A stretch of 64,000 bases of DNA, taken from assembly GCF_041260155.1 (NCBI RefSeq), contig NC_091935.1:39889303-39953302 (forward strand). Direction: 5' to 3'. The notes under the pieces are model-generated. The model made no database searches. It was not told the origin of the DNA and saw only the letters and a program-made list of their open reading frames with translations. This document shows positions 1-64,000 of this stretch, piece after piece. Each line of letters starts with the position of its first letter. The stretch's first letter is position 1. The DNA comes from Ptychodera flava. Taxonomy: Eukaryota > Hemichordata > Enteropneusta > Ptychoderidae. The position numbers and the translations under genes are program-made.

Positions 1-155
1 TTATTTAAAGTTTTATCATAAGATGAAATAAAAACATGAATTCATCCAACTTTTCAAAGATTTTCTTAAATTTGTAACTCTTGTTGATACTTCGGTTTGT
101 AGGTTCCTGGGGGCAAAAGAAGTAATAAATTTGTCATGCATTATGATGATTAAAC
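1..155. other. AT-rich non-coding sequence
   Basis: No reading frame, RNA gene or repeat could be supported here. Confidence 0.5.
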
Positions 156-290
156 AATAATGCACCCCCTCCCGGCCCATAATGGACGAAAGCAAACTTT
201 GTACGACATAATGTACGAGGCGAAGCCGAGTACATTATGGAGTGCAAAGTTTGCTTGAGTCCATTATGGGCCGGGAGGGTGTGCATTATT
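156..290. repeat. Foldback (long inverted repeat) MITE-like element
   Basis: Two arms of about 60 bases are near-perfect reverse complements. The left arm starts AATAATGCACCC and the right arm ends GGGTGTGCATTATT, with a short GC-rich loop around 210-220. The arms carry matching CCCGGCCCATAATGGAC and GTCCATTATGGGCCGGG blocks. Such a structure is typical of a non-autonomous foldback DNA element. I could not assign a clear target-site duplication or superfamily. Confidence 0.8.
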
Positions 291-2829
291 GCTATTATTT
301 TATAGTTTTGGCAATGCCAGTGAATTTGTAGTTATAGAAAACGAATAAAAAAGGAAATTTAAACTGAGTTTGAAGCCAGTGAGCGTCCTGACTCTGCACA
401 CATCACATGCACTCCACACTGCACTGCACTGAACACGCACGTTCAGCACAAAAAATGACCAACACTTTCACGGTTCAATTTTGAATTGAAAAACGATGTA
501 TTTTCGAAGGAAATGAAAAGGAACTGCATCCCTACCGTCTATATCAAACTTGAAACATCACCTTTAAATATCATGCCATTCAAAAAGTCGACACGGTGAA
601 ATGCCAGAGATGAGGAAAACGGAATGTTCATGCATCCACATCAGCATGATCAGCTAGCTGCATGCCATGGTATCAGCTGATCAATACGATCATTATTATG
701 TCGCTAGTAGTACAGCATTCATTGCAACGATATCAACAGAGTTCAACATTGTTATTCAAATGTTTATATTTCAATAATAATGGTGTCTATAAATTTAATT
801 TTCGATGGCTTCTTGAGAAGAGCTATTTTATTTCGGCGAACGAGAAAACTTGACGTAAACGGGTGCTTGAAAGGTACAGTTGACAAACATACTGGAGGGT
901 TTCCGTACCGTCGCGATATCGAGAACAAGGCAAGGTAAAACCACAGACAAGGAGAAAAAAACGATGAATGAAAGTTGTCTCCGATTACAGTCAGTGCATC
1001 AGAATAAGGTGGCCGAGATGTTAGATCAACGGAGAGTCCACGGTCGTCATGATTGTTGGTAGTAGCTGACCTTGGACCGAGACTTTGAATGGCTCCGTAG
1101 TAATTTCCGTAGACACTTCCGGTCAAGGTTGATGACAGCAATGTTGGCCCGTTTACGGCTGGTTCGAGTAGCCTTTCACGCTTGCATCGTTTACATGGCC
1201 ACTGACATACATAATATGCCATGTGTCAAACCCAGTATCGTCTAGGAGTTTGCAAACGTACTGAGTTCTGTTTCACCTGTACGGCAACGAAGCGAACCAT
1301 GTTGTAGTAAACAAACGTAGTAGTAGCGTATCGGAAGGGGACTGCATGCTGAGCGCCAGTCAGACAGACGACAAGTGCATGCGTGAGGACTCAAAAAATG
1401 TGATAAATCGTACAGTAAGACATTGTTATCAATATTTTGCACCATTATCAAGAATTATAGTTTTGTGTATTACATAGTTAATCCGATACTTTCCCTCCTT
1501 TGAAATGCGCAGTCCTTTTTTCGTTTTCAAAAGAAAAACTTGCTCTCTGTGGGGCCACACTGCTGAATAATGGAATACATTATCAGTAATAATGTATGGA
1601 TATGACGTCACAAAATTCACTGGTATTGACAAAGCTATAATATAATCGTAATATGTGTTTCTAGCGACATTTTGTCATTTTTGTCATGATTCATGACATC
1701 AAATATAATATATATATAGTAAAATGTTTCTTCCGAAAGTCTATCATCATTTTTCTGCCTTCATGGAATTTCACTCTCATTAAAATTAAACATTTCAGAG
1801 ATATGCCGTGTCATTACTGAACTTTGGGACTGCTCATCAAGGCTAATTAAAACTAACGCCAGAAATTCGTGTTTTGATTTGTCGAATCTCTTCAAGAAAA
1901 TCTGTTTACGTTTGCAATTTAGCGATGAAAGATGGAATGATGACAACAGTTAATTTACTCTTTAAACTTTACCCTCAATTCACAAGGTTGATAAGCTTAG
2001 TAGCAATTCAGTGCAACGCATACTAGAGAAGTTGGCGTTGTTCGCTTTAAAAGAACCGACAGTTGATTCGTCCTCGAGTGTATAAATTATGACTCTCAGT
2101 CAAACCCTTTCGATTTCACGGCAGCATCAAGCATATACGATAATTTTATTCTGCGGGTTTAAGAAAGAACATACATGTTCTTTCGATTTTAGGACAGTAT
2201 TTGATGTAAACTATTGTATTGCTTCGATAAAGTCTGTGTGTGCCATGTGTGATAGTGGGTGTACGAGCGTGAGTGCTTCATGAACTCAACGGCGTGCAAA
2301 GGGGACGCAGTCAGAGAAGTTGTAGCAACTTCGGCCTGTGGCTTCTCCGCAAGGTGACTGACTGCCGTGTGTTATGAGTTCAAACCCGATAGAATGCATC
2401 GTATTTCATTTGGTAGGTTTGAAATATTTTCAACTGCAACACTTCCAGAACTACTTAAATAAAAGTATCATTTCATCATTTCCTTGTAATTTTAGTAACA
2501 TGGTGGGGAAATGACGCAGTTTTCGTTTTCGATCTTGTCTTTGGCGGTTGCAAGGACACTGACAGTGCTCATTCAAGCTTTTCCAAAAGCGTATAGGTAA
2601 AGAGCAAGGCTGCCATACCATTCACCACATACCTTGCAAAAAAAATTCGCGATGACAACATCTTCCCTGAAATGAAACTTTTAACAAACAACAGGGATTA
2701 ATAGGTTGTGTCAAAATTCTTCAAAAAGATACAAAGCGTATGTTTTTTAATTTAAAAATTATAATACGTTTATTAGTTAGTTTATCAGCCTCAGAAGGTG
2801 TGTCTATACATGTATCTGGGGATTTGAAA
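291..2829. other. No supported gene; unique-looking intergenic sequence
   Basis: Short open frames occur (for example 764-1222 on the - strand) but none has a recognisable domain, splice structure or composition bias that would support a gene. A run near 2290-2400 contains a short inverted repeat and a B-box-like GTTCAAACC, but it does not fold as a tRNA in my reading. Confidence 0.5.
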
Positions 2830-3180
2830 ATAATTAGCTATATTTATTTATTTAGCGGTTCAACAGACTACAAAGCCCGATAACAGACTCCGAAAAATAA
2901 ACAGAATACAAACAAACAAACAAACGGTATAATAGTAACATACAAAAAATAAATAGAAGAATTTGAAATACAATATATACAGTATACAAAGAGTCGACTC
3001 TAAGAATAAAAACGTCTGGACACAAATGTTTTAGAAACAGTATTAAGTAAAAATATATCGACAGAAATGTCGTTACACAGTGTAATAGTCCTAGGGATAA
3101 AAGAAAATTTTCTCATATTCAACCTGCAACGTATGGGACAGATGTTCGGCTTTAAAGGTTTTACAATTCTTTTGTGATCA
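2830..3180 (-). repeat. LINE 3'-end fragment, paralogous to 5630-5930
   Basis: This stretch is clearly homologous to 5630-5930: both contain a (CAAA)n-like tract, the block ACAGAAATGTCGTTACACAG and the same flanking order. In the second copy, the minus strand translates to the end of a reverse-transcriptase type ORF, so this is read as a minus-strand LINE 3' end. No intact reading frame remains. Confidence 0.6.
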
Positions 3181-3266
3181 ACCGCTTTTTGGGCTCATTT
3201 TAAATCTCTTGAAGTAAGAACGTTTGTCAGTGTCTTAGCTGTTCCAAAATCAGAAATTTCATTTCT

Positions 3267-4619
3267 AGGCTGTATTCACAAACATCTCTAGAGGGTGGGG
3301 GAGAGGTGGGAGATTACAGGGGGGGACCTGAAAGAAAATACAACATGCTAGGGGGATCTGAAAAAATTGACATTGGAAAGGGAGACTTGAAAATGTATTG
3401 AATATCTATTCCTCTTCAAATATCTTCTGGCACTTTCATTTCCTGCCATTTCCATTTTCGGCGCGCCCTTCGGGCGCAAATTTTTTTAGGGTATACAAAA
3501 CAATTTTATAATTCATACAGCCACCTTGAGGCAAAAGATTTAGGTTGTCGTGATTTGTACTAACCCAATCCCTCTGTTGCTCAAAACTGTCCTCAATGAT
3601 GACTAAAATTTTAACTTAACCTTTCAATAACAGTTTGGGAGATAACTTATTTGATAACTTCATCGCTTTGACAATACATTTGATTTCGGTCAGTGTCAAA
3701 CGTTCATGCTCCGTATGTAAATTTTTATTTCTTTAGGACTTTGACAGAATACAAACTATTTAGAACAGTGCATAGTGTCAACAATAAGAATTGGAAGCTT
3801 CAGGTCAAACAAACTTTTAATAACAATTAGGGAGATGATAACCTATATTCGCAGTTTCCTCACAGACTATAGTGAATCAATGTATACCGGTAGTGAATCA
3901 AAATTTTCAGTGCAATTCAAAACTCAAATTTCTTGGTCACACATGCACTTGTAATACGTAAGTCTAATCAACCACATTAATATCAATTATCAAACGTCTA
4001 TAAATACACAGATTTAGCTAGTTTTGTATTGTATTGTAAAAAATATTCACAGTTTTGTCATGACGCCCATGTAAAGTGGATCAACATATTTAGCGAAATT
4101 CCAAAATTAAATTTCTTGCACGCATGTGCACTTGTAAATACATGCTAATCAATTACATTAAGATCAGTTATCAAAGTTATAGATGAGCAGATATTGCTAA
4201 GTTTATATTGGAAAATACGCGCTCATACTTTTCTCATAGACACAATGTATTGTGAATCAACATTATCGATGAAATCCAAAAATCAAGATTTTTGTAAACA
4301 CTTTCATTTTTTACCTGCCACTTCAAGCAAAGTAAATTTACACGAATTATCACACACATATAAATGTAGAGATATAGCTTGTTTTTATGGGGAAGATGTT
4401 CATATTTTGCCAAATAAACTTCCATGTATTATCATTTGATAGTTTTGGACGATGCACTTTATCGGCAACGTTTTCCCTTCCTTCGAGGGGACTTCAAAAT
4501 TATATCAAGTCAGAAGGGGGACTTGAACACGTTGTGAGTTTGTAAGGGGTATTTGAAGAAATCTAAGAACTTTTTCATTCATCTCCCGCCCCCTCAAGAG
4601 TTGCTTGTGAATGCAGCCT
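3267..4619. mobile_element. Non-autonomous TIR DNA transposon (about 1.35 kb)
   Basis: The left end AGGCTGTATTCACAA and the reverse complement of the right end, AGGCTGCATTCACAA, match. Similarity continues inward through CTCTAGAGGGTGGGGGAGA and CTCTTGAGGGGGCGGGAGA. The element interrupts a dispersed repeat whose two halves flank it (compare 16.99-17.2 kb, where the repeat is uninterrupted). The interior is AT-rich with degenerate direct repeats (around 3900-4200) and no transposase frame. The superfamily is not assigned. Confidence 0.75.
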
Positions 4620-4939
4620 GACACAGAAATGGTGACCATTTTCAATTTCAAATATTGATAATGTTAGTTAATTTTTTTTCTCTCGTGAAAAAGCTTACAT
4701 GGTGACCCTTGACATTTAGCTCACCGGTTAACACACGTGAGTTAATGTCGCAGCGATGTCTGTCTGTCTGTGTGTTTGTTTGTCTGGATGTTGGCATGAA
4801 ATTTCAATAATGGCTTATCGGATCAAAATCAAATCTGGTACATAGATTTGGTTTGCAAATTGCAAGAAATGACTAGTTTTTGGTGGGCGTGACTTTGATA
4901 TTTTAAATTCATTGGCATAATTAATGATTGTAGAAAATC

Positions 4940-5560
4940 AAAACATTAAAATCAAGACATGGAGTCAGCAACCTATATGTCTCTCAGCTATGCATGTATA
5001 CCAAAAGGTGTTTATATGTGCACCAGACTTATTTTTCTGAATGGCGAAGCACAGTGCTGTAAATCAAATTCTATTATTACAATAAAAAATGGACTTTTCA
5101 GGGACGAAAACCGAGTGTAATTGATTGTAGGCAAAACGTTGTTCCTCGCTTTATGATTCAAATATATGGAGGAGTATGCATTAATTTTCAAAGCCTATTA
5201 TCAGAACATCATTTATTATTATTCATTTATCATAAGTTTTGATGCTTGTGATAATAACTTTTCTATGAAAGAATAATTTCTTTTCTCGGAAACTCTAATC
5301 AATCGTGCTGACAATCGTGCTGTTGATTGTATCATACAACGATGTCCGGATACAATCTCTAAAAGCTTCATTAACTCACACTATAATGCATTTGACATGG
5401 TTTGTCTTCTGTCTGTATAATTTATTTTCTTGTCCTACACCAAAATATTGTTTGTTAAAAAGCTCTGTGTTCATCTGAATGTTGAATGCTATTTTGTAGA
5501 TCACGGAAGTTTTAGCGTTAAGGGGAATTAATTTGCCAACAATAATTTTGCAAAGTTGAC
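4940..5560. repeat. Segmental duplicate of 10510-10650 and 11130-11370
   Basis: Blocks such as GCACAGTGCTGTAAATCAAA and AATATTGT followed by AAAAGCTC, and their order, recur at 10.51-10.65 and 11.13-11.37 kb. The second copy carries the LTR-like insertion at 10660-11130 and lacks about 170 bases found here. The segment shows no coding potential. Confidence 0.65.
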
Positions 5561-5629
5561 ACTGTGTGATGATTTTATGAGGCTGAGGTTCTGTATTTTC
5601 GCGAAATGCAGGGTGACGGTTTATCTATT

Positions 5630-6560
5630 TATTTATTTGACGGTTCAACAGACTCAAAGGCCCGAAAGAGACTCCGAGAAAATAGATAGAATAACAAACA
5701 AACAAACAAACAAACAAAAAACAAACAACAGAATAATAGCAACAGACAAAACAAAAATAAATAAGCAACAATTTGTAATACAATATGTACAGTTAAGTAA
5801 ATATTTTAAAAGCAGTATTAAGGAAATATATATCAACAGAAATGTCGTTACACAGTGTAATAGTCTTAGGGATAAAAGCAAATTTTCTTATCTTTAACTT
5901 GCAACGAGGAACTGGAACATAAAGACGGAGCCCTAAGCCGTCTGAATGATGCATAAAATGACAATTGAAATAAAATGTAGGGACAAGAAAATCTCCCTGA
6001 ATTTTCTGCAGAAGCGACTGAGAAGGGAGATTAAAATACATGCAGGACTGTTTGTAATTTCTATTATAGAACCCAGAAAACTTCAAACACATATATTTCA
6101 GAACACTTGTTTGATCTTTCTCTTCACAATCACTCAAATATTAGCAATGGGGAGACCAGACCACAGAGCGGTACTCTAATCAGCTTCTTACTAAAGATAC
6201 ATACAAGTATTTCTCTCTTTCTGAAACATGCTTTTTGAATGATAGATCAGAAACTAGGATAACACTCAACAGGCACTCTATTTTACTGACAACCATCGAT
6301 AGAATATTCATGCAAAATGACATTTCTCTTGTTGGTGTTAAGGACACAACATTGCATTTCAGAATATTGATGTTAATCTTCCACAAAATACACCAATTAC
6401 CTTAACAAAGCCTCATGTAAGAGAATACGATGTACAATCACGTAATAGATAAAGTTACTAGTAATTTCACGAAATAGTTTAGAGTCAGCATACATACTGA
6501 TCTGACTGTGAAGAAGGATATTGGGAAGCTCATCAATACATCAGACAAAAAGACAATCAA
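5630..6560 (-). pseudogene. Decayed LINE reverse-transcriptase C-terminal region
   Basis: Reading the minus strand, interrupted frames resemble the thumb and C-terminal part of a CR1/jockey-type LINE ORF2. Near 6440 there is a stretch resembling the segment after the catalytic FADD box (ADSKLF). At 6250-6390 comes a KCNVVSLT-like block, then a DLSFKKHV motif, and at about 5810-5900 the usual end FIPKTITL-x-NDISVD. Frameshifts and stops break it in several places, and no catalytic core is left. It ends close to the BRICHOS promoter. The family identity is inferred from motif order only. Confidence 0.65.
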
Positions 6561-6727
6561 TTACTCACGTATTCCTCATCATGGTTAATGTACCATGTGA
6601 AACGAATGTTATTTAATGTTACTTTGTTAATCGAAAAGTTTCTTAAGTATACATTATTAGATACCACACAACCATTGAAGCTTATTTTACGGGAAATCAC
6701 TCATTTGGTGGCACCCCTCTGTCAATG

Positions 6728-6735
6728 TATAAATA
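6728..6735 (+). promoter_or_regulatory. TATA box of the BRICHOS-peptide gene
   Basis: TATAAATA lies 88 bases upstream of the start codon. The surrounding 200 bases, including CACTCATTTG upstream and AAGCCTCG and CTTCTGCAGAAGACAAC downstream, are conserved at 19.46-19.70 kb in front of the decayed second copy. Transcription probably starts about 25-30 bases downstream of the TATA box. Confidence 0.75.
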
Positions 6736-6822
6736 AGCCTCGCACTGGCTGTTGGGTATCAACTTCTGCAGAAGACAACCCAATACGTACCCAACTGTAA
6801 GAAGACTGGCAAAATTCCAAGA

Positions 6823-9800
6823 ATGAAGGATTTCGTCGTTGTATTTTGTCTATTGGTCGTCACTGGCTGTATTGGTCAGACATTGGTAAGCGATTATCAA
6901 GAACTATGATTAGAATGTTTAATTTGTAATCAGTACGATGTTTGCAGTTCGTTGGTTTATTTAATGAAAGATAACAGAAATTTGATAGCAAAGATTTTAG
7001 ATATGTGTGTTGTTCAGTTTATCTATATTTTGTGTAAATGTACGATAGATATTCAAAGAAATTGTGACAATTTTAATACCATTTTGTGTGTTAACTGAGA
7101 CTGGTTTTGTATCGAGGTTCGATTTATATTGAAAGGATCATTTCATTTCAGGCGATGATGATACTAACAAACGATTAAAACACTACTCCAGAGTTTACAA
7201 CTCAAAATAGACAAAACTTGTTTCGTAAATTACTTCATATCTAGGCGAAGCCATATGCTTTCAAATTGGTAGTTGAACGCAACGGAGAAAAGAAAGAAGA
7301 GTTAGTCATTGTGGATGAAGAGAAAAACGTTGAGATATTCAGAGAATATGGATCGGATACAAAAGTCGTGGTCGATTTCGACACGGTAAGACATAGTGCC
7401 TTATTTATATTTTTGGATGTGATCTCTTTAAATCTGCCGAGCAAGATGAGTGCTTAATGTTAGTAAAAACAAAACGTACAGAAAACAATTGTATTCATTT
7501 GTTAAAACCTCAGCTCGTGACGTCACGCAGGTTATTTTCCACCATTACTCACCATAGATTACGGCAGACCGAATCTATAGAGGCATTAATTGAAGACATT
7601 CGTCATTTTGTTAAATCCATTTTTTCTTTGAAAGACGTTTATATTGCTCTTTTGTGTGCGTGCTGGTGTGGACCGTCTTCATTAGTTCATGCTATCAGCA
7701 TGATGACGTCAATTTTGAGGAGTGATACGAAACTGATAAAGTTAACGTTTTAATGCCCATTGCATGTCCTACAAACAAACATTGACATATATCATAAGAG
7801 ACAAAAGCGATCATGATAATTTTAGATATGCCAACGTTGTCTTTTGAAATTGTCTTTTTGCTAGGCTTCCATCTTTCCATGATGCTTCAATCATTCCATA
7901 AGTATATATTTCACTACTTATGTCAACATGTACTGTTACATTTCCAGGGACTTGAAGCCTTCGTTCATGAAGAGCGCAATGCTTGTTACATACGACCATT
8001 TGACAGTAATAAGTACATGACTCCAAAAGAACTGAAACGTAAACTCAGACTGCAAGCCGGCAAGGTAACGTTATTTCCACTCTCTACTTATATGACGACC
8101 ACAGAGAATTCTAAAACCAACAGAGAGAAATAAATTAGTCAACATAGTACAGTTTTAAATGTCCGCTGCGATGATATTACAAAGACATTCTTCTGTTTGA
8201 GAATGAAGTTGTATCCATTACTCAAAGAATGTCTGTCTGCTCGTCCTTCAATGACTTACAATAGGAAATCAAGCAACAGAGCGAAGACATTGAGTATTAC
8301 ACCGTGGCAGGTGGTCCTATCAAGAACTCAATGATAGTCGGAGAAACTATTGGACAAGAGTGTGAAGGCAAGGCTATCTATTGGTTGAAATGTGGACAGC
8401 CCAATGATGCTGGTAAGTGATAGTTTAGTTGATCGCAAAGCGTCATGTGAGGTCAACGTGAGTTTTGTAAAATGACTAAGGAAGGGTAATAGGTTAGCGA
8501 GAACTGAGGCGAGGCGATGAAACTACTCATCGATCTGGGATTAAATAATACTGGTAACTTTCAGAAAGGTGTGCAGATACTTCGGATACCAAGGGATGTT
8601 TTTCACCTTTTTGTGACAAATGATTTCGATGACAAGAGCAGCATAAAGACACATTGTTTGTACAGAGACGGACGAGTACATAATAAAGGCTGTAAGCTTA
8701 CTTCGCAGAGTTAAGTTAGGATGCGCTTCGGAGGCAAATATTCGAACTCTCAAATTTTTACAATCTTTTCCGATCTACAACTTTTGGGGACTCATTTTTA
8801 CGCGCTAGGTGTAAGAAAATGTTTCACCGTCTTAGATTTTCGAAATCAAAAATTTTATTTTTCGCCTTGGACTTTGCGCATTGATGATGGCCATTTTGAA
8901 TTTAAATATCGGTAAATCTTGGGTAACTCGTTTCTCTGGTACCAAAATTTATATGGTGACCCCGAATTTTATTCTCCATTTTGAAAGAGAATGTTGAAAT
9001 GATCCTGGAGGTTAGTTTGAGCAAAAGTGTAAGTCTTTCACTTTCGAGGCGCATACTACCTTAAGCTATAGGATTGGAATTGAATATAAAAGGCAGTGAC
9101 AGCAGGGTGCCAAGCTGGTCTATCAGAGAGAGCGGTTTACTTTTGCGATAGAGCTTTGCAAGATCGTCGCGATCGGAAAGGATAAGAATTACTATGGGGA
9201 GGGGTGATAAGCAAGTCTGCACCAGAGAAAAAATACATTAGCTAATGCCTCTAAGCTTGCCTTGGAAATATGAACATTTCCTCAAGGGAGGGCGCTGTGT
9301 CAGAACAAAAGTTTGCTTTCGGAAGAGCCAAGAGTTTGCCAGATATCGTTTTTGGAGAGGATGCCAAGCCCGCTAATACGTCGAAAGAATACTTAAGTCT
9401 TGTCATGGAGAACCAAACTTTGTCTTAGGAGATCTACAAGTGTAGAAAAGAATTAAGTCAGAGGAAACCTTCCGTGATTCTCATGGTGGATACAGATACT
9501 ACGATTAATTACACTCAGTAACGCTGTTCAGTGAAAGTCACAAACACAGGAAGCTATTTCTGGTTTATGAAGCGCAGTATCTGTCAATGTTGGTACATTT
9601 TTGAGGTAAATGAATCATTGCCTTTATCATTTTGGTCGACTCAATGACTTTACTTGAATTGCAGTTTATCAGAAGACAACTCTTAAACTGTCTAACAGAT
9701 GCATACGTGATCATGTAAAGTCTTAGTATAGTATACGTACATTGTATAACAGTTCGCGGTTTTATAGTTAGAAAATTAATTTAGAAACACAATTATTGTG

Positions 9801-9887
9801 TATTTTATTTCAGGTGCATCTGCCAAACCATGGAGTCCTTGCCGGGTTGTCTGTTTTTACTATGACTGTACAGCTCTTTGTGACTAA
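6823..9887 (+). CDS. Secreted BRICHOS-domain precursor with C-terminal four-cysteine hairpin peptide
   Basis: Five exons with canonical GT-AG borders and matching phases: 6823-6885, 7245-7385, 7948-8064, 8265-8412, 9814-9887 (180 residues). Exon 1 is a signal peptide (MKDFVVVFCLLVVTGCIG). Exons 2-4 form a BRICHOS domain: a beta-rich linker, the conserved Asp (D65 in VVVDFD), the first conserved Cys (C81 in NACYI) and the second (C140 in ECEGK). Exon 5 encodes residues 157-180, ending with C166, C170, C175 and C179 and then a stop. BRICHOS domains act as chaperone-like proregions for beta-prone peptides. In polychaete arenicin, alvinellacin and capitellacin the antimicrobial hairpin sits exactly here. 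The C-terminal peptide is inferred to be the released product, but it is near neutral or acidic and no dibasic cleavage site precedes it, so antimicrobial activity is unproven. An extra Cys (C150) is unusual. Confidence 0.85.
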
Positions 9888-9982
9888 CTGAAAGAGGATC
9901 ACCATGCTTCCTGAAAGCCTTCCTAGCAATTTCCATTTTATTGACTTAAATGCCATGTCACGTAACTTATGACCTGAAGGTA

Positions 9983-9988
9983 AATAAA
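9983..9988 (+). terminator. Poly(A) signal of the BRICHOS-peptide gene
   Basis: AATAAA lies 96 bases after the stop codon. The homologous site in the decayed copy (21845-21850) reads AATACA. Confidence 0.65.
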
Positions 9989-10659
9989 AGATAATGAATT
10001 GTGTGTGAACGTCATGTTACTTCCTTTCTGTGACAGATGAAACCTCCACGCCGACAAATTGATGGGCTTTGAACTTCAACATAATAACAACACATTTGAC
10101 AGTATATTCTACACAGTGGTATCACATAGTTTTCGTCTGGAGAAAAACGACATACGCATCAGTTGTCAATTAATTTAGAAAACTTGTACATGTATGATAA
10201 GGATAAAAAATAAAATAAAATAAATGTGCAAATGAGCCACTGTGTCATGCGTGCATGAATCGCAGGTTTAATCTGATCACTTGCCATTAGGCCTAACATA
10301 CCGATAAATCTACTGACGGGCAGATATAGATGGTGCAAACGAGGATTAAAGTAGTTTGATAACAGCTGAACAACTTGGTGTTTAAACTAGTGTAAACATG
10401 TGCAACAGCGCATGTAAGAGATTCCAGAAGAGAAATGAGAAAGACATTGCAAAATCATGAAGTTTTCGCCAACAAGTGCTTTCAAGTCCCCCTCAAAAGG
10501 AGAGTGTTGTACATTAAAATAAAAAATGGTGTCAGCAACCTACATGTCTGTCAGTTATGCATATATGCGCCAGACTTATATTTCTGTTTGGTGAAGCACA
10601 GTGCTGTAAATCAAATTCTATAATTGCCATCACAAAAAATTGACTTTTCAGAAGCGAAA

Positions 10660-11130
10660 TGTTTACTATAAGTGGAGATAATTTTGGAACAGCAAGTAGC
10701 ATACCAATAGAAGTTCTAGATCGTTCTTACATTCTCTTATATAATATTTAAAGTATAAATATATACTGGGGCAGCAGGCTTGCAGTCAGACATTTTGGGA
10801 TCGTGTCTCTTGCGTGTTACTTCAAGTCTTTGGAAACTCCAGCACTATTAATTTCAAGACTTTTCAAGACCTTCACTGCCACGCTGGATTTATACTGTGG
10901 ACTTTGTGCAACTTCAAGCCTGCAAGCCAAAGGACTGTTCATTCATCCGACTGACTGTTACAACTCTGAGACTGGAGCTTTGCCGTCCCAGCTGAGATAA
11001 GTAGTCCGTACACTTTTACAGTTTGTATTCTATCCCTTGACTTAGCGATTAGTTTTATTCTTTGTAATAAAGTTCGTTTTATACGGAAACTGCTGAGTTC
11101 ACCTTTTTGTTCGTTTTCTATCACGTAACA
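10660..11130 (+). mobile_element. Probable solo LTR (471 bp)
   Basis: The segment starts TGTTTAC and ends GTAACA, giving short TG...CA inverted ends. It contains a TATA-like AAGTATAAATATA near 10750 and a late poly(A) signal (TAATAAAG) near 11066. It is followed by ATGGTGCAGAC, which resembles a retrotransposon primer-binding site. It is absent from the paralogous segment at 4.94-5.56 kb, which supports insertion. No internal gag/pol sequence or clear target duplication was found. Confidence 0.55.
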
Positions 11131-11600
11131 ATGGTGCAGACAATTGTTGATTATGACATAATACAGATGATAACGATGATCGGGTACCATCTCTAAAAGC
11201 TTAACTCACACTAAATCATGTAACATGTTTTGTCTTCTGTCCGTATAATTTAGTTTCTTGTCCTACTCCAAAATATTGTGTATTGAAAAGCTCGGTGTTC
11301 ATCTGAGCGTCGAATGCTATTTTCTAGATCACGGAATTTTTTTGCCAACATTCCAACTTTTCCCCACACAGAAACTGGGCAGTTTGGATTATTCATACAT
11401 ATCTACTGTTCGTAATGTTTATGTCGTAAACACATCTATCGCACACTTTAAACACCTTTCCCGGGTTCTTGAACCCGGTTGGTCAAAATTGGCTGTTCTG
11501 GCCTTTTTGATCACCCCTCTTAAAATGCTTGGATAGTTGACTTGCAAAACAATTAACATTAAAAGTTTCCGGACATCATGAGACACGAACAATCGCAACA
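11131..11600. repeat. Second half of the 4.94-5.56 kb duplicate
   Basis: The order of blocks after CATCTCTAAAAGCTT matches 5330-5560 up to about 11370. From 11370 to 11600 I see no feature. Confidence 0.5.
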
Positions 11601-11604
11601 ACAC

Positions 11605-12545
11605 CAATTCAAAGAAAAGTCAAATTGGACTCCACGAACAGCAAAAATACAAAAACCTGAAAGCTATCTAAAGCTCCTAAACTCGCACTTATAGAGATAC
11701 CCTTTCAAACAAGGAAACAAAACATGTCGCGTGCCCAAAGAATCGCAATAAACCAGCTTGCAAACAGTAGACCAATTACCAGAAAAAAACTTTGACAAGG
11801 GTCGGGTTTTGTCTTTGTCAACACAAAAGATTGCGTACACGAATACGAAAGGCAATTACGCAACACTAAGTATTATACACAACTAGCCAGTGACGACACA
11901 GAACAAACAATAAACAAAGTACACGAACTATTAAACAAAATGTACGAGAACAAACACATCGATCATGATACTTGTAAGTATCTTGATCCAGAAAACATAA
12001 AATCCGTACCCCGCAGTGGTACTTATTGCCTAAAAATTCACAAACCTCGGCAAAATTCTAAAAGACACATTATTCAAAACAAAATTTACTGAAGTAAAGA
12101 AACATAGAACAAACAACTGAACAACCAAACGGACTCACAACGAGACCCAAACATTAATATACTTGCCTCGCTACTCGAAGAGCAAGACCATTAAAATGCA
12201 TTAAAATAATTTTTCACAAACACAAACTAAAGGAAAGAATCTACACTGCGACTGATGAGAAACCACACTCGGGTTTCGAAACGCAAGCGTCAAAGGGCCA
12301 CTCTATCAACTCTGTAACACAATAGGTCCGGCTGCGTCTCGCCATAAGCTTTCCCCACACAAACAAAACATTACCGTACACACTGATCCAAACTTCCCTA
12401 CAAATATCCGAGGCGAAACAAACATTTTTGTTAACACAAACAATCGGATAAGAATGTAGGAACACATTTTTGAAACGAATCAAACACAAACTCGACACAA
12501 AAACATTTTGGATAGTTAGGTGGGAGCCTCTTTCACACTTTTTAC
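11605..12545 (+). pseudogene. Penelope-like retroelement fragment, left copy
   Basis: The plus strand translates in broken frames to the N-terminal part of a Penelope-like reverse transcriptase. It includes a YVHECERQLR-like stretch near 11840 and a GTYCLKIHKP block near 12020-12050 that corresponds to the YLLPKIHK motif of these elements. About 200 bases later the sequence passes directly into a hammerhead-bearing non-coding segment, so the catalytic RT core and the GIY-YIG endonuclease are missing. A near-identical copy lies at 14668-15590 in the opposite orientation with the same junction. Stops and frameshifts make it non-functional as a protein gene. Confidence 0.65.
12252..12291 (+). 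ncRNA. Hammerhead ribozyme core (Penelope-like type), plus strand
   Basis: CTGATGA (12252-12258) is followed by stem II, in which 12259-12264 pairs with 12272-12277 across a seven-base loop. Then come the core GAAA (12278-12281), a minimal stem III (ACGC/GCGT around a two-base loop) and the GTC cleavage triplet ending at 12291. All core positions I can check fit the hammerhead consensus. Short-stem-III hammerheads are known from Penelope-like elements, which fits the adjoining RT fragment. Stem I is only weakly paired here, so self-cleavage as a monomer is uncertain. Confidence 0.75.
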
Positions 12546-12654
12546 ATTCATTGCTCTTGTGTGGGGGGTTGTCAACCTGATGTAATCGCAAATCCTCAGA
12601 TTTCAATCTGATATAAGTATGTACGTAAACAAGAAAAGTAAACTCATGAATTTT

Positions 12655-12714
12655 AATAGACGGGGTGGCTAAGACCAATTTCAAGCGAGATTGGTCTCAG
12701 CCACCCCGTCTAAT
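12655..12714. repeat. Perfect-looking hairpin (inverted repeat)
   Basis: Arms of about 25 bases carry TAGACGGGGTGGCT and AGCCACCCCGTCTA, plus matching GACCAAT and ATTGGTC blocks, around a loop of about ten bases. It sits just beyond the part of the left Penelope-like copy that is shared with the right copy. It may be a tiny foldback element. No target duplication is evident. Confidence 0.7.
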
Positions 12715-12715
12715 A

Positions 12716-13740
12716 TGCCGTTCATACACAGGCCATTGAAACGTCTCTGAAACGGTTCTGGGCCAATACTGACACAGAAAGTTATGTGTGGACACTCCGA
12801 AGTGGTTCTGAAGCGTTTCAGATTTGAGACGGTTTAGTCGGCCCGACCAGAGCCGTTGTAGGGATTAACTCTATCCGCAAATCGCTGTGTGGACAGACTG
12901 AGCCGCTTCAGAAGCGTTTCAAACGCCCTCACGCGACAGGTATTTGTAACATAAAACAAACAACAACCAATATACAATATTCACTTTTGCCATGGCTGCC
13001 GAACACAGTACTACATCTCGCGGTATACTGGTCCGACGAAGAGATAAGCTTGCTACCAAAAACCCTATCAATTCGACCAGAAAAAATAATTACAATTTGA
13101 AAAACGTCGAATTAATAGGAAATTAAAACTGCCGAAATAATTTAGTGGTCGAATGAATTTAATTTGGAACGACGAGGATGAAATTTAAGCGAGACATGTT
13201 TGCCATGTTGAGACTGCTTCAAAGCATGGACTGAAATTTTGTGAGGTCGACAAATTAAGTAACAAAAAACCTCAAACGCACGTTGGTGTCACATCAAAAT
13301 CAAAGTGGCCGCGATTACAGACGGAACAATCTGTGACACTGCCACCGGCCGCTCGACGGACGACACGTAAGTTGACATCGTGTGCCAGCCCTTGGAAATA
13401 TATTGTAACTCCTTGACAGGCAGATGAGATTGTCTTATAGCGTTTGATGCATTGAAAGTTTGTAAAAATAATAAAAAATGACATCACCGATCATAAGAAA
13501 TGTGGTGTTGAAGATAATAGTTTTTAAAAGAAGACTATGACGACCATATTTCTGTAAGTATTATCTAACTTTAGAAAACCAACATCTAAAGATTTACTTC
13601 AACCAACACTTTTGGATTTGTTCTACTCTTTATTATAAGATTAGTCGAATTTCTGGAAAGTAGGTGTACATTTTCGATGTCTGTGTATCGTCTACACCGA
13701 AGTCATATCCGAAAGAGTATAATCAGTTCGCGACAGCGTA
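12716..13740. other. No supported gene
   Basis: At 12730-12930 several diverged CTGAAACGGTTCTG and GAAGCGTTTCA-like blocks occur in both orientations, which suggests a decayed DNA transposon end. The rest shows nothing I can support. Confidence 0.4.
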
Positions 13741-13744
13741 AACC

Positions 13745-13794
<50 letters not shown>

Positions 13795-13813
13795 CTCTCT
13801 TTCTCTCTCTCTC
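13745..13813. repeat. (CT)n microsatellite
   Basis: An almost pure CT dinucleotide run with a few interruptions. Confidence 0.95.
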
Positions 13814-14667
13814 CGGCATTTCAATGTTTTATATTGTCGACATTTATATATCAGTCTGAAGTTTCAGGTCACTGCTCAATGCAAGTAGTTGATGTCAATT
13901 TTTCCGTATCGGGCATGGTCTCTATCGTCACTCTAATCGTTAGTGTTTTCCTGTTATATTCCATATCAAACTCAAAACACAACGTGAACAACGCTGATAA
14001 TATATTGCATCTTTCGTATCGAAAACCGGTAAAGTTCGTAACTGGTGACATGTCACGGCCTGGAGTGGAGAAAGTTCATCACCATCGATCGAATGTCCGT
14101 GACGCTTTTGCTTCCAAATAGACATATTGAAATGCACAGGGAACTTCGCGGTATGGCAATTATATGAATTTTACCGTGAAGAAAGTCTGTGACTTTAAAC
14201 TGGCCGTACAACCAACAATAAACATGGCAGAGCAATGATACCGATTTCAGAGACTTCGATTTTTTTTTCATTGCGACCTCGACCGCTGGTGAGAGCGAGT
14301 CGTCTATTTTTTTCCCACTGGCTATTTGGCTTTGAATTTTCAATTGCCATCATGTGCTAAGTTAAAGCTAAAAACAAGACGGGCGTTCTCTGTAAATCAA
14401 TAAGCCTTTTGAATATGAAAAAATCGGACATCTGAACCTCAACACGCAGCTTGAAAGTTGTTCTCCGAATCAGGACAGGGACATCGGCCCGGGACATCGG
14501 TGAGGCCGGATTTCACGTAGTAGCTATGGAAACCGACGGCTCATTCGTTGTAAGAAACCATGCGATGTACGCTCCCTTGGGCCGTGGAATTTCGCCGTAT
14601 CGCCTCTACAGACTACACTATTACCTAACCATGCAATAAACAATCACACGATAGTTCAGTAACATGT
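13814..14667. other. No supported gene
   Basis: Several overlapping open frames on both strands (for example 13834-14121 and 14053-14343) show no domain or repeat similarity. This stretch separates the two inverted Penelope-like copies. Confidence 0.4.
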
Positions 14668-16085
14668 ATAAAGTGTGAAAGAGGCTCCCCACCTAACTAT
14701 CCAAAATGTTTTTGTGTCGAGTTTGTGTTTGATTTGTTTCAAAAATGTGTTCCTACATTCTTATCCGATTGTTTGTGTTAATAAAAAATGTTTGTTTCGC
14801 CTCGGATATTTGTAGGGAAGTTTGGATTAGTGTGTACGGTAATGTATTGTTTGTGTGGGGAAAGCTTATGGCGAGACGCAGCCGGACCTATGGTGTTACA
14901 ATGTTGATAGAGTGGCCCTTTGACGCTTGCGTTTCGAAACCCGAGTGTGGTTTCTCATCAGTCGCAGTGTAGATTCTTTCCTTAGTTTGTGTTTGTGAAA
15001 ATTTATTTTAATGCATTTTAGTGGTCTTGCTCTTCGAGTAGCGAGGCAAGTATATTAATTTTTGGATCTCGTTGTGAATCCGTTTGGTGGTTCGGTTTGT
15101 TTGTTCTATGTTTCTTTACTTCTGTAAATTTTGTTTTTGACTAGTGTGTCTTTTAGATTTTTCGGAGGTTTGTGATTTTTTGGGCAATAAGTACCACTGC
15201 GGGGTACGGATTTTTATGTTTAATGGATCAAGACACTTCTACGTATCATGATCGATGTGTTTGTTGTCGTACATTTTGTTGAATAGTTCGTGTACTTTGT
15301 TTATTGTTTGTTCTGTGTCGTCACTGTCTTGTTGTGTGTAATACTGAATGTTTCGTAATTGCCTTTCGCATTCGTGTACGTAATCTTTTGTGTTGACAAT
15401 GACGATACCCCTACCCTTGTCGAAGGGTTTTTATGGTAATTTGTCTATTGTTTGCAAGCTGGTTTATCGCGATTCTTTGGGCACGCGAAATGATTTGTTT
15501 CCTTGTTTGAAAGGGTATCTCTAGAAGTGCGAGTTTAGCAGCTTCAGATAGCTTTCAAGTTTTTGTTTTTGGTGTTGTTCGTGGAGTCCAATTTGACTTT
15601 TCTTCGAATGGGTGTTTATTTATTGTTTTTTTCGGTAGTTCTCTTTTTGGAGAATTTGGTGGCCCTGAAAAGGGCCGTTTGGTATGGGTTTTTGTTTAAC
15701 TCTTGGTGCGTTTGTTTCGGCGATGTGCCTTGTTTATGCTTCTTTTTGCTGATTCGATGTGCTTGGTGAGTAGCTGTTTTGCCTTTTTCTTCTCACCAGC
15801 GTCGCTGATTTCGTTGATTGTATCGTTGGCTGCCTGGATCGTGTTGTCGATTCGTGTGTTGTTTTCCTCCTGATGCAGTGGGAGATAGTTGTTGATTGAC
15901 TCAACAAATTTAAAAACACTGTGTCTATTTTGTTGACGCCACTTTGTTGTAAGAGCTTCGTCTGGTTTATGGCCCGGTAGTTGTGCTCTTACGTTGAATT
16001 GCAAGCTTCGTGGGACCACTATTTCTTGCAGACAACTATGGATTGATGCCAGTTGTTGTTCGATGTTGTGTTGGTTTATGTACAT
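14668..16085 (-). pseudogene. Penelope-like retroelement fragment, right copy (inverted)
   Basis: Nucleotides 14668-15590 are the reverse complement of 11605-12545 with roughly 90-95 percent identity by eye, including the hammerhead and the same RT/non-coding junction. This copy extends further upstream in the element sense. The minus-strand frame 15696-16085 (129 codons) is basic and glutamine-rich and probably represents the N-terminal region of the Penelope-like ORF. Between 15700 and 15000, broken frames give an IKPLDKG-like block, a YVHECERQLR block and a LLPKIHKP-like block. The RT catalytic core and GIY-YIG domain are absent. Confidence 0.6.
14922..14961 (-). ncRNA. Hammerhead ribozyme core (Penelope-like type), minus strand
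   Basis: This is the exact reverse complement of the 40-base core at 12252-12291: CTGATGA, six-pair stem II, GAAA, short stem III and GTC cleavage triplet are all intact. Neighbouring protein-coding sequence has diverged between the copies, so retention of every core base is notable. Confidence 0.75.
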
Positions 16086-16254
16086 TTGTTGAAGCAGGTT
16101 TCTTGTTTTTTCATGTGGCTGAAGATTTCGTTGCTGACACGATCTGTGGTGGTACTAGGGTTTGAGAATGTTAAAATTGGTGACTTACTGCTGATGTTTC
16201 TGCAGTACAGCTGAGTTGCTGGGATGAGGGTCGGGTCTCCGTTTTTTGTATACA

Positions 16255-16640
16255 CTACTGTTTATGTAGCAGAAAAACGCCTCCACCCTATTATTATGAC
16301 TGTGCTTCTTGCGATACATTTTTGTATCCTGAGAAGCACAATGTAAAAAGACATGAAAATCAAGAAATTGCACCATTTTAACTCAACTCACTGATCACAT
16401 TGTCTCAGATTTCATTTAGAAAATATAAATTTTCATGTATAGATCACTGTTTATCTAGAAAAACTCCTTCACCCTTTTTCTATTACGACTGTGCTTCGAA
16501 TTCTTGTCCTACATATTTTGTATCATTAGAAGCACACTGTAAAAAATCTGAAAATAAAGAAATTGCAACATTTTAACTCAACTCACTTATGAAATGCTCT
16601 CAGATTTCATTACAAAAAGTGAATTGTCTTGTATAGACCA
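16255..16640. repeat. Two tandem units of about 190 bp
   Basis: Both units contain, in order, CACTG or CACTACTG followed by TTTATGTAG or TTTATCTAG, ACTGTGCTTC, AGAAGCACA, a GAAATTGCA block, TTTTAACTCAACTCACT and CTCAGATTTCATT. No coding content was seen. Confidence 0.75.
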
Positions 16641-16959
16641 CTCGAGTGAGTAGTATTCCTCGAGCTCTCAATTTCCAGGTATTCCTTAAGTAATTAGTAA
16701 TAATAATCCAATATTCCGACGTTTTGCTTTTTAATTTAATTCAGTAATTCATGATGAGCAGATTTGGAGGAACCCGTTTGAGATGTGTTCGTCAACCGCT
16801 CAGTTGTCCGGAATTCTTCGAAACGGTTGAGTTATCTGGATAAGAGCTTAGTGTCCGATGTAAACCCATTGTAAATAGAACTGGTAATTACACAAGAGCG
16901 CGTTCCACTTCCGGGATGGTGCATTCTTATCTGAATCATGCGATTTCATATTATAGATT

Positions 16960-17300
16960 AATTAAGGCAGAACACGCCTCTTGGTAGGATATCCGGTCTT
17001 CCAAGGTTTTACAATAGTTTTCTGATCTACTGCTTGTGTGGGTTCATTTTGAAACTCTTGATTTAATTAGTTTTTTTATTGAGAAAATCAAAAATTTCAC
17101 TTTTCCTTCACCATAGAATTAACACCTGGATTGCGGCCATTTTGAATTTCAAATACCGGTTTCTATGACACCGCAATTTGCCCAGTAACCTCCGATTGTT
17201 TTGTTGATTTTGAAGGAGTATGGTTGAAAGATTTCTTGAGGAAAGATTGAGCAAAAGTGAGTCTGTCAATTTCGAGGTGATAGACTGTACACTTGGACGT
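16960..17300. repeat. Dispersed repeat related to 8.73-9.06 kb and to 3.14-3.26 plus 4.62-4.72 kb
   Basis: Shared blocks in the same order are TTTTACAAT, TGATCTAC, GGCCATTTTGAATTT, AAATACCGG or AAATATCGG and GAGCAAAAGTG. At 3.27 kb the same repeat is split by the TIR element. It carries no gene. Confidence 0.55.
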
Positions 17301-18980
17301 AGTACATGTAATAGTGCTCCACAGACCTGCGCACTGATACGCAATATTAGTGGTTGAGTAAGTACCGTATGACACGCAAGAAGTAGTAGAATTTTTAGAT
17401 TTCATCAACGACAGAAATTAATAGTTCAAAACTGACAACTTTGAGTGAACAAAGACTTGGTGGACTTGCGAATTTGATTCGGTTTTACTGCGTTGGCTTC
17501 TAAAGTGAATGACGAAACCTGAAAGAGCATTCACAGGCCTGTGTAATGCGATCAAAAGGATATTGTAGATATAGTCGAGGAGAGAATAACTATGGGCGCT
17601 ACGCAAGGAAGGATTTGCGAGAGAACAGTTTTCTTTTTACGACAAGACACAAAAAAGCCTATTTTTTCACCCAATCACTGCATTCAAAAGCCACAATAGA
17701 GGCCAATTTTCACATTTCGTATTCGAAACGTTTCTCTTGTGCAGATATTAATAACGTCATTTGTATAAGATAAATACCACTCATGAGCTCAATGCCGCAA
17801 ACCAAAATCTCACATTCAGAGGCTTTGTACAACAGTTAACGTTTTGAACAAAAACACTGAAACCATGAAACCATCGTCTAAAAATTAATATGCTGCTTTT
17901 CACAGCAATTTAATTTAGCTGCGATAATTGTAGCGCTTGGGCCGTGCGCCGGCTTCTTCTGCCGTGTTGGCTGTGTATGGGCTGTGTGGCACTGGCCCTG
18001 AATTTCCGCAATTTAGTCCAATTACAAGTACACAGTTCTGCTTAACTTGTTATCGTTATTTATGGTGAATGTCCTCAATTCCTGATTCCCGCAATAGTAA
18101 TTTTTGTTGACACAGAGAGAGAGGCTGACACATATATTATACAGTCAGCCTTTCGACAGGAGTAGTGGCAGATTGACAAATATTGTAAAAGATCGATTTT
18201 GGTTCTTCGGCCCGGTCTGCACTTTAACCGACGGAACTCTGCCCGAGTGTCACTCTAAGGTCTTAACAATTCCACGTGTTCGCTCACAATCTTGTCACTA
18301 TATTCACCCTCACTTATCTCCGTAAGGAACTGACTCTGTCGAAAAAAATATTTTTCCCCTATATTTCAGAAATGATACTGAGCACTGACTGTCAGACTTT
18401 AGTCAGAAAATGGTCACCAATAATTGTAAAACATTGAGGCTAGAAATAATTTAGCCATTTGCTGTGTCGAATCTGCTCAAATCTGCTTGAATTTCAACGA
18501 TTTGACTGCATGACTTGTGCAGTTCGTATACGATACTCTTTCGATCATTTTGTGAGATGAACATTGATATTAAACAGCAAGCAAACAGAAAGCGTCTAAC
18601 TGTATTTTAAACGCGATTAATTGTTTTTGCCCTGAATTGATACTGCATTTTTCATAAAATAAAACTATAATTTTGTAAAAGTCTGGAGCAGGCGTTGAAA
18701 TATTTTCAACTGCTACATTTGGAAAGACCCTCTTCACACTCTTCTGTAATATGTAATATATTAACACTGATGTTGGGGATTTAACACTGTTTTCCTTGTT
18801 AGATTTTTGGGGGTCACAAAAATGGCAGTGTTCATTTAAGCTACCATGCCTTACTATTCACTATATATCTTATAGGAAACAAACGACCTCAACGTCTTCC
18901 CACAGCAAAAGTTTGAGCAGATAAGAGGGATTTATTGAGATTGTATCGAGATTCTTCAAAAGAGAGAAACGAGTATGGCT
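17301..18980. other. No supported gene
   Basis: Low-complexity AT-rich sequence with a GC-richer patch near 17930-18000. No exon, RNA gene or repeat boundary could be supported. Confidence 0.4.
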
Positions 18981-18984
18981 TTTT

Positions 18985-19250
18985 AGTCCTCAAGGATGTC
19001 CGGAGGGACCAGTAGTTTTGGTCATGTGCCTGCGGGCGTGCGTGCCTCTGTCACCAAGCATTTCTCAGGCTATTTCTTTCAAGTTGGTACAACAACATTG
19101 ACCTATGTCATTCATATGCATGTCAATTAGTTTCACAATGTGACGCAATATGGTCATTTTGTTATGATTTTTTCAAGTCCGGAGCCGTAACTCAGACACA
19201 TTTTTACCAATATCATTTGTGCAATTCAAAAGTTGAACCACCCAATTCCA
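18985..19250 (+). mobile_element. Fragment of the TAGTCCCC-ended element family
   Basis: It begins TTTTTAGTCCTCAAGGATGTCC, followed by GGTCATGTGCCTGCG. It then continues with TTGGTACAACAACATTGACC, a degenerate version of the 149-bp unit found at 59.9-60.6 and 62.9-63.4 kb. It represents one end of the family seen complete at 34957-36550 and 57020-63462. Confidence 0.6.
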
Positions 19251-19637
19251 CCGAGGTATTTAGTTGTGTATGGCTGTCACTGACATTACTATTACTATTT
19301 GCCATCAATTACTGTCTTCAAATATAGGACTCTGGGGACTGTGTAATCGACGATGACTCGTTAATTTTAAATTACCACACATTTGTGGGTTAGTTTTACA
19401 GCTACAAGAGGTATGCATAGCTGTACGTTTACGGCGACTGACAATGAATTAGCTGCTATATCGAGAAATTACTCACGTATTCAACATTATGCTTAATGTA
19501 CCGAAAGAATGCTATTTCATTTAACTTTGTTAATTTAAAGTTTCTGAATTAAATTATTAATTACTTACCACAAAACCACTGAAGTGTATTTATGGTAATT
19601 TCACTCATTTGAGGGCCTCCCTCTGTCGAGTCAAATG

Positions 19638-19645
19638 TATAAATA
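19638..19645 (+). promoter_or_regulatory. TATA box retained at the decayed BRICHOS copy
   Basis: TATAAATA in a context matching 6728-6735, with AAGCCTCG and TCTGCAGAAGACAAC conserved downstream. The homology to the active copy stops at about 19703, where the sequence jumps into exon 4. Confidence 0.65.
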
Positions 19646-19703
19646 AGCCTCGTACTGGCTGTTGGATAGCACCTTCTGCAGAAGACAACTCAGTAAGTAC
19701 TAA

Positions 19704-21834
19704 GGTAGTCCTATCAAGAACTCAATGATAGTGGGAGAAACTATCGAGCAAGAATGTGAAGGCAAGGATATCTATTGGTTGAAACCAGGACGGGTCACTA
19801 ATACCGGTAAGTACCAATCTAGTTTACTTCAATGACATAGCGAAGTGTGAGGTCAACTTCCATTTGGTAAAAGTCAGGTTAAAGAACGGAGACGAGGCGA
19901 TAAAACTACGCGTCGATCTGGGATTAAATTTTCCTTGTAAACTTTTAGAAAAGTGCCCAGATACTAAGAACATAAAGATACATTTTTCAACTTATATTAT
20001 AATTGTATTAAATGATTTCGGCGACAAGAGCAGCAACAAAGACGAGCAATTGCTTTGTGCATTGTCTGTACTTCGAAGGGTCAAGGTATTCGGATCGAAT
20101 TGCAAATACACGTAAAATACGGGGGGGGGGGCACCAAGTGGTTACGACAGAGGGTGTCAAGCTGGCATATCAGAAACAGTTAATGGTTTAAATTTACTTT
20201 TTGTGAGAGAGCTTTGCAAGATCGTCAGAAAGGATAATTTTTACTGTGGGGAGAGGTGGTGAGTAAATCTGCACGAGAAACGAAAAGTTCACTTTAGGTA
20301 AGTCACTATGCTAGCCTCAGAAAGAAGAAAGTTTATAGGGTGGGCGGTTTGTCAGGACTAAAGTTTTGCTTTCCGAAGAACAAAGAATTTGCCGATGGGA
20401 TATAAAAACATCATTTTAGTAAAGGATGCCAGGCCAGCTTTTATGACAAAAGGAAAGTTAAGCCTTGCAAGTCATGGAGAAAAGAACTTTGTTTTGGGGA
20501 TCAAGAGCGCTAAAAGTGTAGCAAAGAATTAACATTCAAAGAATATCCTACGCTTGAAGTAATTCTATGGTTTGGGAGTTCCTTTGGCGAGGACGGTGGG
20601 TCTCTGCCAGACAAATGTTTTAGTTTTTTCATTGGGAAGGGGACTGGGCTGACCTATCGATGGAAACCTTACTTTCCGAAAGGTCACAAAGTTCGCTCGT
20701 CAGAAAAACGAAGCGTACCTTTACATGAGATTGTTTGGCTGACATTGATGACAAATGTTTTTACTTTACTGAGAATGACGCCCTCTATGTCATAAAAAGT
20801 GAGGTTTTACTCCAGAAGGCGTGATGAGCTGTATGATAGAAGGAAGAAAGGTTTCGGGGCTGAATGAGACAGAAAAGACGAGCTTTATATATCTGTGGGA
20901 AAGAACGAAAATATTAACCTGCATCAATCAGGGCACTTGTCAATGACTAGATTTACGGACTTGAAGCATGAGTCTACGTTGACTTGTTGGGTACCGCAGT
21001 TCATCTTTGATACTTAATCTATTAGAGTTTGCTGTTGAAAACCTTTTAAATTTATCGCCTTGCAGGCAAACTTTTGAAAGTTGTTTTCATATTGATGTAG
21101 ACACCACGGTTAATTACACTCGGTGACGCTTATTGGTGAGATTGACAAACACAAGAACGGCATGCCAAGTGCCAACAAGTTATCATTGTAATGTATGTTT
21201 CAAGAGTCATTCTTACATTATAAACATTACAAATGAAAAATTATTAGAGTTTGGTGTTAACAACCTTTTAAATTTATCGCCTTGCAGGCTTGAAGGGAAA
21301 CTTTTGAAAGTTGTTTTCATATTGATGTAAACACCACGGTTAATTACACTCGGTGACGCTTATTAGTGAGATTGACAAACACAAGATCGACATGCGAAGT
21401 GCCAACAAGTTATCATTTGTAATGTATGTTTCAAGAGTCATTCTTAAATTATAAACAACAGTAGCTCAGTATTTATCTCTGTTGGTACGAGTTTGAGGTA
21501 AATGAATACTTGAACAATCACTTGGCCTACTCACACCTATTTTGAATTGCAGCTGATCAGAAGACAATTCTTAAACTGTCTACGCCTATGTTACCATGTA
21601 AAATTTCTTCGTACGTTTAACTATTCGTGTTGTTTTTAAATTAGAAATTTAAAAACAATTAATGTTTATCTTATTTCAGGTTCACCTGTCAAACGGGATC
21701 GTTGCTGGCAAGTCTGTGTGGCATCTGTCTGTGTACAGTTTGTGACTCACACAAAGAAGACCGGCGTTCTTCCTGAAAGTCTTCCTTGCAATCTCCATTT
21801 TATTGAGTTTATTGCGATGTCATGTAACTTATGA
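19704..21834 (+). pseudogene. Truncated second copy of the BRICHOS-peptide gene
   Basis: Two exons remain, homologous to exons 4 and 5 of the gene at 6823-9887: 19704-19806 and 21680-21834, with GT-AG borders and matching phase 1. About 1.5 kb corresponding to exon 1 to early exon 4 is deleted, removing the signal peptide, the conserved Asp and the first BRICHOS Cys. A stop (TAA, 19701-19703) precedes the first exon in frame. The second conserved Cys (QECEGK) survives. The hairpin exon contains a KR dibasic pair followed by C-x3-C-x4-C. A net one-base shift then replaces the fourth Cys by a long tail that reaches TGA at 21832. The poly(A) signal is mutated. A short leaderless product from an internal ATG is possible but unlikely to be secreted. 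Confidence 0.8.
21021..21460. repeat. Tandem duplication of about 222 bp inside the decayed copy's intron
   Basis: ATTAGAGTTTG, CCTTTTAAATTTATCGCC, GTTGTTTTCATATTGATGTA and GGTTAATTACACTCGGTGAC occur twice in the same order. The active gene's intron 4 has one diverged equivalent near 9505 (GATTAATTACACTCAGTAAC). Confidence 0.75.
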
Positions 21835-22390
21835 TGTGAAGGTAAATACAAGATATATTATAGCATAATGAATTGTGTGTGTGTGTGTGATTGTTATCTG
21901 TCACAGATTAACCTACCATCGTGACAGCCTGAGAATGACGGGGTTTGGACTTCGACATGAAAACATTACGTCTGACAGCACATTCAACACAGTGGCATCA
22001 CACACTTTTCCTGGAGAAAAAATGTGCAGTGATATAAAATACCCATCAGTTGTCGGTTGATTTTTAAAAGTTATAAATGATCACGCAATGTATGATAAAG
22101 ACAAGAAAGTTTAGTAATTATGCCACTGTGTAAGTGCATCAAGCGTATAGGTTCGATCTGATCAGTCGCCGATAAAATACTGGAAGAAATAGATGCTGCG
22201 AATGAAGATTATAGCAGTTTAATAACCATGGCAGAAGGACCAACTTGTTTTAAAGCAGTGCGTGGTAAATATGTGCAGCGTGGCATATAAAAGTTTACGA
22301 GAAGAGGTGCAGAAGACATGGCAAAATGATGAAGTTTTCGACAACAAGTACTGTCAAGTCCCCCTACAAACATGTTCTCTCCCCGTACAG

Positions 22391-23240
22391 ATATACAGTC
22401 AGCAGCAAGGTGTTATGAATTCAAAACTTGCTAACTTTGGTCAAATGACAGATCCGAGTCAATTCTTTGTTATGTCGACGACAGACAATGGATGGGATCT
22501 CTCCCGATGAATAAAATATGGACTCGACTTTGCAGTCTTAACTTTTTGATCTCTCTTTCATCATGATGTCAGAGCAGCCTGAATACGAATCATCATTTCT
22601 TGCTTGTGAATGTCCGTGTCCTGTCCCAATCTTTCACGTGAACGTATATGTGACAAAAGTGCGAATTTCAAGCTTATGTTTTTCCAAAAGTTTGTTTTGA
22701 ATGGGGGATACTGGTTACTGGCTTCAGAGATGGTTGCATGCTGTGGATCCCCCAACCAAATGACGCGAATGATCCCTACCCTCTCCCCCTCCCCGCAGCA
22801 GCCAGCTACCTTCTCAGCTTATTCCCTCAATAGAGCATTTGAAACATCGTTTATGGATACGGTGTTCTTAGATATAGTCCTATAGACAGTTGTCAAGGTA
22901 TTCCTATCAACAGTGGTTAGGAAAACTTTGCTTTAAGACAAATTTTTAGAAAATCAAAACAGTCAAGCTATTTTTATTTTTCTTTCGGTAATTGCGCAGA
23001 ATCAAACAAAAATGGTCAAGGTAGACTTTGCATCCACGACAGATTTTTAGAAAATGAAAATAGTCAAAATATTTTCATTTTTCTTTCGGTAATACTGGCG
23101 CAGATTCATATTCGGAAAACAAAGAGGGCAATCATGGCATGGAATGTCATAAAAAATCACTGTTGTATGGCGCACCAGTTTGAATTTCAAGTTTTGGTAG
23201 TCTTGGCGACTTTGTAAGTATCATCAAAGTCGGCAACCTA
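22391..23240. other. No supported gene
   Basis: Short direct repeats occur near 22920-23090 (two copies of an AGTCAA-x-ATATTT-like stretch with TTTCTTTCGGTAAT). No coding evidence was seen. Confidence 0.45.
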
Positions 23241-23242
23241 CT

Positions 23243-23243
<1 letters not shown>

Positions 23244-23313
<70 letters not shown>
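23244..23313. repeat. (TA)n microsatellite
   Basis: A pure TA dinucleotide run of about 70 bases. Confidence 0.97.
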
Positions 23314-23316
<3 letters not shown>

Positions 23317-24042
23317 GAAGTATACAGGTTGATGCACACTTGTTTGTCTTGGGTATAGTTATAATGGGGTAAAGTAACTGTGTAATGTTGTAGTATCATA
23401 TCGATAACTCGGGGTCAATAAAACCTGACTTTCGTCCGCGGGGGAAGTTTTGTCGAACGAATGCAACATTTGACCCGAGTTGCGGAACCTTTGACATATG
23501 ACATGATTTGTACCTTTTTTATCAACATATAGGTGACAAATTGTTATTTTCTACATTGCGGAGCTGTATCTGATGTTATGTTGCTTGTTATAGCCTAACG
23601 TTGAATTCTCAAACACCCATCAAACGGGGAGGTCACATGATCAGTGGCAATGTATTAGGAAGATGTGTAAAAGCCGGTAGCCAAAATTCATGAATGTATT
23701 TGATAAACTTGATATGTACAAACACATAATTATGGAAATATGATCCATCAAAACGATCACCAGCAAAATAATAAGTCACAAATAAAAATGTAAGTCATGC
23801 AGAAGTAATGAACACTGTATAGTCTCTTCTAAGTTATTGCACAGGTACATGTCACTTAATGACATTTGATATCGTGAAATAAAGTTGTGCATTCTTTGAT
23901 AAGGTATTAGTATACATTGAGGTCACGTGACAAGCGTCAAAGTGACAGGTTACATGTCTGCGTCACTCTGAGAAAAACGCTAGTTTGTACAACTAGTCGG
24001 TGAGTATTTTGATTCAAAGTCGTTTGGCAAACTCCATGAAGA

Positions 24043-25302
24043 ATGGGTCTCGACATTGGTGCTTGGAGAATTCGGATAGGCTGTTTTGTCCAACCAAGAA
24101 ATTGGAGAAACGTATCCGTCGATTTTTACTGCCCAACAACGACATGGGCGTATGCAAATGAGTTGGCGTACCGCCTCATGGCCTGCTTCATGGTATGTAC
24201 TTTCACTATTGTTGGTGCAGGTCTACTGATCTACACAACAAATCTATACTGGCAGTGGCTGGAAGACAGTGGAAGATTATGGCTTCTACATGTAACAACA
24301 AATTTCTGTCAGTCGAGTTTGACAACTGAAAGTTCATTTTGGAAGAGTTCAAGCTGCACTCCTCAAAGACCGACATCGGAATGTTGTGCGATACAGGTGC
24401 GGAACATGGCGCTATCCATGTTTACAACCACTGATTGCTCCGATCTTGGCATGCCGTTTGTTGTGCGATTGTTGCAACTGGCGGGTGATATAGAGCTCAA
24501 TCCCGGGCCAGAAAAGGATATCATCCAAGCAATGGAGTCACTGAAAGAAGATATACTCAGAGAAATGAAGAAAACAGGAAGAGAACTAAGGCAAGAAATG
24601 CAGGACTTGAAAAATAACCAATCCGAACTGAAAACTTCGTGTTCTACTTTGAAAAACGAATTCAGTGACGTAAAAAAATCTGTTCAATCAATCCAGTCAG
24701 AAATCAACGAACTAAAAGAAGATAACCGTGTTACTGGCTATGACCTTGCTGCAGTATCGCAAAAACTTGACGACATTTGCGAACGGTTAGATAGTCTGGA
24801 AGATGATACTGACAGATTAGAGTCTTTTTCGAGAAGAGACAACGCCCGGTTATATGGTGTCAGCGAAGAAGAAGGAGAGACTTTTGAACAGTGCAAGAAG
24901 AAAGTTGTTACGATCTTGAATGAAAAGGCAAACGATAAGATATGGGATGACAGGGATGTAGTTCGAGCGCATCGTGTATCGGTGAACTGGAAAGATCAAC
25001 CTCGTCCAATCGTCGTAAAGTTCCATCATTTTGACGATAAATTAACCGCACTGAGAGCAAGGCAGAAATTGAGAGATATCGGAGTAGGCATTGGCAACGA
25101 CTTAACGAAGCGACAACGAAAAACTTTGGCAGACCTTAGAAAGCAAGGCAAGTATGGATACTACAAGAACGGCAAATTGAAAATTTCTGACAAGAGGACA
25201 AGTGACAATGAAAGTTCGGTACAGAATGAAACGACTGTGAACAGTAATTTGCAACGTCCACAGACAAGACTACGGAGCCGAATGCAAGCTAGAACGGACT
25301 AG
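24043..25302 (+). CDS. LINE ORF1 protein: membrane segment, 2A-like motif, coiled coil, RNA-binding domain
   Basis: An intact 419-codon frame. Residues 45-65 form a hydrophobic membrane-type segment. Residues 148-156 read GDIELNPGP, the full D-x-E-x-NPG/P consensus of 2A-like peptides that make the ribosome skip the Gly155-Pro156 bond. Skipping would yield a 155-residue upstream product and a downstream product starting with Pro. Residues 157-265 are a heptad-rich acidic/basic coiled coil. Residues 266-390 resemble the RRM-like and C-terminal nucleic-acid-binding domains of L1-type ORF1 proteins (SRRDNARLYG, VVRAHRV, RPIVVKF, NDLTKRQR). 2A-like motifs are known from ORF1 of several invertebrate non-LTR elements. 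An intact frame suggests a recent insertion. Confidence 0.85.
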   Translation: MGLDIGAWRIRIGCFVQPRNWRNVSVDFYCPTTTWAYANELAYRLMACFMVCTFTIVGAGLLIYTTNLYWQWLEDSGRLWLLHVTTNFCQSSLTTESSFWKSSSCTPQRPTSECCAIQVRNMALSMFTTTDCSDLGMPFVVRLLQLAGDIELNPGPEKDIIQAMESLKEDILREMKKTGRELRQEMQDLKNNQSELKTSCSTLKNEFSDVKKSVQSIQSEINELKEDNRVTGYDLAAVSQKLDDICERLDSLEDDTDRLESFSRRDNARLYGVSEEEGETFEQCKKKVVTILNEKANDKIWDDRDVVRAHRVSVNWKDQPRPIVVKFHHFDDKLTALRARQKLRDIGVGIGNDLTKRQRKTLADLRKQGKYGYYKNGKLKISDKRTSDNESSVQNETTVNSNLQRPQTRLRSRMQARTD

Positions 25303-28300
25303 GGACTCGGCCGCGGCCCAAACTTAGACAAGGTAACATTCTTAACATGGAATGTACAAGGTCTCAAAAATAAATTGTGCTTTGATTTTGCCAACTATGT
25401 TCTGAACTTTGATGTTGTATCTTTCATTGAAACATGGTCAGAAAGTGTGTATCAGTTTGATACAAATTTTCCAGTTTTCATGTTTTTAACAAGATACGTA
25501 AGAGAACTACAAATATTGGTCGTTATCCGGGTGGTGTATGTACAATAATTAGAAACAATCTAGTTCCATACGTTAAACATATTGAATCAAAGCTTCATGA
25601 CTGTGTTTTCTTATTGTTTAATGGCAATATTTTTGCCCTTGAAAAAGATGTATTGTTTTGTTGTGTGTATATCTCACCACGCTATTCAAAAGTTTATGAC
25701 AATTTGTCTTCTACAGATGTCATCGAATTACTTAAAATGAATTGTCTGATATTCTTACAAATCTTCCAGAAGTGTACATTTATTGTTACTGGTGATTTCA
25801 ATGCCAGAACTGGTGAAGAACCTGATTATATTATGAATGACAATCCAGAGTATGTAATAAATTCCACATATGGTTATGACAATGACCCTTTCAATATGGT
25901 ACGAGTGTCAAAAGACAAAGATGTAAATTTGTATGGACGTTCACTGTTGTCATTATGTTGTACCTACAATTTGCATATTTTGAATGGTAGAGTTGGTTTC
26001 GATGCAAACAAAGGAGAATTCACTTGTGTTGCCAATGCTGGAACAAGTGTGGTTGATTACACATTGGCGTCTTCAGATCTTTTCACAAATGTCAAAAACT
26101 TTCCATTGAACTACGTAGCGAATCAGACCATTTTCCTATGTCATTTTCTTTAGCAGCAACCTTTATGCCATTGAAACCAAATACAAGGAGTGTAGTACAT
26201 ATGGGTGGCCATGTTTTACAAAAATGCACCTGGCGTCCTGAGAAAAGTTGGGAATTTTCAAGCCAATTACAAATATATATGAAAAATCATCATTTGGAAG
26301 ATAAATTTTTAGATCTTTCTGTTGATGTAAACAATTTAATTGAAAATGTACATGATGCTCTTATGAGTGTAGCAGAACAATGCAATATGGTTAAGGAGGC
26401 TTCGTTTCCCATGTCAAATCAGAGGCAGCAACTCCTTGGTTTGATAAAGAGTGTGCTTTTTTGAAGAAAAAGAAGTATGGTTTACTGAGAAAATTTAGAA
26501 ACAAGAGTGATACAACGGAGTTGAATCTTTACAAAGACGCTAGGGATGAGTTCAGAAATACCTGCCGAAACAAAAGACGTAATTTCTTTAGTGAGCAGAA
26601 GGCAAAACTGGGTGTTCTTGCCTTCACAGATTCAAAACAATTCTGGATGACTGTGAGACGTGCTACGTCTATTCGTATTTTTCAAAAGACTTGTAATATT
26701 ACACCAGAAGTATTTATGATTATTTTAGAAACCTTTTTGTAGAAAATGTATCTGTTGAAGATGATTTTCCTCTGTCTGACGACTTTAGAAGTACCTTGAG
26801 TTCAGCAGATGAGCCTGTAAATGATATAGATTGGGATATTCTCAATGGGCCGATTACTAATGATGAAATAGAAAAGGCAATCAGAAAACTGAAAAATGGT
26901 AAAGCAGCGGGTCCTGATTTGCTCTTAGGGGAGTTTTTTAAATCTACAAGTTCTTTTTTGATACCTTACTTAAATGTCCTGTTTAATAGACTTTTTGAAG
27001 CAAGTATTTTTCCAAAAGATTGGTCGAAAGCAATTATTGTCCCCTATATAAAAGCGGTTCAGCCGACTCTCCCGAAAACTACAGAGGTATATCCCTGTTA
27101 AGTGTTTTTAGTAAAATTTCACTTCTATTTTGAATAGTCGTCTCACATTTTGGGCTGAAGCATTGGGAAAGATTGATGAAACTCAGGCAGGTTTTCGACA
27201 CGGTTATTCTACGATAGATAACATCTTATCTTACAGTCTGTTATTCAGAAATATCTATCAAGAAAACGTGGAAAATTTTATTGTGCCTTCGTTGATTTTT
27301 CTAAAGCCTTTGATACTATTGAACGTCAAAGACTGTGGTTTATACTCTTACAGGGTGGTGTAAAGGGAAAAATGTTCAAAATGTTGAATGCTGTCTATAA
27401 AGAAGTCAAATTTTGTTTACGTACAAATATGCAATATTCAGAGTACTTTAGTTGCCCTGTCGGTGTCAGACAAGGATGTTTGCTCAGTCCATTTTTGTTT
27501 TCCTTTTTCATTAACGAGTTGACACATGAGATACAAAACAGTGGACAGCGTGGTATTCAACTCTCGCCTGATTTGACTGAAATATTGTGTTTACTTTTCG
27601 CTGATGATGTAGTTCTCTTTTCAGACACAATTATTGGCTTACAACTTCTTCTTAACTGTTTGAGTAGTTATTGTAGTAAATGGAAAATGACAGTCAATCT
27701 GAAAAAGACGAAAATTGTTGTTTTTAAAGCTGGAGGATATCTTTCAAAACACGAAAAGTGGTTTTTCAATGGTGATAGTGTTAATGTTGTATCCTATTAC
27801 AAGTACCTGGGTGTTATGTTTTCTTGTAGACTTTATTGGTCTGTGGCTACGAAAACACTAGCACAACAAGCTAAAAAAGTGCTTATGAGTATACATAGAG
27901 CGAGTAAAAAGACAGGCTCTTTCTCATGTGATGTATATTTTAAGATTTTTGATGCTATGGTCTTACCAATCCTTACATACGGTTCAGAAGTATGGGGATA
28001 CACACAATACGATTACCTAGAAAGAATCCAGTATCTAGCATGTAAGCTATTCTTAGGAGTCTCATGTAACACACCAAATGTTGCCATTTTAGGTGAGTGT
28101 GGCAGATATCCTATTTATCTGCATATAGCGAAAAATGTGTGAAATATTAGTGCAGGCTTTTAAGAATGCCAAACGATCGCTATCCAAAGAAATGTTACCA
28201 GATGCTTTATTATATTGACAAGTCTGGTACGAGGTTAAAACCCACATGGGTACATCATGTGAAAAATCTACTTTATCTGTGTAATCTACATGATGTATGG

Positions 28301-28803
28301 GATAACCAGGAAGTTCTTGATGAGAGCATTTTTATGAGTACTTTTATAGAGAATTTTAAAAGTTATTTGTATAATACCTGGTACAGTGAAATATGTACTC
28401 TCGACAAACTTTCATGTTATCGGGAATTTAAGAGCTCTCTTGTACCGGAAAAGTATCTTTCCACTGTGAAAATTAAGATACATATGGTTATGCTAGCCCG
28501 TTTAAGATGCTCTTCTCATCACTTACGAATTGAAACAGATAGGAAACTAAAAATGATGTACATGAACGAATATGTTTGTTATGCGATAGGAACGAGGTTG
28601 AAAACGAGTACCACTTTGTTTTACTGTGTAACTTTTTCGATAGTTTAAGGGTGAAATATATTCCCCGTTATTATTTCAATCCTCCGACAGAGAGAAAATT
28701 CATATCTCTGATGCAATCACTTGATCCTAATATAATTCAGCGTCTAGCAGCATTTACATTTCATGCTATGAAATTAAGAAAAGAGACTACTGAACAGTAC
28801 TAA
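25303..28803 (+). pseudogene. LINE ORF2: APE endonuclease plus reverse transcriptase, frameshifted
   Basis: It starts in the same frame as ORF1 directly after its UAG. The endonuclease begins with FLTWNVQGLKNKL (25339-25377) and has IETW near 25430, GDFNAR near 25792 and the catalytic SDH motif near 26125, where a frameshift occurs. RT signatures follow: GKAAGPD (26900), QAGFRHGYST (27185), an FVDFSKAFD-like motif A split by a frameshift near 27290-27315, GVRQGCLLSP (27460), LLFADDVVLF (27590) and YKYLGV (27800). The C-terminal part ends at TAA 28801-28803. Frameshifts near 25490, 26130, 26450, 27050, 27290 and 28140 prevent a single product. Confidence 0.85.
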
Positions 28804-28915
28804 GATTGTTGAGTACGTTTTTGTACTATGTACCTGTCAATTTATGTACTTTCCTTCATGTAATGTTAGAGTGTATTGGGCCGATGGCCTTAAATCACTG
28901 AATAAAAGACCTTAT

Positions 28916-29500
28916 AGTATACATTGAATATTCTAAAGGTTTGTCGTTTTCTAAATGAACCTTTGTAAAATTATAGCAAGATAAGTGCCGATTTGCTATG
29001 GGCACCCATTGATAGCAGAATGCACTAAGGTCAGTTGGCCATTCACGTCAATTGGAAGGCGCCCTGTAGTAGCACTGTGGGACTGCAATTTCTGCAAAAT
29101 GATGGCAACAGAATTACTATAATGGTCAAAAACGAAAAAATGGGAGGGGTGTCAATAGTCAAATAGAGGACCCCTAATGACACCCATTGGTGTTGGCCGC
29201 CTGCACTATGGGACTGCAAAATGATGACTTGTGAAGCAGGTGAAGCTATAGAATTGTTTTGGTTTTCTAGGTAGAATATATGTTGTGAAGAATAACTGAG
29301 CTAAGTTTGGATGAATTTGGAGGCGAAACAACGGGAGGGGTGTCAATAGCCAAATAGAGGTCCAGTTTGCTATTTACACCCGGATGTCGATAGACTGGCC
29401 ATAAACCAACAACAACGTCGATAACATTCTTCAATTCATCCCTGAATTCATTTAAGCTTAACGATCTTCTGTGCATTGCTGAGTGCGATTTCCGACGGAA
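28916..29500. repeat. Short diverged direct repeats, no gene
   Basis: GGGAGGGGTGTCAATAG and CAAATAGAGG occur twice (near 29142 and 29333), and related blocks with GCACCCATTG and ACACCCATTGG occur near 29000 and 29180. This looks like an old repeat arranged in tandem. Confidence 0.5.
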
Positions 29501-29947
29501 CCTTTGCTTTCGCATTTTGTGAGGAAAATTAAATGCATACCGCACAGCGGCCGTCGGGTATCGATTCTACAAGCGGCTGCGGAAAAATGCAGAAGCCACG
29601 GATACTCTTCAGCCTGGCCTTCGCCTGTGAACTGGGATCCCGGTATGAGATACGCATCTACCGTGATCTACCGGGCGCAGCCCAGCTCCAGTTGTGCACA
29701 CAGGCGCCAGTGGGCTAAGTAGTTTGCTCGATCGATCGATTTTCTGCTCTATCTATCGATCCCGTACTCGATCTATCCGCCACTGTATTAAACCTTAGCT
29801 GCCTAAAGTTGCCTGTGGTTGTGCGTCTTATCAAATTCGTTTAGCTGAAGCTGGAGGGAGCAGCTTGTCAGCTGGTGGACTGTGAACTCTTCGGAGGTCA
29901 CCGGGCATGCTCACTGGATCATACATTACACCGGTCAAGATTCCAAG
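29501..29947 (+). promoter_or_regulatory. CpG-richer upstream region of the LEPROT-like gene
   Basis: Base composition becomes GC- and CpG-richer than its surroundings between about 29530 and 29910, immediately upstream of the start codon. No TATA box stands out, which fits a housekeeping promoter. Overlapping open frames at 29483-29722 and 29533-29718 show no homology. Confidence 0.4.
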
Positions 29948-32900
29948 ATGGCGGGCATCAAAAGTAAGAATGAGATGTTTACGTTTTGTGTCGTTAGCTC
30001 GTTTACCTTCAAAACCCGATTCTGAAATTACGTGGCTGGAATCAATGTTATTTTCAGTCGATATTGAATTACATGAAAACATTATCACGCGTCAACGATG
30101 TCCACTTGATGATATTAATGTTTGGATGTGATAAATAGTGGTTCAGCTAAAACAGTGACTCATTTTGATTTTCTCTGCTGATTGTTTTTCACAGTATGTT
30201 AGTTTAGAGTAAAATCGAGACAGACTACGTCTGTCCCAATTTAATTTTTCGCTGAAGAAATTCGAAAGAATGTCGCGATACGACAAAGTGTCTTTGATAC
30301 TATCATCAAAGTGGTATAGATTGCAACAGATGATCGTCGACAAATAAAACAGACACTTCACAGTCTAATAATGAGCCAGTCGTATGACTCATAGTCATTC
30401 AATACGCGGTCTCCAAGTACCATTTTCTCAAGGCGTAATTTAAATAAATTGAAAATAAAAACTATCTCTATTTTACTTGTAGATATTTATTGGCTTGTAT
30501 AATTAAACCGGGGAAACTGCTAATTTGTATTGAAAGCGTGCAGGAAGTAGTATGAAATGTAGCCCTGCGTACGATGCTGTGTGTTCCGCTACAGCTAATA
30601 CCCCGCTCACCACAAGCGGGGCTATTAGCTGTAGCGGAACACACAGCATCGTACGCAGGGCTATATGAAATGTTATGTTACCAGTCTATATCGAAGCTGG
30701 GTTAGGTTAACTTAGGGTCAGGTAACGGTAATTTATTATCAGATCATATCATTTTGACATTAATGTTATATTAATGTTGAGCATCTAACTGGATCACAAA
30801 TATTAGAAAATTCATGGATATGTTGAACAGGGTAGTGGAATTTTACTTCAGTGGATATGCATTGCCCCAGACTATGATTCGGCAAGACTTCCTACAGCCT
30901 TTCAGGGGAACTGTCCTTGGAGGAAGCACATCAAATCCAACCTTGAAAGGATTTCGAATCGAGGTTATGGTTAGTTAAAGGGTTGATTAAAAACGTTGTG
31001 CATCCCACCAAAAGAAAGAGGATTGGGCAGGGAAGAAGCTTGTTCTATCATGTAGGACATATTCTGGCTCATTTGATGGTTTCAATTTGGAAATGTGGAT
31101 AATTTTCCTTTGCTGAATCAGTGTTATTAATTGTTGCAATGTACATCATATCACACTCAGTGAGTGCCTTGTATGAGTGCCTTTGTCCTAATAGTGAACT
31201 CTAAACATGCATATTCATGAGCCAAAGTGACACTATTTATGTGCCAAATGCATGTATCATTGTGATACTAAAGATGAGTGAAAATTTAAAAAAATCAAAC
31301 CGGGGATCATAAAAAAGGGAAAGATATTTCAAAAAACCTTGCAAAAGTGGCTCATTTGACATTTCCAATGCATGATTAAAACAGGGTTTGATGTTTTCAA
31401 TACTATGTGAGTGACACTGTGATAGTTGTTCATTTCAATGTGTTTGAGCCTTTGTTGTACCACCCCTTTCCTGAAATGGATTCTGCTGTATGCAAAGGTT
31501 GTTACCTACACGCTGTGACATGAAACAATGAATATTCAGTAGATTCAACTAGGCCTGAGCCAGACTTGCAGGTTAAAACCAGACTGAGAGAAAGTACAGT
31601 ACAGCTGGTATGATCCGCCATGTGTGAGGCAGATAAGAACACTGTCTGTGGTAAATGAAATGTACTTTCCATGTTCAAAATTAATTTGATATGTTTGCTA
31701 ATTATCTTAATATCATGTCATTTCAACTGGACATCTACAAATTTGGCATACAATGATACATTAATGACATTCATCACCATGATTGATTAGAAACTATTTC
31801 TAACCGTCATATCAAAACTGTGTCACTAATTTAGCACTCTCCTGGTTTTGTTTCTCTTTCATGTTCAATTACAACTTTCTACTGCAATATATGAATAGGG
31901 TAAGTTGTAATTTTTCCCTCGTTGTATATTTTTGTTGAATTTATTGATTTACTCTGCCAATAGTGTTTTGCATTTGCTTATTCTGTTCTTAATTTAGCAC
32001 ATTTCATGAAAACGACCAGCAAAAGCTAACCAGCAGTAGTGAGGCTGTGTTACACTGGTGGTGGAGAGAATGTTGTTACAAATTAGAATCAACAAAATAG
32101 GTCATACCATTGTCGTTTGAAGTCACATGAATCAACAGTTTTTACAAGTGGCAAAGGAGCTTGACTGTTTGGATACACCCTCTATGCTATATGTCTGTGT
32201 AGAATTAGATCAGTTTTACAGTATTACACTTCAAATCACAGTATTAAGACATCTATTCAATGCATTTATTACAGTTTGATAGTGTTGGCATTCAGTCTTT
32301 CCTGTGGTTTAACACTGGTAGTACTTGGATGTGCTCTGAAGCCATACGGGTATGTAATATATATTTCATATCATTGACTTTCCATTCGATGTAGTCAATG
32401 CATGGTTCATGAACATCTACTGAAATTTGCGATATCACCTTCCCTGTTTTTACAATTAAAATAAATTACTGGTTTTGCTGGTAGGTACATGTAGCGTTTG
32501 TTGTAGGGTTTGCAATGAAGTTCTATCAAGTTCAGTTCTCAACTATTCAATTTGATTCATTTACTTCAGATCAACATGCAGGCCATTGAAAATGACTTGA
32601 TAATGAATACACACGTTATCTAACATTTCCATTGAAAGTCATCAGCAATTGAAATTATCTGACTGTAATTTGCATGATTGTTGTATATGTGAGTGAAAGG
32701 TTTTGATAACATGGAAAAAAATAATTCACCCATTTTGTTACTTTCTGTGCGCCTCAAATATGAGAGAGGCAACAGTGTCAAGTTCATGTATGATTCCATT
32801 GTTTTGTAGATTCCATGCTGTGATTAGGCTTTATATATATGTATGTATAGCACTTCTATATATAACACATATTATATATGATTATTTACAGACAATGGTG

Positions 32901-35900
32901 GCCACTATTTGTCCTATTCTTCTACGTATTGTGTCCAGTACCGACTGTTATAGCAAGAAAATACTCCCCTGATCTGTCAGGTGGCGCTAGCAGTGCACTT
33001 ATTGAATACTGTATCTTTCTGACTACTGGTATTGTAGTTTCTGCCTATGGACTTCCACTAGTATTGGCCCATACAGGCGCTGTAAGTTGTTTATAATGTA
33101 CATTTTTGATGTCATCAACTTTTCCCATGGTTTTCCACATATTAACAATTACTGAGATAGCACATTATGTTTGTAAATAAGTACATGTAGATTTTGGTTT
33201 CAAGCTATGTTTTATGGTAATAGGATAAGATCCCCTTTGATCATCAGTCAATAGTGGTGCCACACTATAATAATAATAATAATAATGTTTTATTCCCATT
33301 CCAAAATGTGAAAAAATACTTATAAAAACATTCATATAAAGAAAGTATCACGACATGTCTGGGAAAACGAGAGTGAAAAATAGTTGTCTAGCAACTAATC
33401 TGGTTCACTCCCAAGTATCTGATTGTTTGACAAATTCCCAGTACAGGCTGACTATTATGGCTGAAATTACATGAATGTGCAGATTAACCTTTAAATCAGT
33501 AGCTCAGTATCGAGACGTACAGTTCTCAGGAAGACAAAATAGCAGATGTATATGACATATACTTGGACAGTTATTATAAACAGAAATCATTTCAAAATTT
33601 GCTAAATCGAAATATATGTGAAAATGAAAACCATGGGACCAAACTATGTTGGTGCCATGACTGGTAGTATGATCATTTAATACCACTTCATACATCCAAA
33701 CTGTTTGTTCATTGTTTGTTGCCATGTACACATTAAGGAAATAAGAATACTGGTACACATGGTTTTAAACCACATTGGTTACTGCCTAGTGCAATGTTGA
33801 AAACAATTGTACTGACCTCAACATGTTTGTCTTATATGCCAAAGTTTCAAACCATAGGCATAACTTTACTCATAGCTGTGAAGAGTCATAGCAATGCATA
33901 TACCAATACTGAAAAATCCTCAATGAAAATTTATGTAATTTACTGGTATGCTTGAAAGAATTCTGCTTTTATGTGAGTGTTCAAGATGGCATAGTTTGTT
34001 ATCTTGTGCGGTGACCATAGAGTGACTTTGTTGACAGTAGTGAAACTCAAAACAATTGAATATACAACAATAAGTTGAAAGAAATCCATCATACATGAGT
34101 ATGGTCATAAACGTTACTACACCTACATAGGATTAATTGAAAACATGAGTTTTAGGGAAGTCTTTGCAGCCTCAATGAGGAAATGAAGTGACAGAGGTCA
34201 AATATGTTAGTGAATGGTACTCAACATTGTTCCTCTGTGTCTCAGGGTTTTGTTGTGTATAACTGTGTAGCTAGATTGTATTACATGTTAGTGAAAACAA
34301 TTTTTTTTGTAGCTCCCATAGCCATATGTATATATGGCAATGGAAGGTATTCTTATAGGCTAGGGAAATGTCTGTATGTCTGTATGTCTGTATGTCTGTA
34401 TGTCTGTCCGTCAACATCAAAAACTCCAAAACCGCTGTACATTTCATCTTGATATTTGGTGTGTACATGGATGATGGGCTGTAGATGAGATTTTGTTCAA
34501 ATGAAGTTGTCATTGCCAAAAATATGCAAATTAAGTGAAAAAATGTAAAAACAGTCAAAATTGAAAAAACTCAATAACCACTGAGCAGATTACATGAAAA
34601 ATTAGCATGTAAGTACTTTGGGCTGACATGAAATGATTGTGCACATCTTGGGTCAGTATCTTGGACTTGCTATTTTCATGAATTTTTTGTAATTTTCTCC
34701 CATTTTTGGTCAAAAAATCTCCTGCTCTGAAACCACAAGTCCGATTGATTTGAAACTTGGTATGGAAGTGCATAGGAGTGACCTTTCCCAAATTTGGGCA
34801 AATCGTGGTGAAATTTGCATATTTTTAGTTTACACGTCCATAGACTCCCATGTATAAGGCAGATCTCCATAGACTCCCATGTATAAGGCCATGAAAAATA
34901 AAAATTTAGTTTCTCATCGTATTCATGTTGCAAAAAGGATGCAGTGCCACAATTTTTAGTCCCCATGGATGAAGTCCAGTGAGCTTATAGATTGGATCAT
35001 GTCCGTCTGTTCGTCCATCCGTGAGTCCATCCGTTCACGCAGATATCTCGGATATTTTGACAAAATGTCATGTGACCTTGATGACCTTTGATCTCAAATA
35101 TACATATTTGTCCATAACTCAGTAACCACAAGTGCTACCACCCTTCATATATGGTATGATGGGACAGCTTATGACGCCACATATTGTACCTCATTAATTA
35201 TGCACATATCTAATTTTGAGCGAGCCAATAGAGCTAGAGGTATGATTTTTGGTATATAGGGATAACTTAGCAAAACAATTTTTTTGACAAAATGTCACGT
35301 GACCTCAGTGACCTTTGACCTCAAATATACATATTTGTCCATAACTCAGTAACCACAAGTGCTACAGCCTTCATGTATGGTATGATGGGACAGCTTATGA
35401 CGCCACATATTGTACCTCATTAATTATGCACATATCTAATTTTGAGCGAGCCAATAGAGCTAGAGGTCTGATTTTTGGTATATAGGGATAACTTAGCAAA
35501 ACAATTTTTTGACAAAATGTCATGTGACCTTGGTGACTTTGACCTCAAATATACACATTTGTCCATAACTCAGTAACCACAAGTGCTACACACCTTCATG
35601 TATGGTATGATGGGACAGCTTATGACGCCACATATTGTACCTCATTAATTATGCACATATCTAATTTTGAGCGAGCCAATAGAGCTAGAGGTCTGATTTT
35701 TGGTATATAGGGATAACTTAGCAAAACAATTTTTTTGACAAAATGTCACGTGACCTCGGTGACCTTTGACCTCAAATATACATATTTGTCCATAACTCGG
35801 TAACCACAAGTGCTACACCCTTCATGTTTGGTATGATTGGACACCTTATGACGCCACATAGTGTACCTCAATAATTATGCGCATATCTTATTCTGAGCGA

Positions 35901-37008
35901 GCCAATAGAGCTGGATGTCTGATTTTTGGTATATAGGGATAACTATAGGAGAGAAATTTTTTGACCAAATGTCATGTGACCTCGATGACCTTTTACCTAA
36001 AATATATGTTTATGTCAATAAATAAGTAACCACAAGTGCTATGTCCTTTGTATTTAGTAGGATGGGAGACCTTATGACAACACACGCTTTACCTCATAAA
36101 TTATGTACACATCTAATTCTGGGCAAGCGAATAGAGCTAGAGATCTGATTTTTTGGCATATAGGGATTAATTAGCAATATAATTTTTTTTTTCAAAATGT
36201 CATGTGACCTCGATGACCTTTGACCTTGATTATACATATAATGCATATTTCAGTAACCACAAGTTCTATACCCTCCAATTTTGATAGGATATTAGACCTT
36301 AAGATGTCACATCTTGTACCGCATTTATAATGCGCATATGTATTTCTTGGCTGGCCAATACTGCTAGAGGTCTGATCTTTTTTCCCGATTTAGAACCATA
36401 ACTTAGACATGCCTCATGTGTTTCAAATTGGGAACAACGACATAGACCTATGTGCCCATAGATCTCAACATATACACTCCAGTGATACTCCTTAATGACC
36501 ACATTTTCCTGCCCCATCAAGACTAATACTCCTATTACAAGTGGGGACTATGTCATTGTAAATGACTTGTTGAGTTAATGGTTGTATCACAGTATTCGAT
36601 ATATCTAATTTTGTATTTTTTCCATTTTATATTCTGAATAATTACATTAAACATATTTCACTGTCTCCAGTACATTTCATTTAAGTATTTTCACTTCATG
36701 CACTTTATCCCTTTCACACATGTTCAAATATCTGACCAGAGAACAAACACTAAATAGTCCAGGATGGGAGCTACAGTGTCATTGACACAATTTTTTTTGT
36801 ATATTACAGGGCCTACCCATACTATGTAGTTGCAACTTAACATGGGCATTTTACTATCAAAGTAACAAACTGATATTTGTTTTCATTTCAGATTCAATGG
36901 GGAGCAGCAGGATTGACACTTGCCGGCAATACTGTATGTTTCTTCACAATCCTTGCTTACTTTGTTATCTTTAGAGGAGATGATGAATTTGAATTCTCAG
37001 TTTTCTAA
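29948..37008 (+). CDS. LEPROTL1: Leptin receptor overlapping transcript-like protein (LEPROT/LEPROTL1, VPS55 family)
   Basis: Four coding exons: 29948-29963 (MAGIK), 32283-32349 (or from 32275), 32892-33081 and 36892-37008, giving about 129 residues against 131 in vertebrates. Family signatures are clear: LGCAL after the first membrane segment, WWPLFVLFFY, the ARKYS loop, FLTTGIVVSAYGLPLVLA, then IQWGAAGLTLAGNTV and the terminal FRGDDEF. Four membrane segments are expected. The family works in endosomes, in endosome-to-lysosome/vacuole transport and in lowering surface receptor levels. The exon 1 phase (1) fits exon 2 only if splicing uses the TAG at 32280-32282; the stronger-looking CAG at 32272-32274 would give a stop. 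LEPROT versus LEPROTL1 cannot be settled; MAGIK resembles LEPROTL1. Confidence 0.9.
30560..30663. mobile_element. Foldback MITE with 9-bp target-site duplication
   Basis: This 104-bp, near-perfect palindrome has arms TAGCCCTGCGTACGATGC / GCATCGTACGCAGGGCTA that continue through CCGCTACAGCTAAT. It is flanked by TATGAAATG on both sides (30551-30559 and 30664-30672). A 9-bp duplication suits Mutator-like elements. It lies in LEPROT intron 1. One arm recurs three times at 55.35-55.93 kb. Confidence 0.85.
33266..33287. repeat. (TAA)n microsatellite
   Basis: A run of TAA units followed by TGTTTTATTCCCATTCC, which looks like the tail of an old retroelement. It lies in LEPROT intron 3. Confidence 0.7.
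34957..36550 (+). mobile_element. TAGTCCCC-ended element with internal 226-bp satellite
   Basis: The left end is TAGTCCCCATGG and the right end is GTGGGGACTA, a short terminal inversion. Between them, after a GTCCGTCTGTTCGTCC tract, lie six tandem units of about 226 bp (starts near 35058, 35286, 35510, 35736, 35962 and 36195). Each begins with a CAAAATGTCATGTGACC-like block and contains CCATAACTCAGTAACCACAAG and GAGCCAATAGAGCTAGA. The units become more diverged to the right. No transposase is present. It occupies LEPROT intron 3. Related ends occur at 18985 and at 57020/63462. Confidence 0.75.
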
Positions 37009-40000
37009 TATTCAGCTGATTCTGAAACAAACCGAGTTTGATATTCTCATGCACTCTCTGGTGTTCCACAAGATGGCTGTCCAACCCACAATGCAATGCG
37101 TGGGTCTTGAGACATGGGAACAAGCCCTCGGGAAACATTGCATTATGGGAAATGAGAATAATCCATTGAACTGACACCATTGTGTGCATAAGAATATTAA
37201 ACTCAGTGTAGTTGTAGGAGTACACAATGTACATGTTTTTGTTGCATGGCGAAGTGTGTCCATGTATATCTATCTTATTTCATGCCATTATAGTGCATAC
37301 CTCATCTGCCAAATCACTTCAGTGTACAGTTAGTTTGTAATTTGAAATTTTTCTCAAGACTCAGTCATTGTCAAGTTTAAACAGAAGCTACAGCAGCTCA
37401 CGAATTCTGTGCAAATCACATGATCTGTATGAAAGACATAAGTGATAATGTTAACAAAATAGAAGTAGCTAATATCATTGGCTGTAATCTGTAGTCTTGC
37501 TTTGAAACATTATCATAATTTCCTGTCAAATCTTTGCCGTTCCCTTCAGTTATAAGTAGTAGTATGCCACTCAATGATACCAGCTTTATAAGCCATGAAA
37601 GTGTGCACTTTGTGCAGCCTTTCAAAAAAACTTTATTAAACAAAAAGTTACTACCATGAAATATAATTGCAGGAGAATAAAAAGACTAAGCGTGCAGAGT
37701 ACATTGAACAGAGATTGGTTTGTACATTATTCTAGAGTTGTTGTAACTTGATGAAATCTCTGTCTTGCCGTCACTGATAGCGCATTCTTCATTTTCATTC
37801 AACCAGATTGACAAGCGAGAGCGTTGTTGCTAGTCATGGCTACAGATTAACATGACTGGATTTTTAGAGCTAGAGTTCATAGATAGATTTTTGCTAATAA
37901 ATCTGTTGCTTTTGTAATTGTACATGTCACTGAGATAATCTGGTTTTATTGTGCTTTATAAACACAAAGTCATTCCTTTGTGACCCTCTTTTGATGTTAG
38001 AAGGAAAAAAAGAAAAGAAAAAAAGGTGAAATACTTAATGTTGGTCAGTTACGGGAATAATGTCAGTGCATGAGTTGAAGAGTGTCAAAAATCAGGTTTT
38101 TGTGCTTTGCAAGGAGTAGCTTTTCTTGAAATGTTGTGACCTCAAGATGGAATGAGCTACTTATCATTTTTACATTGTCACTTACAGACTAAAATTGCTA
38201 CATCAAGCAAATTTTAACCAAAATCTCTTTCACTTTGTTGGAAACTTGTTCTCTGTATTTATGTGAAAAGCACTGCTTATTTCAAATCTTGTTACACTGT
38301 GTCAAGTCATGGATGATGTCAGTGTAAATTATCCACTTTGCTTCTCATTGAAATTTCTGGTATTGATCACAAAAAATATTTCATTCAGTGCTTTATCTGG
38401 TCTGTCTGCAATCAGGGTTGATGTTTTGTATGGCTGACTGGTATTTCAGCATATTTCAATAAGTCAAAGAAAGTAAATTACTGATCAAAAGATATCAAAT
38501 AAAAGAAGCTTTGATCCTTTAAATATGGAAAGTCAAACTGTTATCTGGAAATAATTAATATAGCTTCTGTTTCTATATATGGCTTTGAGAAGTCTTGTGT
38601 AATGTTAAGTAGTTAAGTACATATTTGAATTTTTGAAGTCAAACTTTTTAACTTGTATTATCTATCTTAGAATTGGGAGACTGTCAAGTGGTCCACCACA
38701 CTTAGTCTATTAATATGCATATGGGAGACAAGTTGATTATGTGATGTGGAAATTGATAGTTTTATCGTTGCAGGAAAAAAGCTAGGTGAATGTTGTCTTA
38801 CCAGGTCACAGAGTAGAAAAATGTTCTGTACCCATGCCGTCAATTCATTTTCAAATTTATTTGCCCTAGTAAGAAAATTAACAGGTCAGAAGTTTTGTCT
38901 TACTGTGTGCTTTAAAATTCTTCTACCTCTCTGCCATCGTGGATATGTTGTCAACTGTCACTAATTTCAGAAATAACAGTACCTTTCTAGAATGTATAAT
39001 CGCACTGTTGATTGGAAGAATTATTTCATTCTGATATTGTAAGTTGACATCAATATCATCAACAGTGGCCAGTTCACAAAATAGTTGGATCATCCCATCG
39101 GAGTATGATGCATCTTGATTTGAATCAACTAGTCTGCAGTAGAAGGTAACGTAATTGTGTAATGTCAGGGGTCATTTGATAGTAGAGTTCATTTATTTGA
39201 AGGTAGATCTACTTGACAAACTAATCTCATTCAACTGAGATGTAGACATTGGCTTTGTCTTCACCACTAGAAGCTTCATTGCTGTGCAGTGGTGACAGTC
39301 CCCAAACAAGGGGAGCAAAAGAACCAGTACAGAGGAGCCAGTCTCTACATCTGATATTAATAAAAATGTTGGACAGATAAATAGACAGCAGTGCCTAGGA
39401 ATAACATTACACTGACTGCATACCAGCATCTTGTACTTTGCTGTAATTTGAATCGCCAGAAAGGTCAACAATTATTTCACAATTGAAACATGGTTGACAC
39501 TTACAATACATGTTTGTCATATTATTCAGTGTGTACTTTCTGTGTGAATTTTCAAACACAAAAATATATCAACTTTATAAGACAAACGTCATGTTTTATA
39601 AAAGTGTAGGCTGCTTATATTTGTATCTTGTCATCAAAAAAAGTGATGTACATTTTGAATTGAGACATTTTAGCAAAATGTATTGCAGCTCAGTGAAAGA
39701 TATCCTACACTTTATGTCTGAGTTTATACAAGATAACATTATTGTAATGATTGTTATTTTATAGTTAGTAATGATGGCAGTTATGGTAAAAATATAACTT
39801 TGTATAACTAATAGATGGTTGTAGTAAAATATGAAAATAATGTGCAATGTAATCATAATCATTATTATGACTGCTATAATGTCCATTCCTCATTTTTTGT
39901 AGTTGTTCCGAGTTCTACATTTTCCAAATATTAAAACAATTACCAGTTGAACCTGATGGAATAACTTCCAAGTTGTGTGATAAGAATTGTCAACTGTATG

Positions 40001-43000
40001 ATGACATGTCTGTCATATTCTAAATACTGAGTTCTTTTTAAATCATGGACTCTTTTCAATAATGGATCATATTTCTCCATGCCCTCTGAGGGACAATATT
40101 ATTGTTAGAATTCAACTCCTGTAATATACCAGATTCTCTTTATCTACTTCACAGTGTATAGTGTCTCCAGGAGCTAAATTTAACCCCAATACATCATTTG
40201 GACTTTTATTTGCTATGGCTTATATTTAAGTAATTTTTTTTGTTACTTTATTTTACAAATTTTTCACAAATGTTAATAATGATGTAAACTGATAATATAC
40301 TTTATTCTTTGAGATATGTAGTAGAGATGACAGACCTGGATGTTTGTCATCTCCATAGAAACAGATGTTCTACAAAACCTAGAACTACCTGTATTTTATG
40401 ATGATTTCTCACACACAGTATTTACAAAGCAGGCCAGCAAGTACACAATATGGACTTCAAAGTATTCATTGAATGAAGTTGTAATTTTCCAGACACTCAT
40501 AGTTTTCAACTGTTCAAGCAGTGTTAGATTAATTCTGCTGAGAAAATGGACTCCATCTTGCTAAGTAGTGTTGAGTACTGGCTGTTAATGTACATTTCCA
40601 CCCCTAGTAACCAGTGTTACATGGAGCCAGCCCGCCTATCTGTCACTTCTCCCTGTGCAAGGCTGCAACATATAATGACTGTGATTGATACATTCAACAA
40701 CAGCAGTACCAGTACTCAGAGTTCTCATTATCATATTTATGAAACGGGCAACAATGCCTATAATATAATACTAGTATATTGATGGCAAATACAGCAATCT
40801 GATTGGTCAAGATATGAAAATAAGAGTGCTATATTTGTGATATAGCATGGTTGGACACGTGAGGCCTTTCAATTAGAGAAAAAAATCCCTTTTTAAATGT
40901 TTCATGCCAGAATTTTAATGTACTGATATGATATGGTAGCAATAAACCACCTTAGCAATGGTATACCACTGGACTTTGACCAGTTCACTCCATGTATGTA
41001 CTGGCTGTTGCTCATGCTTTGATGTAGTGATTTGGTCAAATTATCATGGTATAGTCATCACCTGATGAGGTTTATTGCTTGTCTTGCCTTCATTCAACAC
41101 CCCTTTTGGTTTACTTATCAAGATGTTTATCAGACAATGTAATTTGTAATATACCAATAAATTGTAATTTAGATGTACTGGTATTTCTTAAAAGGGAAAA
41201 AAAATATTAGCCAAGACTGACATTCTTTATCACCGAGTTGTAGCTTCTACGAGATATGTGTGTCATTGCCTTAGAGCTGGGACTAATAATAGAACAGGTA
41301 CACTAGTCCCAGCGTAGACTCAGATTGTCTGTGAATCCATCGTGCTGCCTCAACTGAGACAATTTTGAATATTCTTAGTTGAGTAGAATGTTTACCATAC
41401 TATGTGATTTCAAAAAGAAATTACAAGAAATGTCCTATTCCTATTTTACTGAACAGTTGATAAGATAATCTCTTGCCTTGATGAAAACAAAACAGACTGG
41501 TACAAGGTTTGTGGATGAGTAATGCAATTCAGTAAAATCAATTACAATGATATAAAAATTGTTATTATTTTCATCTTTATGAGATGTTATGCCATATCTT
41601 GGTATCAGAAAATATCTTTACTATCTTCTTGTATACATGAACCTTTGTTGAGTGTTTCCATTGTACAATATTCATTGTTTATGTAAATTAAAATAAACTA
41701 TGAATGTATACAATCTTGTCACATGGTGTGAATATGCAAACGATCTTGTCACATGGTGTGAATATGCAATAGCAGTAAAGGGGCTTGGGTAATTACTGTA
41801 CGATCAGCTGTCTGAGAACTGAAATGCAGTCCACTGTATACATGGTGACATTCAGAATTTTTCTCTCGTCTATAACAAAATGTTTTCGGAAAGATTGTAC
41901 GATTGGCCATGATTGGCAGACAGGAACATGGAAATATGTGCAGTCATAGGGCAGGGTTAGGTAATGGGTGATTGGACACACTGCACCGGAAAGGGTATGG
42001 GGAAAGACAATTGAAGAGAAAAAATCCAGGAGTATTCCCTGAAATTCCAATGCAAAGGCAATCATGTCAGTATGACCATTCTATGATCAGCTGTTATGGC
42101 CAAAAATTGACATCAGAGGAAGGCATATTTCAATACTCGTCCAAGGAACAAATGTTATCAGCTGAAGATACAGTGGATATTCCACAGATCAGGTAGATAT
42201 ACAGTGGTAGAAACCAGCCAATTTAGAATGGTTAATAGTGTGTCAGCTAAGGGAACCACATGTGGTAATTATTGAAACAATTGATTAAATTTCAATGTTT
42301 TAAAATATTGATTCCACCTCTCTACCCTATCCAGTCACATTACTATCATAGTATGCTATGGTAAAGACAATGCACATTTTAAGTCTAAATCTTCTTTACT
42401 AGTCAATGCTAATTATATTACCAATATCGGTGATTATTTTGCTGACCCAAATTTCGAATGTAATGCTCAGTTTGTGCAAAGCATCCCCTGAATGTTAATA
42501 CCGATATCACTGTGCCAAGAAGGTGCCATTCCACTAATTATGCATAGCTCTCTGATTTTGAAGACTCTCTTGGCATCTTTTTCAATACAATCACAGACAG
42601 TTCCCTGGAATTGCGTTTCAGGACAAGCCATGAGAAGCAACACATTTCTTCCAAGTGCATCATTTTTCCTTTGTCTGAAAAGAATTTCACAGTTTTGACC
42701 ACGTTAGATGAACTGGCATAAGAGTCTATTTCCCTCAATGAGTGTTGCCAACAGTGCAGCTGAAAGCTTCAGACTCCACTTTCAACGTCACTGTCATGAA
42801 CAACTTGATAGTAAAGTGAATCAATATTTTGAAGTGATACAGACTAAATCAACTATAAAACTTGATTGTATTATCTCCCTGATGACTATCTATCACCGAA
42901 TAGAGATGACCGTTAACACAATGTGATGTATTCAAAGTTGACTGTTCAGATATGCTGTGTCTCCATAGCTGATCTTGCATCAGACTTCATCTATATATTG

Positions 43001-46000
43001 TTGTCAACATGCCCATACTGCCAGAGTGACAAAAACCTTCATCAAGTTACTTTGACCAGCAACATCTGGATGTTTTCAGTTGTTCTGGGATTCAATGTAC
43101 GTAAACAGGTGGATTTCACTCCTATTTGTGATTTTGGTTATAGTGAGGGGCTGGGAGTGGTTATAGCGAGGGGCTGGAAGTTTATAGTCCATACACAGAG
43201 CACATTGTTACGAAAGTCAATATTTCAGTAATTGATGCAGCTAGGTTACACTGAATGTCATCATTTTCTGAACTGTGTAGAGCCTACACAAAGTGACGCC
43301 CTTGTTATTTTATAACTTACTGAGGCCAGGTGAGATGAATTTAGGCTTTTTGGAAGAGAAAGTCTGTAGGATGAAGAGATAGTGGTGTAGTATGTTGTGA
43401 TATATCTTTCCCATTATTATCAAGTTAATACATAACTCTTATCTCTATACCAGTAAATACCAACACTTCAGTGCTTCAGAAAACAGGTCCAATTCAGTTT
43501 ATATTACTGAATGACATCACACATGTTTGAATAGACATGGAGGAATGTATTAAACATTGATCATACAGAGACAGTGAGAGACATACACTCATTCATGAAA
43601 CACAGCACCGGAAGAGTAACCACAACAAAAGTACAGATAACTGGGTTTGGGGATTTGGTATTTTTTTCTTTAATTTTTCATTTACACATAAGGTCATGAA
43701 ATGTACAAACATTTTACAAATGATGTTACAAAAATGGTGGCGCAGCATAAAATAAAAAAGATTTTATTTTACCGTGTCACTATGGTGACCTGTAAAAGAG
43801 TAAAACATGACCACACTTTGATCTTTAAAAACTGTAAGACCAATGTCATCTTCCTGTAAGTGATATTATTGTTTTGTGAGTTGGGAATTTCTACCATGTC
43901 AGATTTAAGCAATCATGCTATTTGGCTTTGGAAAATATAATGTGTTGAAAGGAAACTCTGATGCATCAGATTTGAGGAATCACACAATTAGGCTTTGGAA
44001 AATATAACACAATCCGTCAGCCACCAACATATGGAAGCCACTAAAAGCAAAGATAAAATTCAGGTGAATAATATATTTTCAAGTCTTGTCCTCAGCCACT
44101 CTAAATCTACATCACCACATGAGATATTTACATCTTTCCTTTTTGCCAATTAATCTATTTCCATACTTGTTTATGAAAGATGTAATCTACACTGAACCAA
44201 TCACTACACAGAATGTTTGTACTTGTAATCTTCCCTGTAACCATCAGATGTGAAGTAAGACATGCCTAATAATTGTCTTTCAAAATCTTACATTCCACAA
44301 AGCATGTGAAAAAATCTGCTTTTCTGACCTACATGATCTGTACAATCCCTCTGATCATGTTTCTAGTTAGCTATACTATTACATCACTCAATACTTGTCT
44401 TTCTGCAATATTGGTAAGATATCTTTACAAACTGAATTTACATGTCTTGATCGAAACATTTCAATTGCAGCTCACTCTGCTCAGTACACCTTCAAAGCCT
44501 CTTTCATTGCATTTATCATACAGTAGCTATGACTTATCTTTGCATTGCAAAATAATATCCTACCTGATGGAAGAATTTGCCCTCCTAGCTTTTATACTGC
44601 TTGTAAGTCAACTCTGACACATTGTCCTTGACACTACACTATCCATATGTCATGTGCTCACACTGTTCATTTCTTTCCACAAACTGGGTGAACCTTACAG
44701 ATTTCCCAGTATGCATGACAACCTTATTAAAGATGTAATCATATTGAGGCATGTTGGAGAAAATCTTGTATTGTGTCATGATACAACAGATGCTGGCAGT
44801 TTTCTAGTTTTCTACAACATCTCTGCAAATAGAGTTATCAAATGAATGGATGTCTACTTTCATTGACTCTAGGGTTATGTCATAACATACTGCATTATTG
44901 CTTTTCTGAATAAAATGAAATGGCAACACACTGACCAAATGCAAAAATGGACTGAACACAGTAAAACTTTTTTTTTTCTACCGCTACTTTCCTGATATGC
45001 TGAGACTGATTGCAGGAAAGGACTCTGTAAACACCAATGGCTGATGGTAATTGCTAGCTGATGATAAAATGCCATCATAATCCAACAGCTGTTAAATGCA
45101 AATAACATGTGTCTATCAATTAGCTGTCAAGGAGGTAACATGCGACTTAAAAATGATCAAAACATGGTGTCATTCAAGTGAGACTAAATCCAACACTCCT
45201 TGTGAAAGCATGACTGGCATCAGACAAATCTTGATTTTGCTACACTGCCATATTTTTTGAGATCTTGTAATCAGGTGTAGATCTCCAAGTCTAATCAGAT
45301 ACATACTAATAGTATGGAAAATTGAAACGCAACTCATAATATTTGGCAATATGTGGGAATACAAGAATTGAGGTTGATATTATGATACAGTCTTGAAAAA
45401 ACACAACTTCTGAGATTATTTTCTGTTTAAGCTTATCTCACACATGTTTATAAATGCTATTAAAATAACTAGGGACACGCAAGAAAGACTTAAGAAATGG
45501 TGTTTCCTTAAAAACAGATCTGTTGCATTGAATATAAACCAGAATAAAAATGGAAAACTGAAGTCAGTGCAACATTTGTCTTAACAGAAATACACAATGG
45601 GAAATTCCATGTCAATCTTTGACTGATACAGTTAGTCTATATACACAAACCTTAACATTACAAACAGACGTACACATATTCTACTTGATATTTTGTACCT
45701 TTGGTGATTGTGACAGCATCTTCAACAAAACTGTGAAAAGATCAGCTATTCACTGCTCTGCTGATATGGCCTACAATAATTGCCATAAACCTGCGCTCAT
45801 CACCTGGCTGGGTAACCAGCATCTTCGCTTGCCAAGGTCTCCGCTCCGGGCAGCTGGATGCTTCCCGAAATCAGAAGACTCCGGTCTGGCTAACGAGCCG
45901 TGCGAGCGGACGCTGGGTAACCAGATGCAAATTGTAGTAAAATACAAACACTGTAATGTACTTTTTGTCACCTGTGTGCCACTTTCAAGGTTGTTATGCT

Positions 46001-48722
46001 GTCAATGTATGAAATGGAGGTAGTCACAATTATGTGCATCTTGAAAATTTATAAATATTTACAGGACTATTGATATATCAATCATTGTGACAAAATAAAA
46101 AGTGGATCACGTCAAACTGTTCTCTTTTTTTGGTCGAATGATGCACATTGAATAATCATATCATAACAAGATATTATGAGCTATGCCTGGTTCTTATTGG
46201 ACTTATTCATATAATTTGAGCTACCATACCACAGCTATAAAATTCAACCTCAATTGTAGTGATTGAAGCTTACAAGTGATATAAATAGAATGACAGAACA
46301 GCTGACGGGGAATGCAATGTGTAAGATCAGATGTAAACCTGTGTGTTGTGATGTCATGTATTGAAGTTTTTTACCCTGTAACAAGACAAATTGGCAACAT
46401 ACAGCTTTAATAATCAGTGACATATTTTTAGAGATGCAATGAACAAAACACCTTTGAAAGATTTATTTACATTACTTTGGAGTTTTCTATGAAGCTAAAT
46501 TTAAGGGAGGGGAGAATGATTGCAAAGAAGTCTAACGTTGATAACAAGTATTCTAAGCTCCACGTCATTCATATATTCGATCTCATACCCTCATCAAGCA
46601 AAGGACAACAAAGCATTACAATCATGTCAACTCTGCAGTAAATGTTTCAGCACACACTCTGAGATTTCTATTCAGGTTTCAATAATATACTCTCTGCTGG
46701 TCATTGTCATCGGAATCAACTGAAATTTAATCCATGGACCCGTCTTAAGTGAGGGTGCTAACTTGTAATACTGACCTTGTTAATGGATTTGAAGTAAAAT
46801 GCATCTTCAGCTCCAAACAAGAAAAAGACAATTTTTTGAAATATAAATGTGACCAAACTGAAGTAACCAAAGAAAAATGATAGCGGGGGATTAATAAAAC
46901 ATTCTGATTTCATGTATGCAAATTGTTTCCATACAAACTGATTAACCCAGAAAGCTTGTAATTAGAAAATAATGTTAGCACTGTTGATGATTGTAAATGT
47001 TGTATCTAAATTGTCATTTTAGATTTTTCTGTATTTTTTTTTTATCTTTGAGTCATTTACAACATTATTGTGTCAAGGTTTCATTGTTTCTGATGCTAAA
47101 CCAAAGGACTGCACTAAACACTACAGACGTACAAATCTAGTTTGTTGTTTTCAACTAAATTCAGGTGATCAGAATATCTTATGACATAGTTTACAACTAT
47201 GGTGAATCAGATAACATATCTATAAAAATATGACATAAGTCAATTACTATTTTTTCAAAAGATACTGACTTAATTTCTTTGTAAAATTATGCAAATATAT
47301 TGAAGGCTATCACACAGCATCTGTTTTCTGAAGTATTCGTCTACCTGGAAATATGCAATGACAAAATGGAGGTAGAAGATTTTTATAAGTCAGATACAAT
47401 ATGTGTGATGTGATTATTCACAATGCAAAGTAATCTTTGGTGGGAAATCAGGCAACAGGAAGTACTTGGGTCAAAGAAACATACACACACTGAAAAACAT
47501 CGTGTCAACATTTATCAACATCCATATTATCTCCAACTGAGACAAAATCACTTGCACTAAACGTTCAAGTTGACTGGTATTACACGGTCCAAGTTATTTT
47601 ATAGTCATTTTATAAATACTTCCATAGTCATTTACATATTTTACTTGGCAATAATTTTCATAAACTCTCCTATAAAGTTGTCCGTTTTGTAATATCTGAA
47701 TCAGTAAAATTGTTGAAAGGACGAATCAGTTGGTCATTTAGAAGAGCTGTTATGGACAATATGTAATTTATACAATGGCAACTTGAAAATGCTGTCTCCG
47801 TAGAAAAATAACTCAGAACAGAAAATTTGATATCTTTAAGAAAAGAAATTATTCACAATTGTGTGGATTTCTATTTTCAATCAGCATGATAATGACATGG
47901 TTACACCACAGTGGTTGTACACATTTTTGTGAAGTGAAGTTATTCTTTTCAGACTGTGTTCAAATGTAACAATGAGAAATCCTTCAAAAGGGTACAGGGA
48001 AATCACAATCACTTTTTTAAAAAAAGGGAGAAAGGAAATTGCTGGCCACACTTCTGGAAAATGGCATTGCCTTTTGGAGAAAAAAAAAATTGACATCCGA
48101 TAAAAAAACTGAGATAGCAAAGTATGTCACCTGCTGTTGCAGCTTGTAACATCAAATATGAATATTAAAAATGTTCATCAAAATGTTAGTTTCAGAATCA
48201 GAATCATGAACAAACACCATAAGATTTCCTGTTAATTATTTTCAGCATTATATTCCTTGGTTTATGTTTAATAAAGTATTTCACACAATCTACAGATATC
48301 TCTCTTCTCTATAGATTCATGGACTGTCGAAGACTGTTTGACATTTTCAAACTGTTGTCAACTATTGCAAGTAACAGTCCCATTGCTGACATTATGGTCA
48401 GGAGGTGAACTCTAAACAACCTACTCTGAGTTTTGTGCAACCATAAATTCAAATTTTCATTCTTTTTTGTTCAAAGTCCATGGAATGCGACTTGCAGGGT
48501 TCATGAATGAATTCAATATTTGCAATAATCTGCAACATTCTGTGTACCCTTATCACAATATACAGAAGTTGCCATCATCTGAAATCTAACTTAAACAAGC
48601 TTGAAGAGAACTTACAGCAACAGAAGAAATATTGAAATTTAAAAGAAATCTATCATGACATTTAGGGGAGGTGTTCAATAGAAATGTGTGTCTTTAGAGT
48701 CCTCTGAGAGTCTGGTTTGTTT
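37009..48722. other. Convergent intergenic region and probable 3' UTRs; no supported gene
   Basis: AT-rich sequence between the convergent stops of the LEPROT-like and TUT-like genes. The first part is presumably LEPROT 3' UTR (candidate AATAAA near 37674 and AAATAAAC near 41690) and the last few hundred bases TUT 3' UTR. Many short open frames exist (for example 42923-43231 and 44273-44617) without domains or splice signals. Two short direct repeats, ATCTTGTCACATGGTGTGAA, lie at 41712 and 41743. Confidence 0.5.
45790..45935. repeat. GC-rich short insertion bounded by GCTGGGTAACCAG
   Basis: GCTGGGTAACCAG occurs at both ends (about 45808 and 45912) of a markedly GC-rich 120-bp block inside AT-rich sequence, and this motif is itself nearly palindromic. 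It is possibly a small MITE or SINE. No target duplication was found. Confidence 0.4.
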
Positions 48723-51700
48723 TCAATAGCGTGTCTGGTTACCTTGGTAGTATTGGTTACTGGCTGATCCCTGGTGGTGCTGGTATTGAGGATTGTTTCT
48801 ACTATGTTGCCCACTGTTATTTCTATTGTAAACTTGCTGGGCAGTGTAAGGATACCCTCCTCCCCCACCATGCTGGCCGATAGGAAATCCTCGACCTATA
48901 GGTGGCGCCATTCCAGTGCCTTCGTCATGCGACCACTGTCCTTGGTAACTGGGTCGTTGGTTCCTTTCAAACGATCTTTGTCTGTTGAAATGTTGTCTTT
49001 GTGTCATTGATGGGTTCGTCTTGTATCCTCTTGATGGATATGCACCACTGTTCCCTGATAACAACAAAACGAGACACTTCATACATTCATATCTGATGGT
49101 AAACATCATCAACTATGAAACTCAAACCTTTGTTAGGTGTGATTGGTAAATCCTGGTCAAGTATGGAAGAGATAAAATACACAACATCATAGCAAATATT
49201 GTTTTATATCATGTGCCACAAAATTGAAATACTTAAAGGTCTGGTGAAATGGTCCCGGTCGTGTGACAGAATATCTTCCAGGAGGTCAATACTATTACAC
49301 TCGCAACAAAATTGCAACCTAAAAGTACGCGCAAGTGTTATTTTTTTGATATTTCTATGCACGGCTTTCATGGGGTCATTTTGCGACACTCAGGTCACGC
49401 CCTCAGCGGGAGTCAAGGTTGGCCGTCTGTGACGTCACAGGTGTGTTCATTTACATCGAATAGCGGTCCAACGCCGCCTTATCTCTGCCCGGTATCCGCT
49501 AACAAAACAGGCTTCGCGCTGCCCATCGCCACGTTCGCCACTGCGAATCGAAATCCGAAGTGGCGAAAAAAATCGATCCTAATTCACCACAGTGGCGAAA
49601 CTAATTTTTGTTTAAAAAATATGGTAAATAAAGAAAAAACGTGGGTTTTTAGTCTTTTGTTTAATCTGCGCTTCTCTCTCGGCGATTCGCAAAAACTGTG
49701 TCTACTTCCGTATTATTGCGTTCTTTCCGTCGCGTCGTACGTATTTGCAATCGAGCCAAGTCTCGCGAGAGATTTGACGTCATCTAGTCTAGTGTACAGC
49801 ATGCATAAATGGCTCTCGCGAGAATTGAAACTTACACACACGCAATCGAGCCCTTGTGATAAATTTGACGTCATTTTGTCCAGTGTACAGCGGGCATAGG
49901 AACGCTCGCTCGCGAGAATTGAAACTTTTGCTATACATAGCAGACATACGCATTTTAATCGAGGCAACAAGGTTCGGTGTTATAGTTGATTTACACTGAT
50001 TGCGGTCTAGATGTTCTGTGTTGTGCATTTTAATCACGGTCTTAAACATTCCATGTTGTGGTCGAGTTGCATCGCGTTCCTCGTGGTCCGGTATTCCCCG
50101 TTGTTCTTCAATTTAGCCTCAGTAATTGCCGTCCCAACGACGCGTTCCGTGTTGCTGTCGATTTGTATAATGGAGGACTCTACCTCCATGATTTGTATCA
50201 TGAGCTCTATTCCCGTGTTGTTGTTCGTTTTTAATGGTAGTCTCAACGTTCAGTGTTGCTGTTCATGCAGCTGATTTGCATCGTGGTTCCAACCTTCCGT
50301 GTCGTAGTTGTAGTGCATTTTAATCACGGTCCCATTTACGTTTTTTACTGTCGATTTGCATTGCGGTCACGACGTTCCGTGTTGTAGACTAGTGCATTTT
50401 AATGGCAGTCACAACGTTCAGTGTTGGTGTTCATGCAGTTGACTTGCATTGCGGTCCCAACCTTCTGTGTAGCGAGTAGCGTGGCAGGCTCAGCCGAGGG
50501 ACCGTGGCCGATCGTACGAACCAGCCGAGACAAGCACATTATGGTTCAAACACTCCACACTTGACGGGAACTTGAAAAAGTTTACAGTTGAGCCGTTCAT
50601 GTTCTTGCCGCTGTCACAGCCACCAAAAGAACAACGTCTTCCCAAAGTGAAGGAGGACACTGTCCTGATCATGTAAGCGGAAACCCTAGAAGTTACCCCC
50701 CGTGGGGAGCTTATGGAGGTGTGAAATACTTCACTTCCCGTTATGAGATACGACGTCTGGCAAACTTCGGAAAGCCGAAAAAAGTCGACTGGAGAGGCTC
50801 GGGGGACACGCCCACATTGCATTTTTCTTTTGCCATATTTCATAATCACGCGCGCTAAACGAAAAAAGAAATGAATGCAACTGTTTTATAGACCATCAAC
50901 TGTATTTTGTGATTTTGCAACATGGGCATTTCACCAGACCTTTGAACTTAGCTCAAGCTTTCTGTTAGGAAACTTTTGACAATTCCCTTTTGAAATTGAG
51001 GATCAAAATCGGGGTCACATTCCAAAATTTGGCAGAAGAGAAACAAATTACCCAATATTTCAAAACACTTGAAATTCAAAATGGCCACTATCTCAATGTT
51101 AACTCTATGGGTGAATTAAAGTTTGATTATTACAAAAGCAGGTAAAAACTTAATTCACTCCATGAGTTTCAAACTGAGCCCAAACAAGTGGTTGACCAAA
51201 AAGTATTGTAAAAAGTCTGAGAGGCCGGATATGTGTCACAGAGGTGTTTCTACCTTAAAAGAAGAGACTATTTTGAAAATTTTGACTGAATTTATGATGG
51301 CAGGGTAAAATAACTGCAAGTCTGTTTGCCTGCTTGCTTCAAGTAACATTTAGCCAGCCAGGTGTTTATACTTGCCTGATTGACATGTATGGAAATAATT
51401 TTTGATTTTTTGATTTCCGAGATCAGCTGTGTATACAGCATGTGAGATATAATAATTTTGATTTTTGATTACCAAGATCAGATGGGTATACAGTGTGTGA
51501 GATATAATAATCAGGGCAGGTACTTGTTTGCTCTGGCAGGCAATGTTTAAAAGTTTTAATAACTGCAGGCATTTTTTCACACATTTTCAAGGTTGCTGAT
51601 GGAAAATAGAAAAACGTTTTGGTTGTGTAGAACTGCAAGTACAGAAATTCAAACCGCCAATAGCATAATATATCACAGAATATGCAATAATAATGAGTAC

Positions 51701-54700
51701 TAATCGGCAAATAAATGTCAGGGTACACAGTTATCCTAACATAAAAATACAATTCAACCTAAAGTTGCAGCATTTCTTTGTTATATGTTTGGTCAGATAA
51801 ATACACATTATTTACAGATGTCAAAAACATTTTTATGACTTATGCAATCACAAACAAAACGCGAACATTTCCCTTACATGGAACTTTCTCTCACCTACGG
51901 TACTTGTTAATATTCATGACTTGTCATCAAAGATGGCCACCGTCAAATGTATTCCATAATGAATATGGATCTACAAGCTCTTGTTCCATAAAATCAGTCT
52001 TGTACTATTGGTTTTCTTTGGCCTTTTCCCTCTCTGAATTTCATAATTTGTACTTTACAGAGTATCTTACTCTGCTAGAACTTTTTAATAATGAAACCAC
52101 GCAAGTGCTGATAGCTTTCACACTGGTACGTGTAAGCTTTAAAATGGTAACTGTACACAGTGCAAATTCAATCGTTTCATCCCATGCTCACAATAAATGT
52201 AAAAATGCAATCTCCCATTTATTATGATTAACGTAGCTATTTATACAGTATAAACTACATTCATTTCCAGCATAGAATTTTTAAAGAACAATGACATTAA
52301 TTCATATGTTATCATATAGTTTGTTTGGGAAGTTGTTTCAAAATTTACCACAATATTTGTATTGGTTATTAAGTTTGAGCAAACATTAGAATTATAATAG
52401 TGTTGTTTCACGGAAGCATTGCACTGTAACTGTTTAGCAATAAAACCAGTCAGCTGATTGGATCTGATTAGCAGTGTGTATGTGTGGAAGTATTTCCAGT
52501 GAACTTATACACTTGTATGTAAGTCCTTCTCTCTCCCAGATAGCTTGTGGCATAGGCACACAATCATGATTTTTTTGGCAAGAGACTGGAAGAAATGGCA
52601 AGGCACAGAAAAGATCACAACTTGACTCTGACTCTACTGCTATTATGTGACGTGTGACAGTATTCTGTGTATCTGAGGTGTACCATATAGTATTCTCCTC
52701 AGTGTGTGTTGATTATCAGTCAGGATACAATTTCAACACTCAGTGCCACTATTGTGGCAAAATTTGAGCAACTTCTCAAACCAATTACAGTGTTGTGATA
52801 ACATTGGAATTGAATCCATATTTCCATATTTTGTTCTTTGTTTAAAATAAGTGTAACACTGAACATTGTCAGCATAAGTCTTTCACTGGTCATAGTCTTT
52901 CACTGTTTAGATTCAGAGAATAGGACTCCTTGCAACACATCAATGCTGTTACCTATGAAGAACCAAGTATTGAAAGTAGAATGTAAGCTATCATACCTGT
53001 GAATTGAGGAGTCTCAGATTGGTACTGAGATGGTGGTTGTCTTGGTGACTGTGGTTGTCTTGGTAACTGACCTGTACTCTCACTGGAAATGAGATACAAA
53101 GAGTTATAACAATGGCTCCTTTTTCTTAACATTATGGAAAGTGCATTGGCAACACAAAGACACGTACTGGTAGTTATCTAAATGGGAAGTGTTGAGATAT
53201 CTTAGTATCTACAAGTGATTCTGTGAAGCATAGGCAGTTTGTTTAAAGAAAGCAGGGTCTAGACTAATCAAAGTAACACTTCAAATTTGAATATGGGTTA
53301 AAACTGAACACCATGGTTTGGCCTTCACCAATTATTATCAATGGTGAGTGTGGACCTGCTAAAGTGCACTCATGTATTTGGTAGTACATAGAGGACCTCT
53401 TTGGGTAAAATTAGCAATGTTTACTTTAATTAATCTCTTTGTTTCACTCAGTTATTATTTCCTGCCAAATATGCTAATTTCTCCCAGCTAGTTCTTGTAT
53501 CTGCAGTCATATACCCTTGCTTGGTGTTTATAACCTCTAAATGATGCACTGACAAACAGAAAAAAAATAAGATTTGGACTTACCTATCTTCTCTAGCGTG
53601 ACTCATTCTTTGAGCTGAGTTATAGAAGACAGAAGTAGCAATGGACTGAGGTGGGCTTTGTCCATACCCCATGTAAGCTCCTTGTTGTTGATGATGATGT
53701 TGTCTGTAATGATGTTGATTTCCTCTGTTGCCAGAGTAGCCTTGATTTGGATAGAGTGGATAACCAGTGAAATCCTTGGCACTACCGTGTTGTGGATGTC
53801 TGGCCTTTGCTTTAGGATGCGGAGAACTCAGTTGCTGATGCTGATGATGTTGATGTTGGTGTTGATGCTGTCTTTGTTGGTATTGTTGTTGTTGTTGTTG
53901 TTTGATATTTTGTTGTCCTGAATGATACCGATGTTTCTCCGTGATCTTCCTTTGGTCTGACTTCCTGTCATCTCTGAAGTCTACATCTTGAAAAATCAAA
54001 CAATGTAGTTTGCATGATTAGAAAATATTTCTTAACTCATCTACACATTCTGCAAGTCCGAAGAGATTTGCTTTGATTCTCAGATAAACAAATACAGGTT
54101 GTATGATAGCTTTCACTAATATCTATTGTAATATTAAAACACAAATGGTATTCACATTAATTTCTTCAATCAGAATTTCTCTGTCAAACACAATCCCTCT
54201 GGCCTGACACTGTTCAAGCTCCAGTAGCTGTGACTTACAATGTATTTCCAATTTTTGTTTGTAAATACACTACCGCATTCTACTCTACAAATCATGTTAA
54301 TATTCCTATTGTTCAATTTGTCAGCACAGACTCTATCTTTGTAACACCGCAATGCTATTACAGACAACTGAATTTTAGTCCACTCTGAAATTCATTTGTC
54401 ATATCAACACTGCATTGTGTTGGAAAACCTAATACTTAGTATTGCAATATACTTTCAGGAGAAGAAAATGTATCTGTGGTCATTTCAGATCTAAAAACCA
54501 AAAATGCAAAATATCATTCACTTACAACAATGGATAAAATTATGGCTGCACTGAGAATTACTGTATGACAGATGATTTACACATCACAGTGTGTTTAAAT
54601 TTAGGATTACTTTATCTTTTCAACTGATTCACTTACTACTATCATGATCATCCTTGGTCTTTTCACCATCTTTGTTTTTCTCACTATTTTTCTTTCTTCG

Positions 54701-57700
54701 TCTTGGACAATCCTTCATATAGTGACCTATCTTGCCACAGATACGACATCCCCTGTCATTTGGTGGTCCCCCTTCATCCGTCAGGTACTTCACATCAAAG
54801 TAGTATTCCTATATAATGTACAATATGTTACTACTACCGTTAGAAACCTTAAACTCACAATGACTCACACCAACAACTTGGTTACACCAGAGGTTGATGG
54901 GAATTTGGTAAAGGTCACACCATTATGAATTCTGCTATCTGACATTCGCAAACCAAAACTTATCATCATGAGTAAATTGCACCCAGGCTGTCATACAGAT
55001 GTCAGAGAGATGAAGGCTGAACATTATGTATTGGATAATAGTATTATCCAGGGTTATCTCTAAGTTTTATTTCAGGCGGCAGAAATAAAATAACAGGCGG
55101 CTTATGAAGAGCGAGGGAGTGGAGCAACCGAGCGGGGGAGGGTTTGGGAGGGGGGTATCCCCCTCCCAAACGCTGGCGATTTTTTGTGTGACTATGTGTG
55201 ATTGTGCTTATTTGGTGACACTTGAGCACCTGATTTTCTTTACAATTTATTACCAAAGATGTTGTTAAATTGTATGAAAGTAAGGTTTTTAGCATCTCAT
55301 TTCTCATTTTTTGAGAACCTTTATCAGTAATCATAACCGTCGATGGATGCTACAGCTAACACACAGCATCGTACGCAGGGCTAGCGAGAGAGTTGCCGAC
55401 ATCGACGGTTATTTACCAGAAGTGAATAAAAGACTGGCATTTTTGGAAGCGATCGAGTAGCTGAGGTAGGCAGGGATACGACTTGGGCCCAAGAATGCTG
55501 AATTTCGGCAGTAATTTGGCTTTTTACGTCAAGTCCCAAAATGGATTTGAAGTCACCGACCCTACGTACGGGTCTTTGCAGGGCTGTGGTGAGCGGGGCG
55601 ATTAGCTGTAGCGGAACACACAGCATCGTACGCAGGGCTAGCTACCGTTTATTTTGTTGTTGCAAGCACCATAAAATTGTATTTTACTGGCGATAAAGTA
55701 CAGGAAATAAAACAGAATGCCGAGCACATGACAGGTTTATGAAAATTCGTTTTTATGAAAATTCGTTTTTCGGCCCAAGAACGCTGAATTTCGGCAGTAA
55801 TTTGGCTTTGTACGTCAAGTCCCAAAATGGATTTGAAGTCACTGACCCTACGTACGGGTCTTTGCAGGGCTGTGGTGAGCGGGGCGATTAGCTGTAGCGG
55901 AACACACAGCATCGTACGCAGGGCTAGCTACCGTTTATTTTGTTGTTGCCAGCACCATAAAATTGTATTTTACTGGCGATAAAGTACAGGAAATAAAACA
56001 GAATGCCGAGCACATGACAAGTTTATGAAAATTCGTTTTACGACAGCCTTAAAACGACGCCGTCAGAGTGAACGAAATTCGTTGATCGTTCGTGCATCGT
56101 CCGGCACGATCACGATGTTGATGGCATCGGCTCGACATTATACCCGGTACAATCAGCAAATACAAAAATTCGCTAGTTACATTTTAAGAATGCATGATTC
56201 ACTTACGTTTACCTTTGTCTAATTTTTGTTTTTTTCGTAAAATACTGCTGAATATTGTTAGATTTCTTTTGGCACTTCCGATCGCTCGCACTCGTCCGCG
56301 TTTGTTGTTTGAGAAAATTCACCTTGACCTCATGATCTATGACCCGCTCAGAACATGCTAGAGGGCGCGAAACAACATCGGCCAATCACTGCAATGATTA
56401 CGTCGTGGTGAGATCTTGTCCTATGTAAATTTCTATGCATTGGAAAGAGTGAGTAAGAACGCTTAATCTGATTGGGCGTCGTATGTAATGCATTTCTAGA
56501 TTGTATGTGTTTACGGAAGTACGACGTACGAGTTTTATCGGGACATTTTGGCAAGTTTAACGTCGTTTTCTCTGTTATTCCAGACATATGGGCAAGGCTT
56601 CAGTGAAAATGCGATATATAGTACTTTACTAGTGTATCACCAGCCGGCAGGTCACATGCTTTTTTGACTTGCCAGGCGGCTATTTTCGCTGGCTGCCGGC
56701 TTTTAGCGAGAACATTGATAATAGTACTATCTATTCAACATCAACTTCACAACAAAATTGTGGCCTGCTACTAACTTACAAAGCTCTCAAAGCTCAAGCT
56801 CCAGTCTACATTCATAATCTACTCATCCCTACAAATGTAGCTCATCATGCTTTGAATCTTACAAATCAGTTGTGCATATCTCAATATAGGTTGAAAACAT
56901 ATAGAGGACACACTTTCTCATCTGTGGTCCCAATAAGTTTGGAATTCACTTGTAATATTTGATGAGTATCTACTGTGAACAGCTTCAGGCAGAAATTAAA
57001 CAAGTCATCGTTGATGACACAGTCCCCACTTGTTAATGGGTACTTTGATTACTGTAAAACATGTTAATTTAGCGAGCATGCTTTTTAGCGAATTTAGCGA
57101 CCAAAGAGAGTTCGCTAATTCAAGTGCCGCTAATATTCAATGCCTTGAGCATAGTAATATTCAAATGGCCGCCATTGAAACAAATCGTCACATTCTCCCA
57201 CCCTTTTACGCAGCACATACTGTAATGCAAACAAAGATCATCACTCAGTATCCAGTTCTAAAACAAGAATAATTTATTTCAAAGTAAGTATTTAACTAAT
57301 AAATAAAAGAAAATACAAAACAACTGGGATTGGAGCGTCGTTTGTACATAACATCATAAACACAGCCGGTATAGTAGTTTAGTATAAGTTAACGAGTGTA
57401 TACTACAGTAACTATCGAGTCGGGTAATACCACAGTATACAACAGTCTATTCCATCGATATCGCCGATGCAATACCAGCTTGCCGGAAACCGCCTCGAAT
57501 GATTTCACAGTCCTGTCGAAGACGATCGAATGAGTTCAAAAACCAGTTTGCGTGTATCGGTTTAATGCGCGACAGAGAGAGATCGACGACGGGGTTGTTT
57601 TCATCAACTTCACCGCAGATTTCAGCTGCATACCAGTTCGTGAAACTTTCCGCCAGATAAATCTTAAACTTGCCATTCACAGTCAAATCCAGGGGTTGGA

Positions 57701-60700
57701 GTTCGCTCGTGCAACTGGCAGGGACAAAGACGGGCTTAGCACCAATTTCGTGGAGTTTTGTGAGCACGGAGTCGCATCTGTGAGCACGGAAAACGTCCAT
57801 AATCACAATGGCAGGCTGATCATCGCGCAGGTCTAGTCGACGACGTGTTGACTGCAGATACGGCGCAATCACTTTATCAATGTAACGGCACATGGTGGAT
57901 TCGTTGCTCCAGTGGTTCTCTGAATGCCAAACATCCCAGTCTTCAGGAAAATTAAATTGTGGATGACACTTCTCTGTCTTCCCCTTGTACAGCAACTGTG
58001 GCGGTAATAATGTCCCGTTCATCGAACTGGCGAGAACTGCCGTCATCTGTCGTTTATCATCGAGGCCGATGATCGGAACTTGCTTCGCGCCTTCTTTCTC
58101 GAGGGTCCAATTTGAAGTCGGGATGATGTTGACACCAGTTTGGTCAAAATTGATGATTAGGTCTTCCGGAATCGCGTTGTCTCTCTCGCAGTGCTGGCTA
58201 TTCTGTCGAGGTAGTCGGCCTTCATCTGGGTGAAGTTAGTGGGAAGTTTACGTGCCGCCTTGGTACCTTTACGCTTGACAAAGCCATGGCGATTGAGAAA
58301 CGATTGGGCCCAGCTTCGGGTGAGACTTATGTGGCCACCGAATTCTTGAAGTAGAGAACGGTTCTTTTTCATCAGGAGCCCTTTACCAGCCGCAATCAAT
58401 ATCTTCCTGTTGACGATGCCCCCTTTTGATCGTATGATGTTGACGTAGTTAACAACGTCCCGCTCATATCGACCAAGCAAGGGGGCATGACCTCGTGGGT
58501 TGCGTGGCAATGTAGAGACTGTATCAACTTGCGTCGCTCTCTTGACCTTCAGATATGCCGATTTCATGTTTCGGACGGTACTTTCGTTCATCTTTTTACC
58601 AAGCAAATGGCTAAAATGAACAGCAGCTCTGCTGCAACCATTGTCAATGGCGTACCGTGCTATCTTCGCCCGGGTTTCGTCATCGTAGTTTGAGTACGAT
58701 CGTGGTCGCTTTCGATTCAGTTTGTCGACTTTGAACTGACAGTCAGATGGTTGCGTCGAAAACGTGTCATCGACGACAGCTTTGTTCATCGCTGCAACCG
58801 CTGCGGCACTCTCGCTCGACTTCTCATCATTTGGATTTGGTAGACACAGGTTAGACTGCGCTGGCTCTCTTCTGTACTGTATGTAACGTAGCATGTTGAA
58901 ACGAAGTTGTCGACTTGAAGGAAAATGATTTCTGACTGAAATGCCCAAAATGCAGTGAATTTATGAAAGAAAAAAAAAGACTTTCACAGCTTGGGTTCTT
59001 TTTTTAGTTTCGTTGCTAGGCGAGTGATTCAAGACATCGTCGTGTCTGATGACTCACTTTTCAAAGATCATTCATTTAGCAGTTTATCAACGCAAGAAAC
59101 CAGGTGCCGAAAACAATAGGGCCTTGTCATGGACTCTCACTTATCTTGCCGCTGAAAATGCCTTCGACCAGCGTGTTTGATTAACCGCTAATTTCCGATG
59201 AGTCAATCAAACCATTTACCGCATGCGGTGCTATTGTTTGCTGATACCTTTGACACGCGTGCATATGACGTTTGGGTCCCTTGTCCGCTAAATTAAGACT
59301 TCGCTAAAACGCTTGTCAGTGCAAGATCGCTAAAAAAGCATGTCGCTAATTCAAAGTGTTTTACAGTACATGTCCTCAGAGAGGATAGAGTCCTCTTCAT
59401 TAATTAGGTCTGTGATAAAAATACTTTGATACAGATGGCGCTCAATGGCCAAGAATGAGTTCCATGGTGATGAAAACATAAACCAATGTAGGCCATCATC
59501 CTAAAGTTCATAAAATGAGTCAACTAGGAATTAATCAACAGGATATTGCAAAACATTTTTGCATACAATTCTAACACTTAACAGATTATCACTGGTACCA
59601 TATTTCATAAAGTTTGATGCAGTATTTACAACACTATGAGATCAACATCTGTATCAAGTTTCATCACATTTGATGCTGTATTAATTTGTGGCTATATCAC
59701 CCTAATTAGGAAAGTTCATTACTTATGCAATTACAAATTAATAAAATGACTGTTTCAATGTTAAAGCAACGTGAGCTTAACATCAGTTAACATCTGTATA
59801 AAGTTTCATGAATTTGATGCAGTCCGTATTTCTTGACATATCAGCCTACTTACGAATCTTCAATAATTGACATGTTACTGCTACATTACGTGAAACAAAT
59901 TGACGAGCATATGTATGAAATAGGTCAATGTCCTTGTACCAACTTTGAATGATACTGGTGGAAATATGTCTGATTATGGCTCTGTACATTTGAAAATTGT
60001 AGCAAAATCACCGCCATGCAGCGATATTTGATCTCACTGTTTAAAAAATCAACATGTATATGTATGACGTAAGTCAATGTACATGTACCAACTTTGAATA
60101 AGATCAGTTGAGACTTGCCAGAGTTATGGCTCTCGACATGAAACAACCATAACAAAATTGCTACCATGTGGCCATATTGGACCATCTCGTGAAACCAATC
60201 GACATACATACCGTATGTATAAATAAGTCAATGTCCTTGTACCAACTTTGAATAAATTTGCTTGATACATGTCTGAGTTATGGTTCCTGACATGAAAAAA
60301 TTGGAAAAAAAATGGCCACAAGGCAGCCATATTGGATCATATCACATAACAAACTGACATGCATATCTATGACATTAGTCAATCTCCTTGTACCAACTTT
60401 GAATAAAATCGGTTGAAACATGTCTGAGTTATGGCTCTGTACATGAAAACATCGTAATAAAATGGCTGCCTAGCGGCCATATTGGATCGTATCACATAAC
60501 AAATCGACGTACATATGTATGACATAGGTCAATGTCCTTGTACCAACTTTGAAAAATACCGTCAATGACGCTGTACCTTCTCTAATGTGTGGCCAGGTCA
60601 GGTAATTGGTTGTTGGCATGGAGTTGTTGGTAAATAGTTGATGATGTAGGGGCATGAGGTGGGATATGGACCCAAAGAACCCAAAAGATGATTAAATATA

Positions 60701-63700
60701 TCAATCAAAAAAATTCTAAGCTACAGTATAAACTGCCTAAAGATAGTTCAATGTGGAAAAAAGTTAAATAATTCAGAATAAGAATTAACAGTCCAAAATA
60801 GTAATGACGCACTTCCTTACTGACCTGAGTGCATGTGAAATACACAACCTGTCATCTTTAACCCTTTTCCTGCCAGACAGTATTAAGACTATTACTTCCC
60901 CATCAGCCAAGTCAGTAAAAAGCGGTATTGAGCCCAAACATGACGTATTTTCACACGCTTGGCTTGGTATGTTACAGCATCTTTAGTCTAAAAAATCAAG
61001 TTTACAGTATTTATGTTTTCAACAGCCTTCAAATGTACAGTATTATGTTAAAATACACCATATGGAATATGTTGCGTTTTTAATGTTAACCATCTTGACC
61101 TGATGGTGAAATATGGACTTGGCAGGAAAAGGGATAAATTAAATGTACCGGTATACCAAGTGATCATTTTAAGTCACTTTTAACTGTTTTAAATGGATTT
61201 TCCAAAGAGTCCTGTGGAAATGATGAAAAACGCTTATCTGGTATTGTGTTTGTAAAACCTCATGGCTGATAATTGTCATAGTATTGAAAAAAATTGAAAG
61301 TGAAGAAATTACTGTTTTTGATAGGCATATTTACCTTGAAATACATGACCGTGTAAAGAATATATGCTAAAAAGTGTTTAAGAGTAAATTTCTTTTCAAA
61401 AAATAATTTAATCTGTGACCAAAGGATTTTATTCTTTGAGTTTACAAATTCAAACATTGCAATTTGTTCAATCATCTTGTGCAGTGCAAATTAATAAAAT
61501 GACTGAAAATTAAAAAAATTGGCAGAATTACAGTCTTTGTGATGTAAAATTATGGGTTGACATCACGATAATTGTTAATTTGTTTGAAGTACTACTATAC
61601 TATAATTTAAATTAAAAAGGAAAAGTTCATGCAGAAACGGTAACATATATTGTCAGCAATGTAGTGTTAATTTTGACTTTACATCAAAATATGCCTTTGC
61701 TGGATACCAAATATATAGGGCGAAATATTAAAATCAGCCATGTTCAGCAAAATCCACACAACAGCATTGATCCTTTTCTAATTTGATTTGATTTGCTTAT
61801 GTTATCCTTGTATGACAGTCAGTACAATATGGAACTTGAACACAACACAGTGAATAAGTATGCTGTAAATGAAATGGTGTGGCTGCATCCACATGAAGCA
61901 ATAGGAGTGTCTTTGTCTCTCACCCCTCATTTCCAACCTCTCCCATCCCTGAAAAATAGTTTGGTCTTATATTTATAATGTTAATAATTTCTGTATTTGT
62001 TAAAATGTGCGCATCTCAAAAACTTTTGATCATAAACATTTTCATTTTTATAGCTGACCAGTCAGTTAACCTGTTTATTTTGAATATTTGCGCATTTTTC
62101 CTCAGTTTTTGACATTTTCAGAATACCTTCTTATTCAATTTGTCATTTTCTAAAAGTTAAAATGCTCCTTTGTGTGGTCAAGCTTTCCACAAGCATCAAA
62201 TGTGGTACTTCATATAGGAAGGTCTGCCTCTAGAGGGCGGGCATCATGAACAGTGTTTGTTAGTTACTATATTTCCTCCACATAAATTTCTGATTGTACT
62301 GTAAACATTGAACATGGCCGACGTCCGATTTTCCTGTCTAAAACTTTCACTCATTTTCGTTCATATGACTCTGAAACTCCAGGAAACGATTGGGAAGAAA
62401 GAGTTATCTTGAAATATTGAGATACTCGCCGATATTTTGCAAAATTAAATGAGAAAAAATGCAAGGAAAATGCCGACTGGCTAACATCTGCAGATTATGC
62501 AACAGGCCCATATCACGTGAGGCCATGAGGGGATATCCACGCAACTCAGTACCAAACACTAGCGCACACGTACACAGAGTGAGCAAACACAAAGTGAGTA
62601 CCCCTAACGTCAGCTCAGTAGTCTGTAATAGATTGTAGTCAACTAAGAAACCTTGGAGAAAGGCTTAACACTGGCTATGCCGCTAAGTCCCATTTGATTT
62701 TTGTCACAGCTCAAAATCGTCTCCTACACCTCAACCTGAACCATGAACACCCCCACCAGTTTATGATATGACCCATCACAATGGCATGACGTCAACGGAT
62801 CTTGACAGACGGAAGTATTGACAGACGGAAGTAGTTGACACCAGCATACTGGTTTTCAACTCTAATACCTTCTCTGTCTATAAATAGACACGAGAAGGTA
62901 ATAAATCGGTTGAGATATGCCTGAGTTATGCCTCTGTACATGAAAAAATCGTAATAAAATGGCCGCCTGGCAGCCATATTGGATCGTATCACGAAACAAA
63001 TTGATGTGCACATCTATGACATTGGTCAATGTTCTTGTACCAACTTTGAGTAAAATCGGTTGAAACATGTCTGAGTAATGGCTCTGTACATGAAAAAATT
63101 GTAATAAAATGGCCGCCTGGCAGCCATATTGGATCGTATCACAAAACAAATTGACGTGCATATCTATGACATTGGTCAATGTCCTTGTACCAACTTTGAA
63201 TAAAATCGGTTGAAACATGTCTGAGTTATGGCTCTGTACATGAAAAAATCGTAATAAAATGGCCGCCTGGCGGCCATATTGGATCGTATCCCAAAACAAA
63301 TCGACGTGCATCTGTATGACATATGAAGTAATCCTTGTACCAAGTTTGAATGAAATCGGTTCTTGCATCTCTGAGATATCTGCGTGAACGGACGGACGGA
63401 CGCACACACGCACGGACATGACCAAACCTATAAGTCCCCCCGGACGGTGTCCGTGGGGACTAAAAACTCATGTCTTTGCAAGGCATACACTGTAGACTGA
63501 CTTTTACAGCCATCGAGGATCACATTGCTTATCGATTTTGATATAGTATATTTTTGATAGATTGATTGATAATTGGTAAAAAGGATAGAGCACACAGGAC
63601 TTTGTATAGAGTTTGTGATGTAATCTTCCTAGTCAGATACAAGACCTACCACAAGAAGCATAAGAGGTGTAATGTACCCATGCACAGCAGAAGATTTACT

Positions 63701-63792
63701 TACGCATACATCAGCATAGTGAGGATATTCTCGGAATGGCATACCAAATCTAAGTCTTCCTTTCTGAAATGCACTCATGATGTAATTATTCA
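48723..63792 (-). CDS. TUT7: Terminal uridylyltransferase TUT4/TUT7-like, C-terminal exons (5' part outside the window)
   Basis: Five minus-strand exons with GT-AG borders and matching phases: 63704-63792, 54637-54808, 53584-53986, 52997-53082 and 48723-49054 (stop TGA), about 360 residues. The first two match the vertebrate C-terminal region: NNYIMSAFQKGR...FGMPF ends the PAP/nucleotidyltransferase-associated part, then EYYFDVKYLT and a CCHC knuckle CRICGKIGHYMKDC followed by a basic run. The enzyme adds uridines to RNA 3' ends (pre-let-7, short-tailed mRNA) in the cytoplasm; the catalytic domain is upstream of this window. Exon 53584-53986 is rich in Gln and His, and the final exon is Gly/Asn/Gln/Tyr-rich. 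The second C-terminal knuckle of vertebrate TUT7 was not found. TUT4 versus TUT7 cannot be decided. Confidence 0.85.
49234..50942. mobile_element. TIR DNA transposon (about 1.7 kb) in the last TUT intron
   Basis: The left end AAAGGTCTGGTGAAATG is exactly inverted at the right (CATTTCACCAGACCTTT, ending 50942). It is GC- and CpG-richer than its surroundings. It contains two tandem units with TTTGACGTCAT and CAGTGTACAGC (49770-49900), several CTCGCGAGA palindromes, and a degenerate 60-90-bp repeat (49990-50470) with GATTTGCATTGCGGTC and AACGTTCCGTGTTG. No transposase frame was recognised. Confidence 0.75.
51370..51515. repeat. Short tandem duplication
   Basis: The block GTATACAGCATGTGAGATATAATAA recurs as GTATACAGTGTGTGAGATATAATAA, each preceded by a TTTTTGATTT-like run and GATCAG. 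The period is about 65 bp. Confidence 0.65.
55049..56717. mobile_element. CAGGG-ended non-autonomous DNA element (hAT-like)
   Basis: The left end CAGGGTTATCTCTAAG and the reverse complement of the right end, CAATGTTCTCGCTAAAAG, are similar. Similarity continues through GGCGGCAG or GCCGGCAG and through AGGCGGC motifs. It is directly flanked by ATAATAGTATTATC on the left and ATAATAGTACTATC on the right. The interior holds two 286-bp tandem units and three arms of the TAGCCCTGCG foldback family. It lies in a TUT intron, and no transposase is present. The superfamily is tentative. Confidence 0.65.
55490..56040. repeat. Two 286-bp tandem units
   Basis: CCCAAGAATGCTGAATTTCG (55488) and CCCAAGAACGCTGAATTTCG (55774) start two units that are nearly identical through CCCTACGTACGGGTCTTTGC, the GGAACACACAGCATCGTACG arm and CCATAAAATTGTATTTTACT. 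Open frames here on the minus strand are repeat artefacts. Confidence 0.85.
57052..59366 (-). mobile_element. Pogo/Tigger-type Tc1-mariner transposon (2315 bp)
   Basis: The ends CTGTAAAACA...TGTTTTACAG are flanked by TA on both sides (57050-57051 and 59367-59368). Subterminal TTAGCGA motifs repeat four or more times per end (AATTTAGCGA, GCTTTTTAGCGA, TTCGCTAATTC), in matching order at both ends, and are candidate transposase-binding sites. The internal transposase gene is on the minus strand. Confidence 0.9.
57447..58948 (-). pseudogene. Pogo-type transposase with one frameshift
   Basis: The minus-strand N-terminal part (58157-58948, 263 codons) contains a basic CENP-B/Tc5-like helix-turn-helix region (SNYDDETRAKIARYA, LGKKMNESTVRNMKSAYLKV) and a second domain ending in SWAQSFLNRHGFVKRKGTKA. 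The C-terminal part, open in another frame from about 58180 to 57447, has the DDE_1 catalytic core: NFDQTGV near 58150 (first Asp), VIMDVFRAH near 57800 (second Asp) and LQPLDLTVNGKFK near 57680 (third Asp). A single frameshift near 58175 separates the halves. All three catalytic acidic residues are present, so inactivation is recent or due to a sequencing error. Confidence 0.88.
59880..60560. repeat. About 149-bp tandem satellite, diverged array
   Basis: CTTGTACCAACTTTGAA recurs near 59935, 60085, 60230, 60387 and 60537, each followed by GAGTTATGGCTC-type and GGCCATATTGGA blocks. Minus-strand open frames here reflect the repeat. Confidence 0.85.
62880..63380. repeat. About 149-bp tandem satellite, conserved array
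   Basis: At least three units with CTTGTACCAACTTTGA, ACATGAAAAAATCGTAATAA and a hairpin ATGGCCGCCTGGCGGCCAT (perfect at about 63259). The array resembles that at 59.88-60.56 kb but its units are much more alike. The apparent 187-codon minus-strand frame (62862-63425) is a repeat artefact. Confidence 0.85.
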
Positions 63793-64000
63793 CTGAAAAA
63801 CACAAGAAGACAAAGGTAATTAAAAGGAAATTTTCATTGAGATATTCCTGGTATGCTATAATTTAAAGAGGGCAATGAGTGACTTCAAATTTGTATAATT
63901 GACTTTGAACTACTACTTATTCACTTAAACTATTTTTATTTGACACTGAAATATTTTATTTATAAATCACTAATTGACAGAAAACAAACATTTGATTCAA

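Follow-up and report, generated by a model that had tools for sequence, protein, structure and literature searches.

A 64,000-nucleotide stretch of the genome of the enteropneust hemichordate (acorn worm) Ptychodera flava (contig NC_091935.1; hereafter the window) contains an intact gene that most likely encodes a secretory precursor of a BRICHOS-hairpin family in hemichordates. Five exons at positions 6823 to 9887 (+) join in frame to encode a 180-residue protein in which a BRICHOS domain is followed by a four-cysteine tail on its own last exon. In this gene and one close paralog, two of the three genes of their subclade, convertase release of the tail has most likely been given up. We lean toward the reading that the product is a secreted precursor whose BRICHOS domain would guard the tail, with no release by a convertase, so that the two parts would act jointly or be separated by another protease. 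Because it has neither a dibasic site nor a cationic tail, we class the product among the hairpin precursors of the BRICHOS family rather than among antimicrobial peptides.

Gene structure and the BRICHOS domain

The exon lengths sum to 63 + 141 + 117 + 148 + 74 = 543 nucleotides, GT-AG borders were found at all four introns, and residues 4 to 18, as read from the sequence, form a hydrophobic, signal-like N-terminus (Table 1). The window has a GC content of 37%. The original prediction, made from the nucleotide sequence alone, had five exons joining in phase, and the same 180 letters were found in an NCBI protein named "arenicin-2-like [Ptychodera flava]" (100% identity over 100%), whose gene model was made independently of that prediction. 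This protein, which represents the window gene, is referred to as P0001; the other clusters of the family are P0002 to P0013, P0004 being an ENA sequence. The possibility that exon 5 was a chance exon was ruled out by the identical independent model and by the retention of the tail in paralogs. No NF-kB motif was found near the promoter, and the whole window held three against 1.75 expected. In P0002, the NCBI start (MYK...) falls in sequence that aligns with the TATA-box region of the window gene. This start is probably wrong, and MKDF is the likely true one.

Table 1. Features of the window gene and its relic paralog (positions in the window)
Feature	Position	Strand	Description
TATA box TATAAA	6728..6733	+	95 nt before the start codon
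Exon 1	6823..6885	+	Start codon; hydrophobic N-terminal residues 1-21, probably a signal peptide; agrees with NCBI P0001
Exon 2	7245..7385	+	Linker and start of BRICHOS; residues 22-68, D65
Exon 3	7948..8064	+	BRICHOS; residues 69-107, C81
Exon 4	8265..8412	+	Remaining BRICHOS with C140, extra C150; phase-1 exon end
Exon 5	9814..9887	+	Linker without dibasic site, C166-x3-C170-x4-C175-x3-C179, stop codon
Polyadenylation signal AATAAA	9983..9988	+	
Relic paralog	19467..22370	+	Exons 1-3 absent; the 5' flank continues directly as mid exon 4 at 19703

A BRICHOS domain with D65, C81 and C140 had also been predicted, and a Pfam profile search bore this out, matching PF04089 at residues 59 to 147 (E = 5.7e-15; 55.8 bits against a cut-off of 25) and no other domain in the protein. 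The three residues stand at the predicted positions and are spaced by 16 and 59, exactly as in human ITM2A (D144, C160 and C219), where they are described as the only fully conserved residues of the BRICHOS superfamily; the same source describes ITM2 as combining an acidic BRICHOS with a basic C-terminal region (PMC2751770). The BRICHOS domain was matched in all 13 family members. When the PDB was searched, the BRICHOS domain of the vertebrate protein ITM2B (Bri2) was the best match and the only credible solved relative, with E = 0.0033 for the single sequence and 8.4e-9 for the family profile; three more rows from the profile search, at E = 0.076 to 0.95, were unrelated. Bri2 is a membrane protein with a furin-released tail, and we know of no four-cysteine ladder tail in the ITM2 family. 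A search of NCBIfam gave no match for P0001, and the 13 proteins together gave four single-member chance rows. Residues 98 to 102, in exon 3, carry K-R-K and R-x-x-R (RKLR) inside the BRICHOS domain, which within the subclade is seen in the window gene alone; cleavage at RKLR would split the chaperone.

The four-cysteine tail and the P. flava family

Exon 5 encodes 24 residues, and its C166, C170, C175 and C179 have the spacing of Cys5, Cys9, Cys14 and Cys18 of capitellacin, a beta-hairpin with laddered disulfides Cys5-Cys18 and Cys9-Cys14 (PMC7761999). The exon join, the Pfam match and the cysteine spacing thus uphold the prediction of a BRICHOS precursor whose capitellacin-spaced tail is encoded by a separate last exon. 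The precursor of capitellacin, from the annelid Capitella teleta, consists of a signal peptide, BRICHOS and a C-terminal hairpin with x3-x4-x3 cysteines, and the window gene has a likely signal peptide, BRICHOS and a tail of this spacing; capitellacin differs in its positively charged residues and preceding Lys-Arg, as well as in its phylum. The window tail has a net charge of 0 from C166 to C179 and of -1 with D180, so that the description of an aromatic, near-neutral or acidic hairpin proved accurate, and the cationic mature peptide usual in BRICHOS antimicrobial peptides is absent. Tachyplesin is cationic and, to our knowledge, has no BRICHOS precursor. This two-disulfide beta-hairpin of horseshoe crabs has been described as the peptide most similar to capitellacin, and one paper gives the spacing of both as C-X4-C-X4-C-X4-C, which conflicts with the capitellacin residue numbers (PMC7761999).

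A six-frame translation of the window contains the pattern C-x3-C-x4-C-x3-C two times, at 9840+ and near 8017-. By itself the pattern therefore proves little, and its weight comes from its position and conservation. Among 136 phase-1 terminal-exon candidates with at least four cysteines, the [3,4,3] spacing was found only at 9814; the candidates comprised 18 on the + strand at 8414-19400, 47 on the + strand at 20001-64000 and 71 on the - strand, with + strand positions 1-8413 and 19401-20000 left out. An alternative hairpin exon in intron 4 or downstream to 19400 (+) was thus rejected for this spacing.

Searches of protein collections at E ≤ 10 returned at least 13 clusters of the family, counting the window gene; 12 of them are named P. 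flava. Only P. flava clusters and P0004 appeared among the matches listed; as the searches require shared five-residue words and, in one case, covered at most 8000 candidates, we draw from this no inference of absence from other phyla. P0001 to P0003 share one chromosome-sized contig (45.7 Mb), and three further contigs carry the remaining nine named clusters. In a tree without an outgroup, midpoint-rooted for drawing only, P0001 to P0003 were separated from the ten other members with full support (100/100), while the sister grouping of P0001 and P0002 was weak (83/30). The four-cysteine spacing is retained in all three subclade genes: P0002 and P0003, which lie outside the window, keep each of the four cysteines, and most of their other hairpin residues differ. 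The idea of a new type of BRICHOS cargo therefore holds as far as a diverged subclade, comprising three intact genes and one relic, is concerned.

Outside the subclade, eight of the ten tails have four cysteines with long loops (about [5,13,5]), the P0012 tail has six ([3,1,8,1,3]) and the P0013 tail eight ([3,1,1,3,1,1,3]). The spacing is exactly mirror-symmetric in 10 of the 13 tails and asymmetric in three; under random placement, the probability of such symmetry is 0.009 for P0012 and 0.003 for P0013, and the four-cysteine tails are individually weak (0.04 to 0.19). This arrangement suits antiparallel disulfide ladders, and the P0012 and P0013 tails, if they are hairpins, would form ladders of three and four rungs. 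Against the PDB, the window tail gave no arenicin-like match but four rows of TSP-type chains by chance (best E = 0.43), and the P0002 tail gave similar TSP-type chance matches. The cationic P0005 tail had no match, and the P0012 and P0013 tails matched EGF-type or antibody chains only, with no solved relative. The best matches of the P0003 tail were two derivatives of arenicin-3, NZ17074 among them as the first, both short of significance (E = 0.23 and 0.24); a third chain that shares letters with these derivatives was also not significant (E = 0.78). Arenicin-3 of Arenicola marina and its derivative NZ17074 are two-disulfide hairpins from a BRICHOS precursor family.

Sequence divergence between paralogs is concentrated in the hairpin. 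For pairs within four clades, the pro-regions are 76 to 95% identical, compared to 18 to 64% at hairpin positions minus the shared cysteines. The hairpin diverged more than the pro-region in nine of ten pairs with the shared cysteines excluded (Fisher p = 0.0011 to 3.4e-10), an exclusion that favours this result, and still in nine of ten with them kept (p = 0.01 to 1.3e-8), the pairs within a clade not being independent. The exception was P0010-P0011 (p = 0.1 without and 0.2 with the shared cysteines); P0004 and P0008 belong to no clade compared. Such a pattern is expected of defence peptides, and protein divergence does not distinguish positive selection from relaxed constraint. The P. flava family (13 clusters, with the tail on exon 5 in the window gene) resembles the preproalvinellacin family of Alvinella in being a multigene BRICHOS family with the peptide on the last exon. 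The two differ in what is kept: in Alvinella the peptide is reported to be identical between paralogs (PMC5431198), whereas in P. flava it is the pro-region that is conserved and the hairpin that varies.

A review gives BRICHOS-related antimicrobial peptides as "identified in polychaetes only" (PMC6780910), and the hemichordate protein described here falls outside this range, which is a reported range and not a matter of mechanism. A loosely worded sentence in PMC12466427 mentions peptides with a BRICHOS domain in a list of discoveries from "polychaetes, mollusks, cnidarians, and tunicates" without specifying the group; in later reviews that mention BRICHOS, this one included, a word search turned up no hemichordate. 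Within the open-licence literature, we found no paper on BRICHOS in hemichordates or on arenicin in acorn worms, and a search for Ptychodera flava together with antimicrobial peptides led to neuropeptide work only. The genes are already in NCBI under automatic-looking names, with no published description found in that literature. Their recognition places BRICHOS-hairpin precursors with antimicrobial-type members in deuterostomes, which are absent from the polychaete-only account quoted above, and moves the question of origin from the level of polychaetes to that of bilaterians.

Convertase site, charge and rival readings

The tail is preceded by R-x-K-R in 10 of the 13 members, namely all ten outside the subclade, and by KR in 11 of the 13, including P0003. 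The linkers of P0001 and P0002 contain no KR, RR, KK, RK or R-x-x-R, so that P0001 lacks a dibasic convertase site before the mature peptide. In P0003 and in the relic, V-K-R still precedes the first cysteine of the hairpin. Since 11 of the 13 members and the relic have the site, we regard it as lost in P0001 and P0002 rather than never present, on a tree without an outgroup.

Counted from the first tail cysteine, tail charge outside the subclade is +1 to +6 in nine members and 0 in P0013, while the subclade has a short, near-neutral, hydrophobic hairpin with a charge of 0 or -1. The pro-region carries -4, -6 and -12 in the subclade, compared to -13 to -20 in the others. Pro-region and hairpin charge were anticorrelated across the family (Spearman -0.87, n = 13; -0.76 for the ten members outside the subclade), but phylogenetic contrasts, for which open forks of the tree were resolved by hand, gave no significant relationship (r = -0.30, p = 0.32), and we therefore dropped the idea of coupled charge evolution as not established. 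Cysteine-rich, BRICHOS-encoded tails without pronounced cationic character have been described for HfBRI-75 and HfBRI-91 of Heteromastus filiformis; these differ in having 11 cysteines and 75 to 91 residues, and a dibasic motif is reported for the 13 H. filiformis precursors.

A further cysteine directly behind the BRICHOS domain (C150 in P0001) is common to P0001 and P0002, and with seven cysteines after residue 20 they have the only odd mature counts among the 13 proteins. With an odd number one thiol stays free to pair, and the product could possibly form a disulfide-linked dimer via unpaired C150. The intact protein would measure about 18 kDa.

In the mechanism that we propose, the precursor would be secreted, and BRICHOS would act in the secretory pathway as chaperone of the tail, which is hydrophobic and aromatic, and prevent its aggregation until the disulfides form. 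Ladder disulfides C166-C179 and C170-C175 would then close a beta-hairpin, as in capitellacin. The hairpin of the window gene would most likely stay joined to BRICHOS, or be freed by another protease, and the tethered product, possibly dimerised through C150, would serve as a hydrophobic binding module, in secretion or in mucus, and not as a classical cationic membrane-killer.

The window gene might instead encode an ordinary BRICHOS antimicrobial peptide, released after K161 or by another protease, with a hydrophobic and aromatic action on membranes despite its zero charge. This would fit the precursor architecture and cysteine spacing of capitellacin, which has been described as carpet- or detergent-like in action (PMC8953592), and the near-neutral P0003, with KR before the same [3,4,3] hairpin, demonstrates that such a combination exists in the subclade. 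The bare linkers of P0001 and P0002 and the proline after K161 speak against release, however, and arenicin-3 is an amphipathic peptide in which replacing or deleting two arginines was reported to significantly reduce antibacterial activity (PMC7311426). We consider this alternative unlikely, and antimicrobial action of the window copy is doubtful given a hairpin that is not cationic and has no arenicin-like PDB match.

The missing site and low charge could also mark a decaying paralog that lost both after duplication and is heading toward the pseudogene state already reached by the copy at 19.7 kb. Consistent with this, a true relic lies 10 kb downstream, and gene and relic are no more alike in exon 5 (75.0%, 51/68) than in the alignable part of intron 4 (79.0%, 619/784 columns; intron of 1401 bases). 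Yet all five exons, the splice sites, the BRICHOS residues and the four hairpin cysteines are intact, the sister protein P0002 is full length with the same features lacking, non-cysteine hairpin residues vary and the cysteines do not, and dN/dS for the exon 4 part against the relic is about 0.47, on 34 codons and few sites. Decay thus appears improbable, and we give equally little credence to a non-immune secreted protein with a receptor ligand or structural mucus element as its tail. For the latter, the tail is near neutral, vertebrate BRICHOS tails have no known antimicrobial role, Bri23 is reported to lack such activity (PMC6780910), and of the 12 named P. flava clusters NCBI names three "leukocyte cell-derived chemotaxin 1-like", a chondromodulin name, and leaves four uncharacterised. 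A hairpin that is hypervariable between close paralogs is nevertheless unlike a conserved ligand, and the ten members outside the subclade have furin-type sites, nine of them with cationic tails.

We accordingly keep to the guarded, unreleased tail as the preferred reading for the window gene. For the family as a whole, we infer a host-defence arsenal, given that the relatives are hypervariable, mostly cationic and flanked by convertase sites, and given the annelid peptides. A broader and tentative picture, which we put forward as a speculation, would be a deuterostome arsenal that pairs a conserved chaperone with a hypervariable exon for ladders of two, three or four rungs, one branch of which, having lost convertase release and positive charge, would have turned an antimicrobial precursor into a secreted two-domain binding effector, possibly dimerised through a disulfide. 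The paralogs form a natural series, from R-x-K-R with a mostly cationic tail, through KR with a near-neutral hairpin, to no site with a near-neutral hairpin. This series allows the cargo needs of the BRICHOS chaperone to be tested, which is relevant to BRICHOS in human amyloid disease.

A relic paralog and other elements of the window

A tblastn search with all 13 proteins (E ≤ 0.01) found no second intact copy in the window, only the relic. V-K-R and three cysteines survive in its last exon, near 21680-21740, and the frame breaks before the fourth; this exon resembles P0003 (63% over 19 residues). The 5' flank of the gene (6559-6790) is 84.9% identical to that of the relic (191/225 aligned bases), the exon 4 part 83.7% and the 3' UTR 83.2%. 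Judged from this comparison, the locus shows duplication and loss. Defence gene families often show both.

A canonical histone 3' UTR stem-loop was detected at 15636-15681 (-) when the whole window was searched (Rfam RF00032, E = 4.6e-8), 14 bases downstream of a 152-residue open reading frame (15696-16154, -) that matched no Pfam family at E ≤ 0.001. The two adjoin a pair of inverted repeats (11600-12547 and 14664-15616) that are 92.8% identical, and the ensemble is perhaps a mobile element using a histone-type 3' end. Broken frames resembling a non-LTR retrotransposon occupy 24040-28648 (+), with an RVT_1 match (E = 4.4e-25), an endonuclease piece under the Pfam cut-off (3.6e-5) and an upstream 420-residue frame that was only weakly matched. 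A transposase-like gene at 57447-58960 (-) consists of two overlapping frames, one piece matching DDE_1 (E = 1e-9) and the other without a match. Tandem arrays with periods of about 226, 286, 150 and 150 bases were found at 35055-36381, 55486-56039, 59894-60557 and 62903-63361, respectively, and the last two are related to each other.
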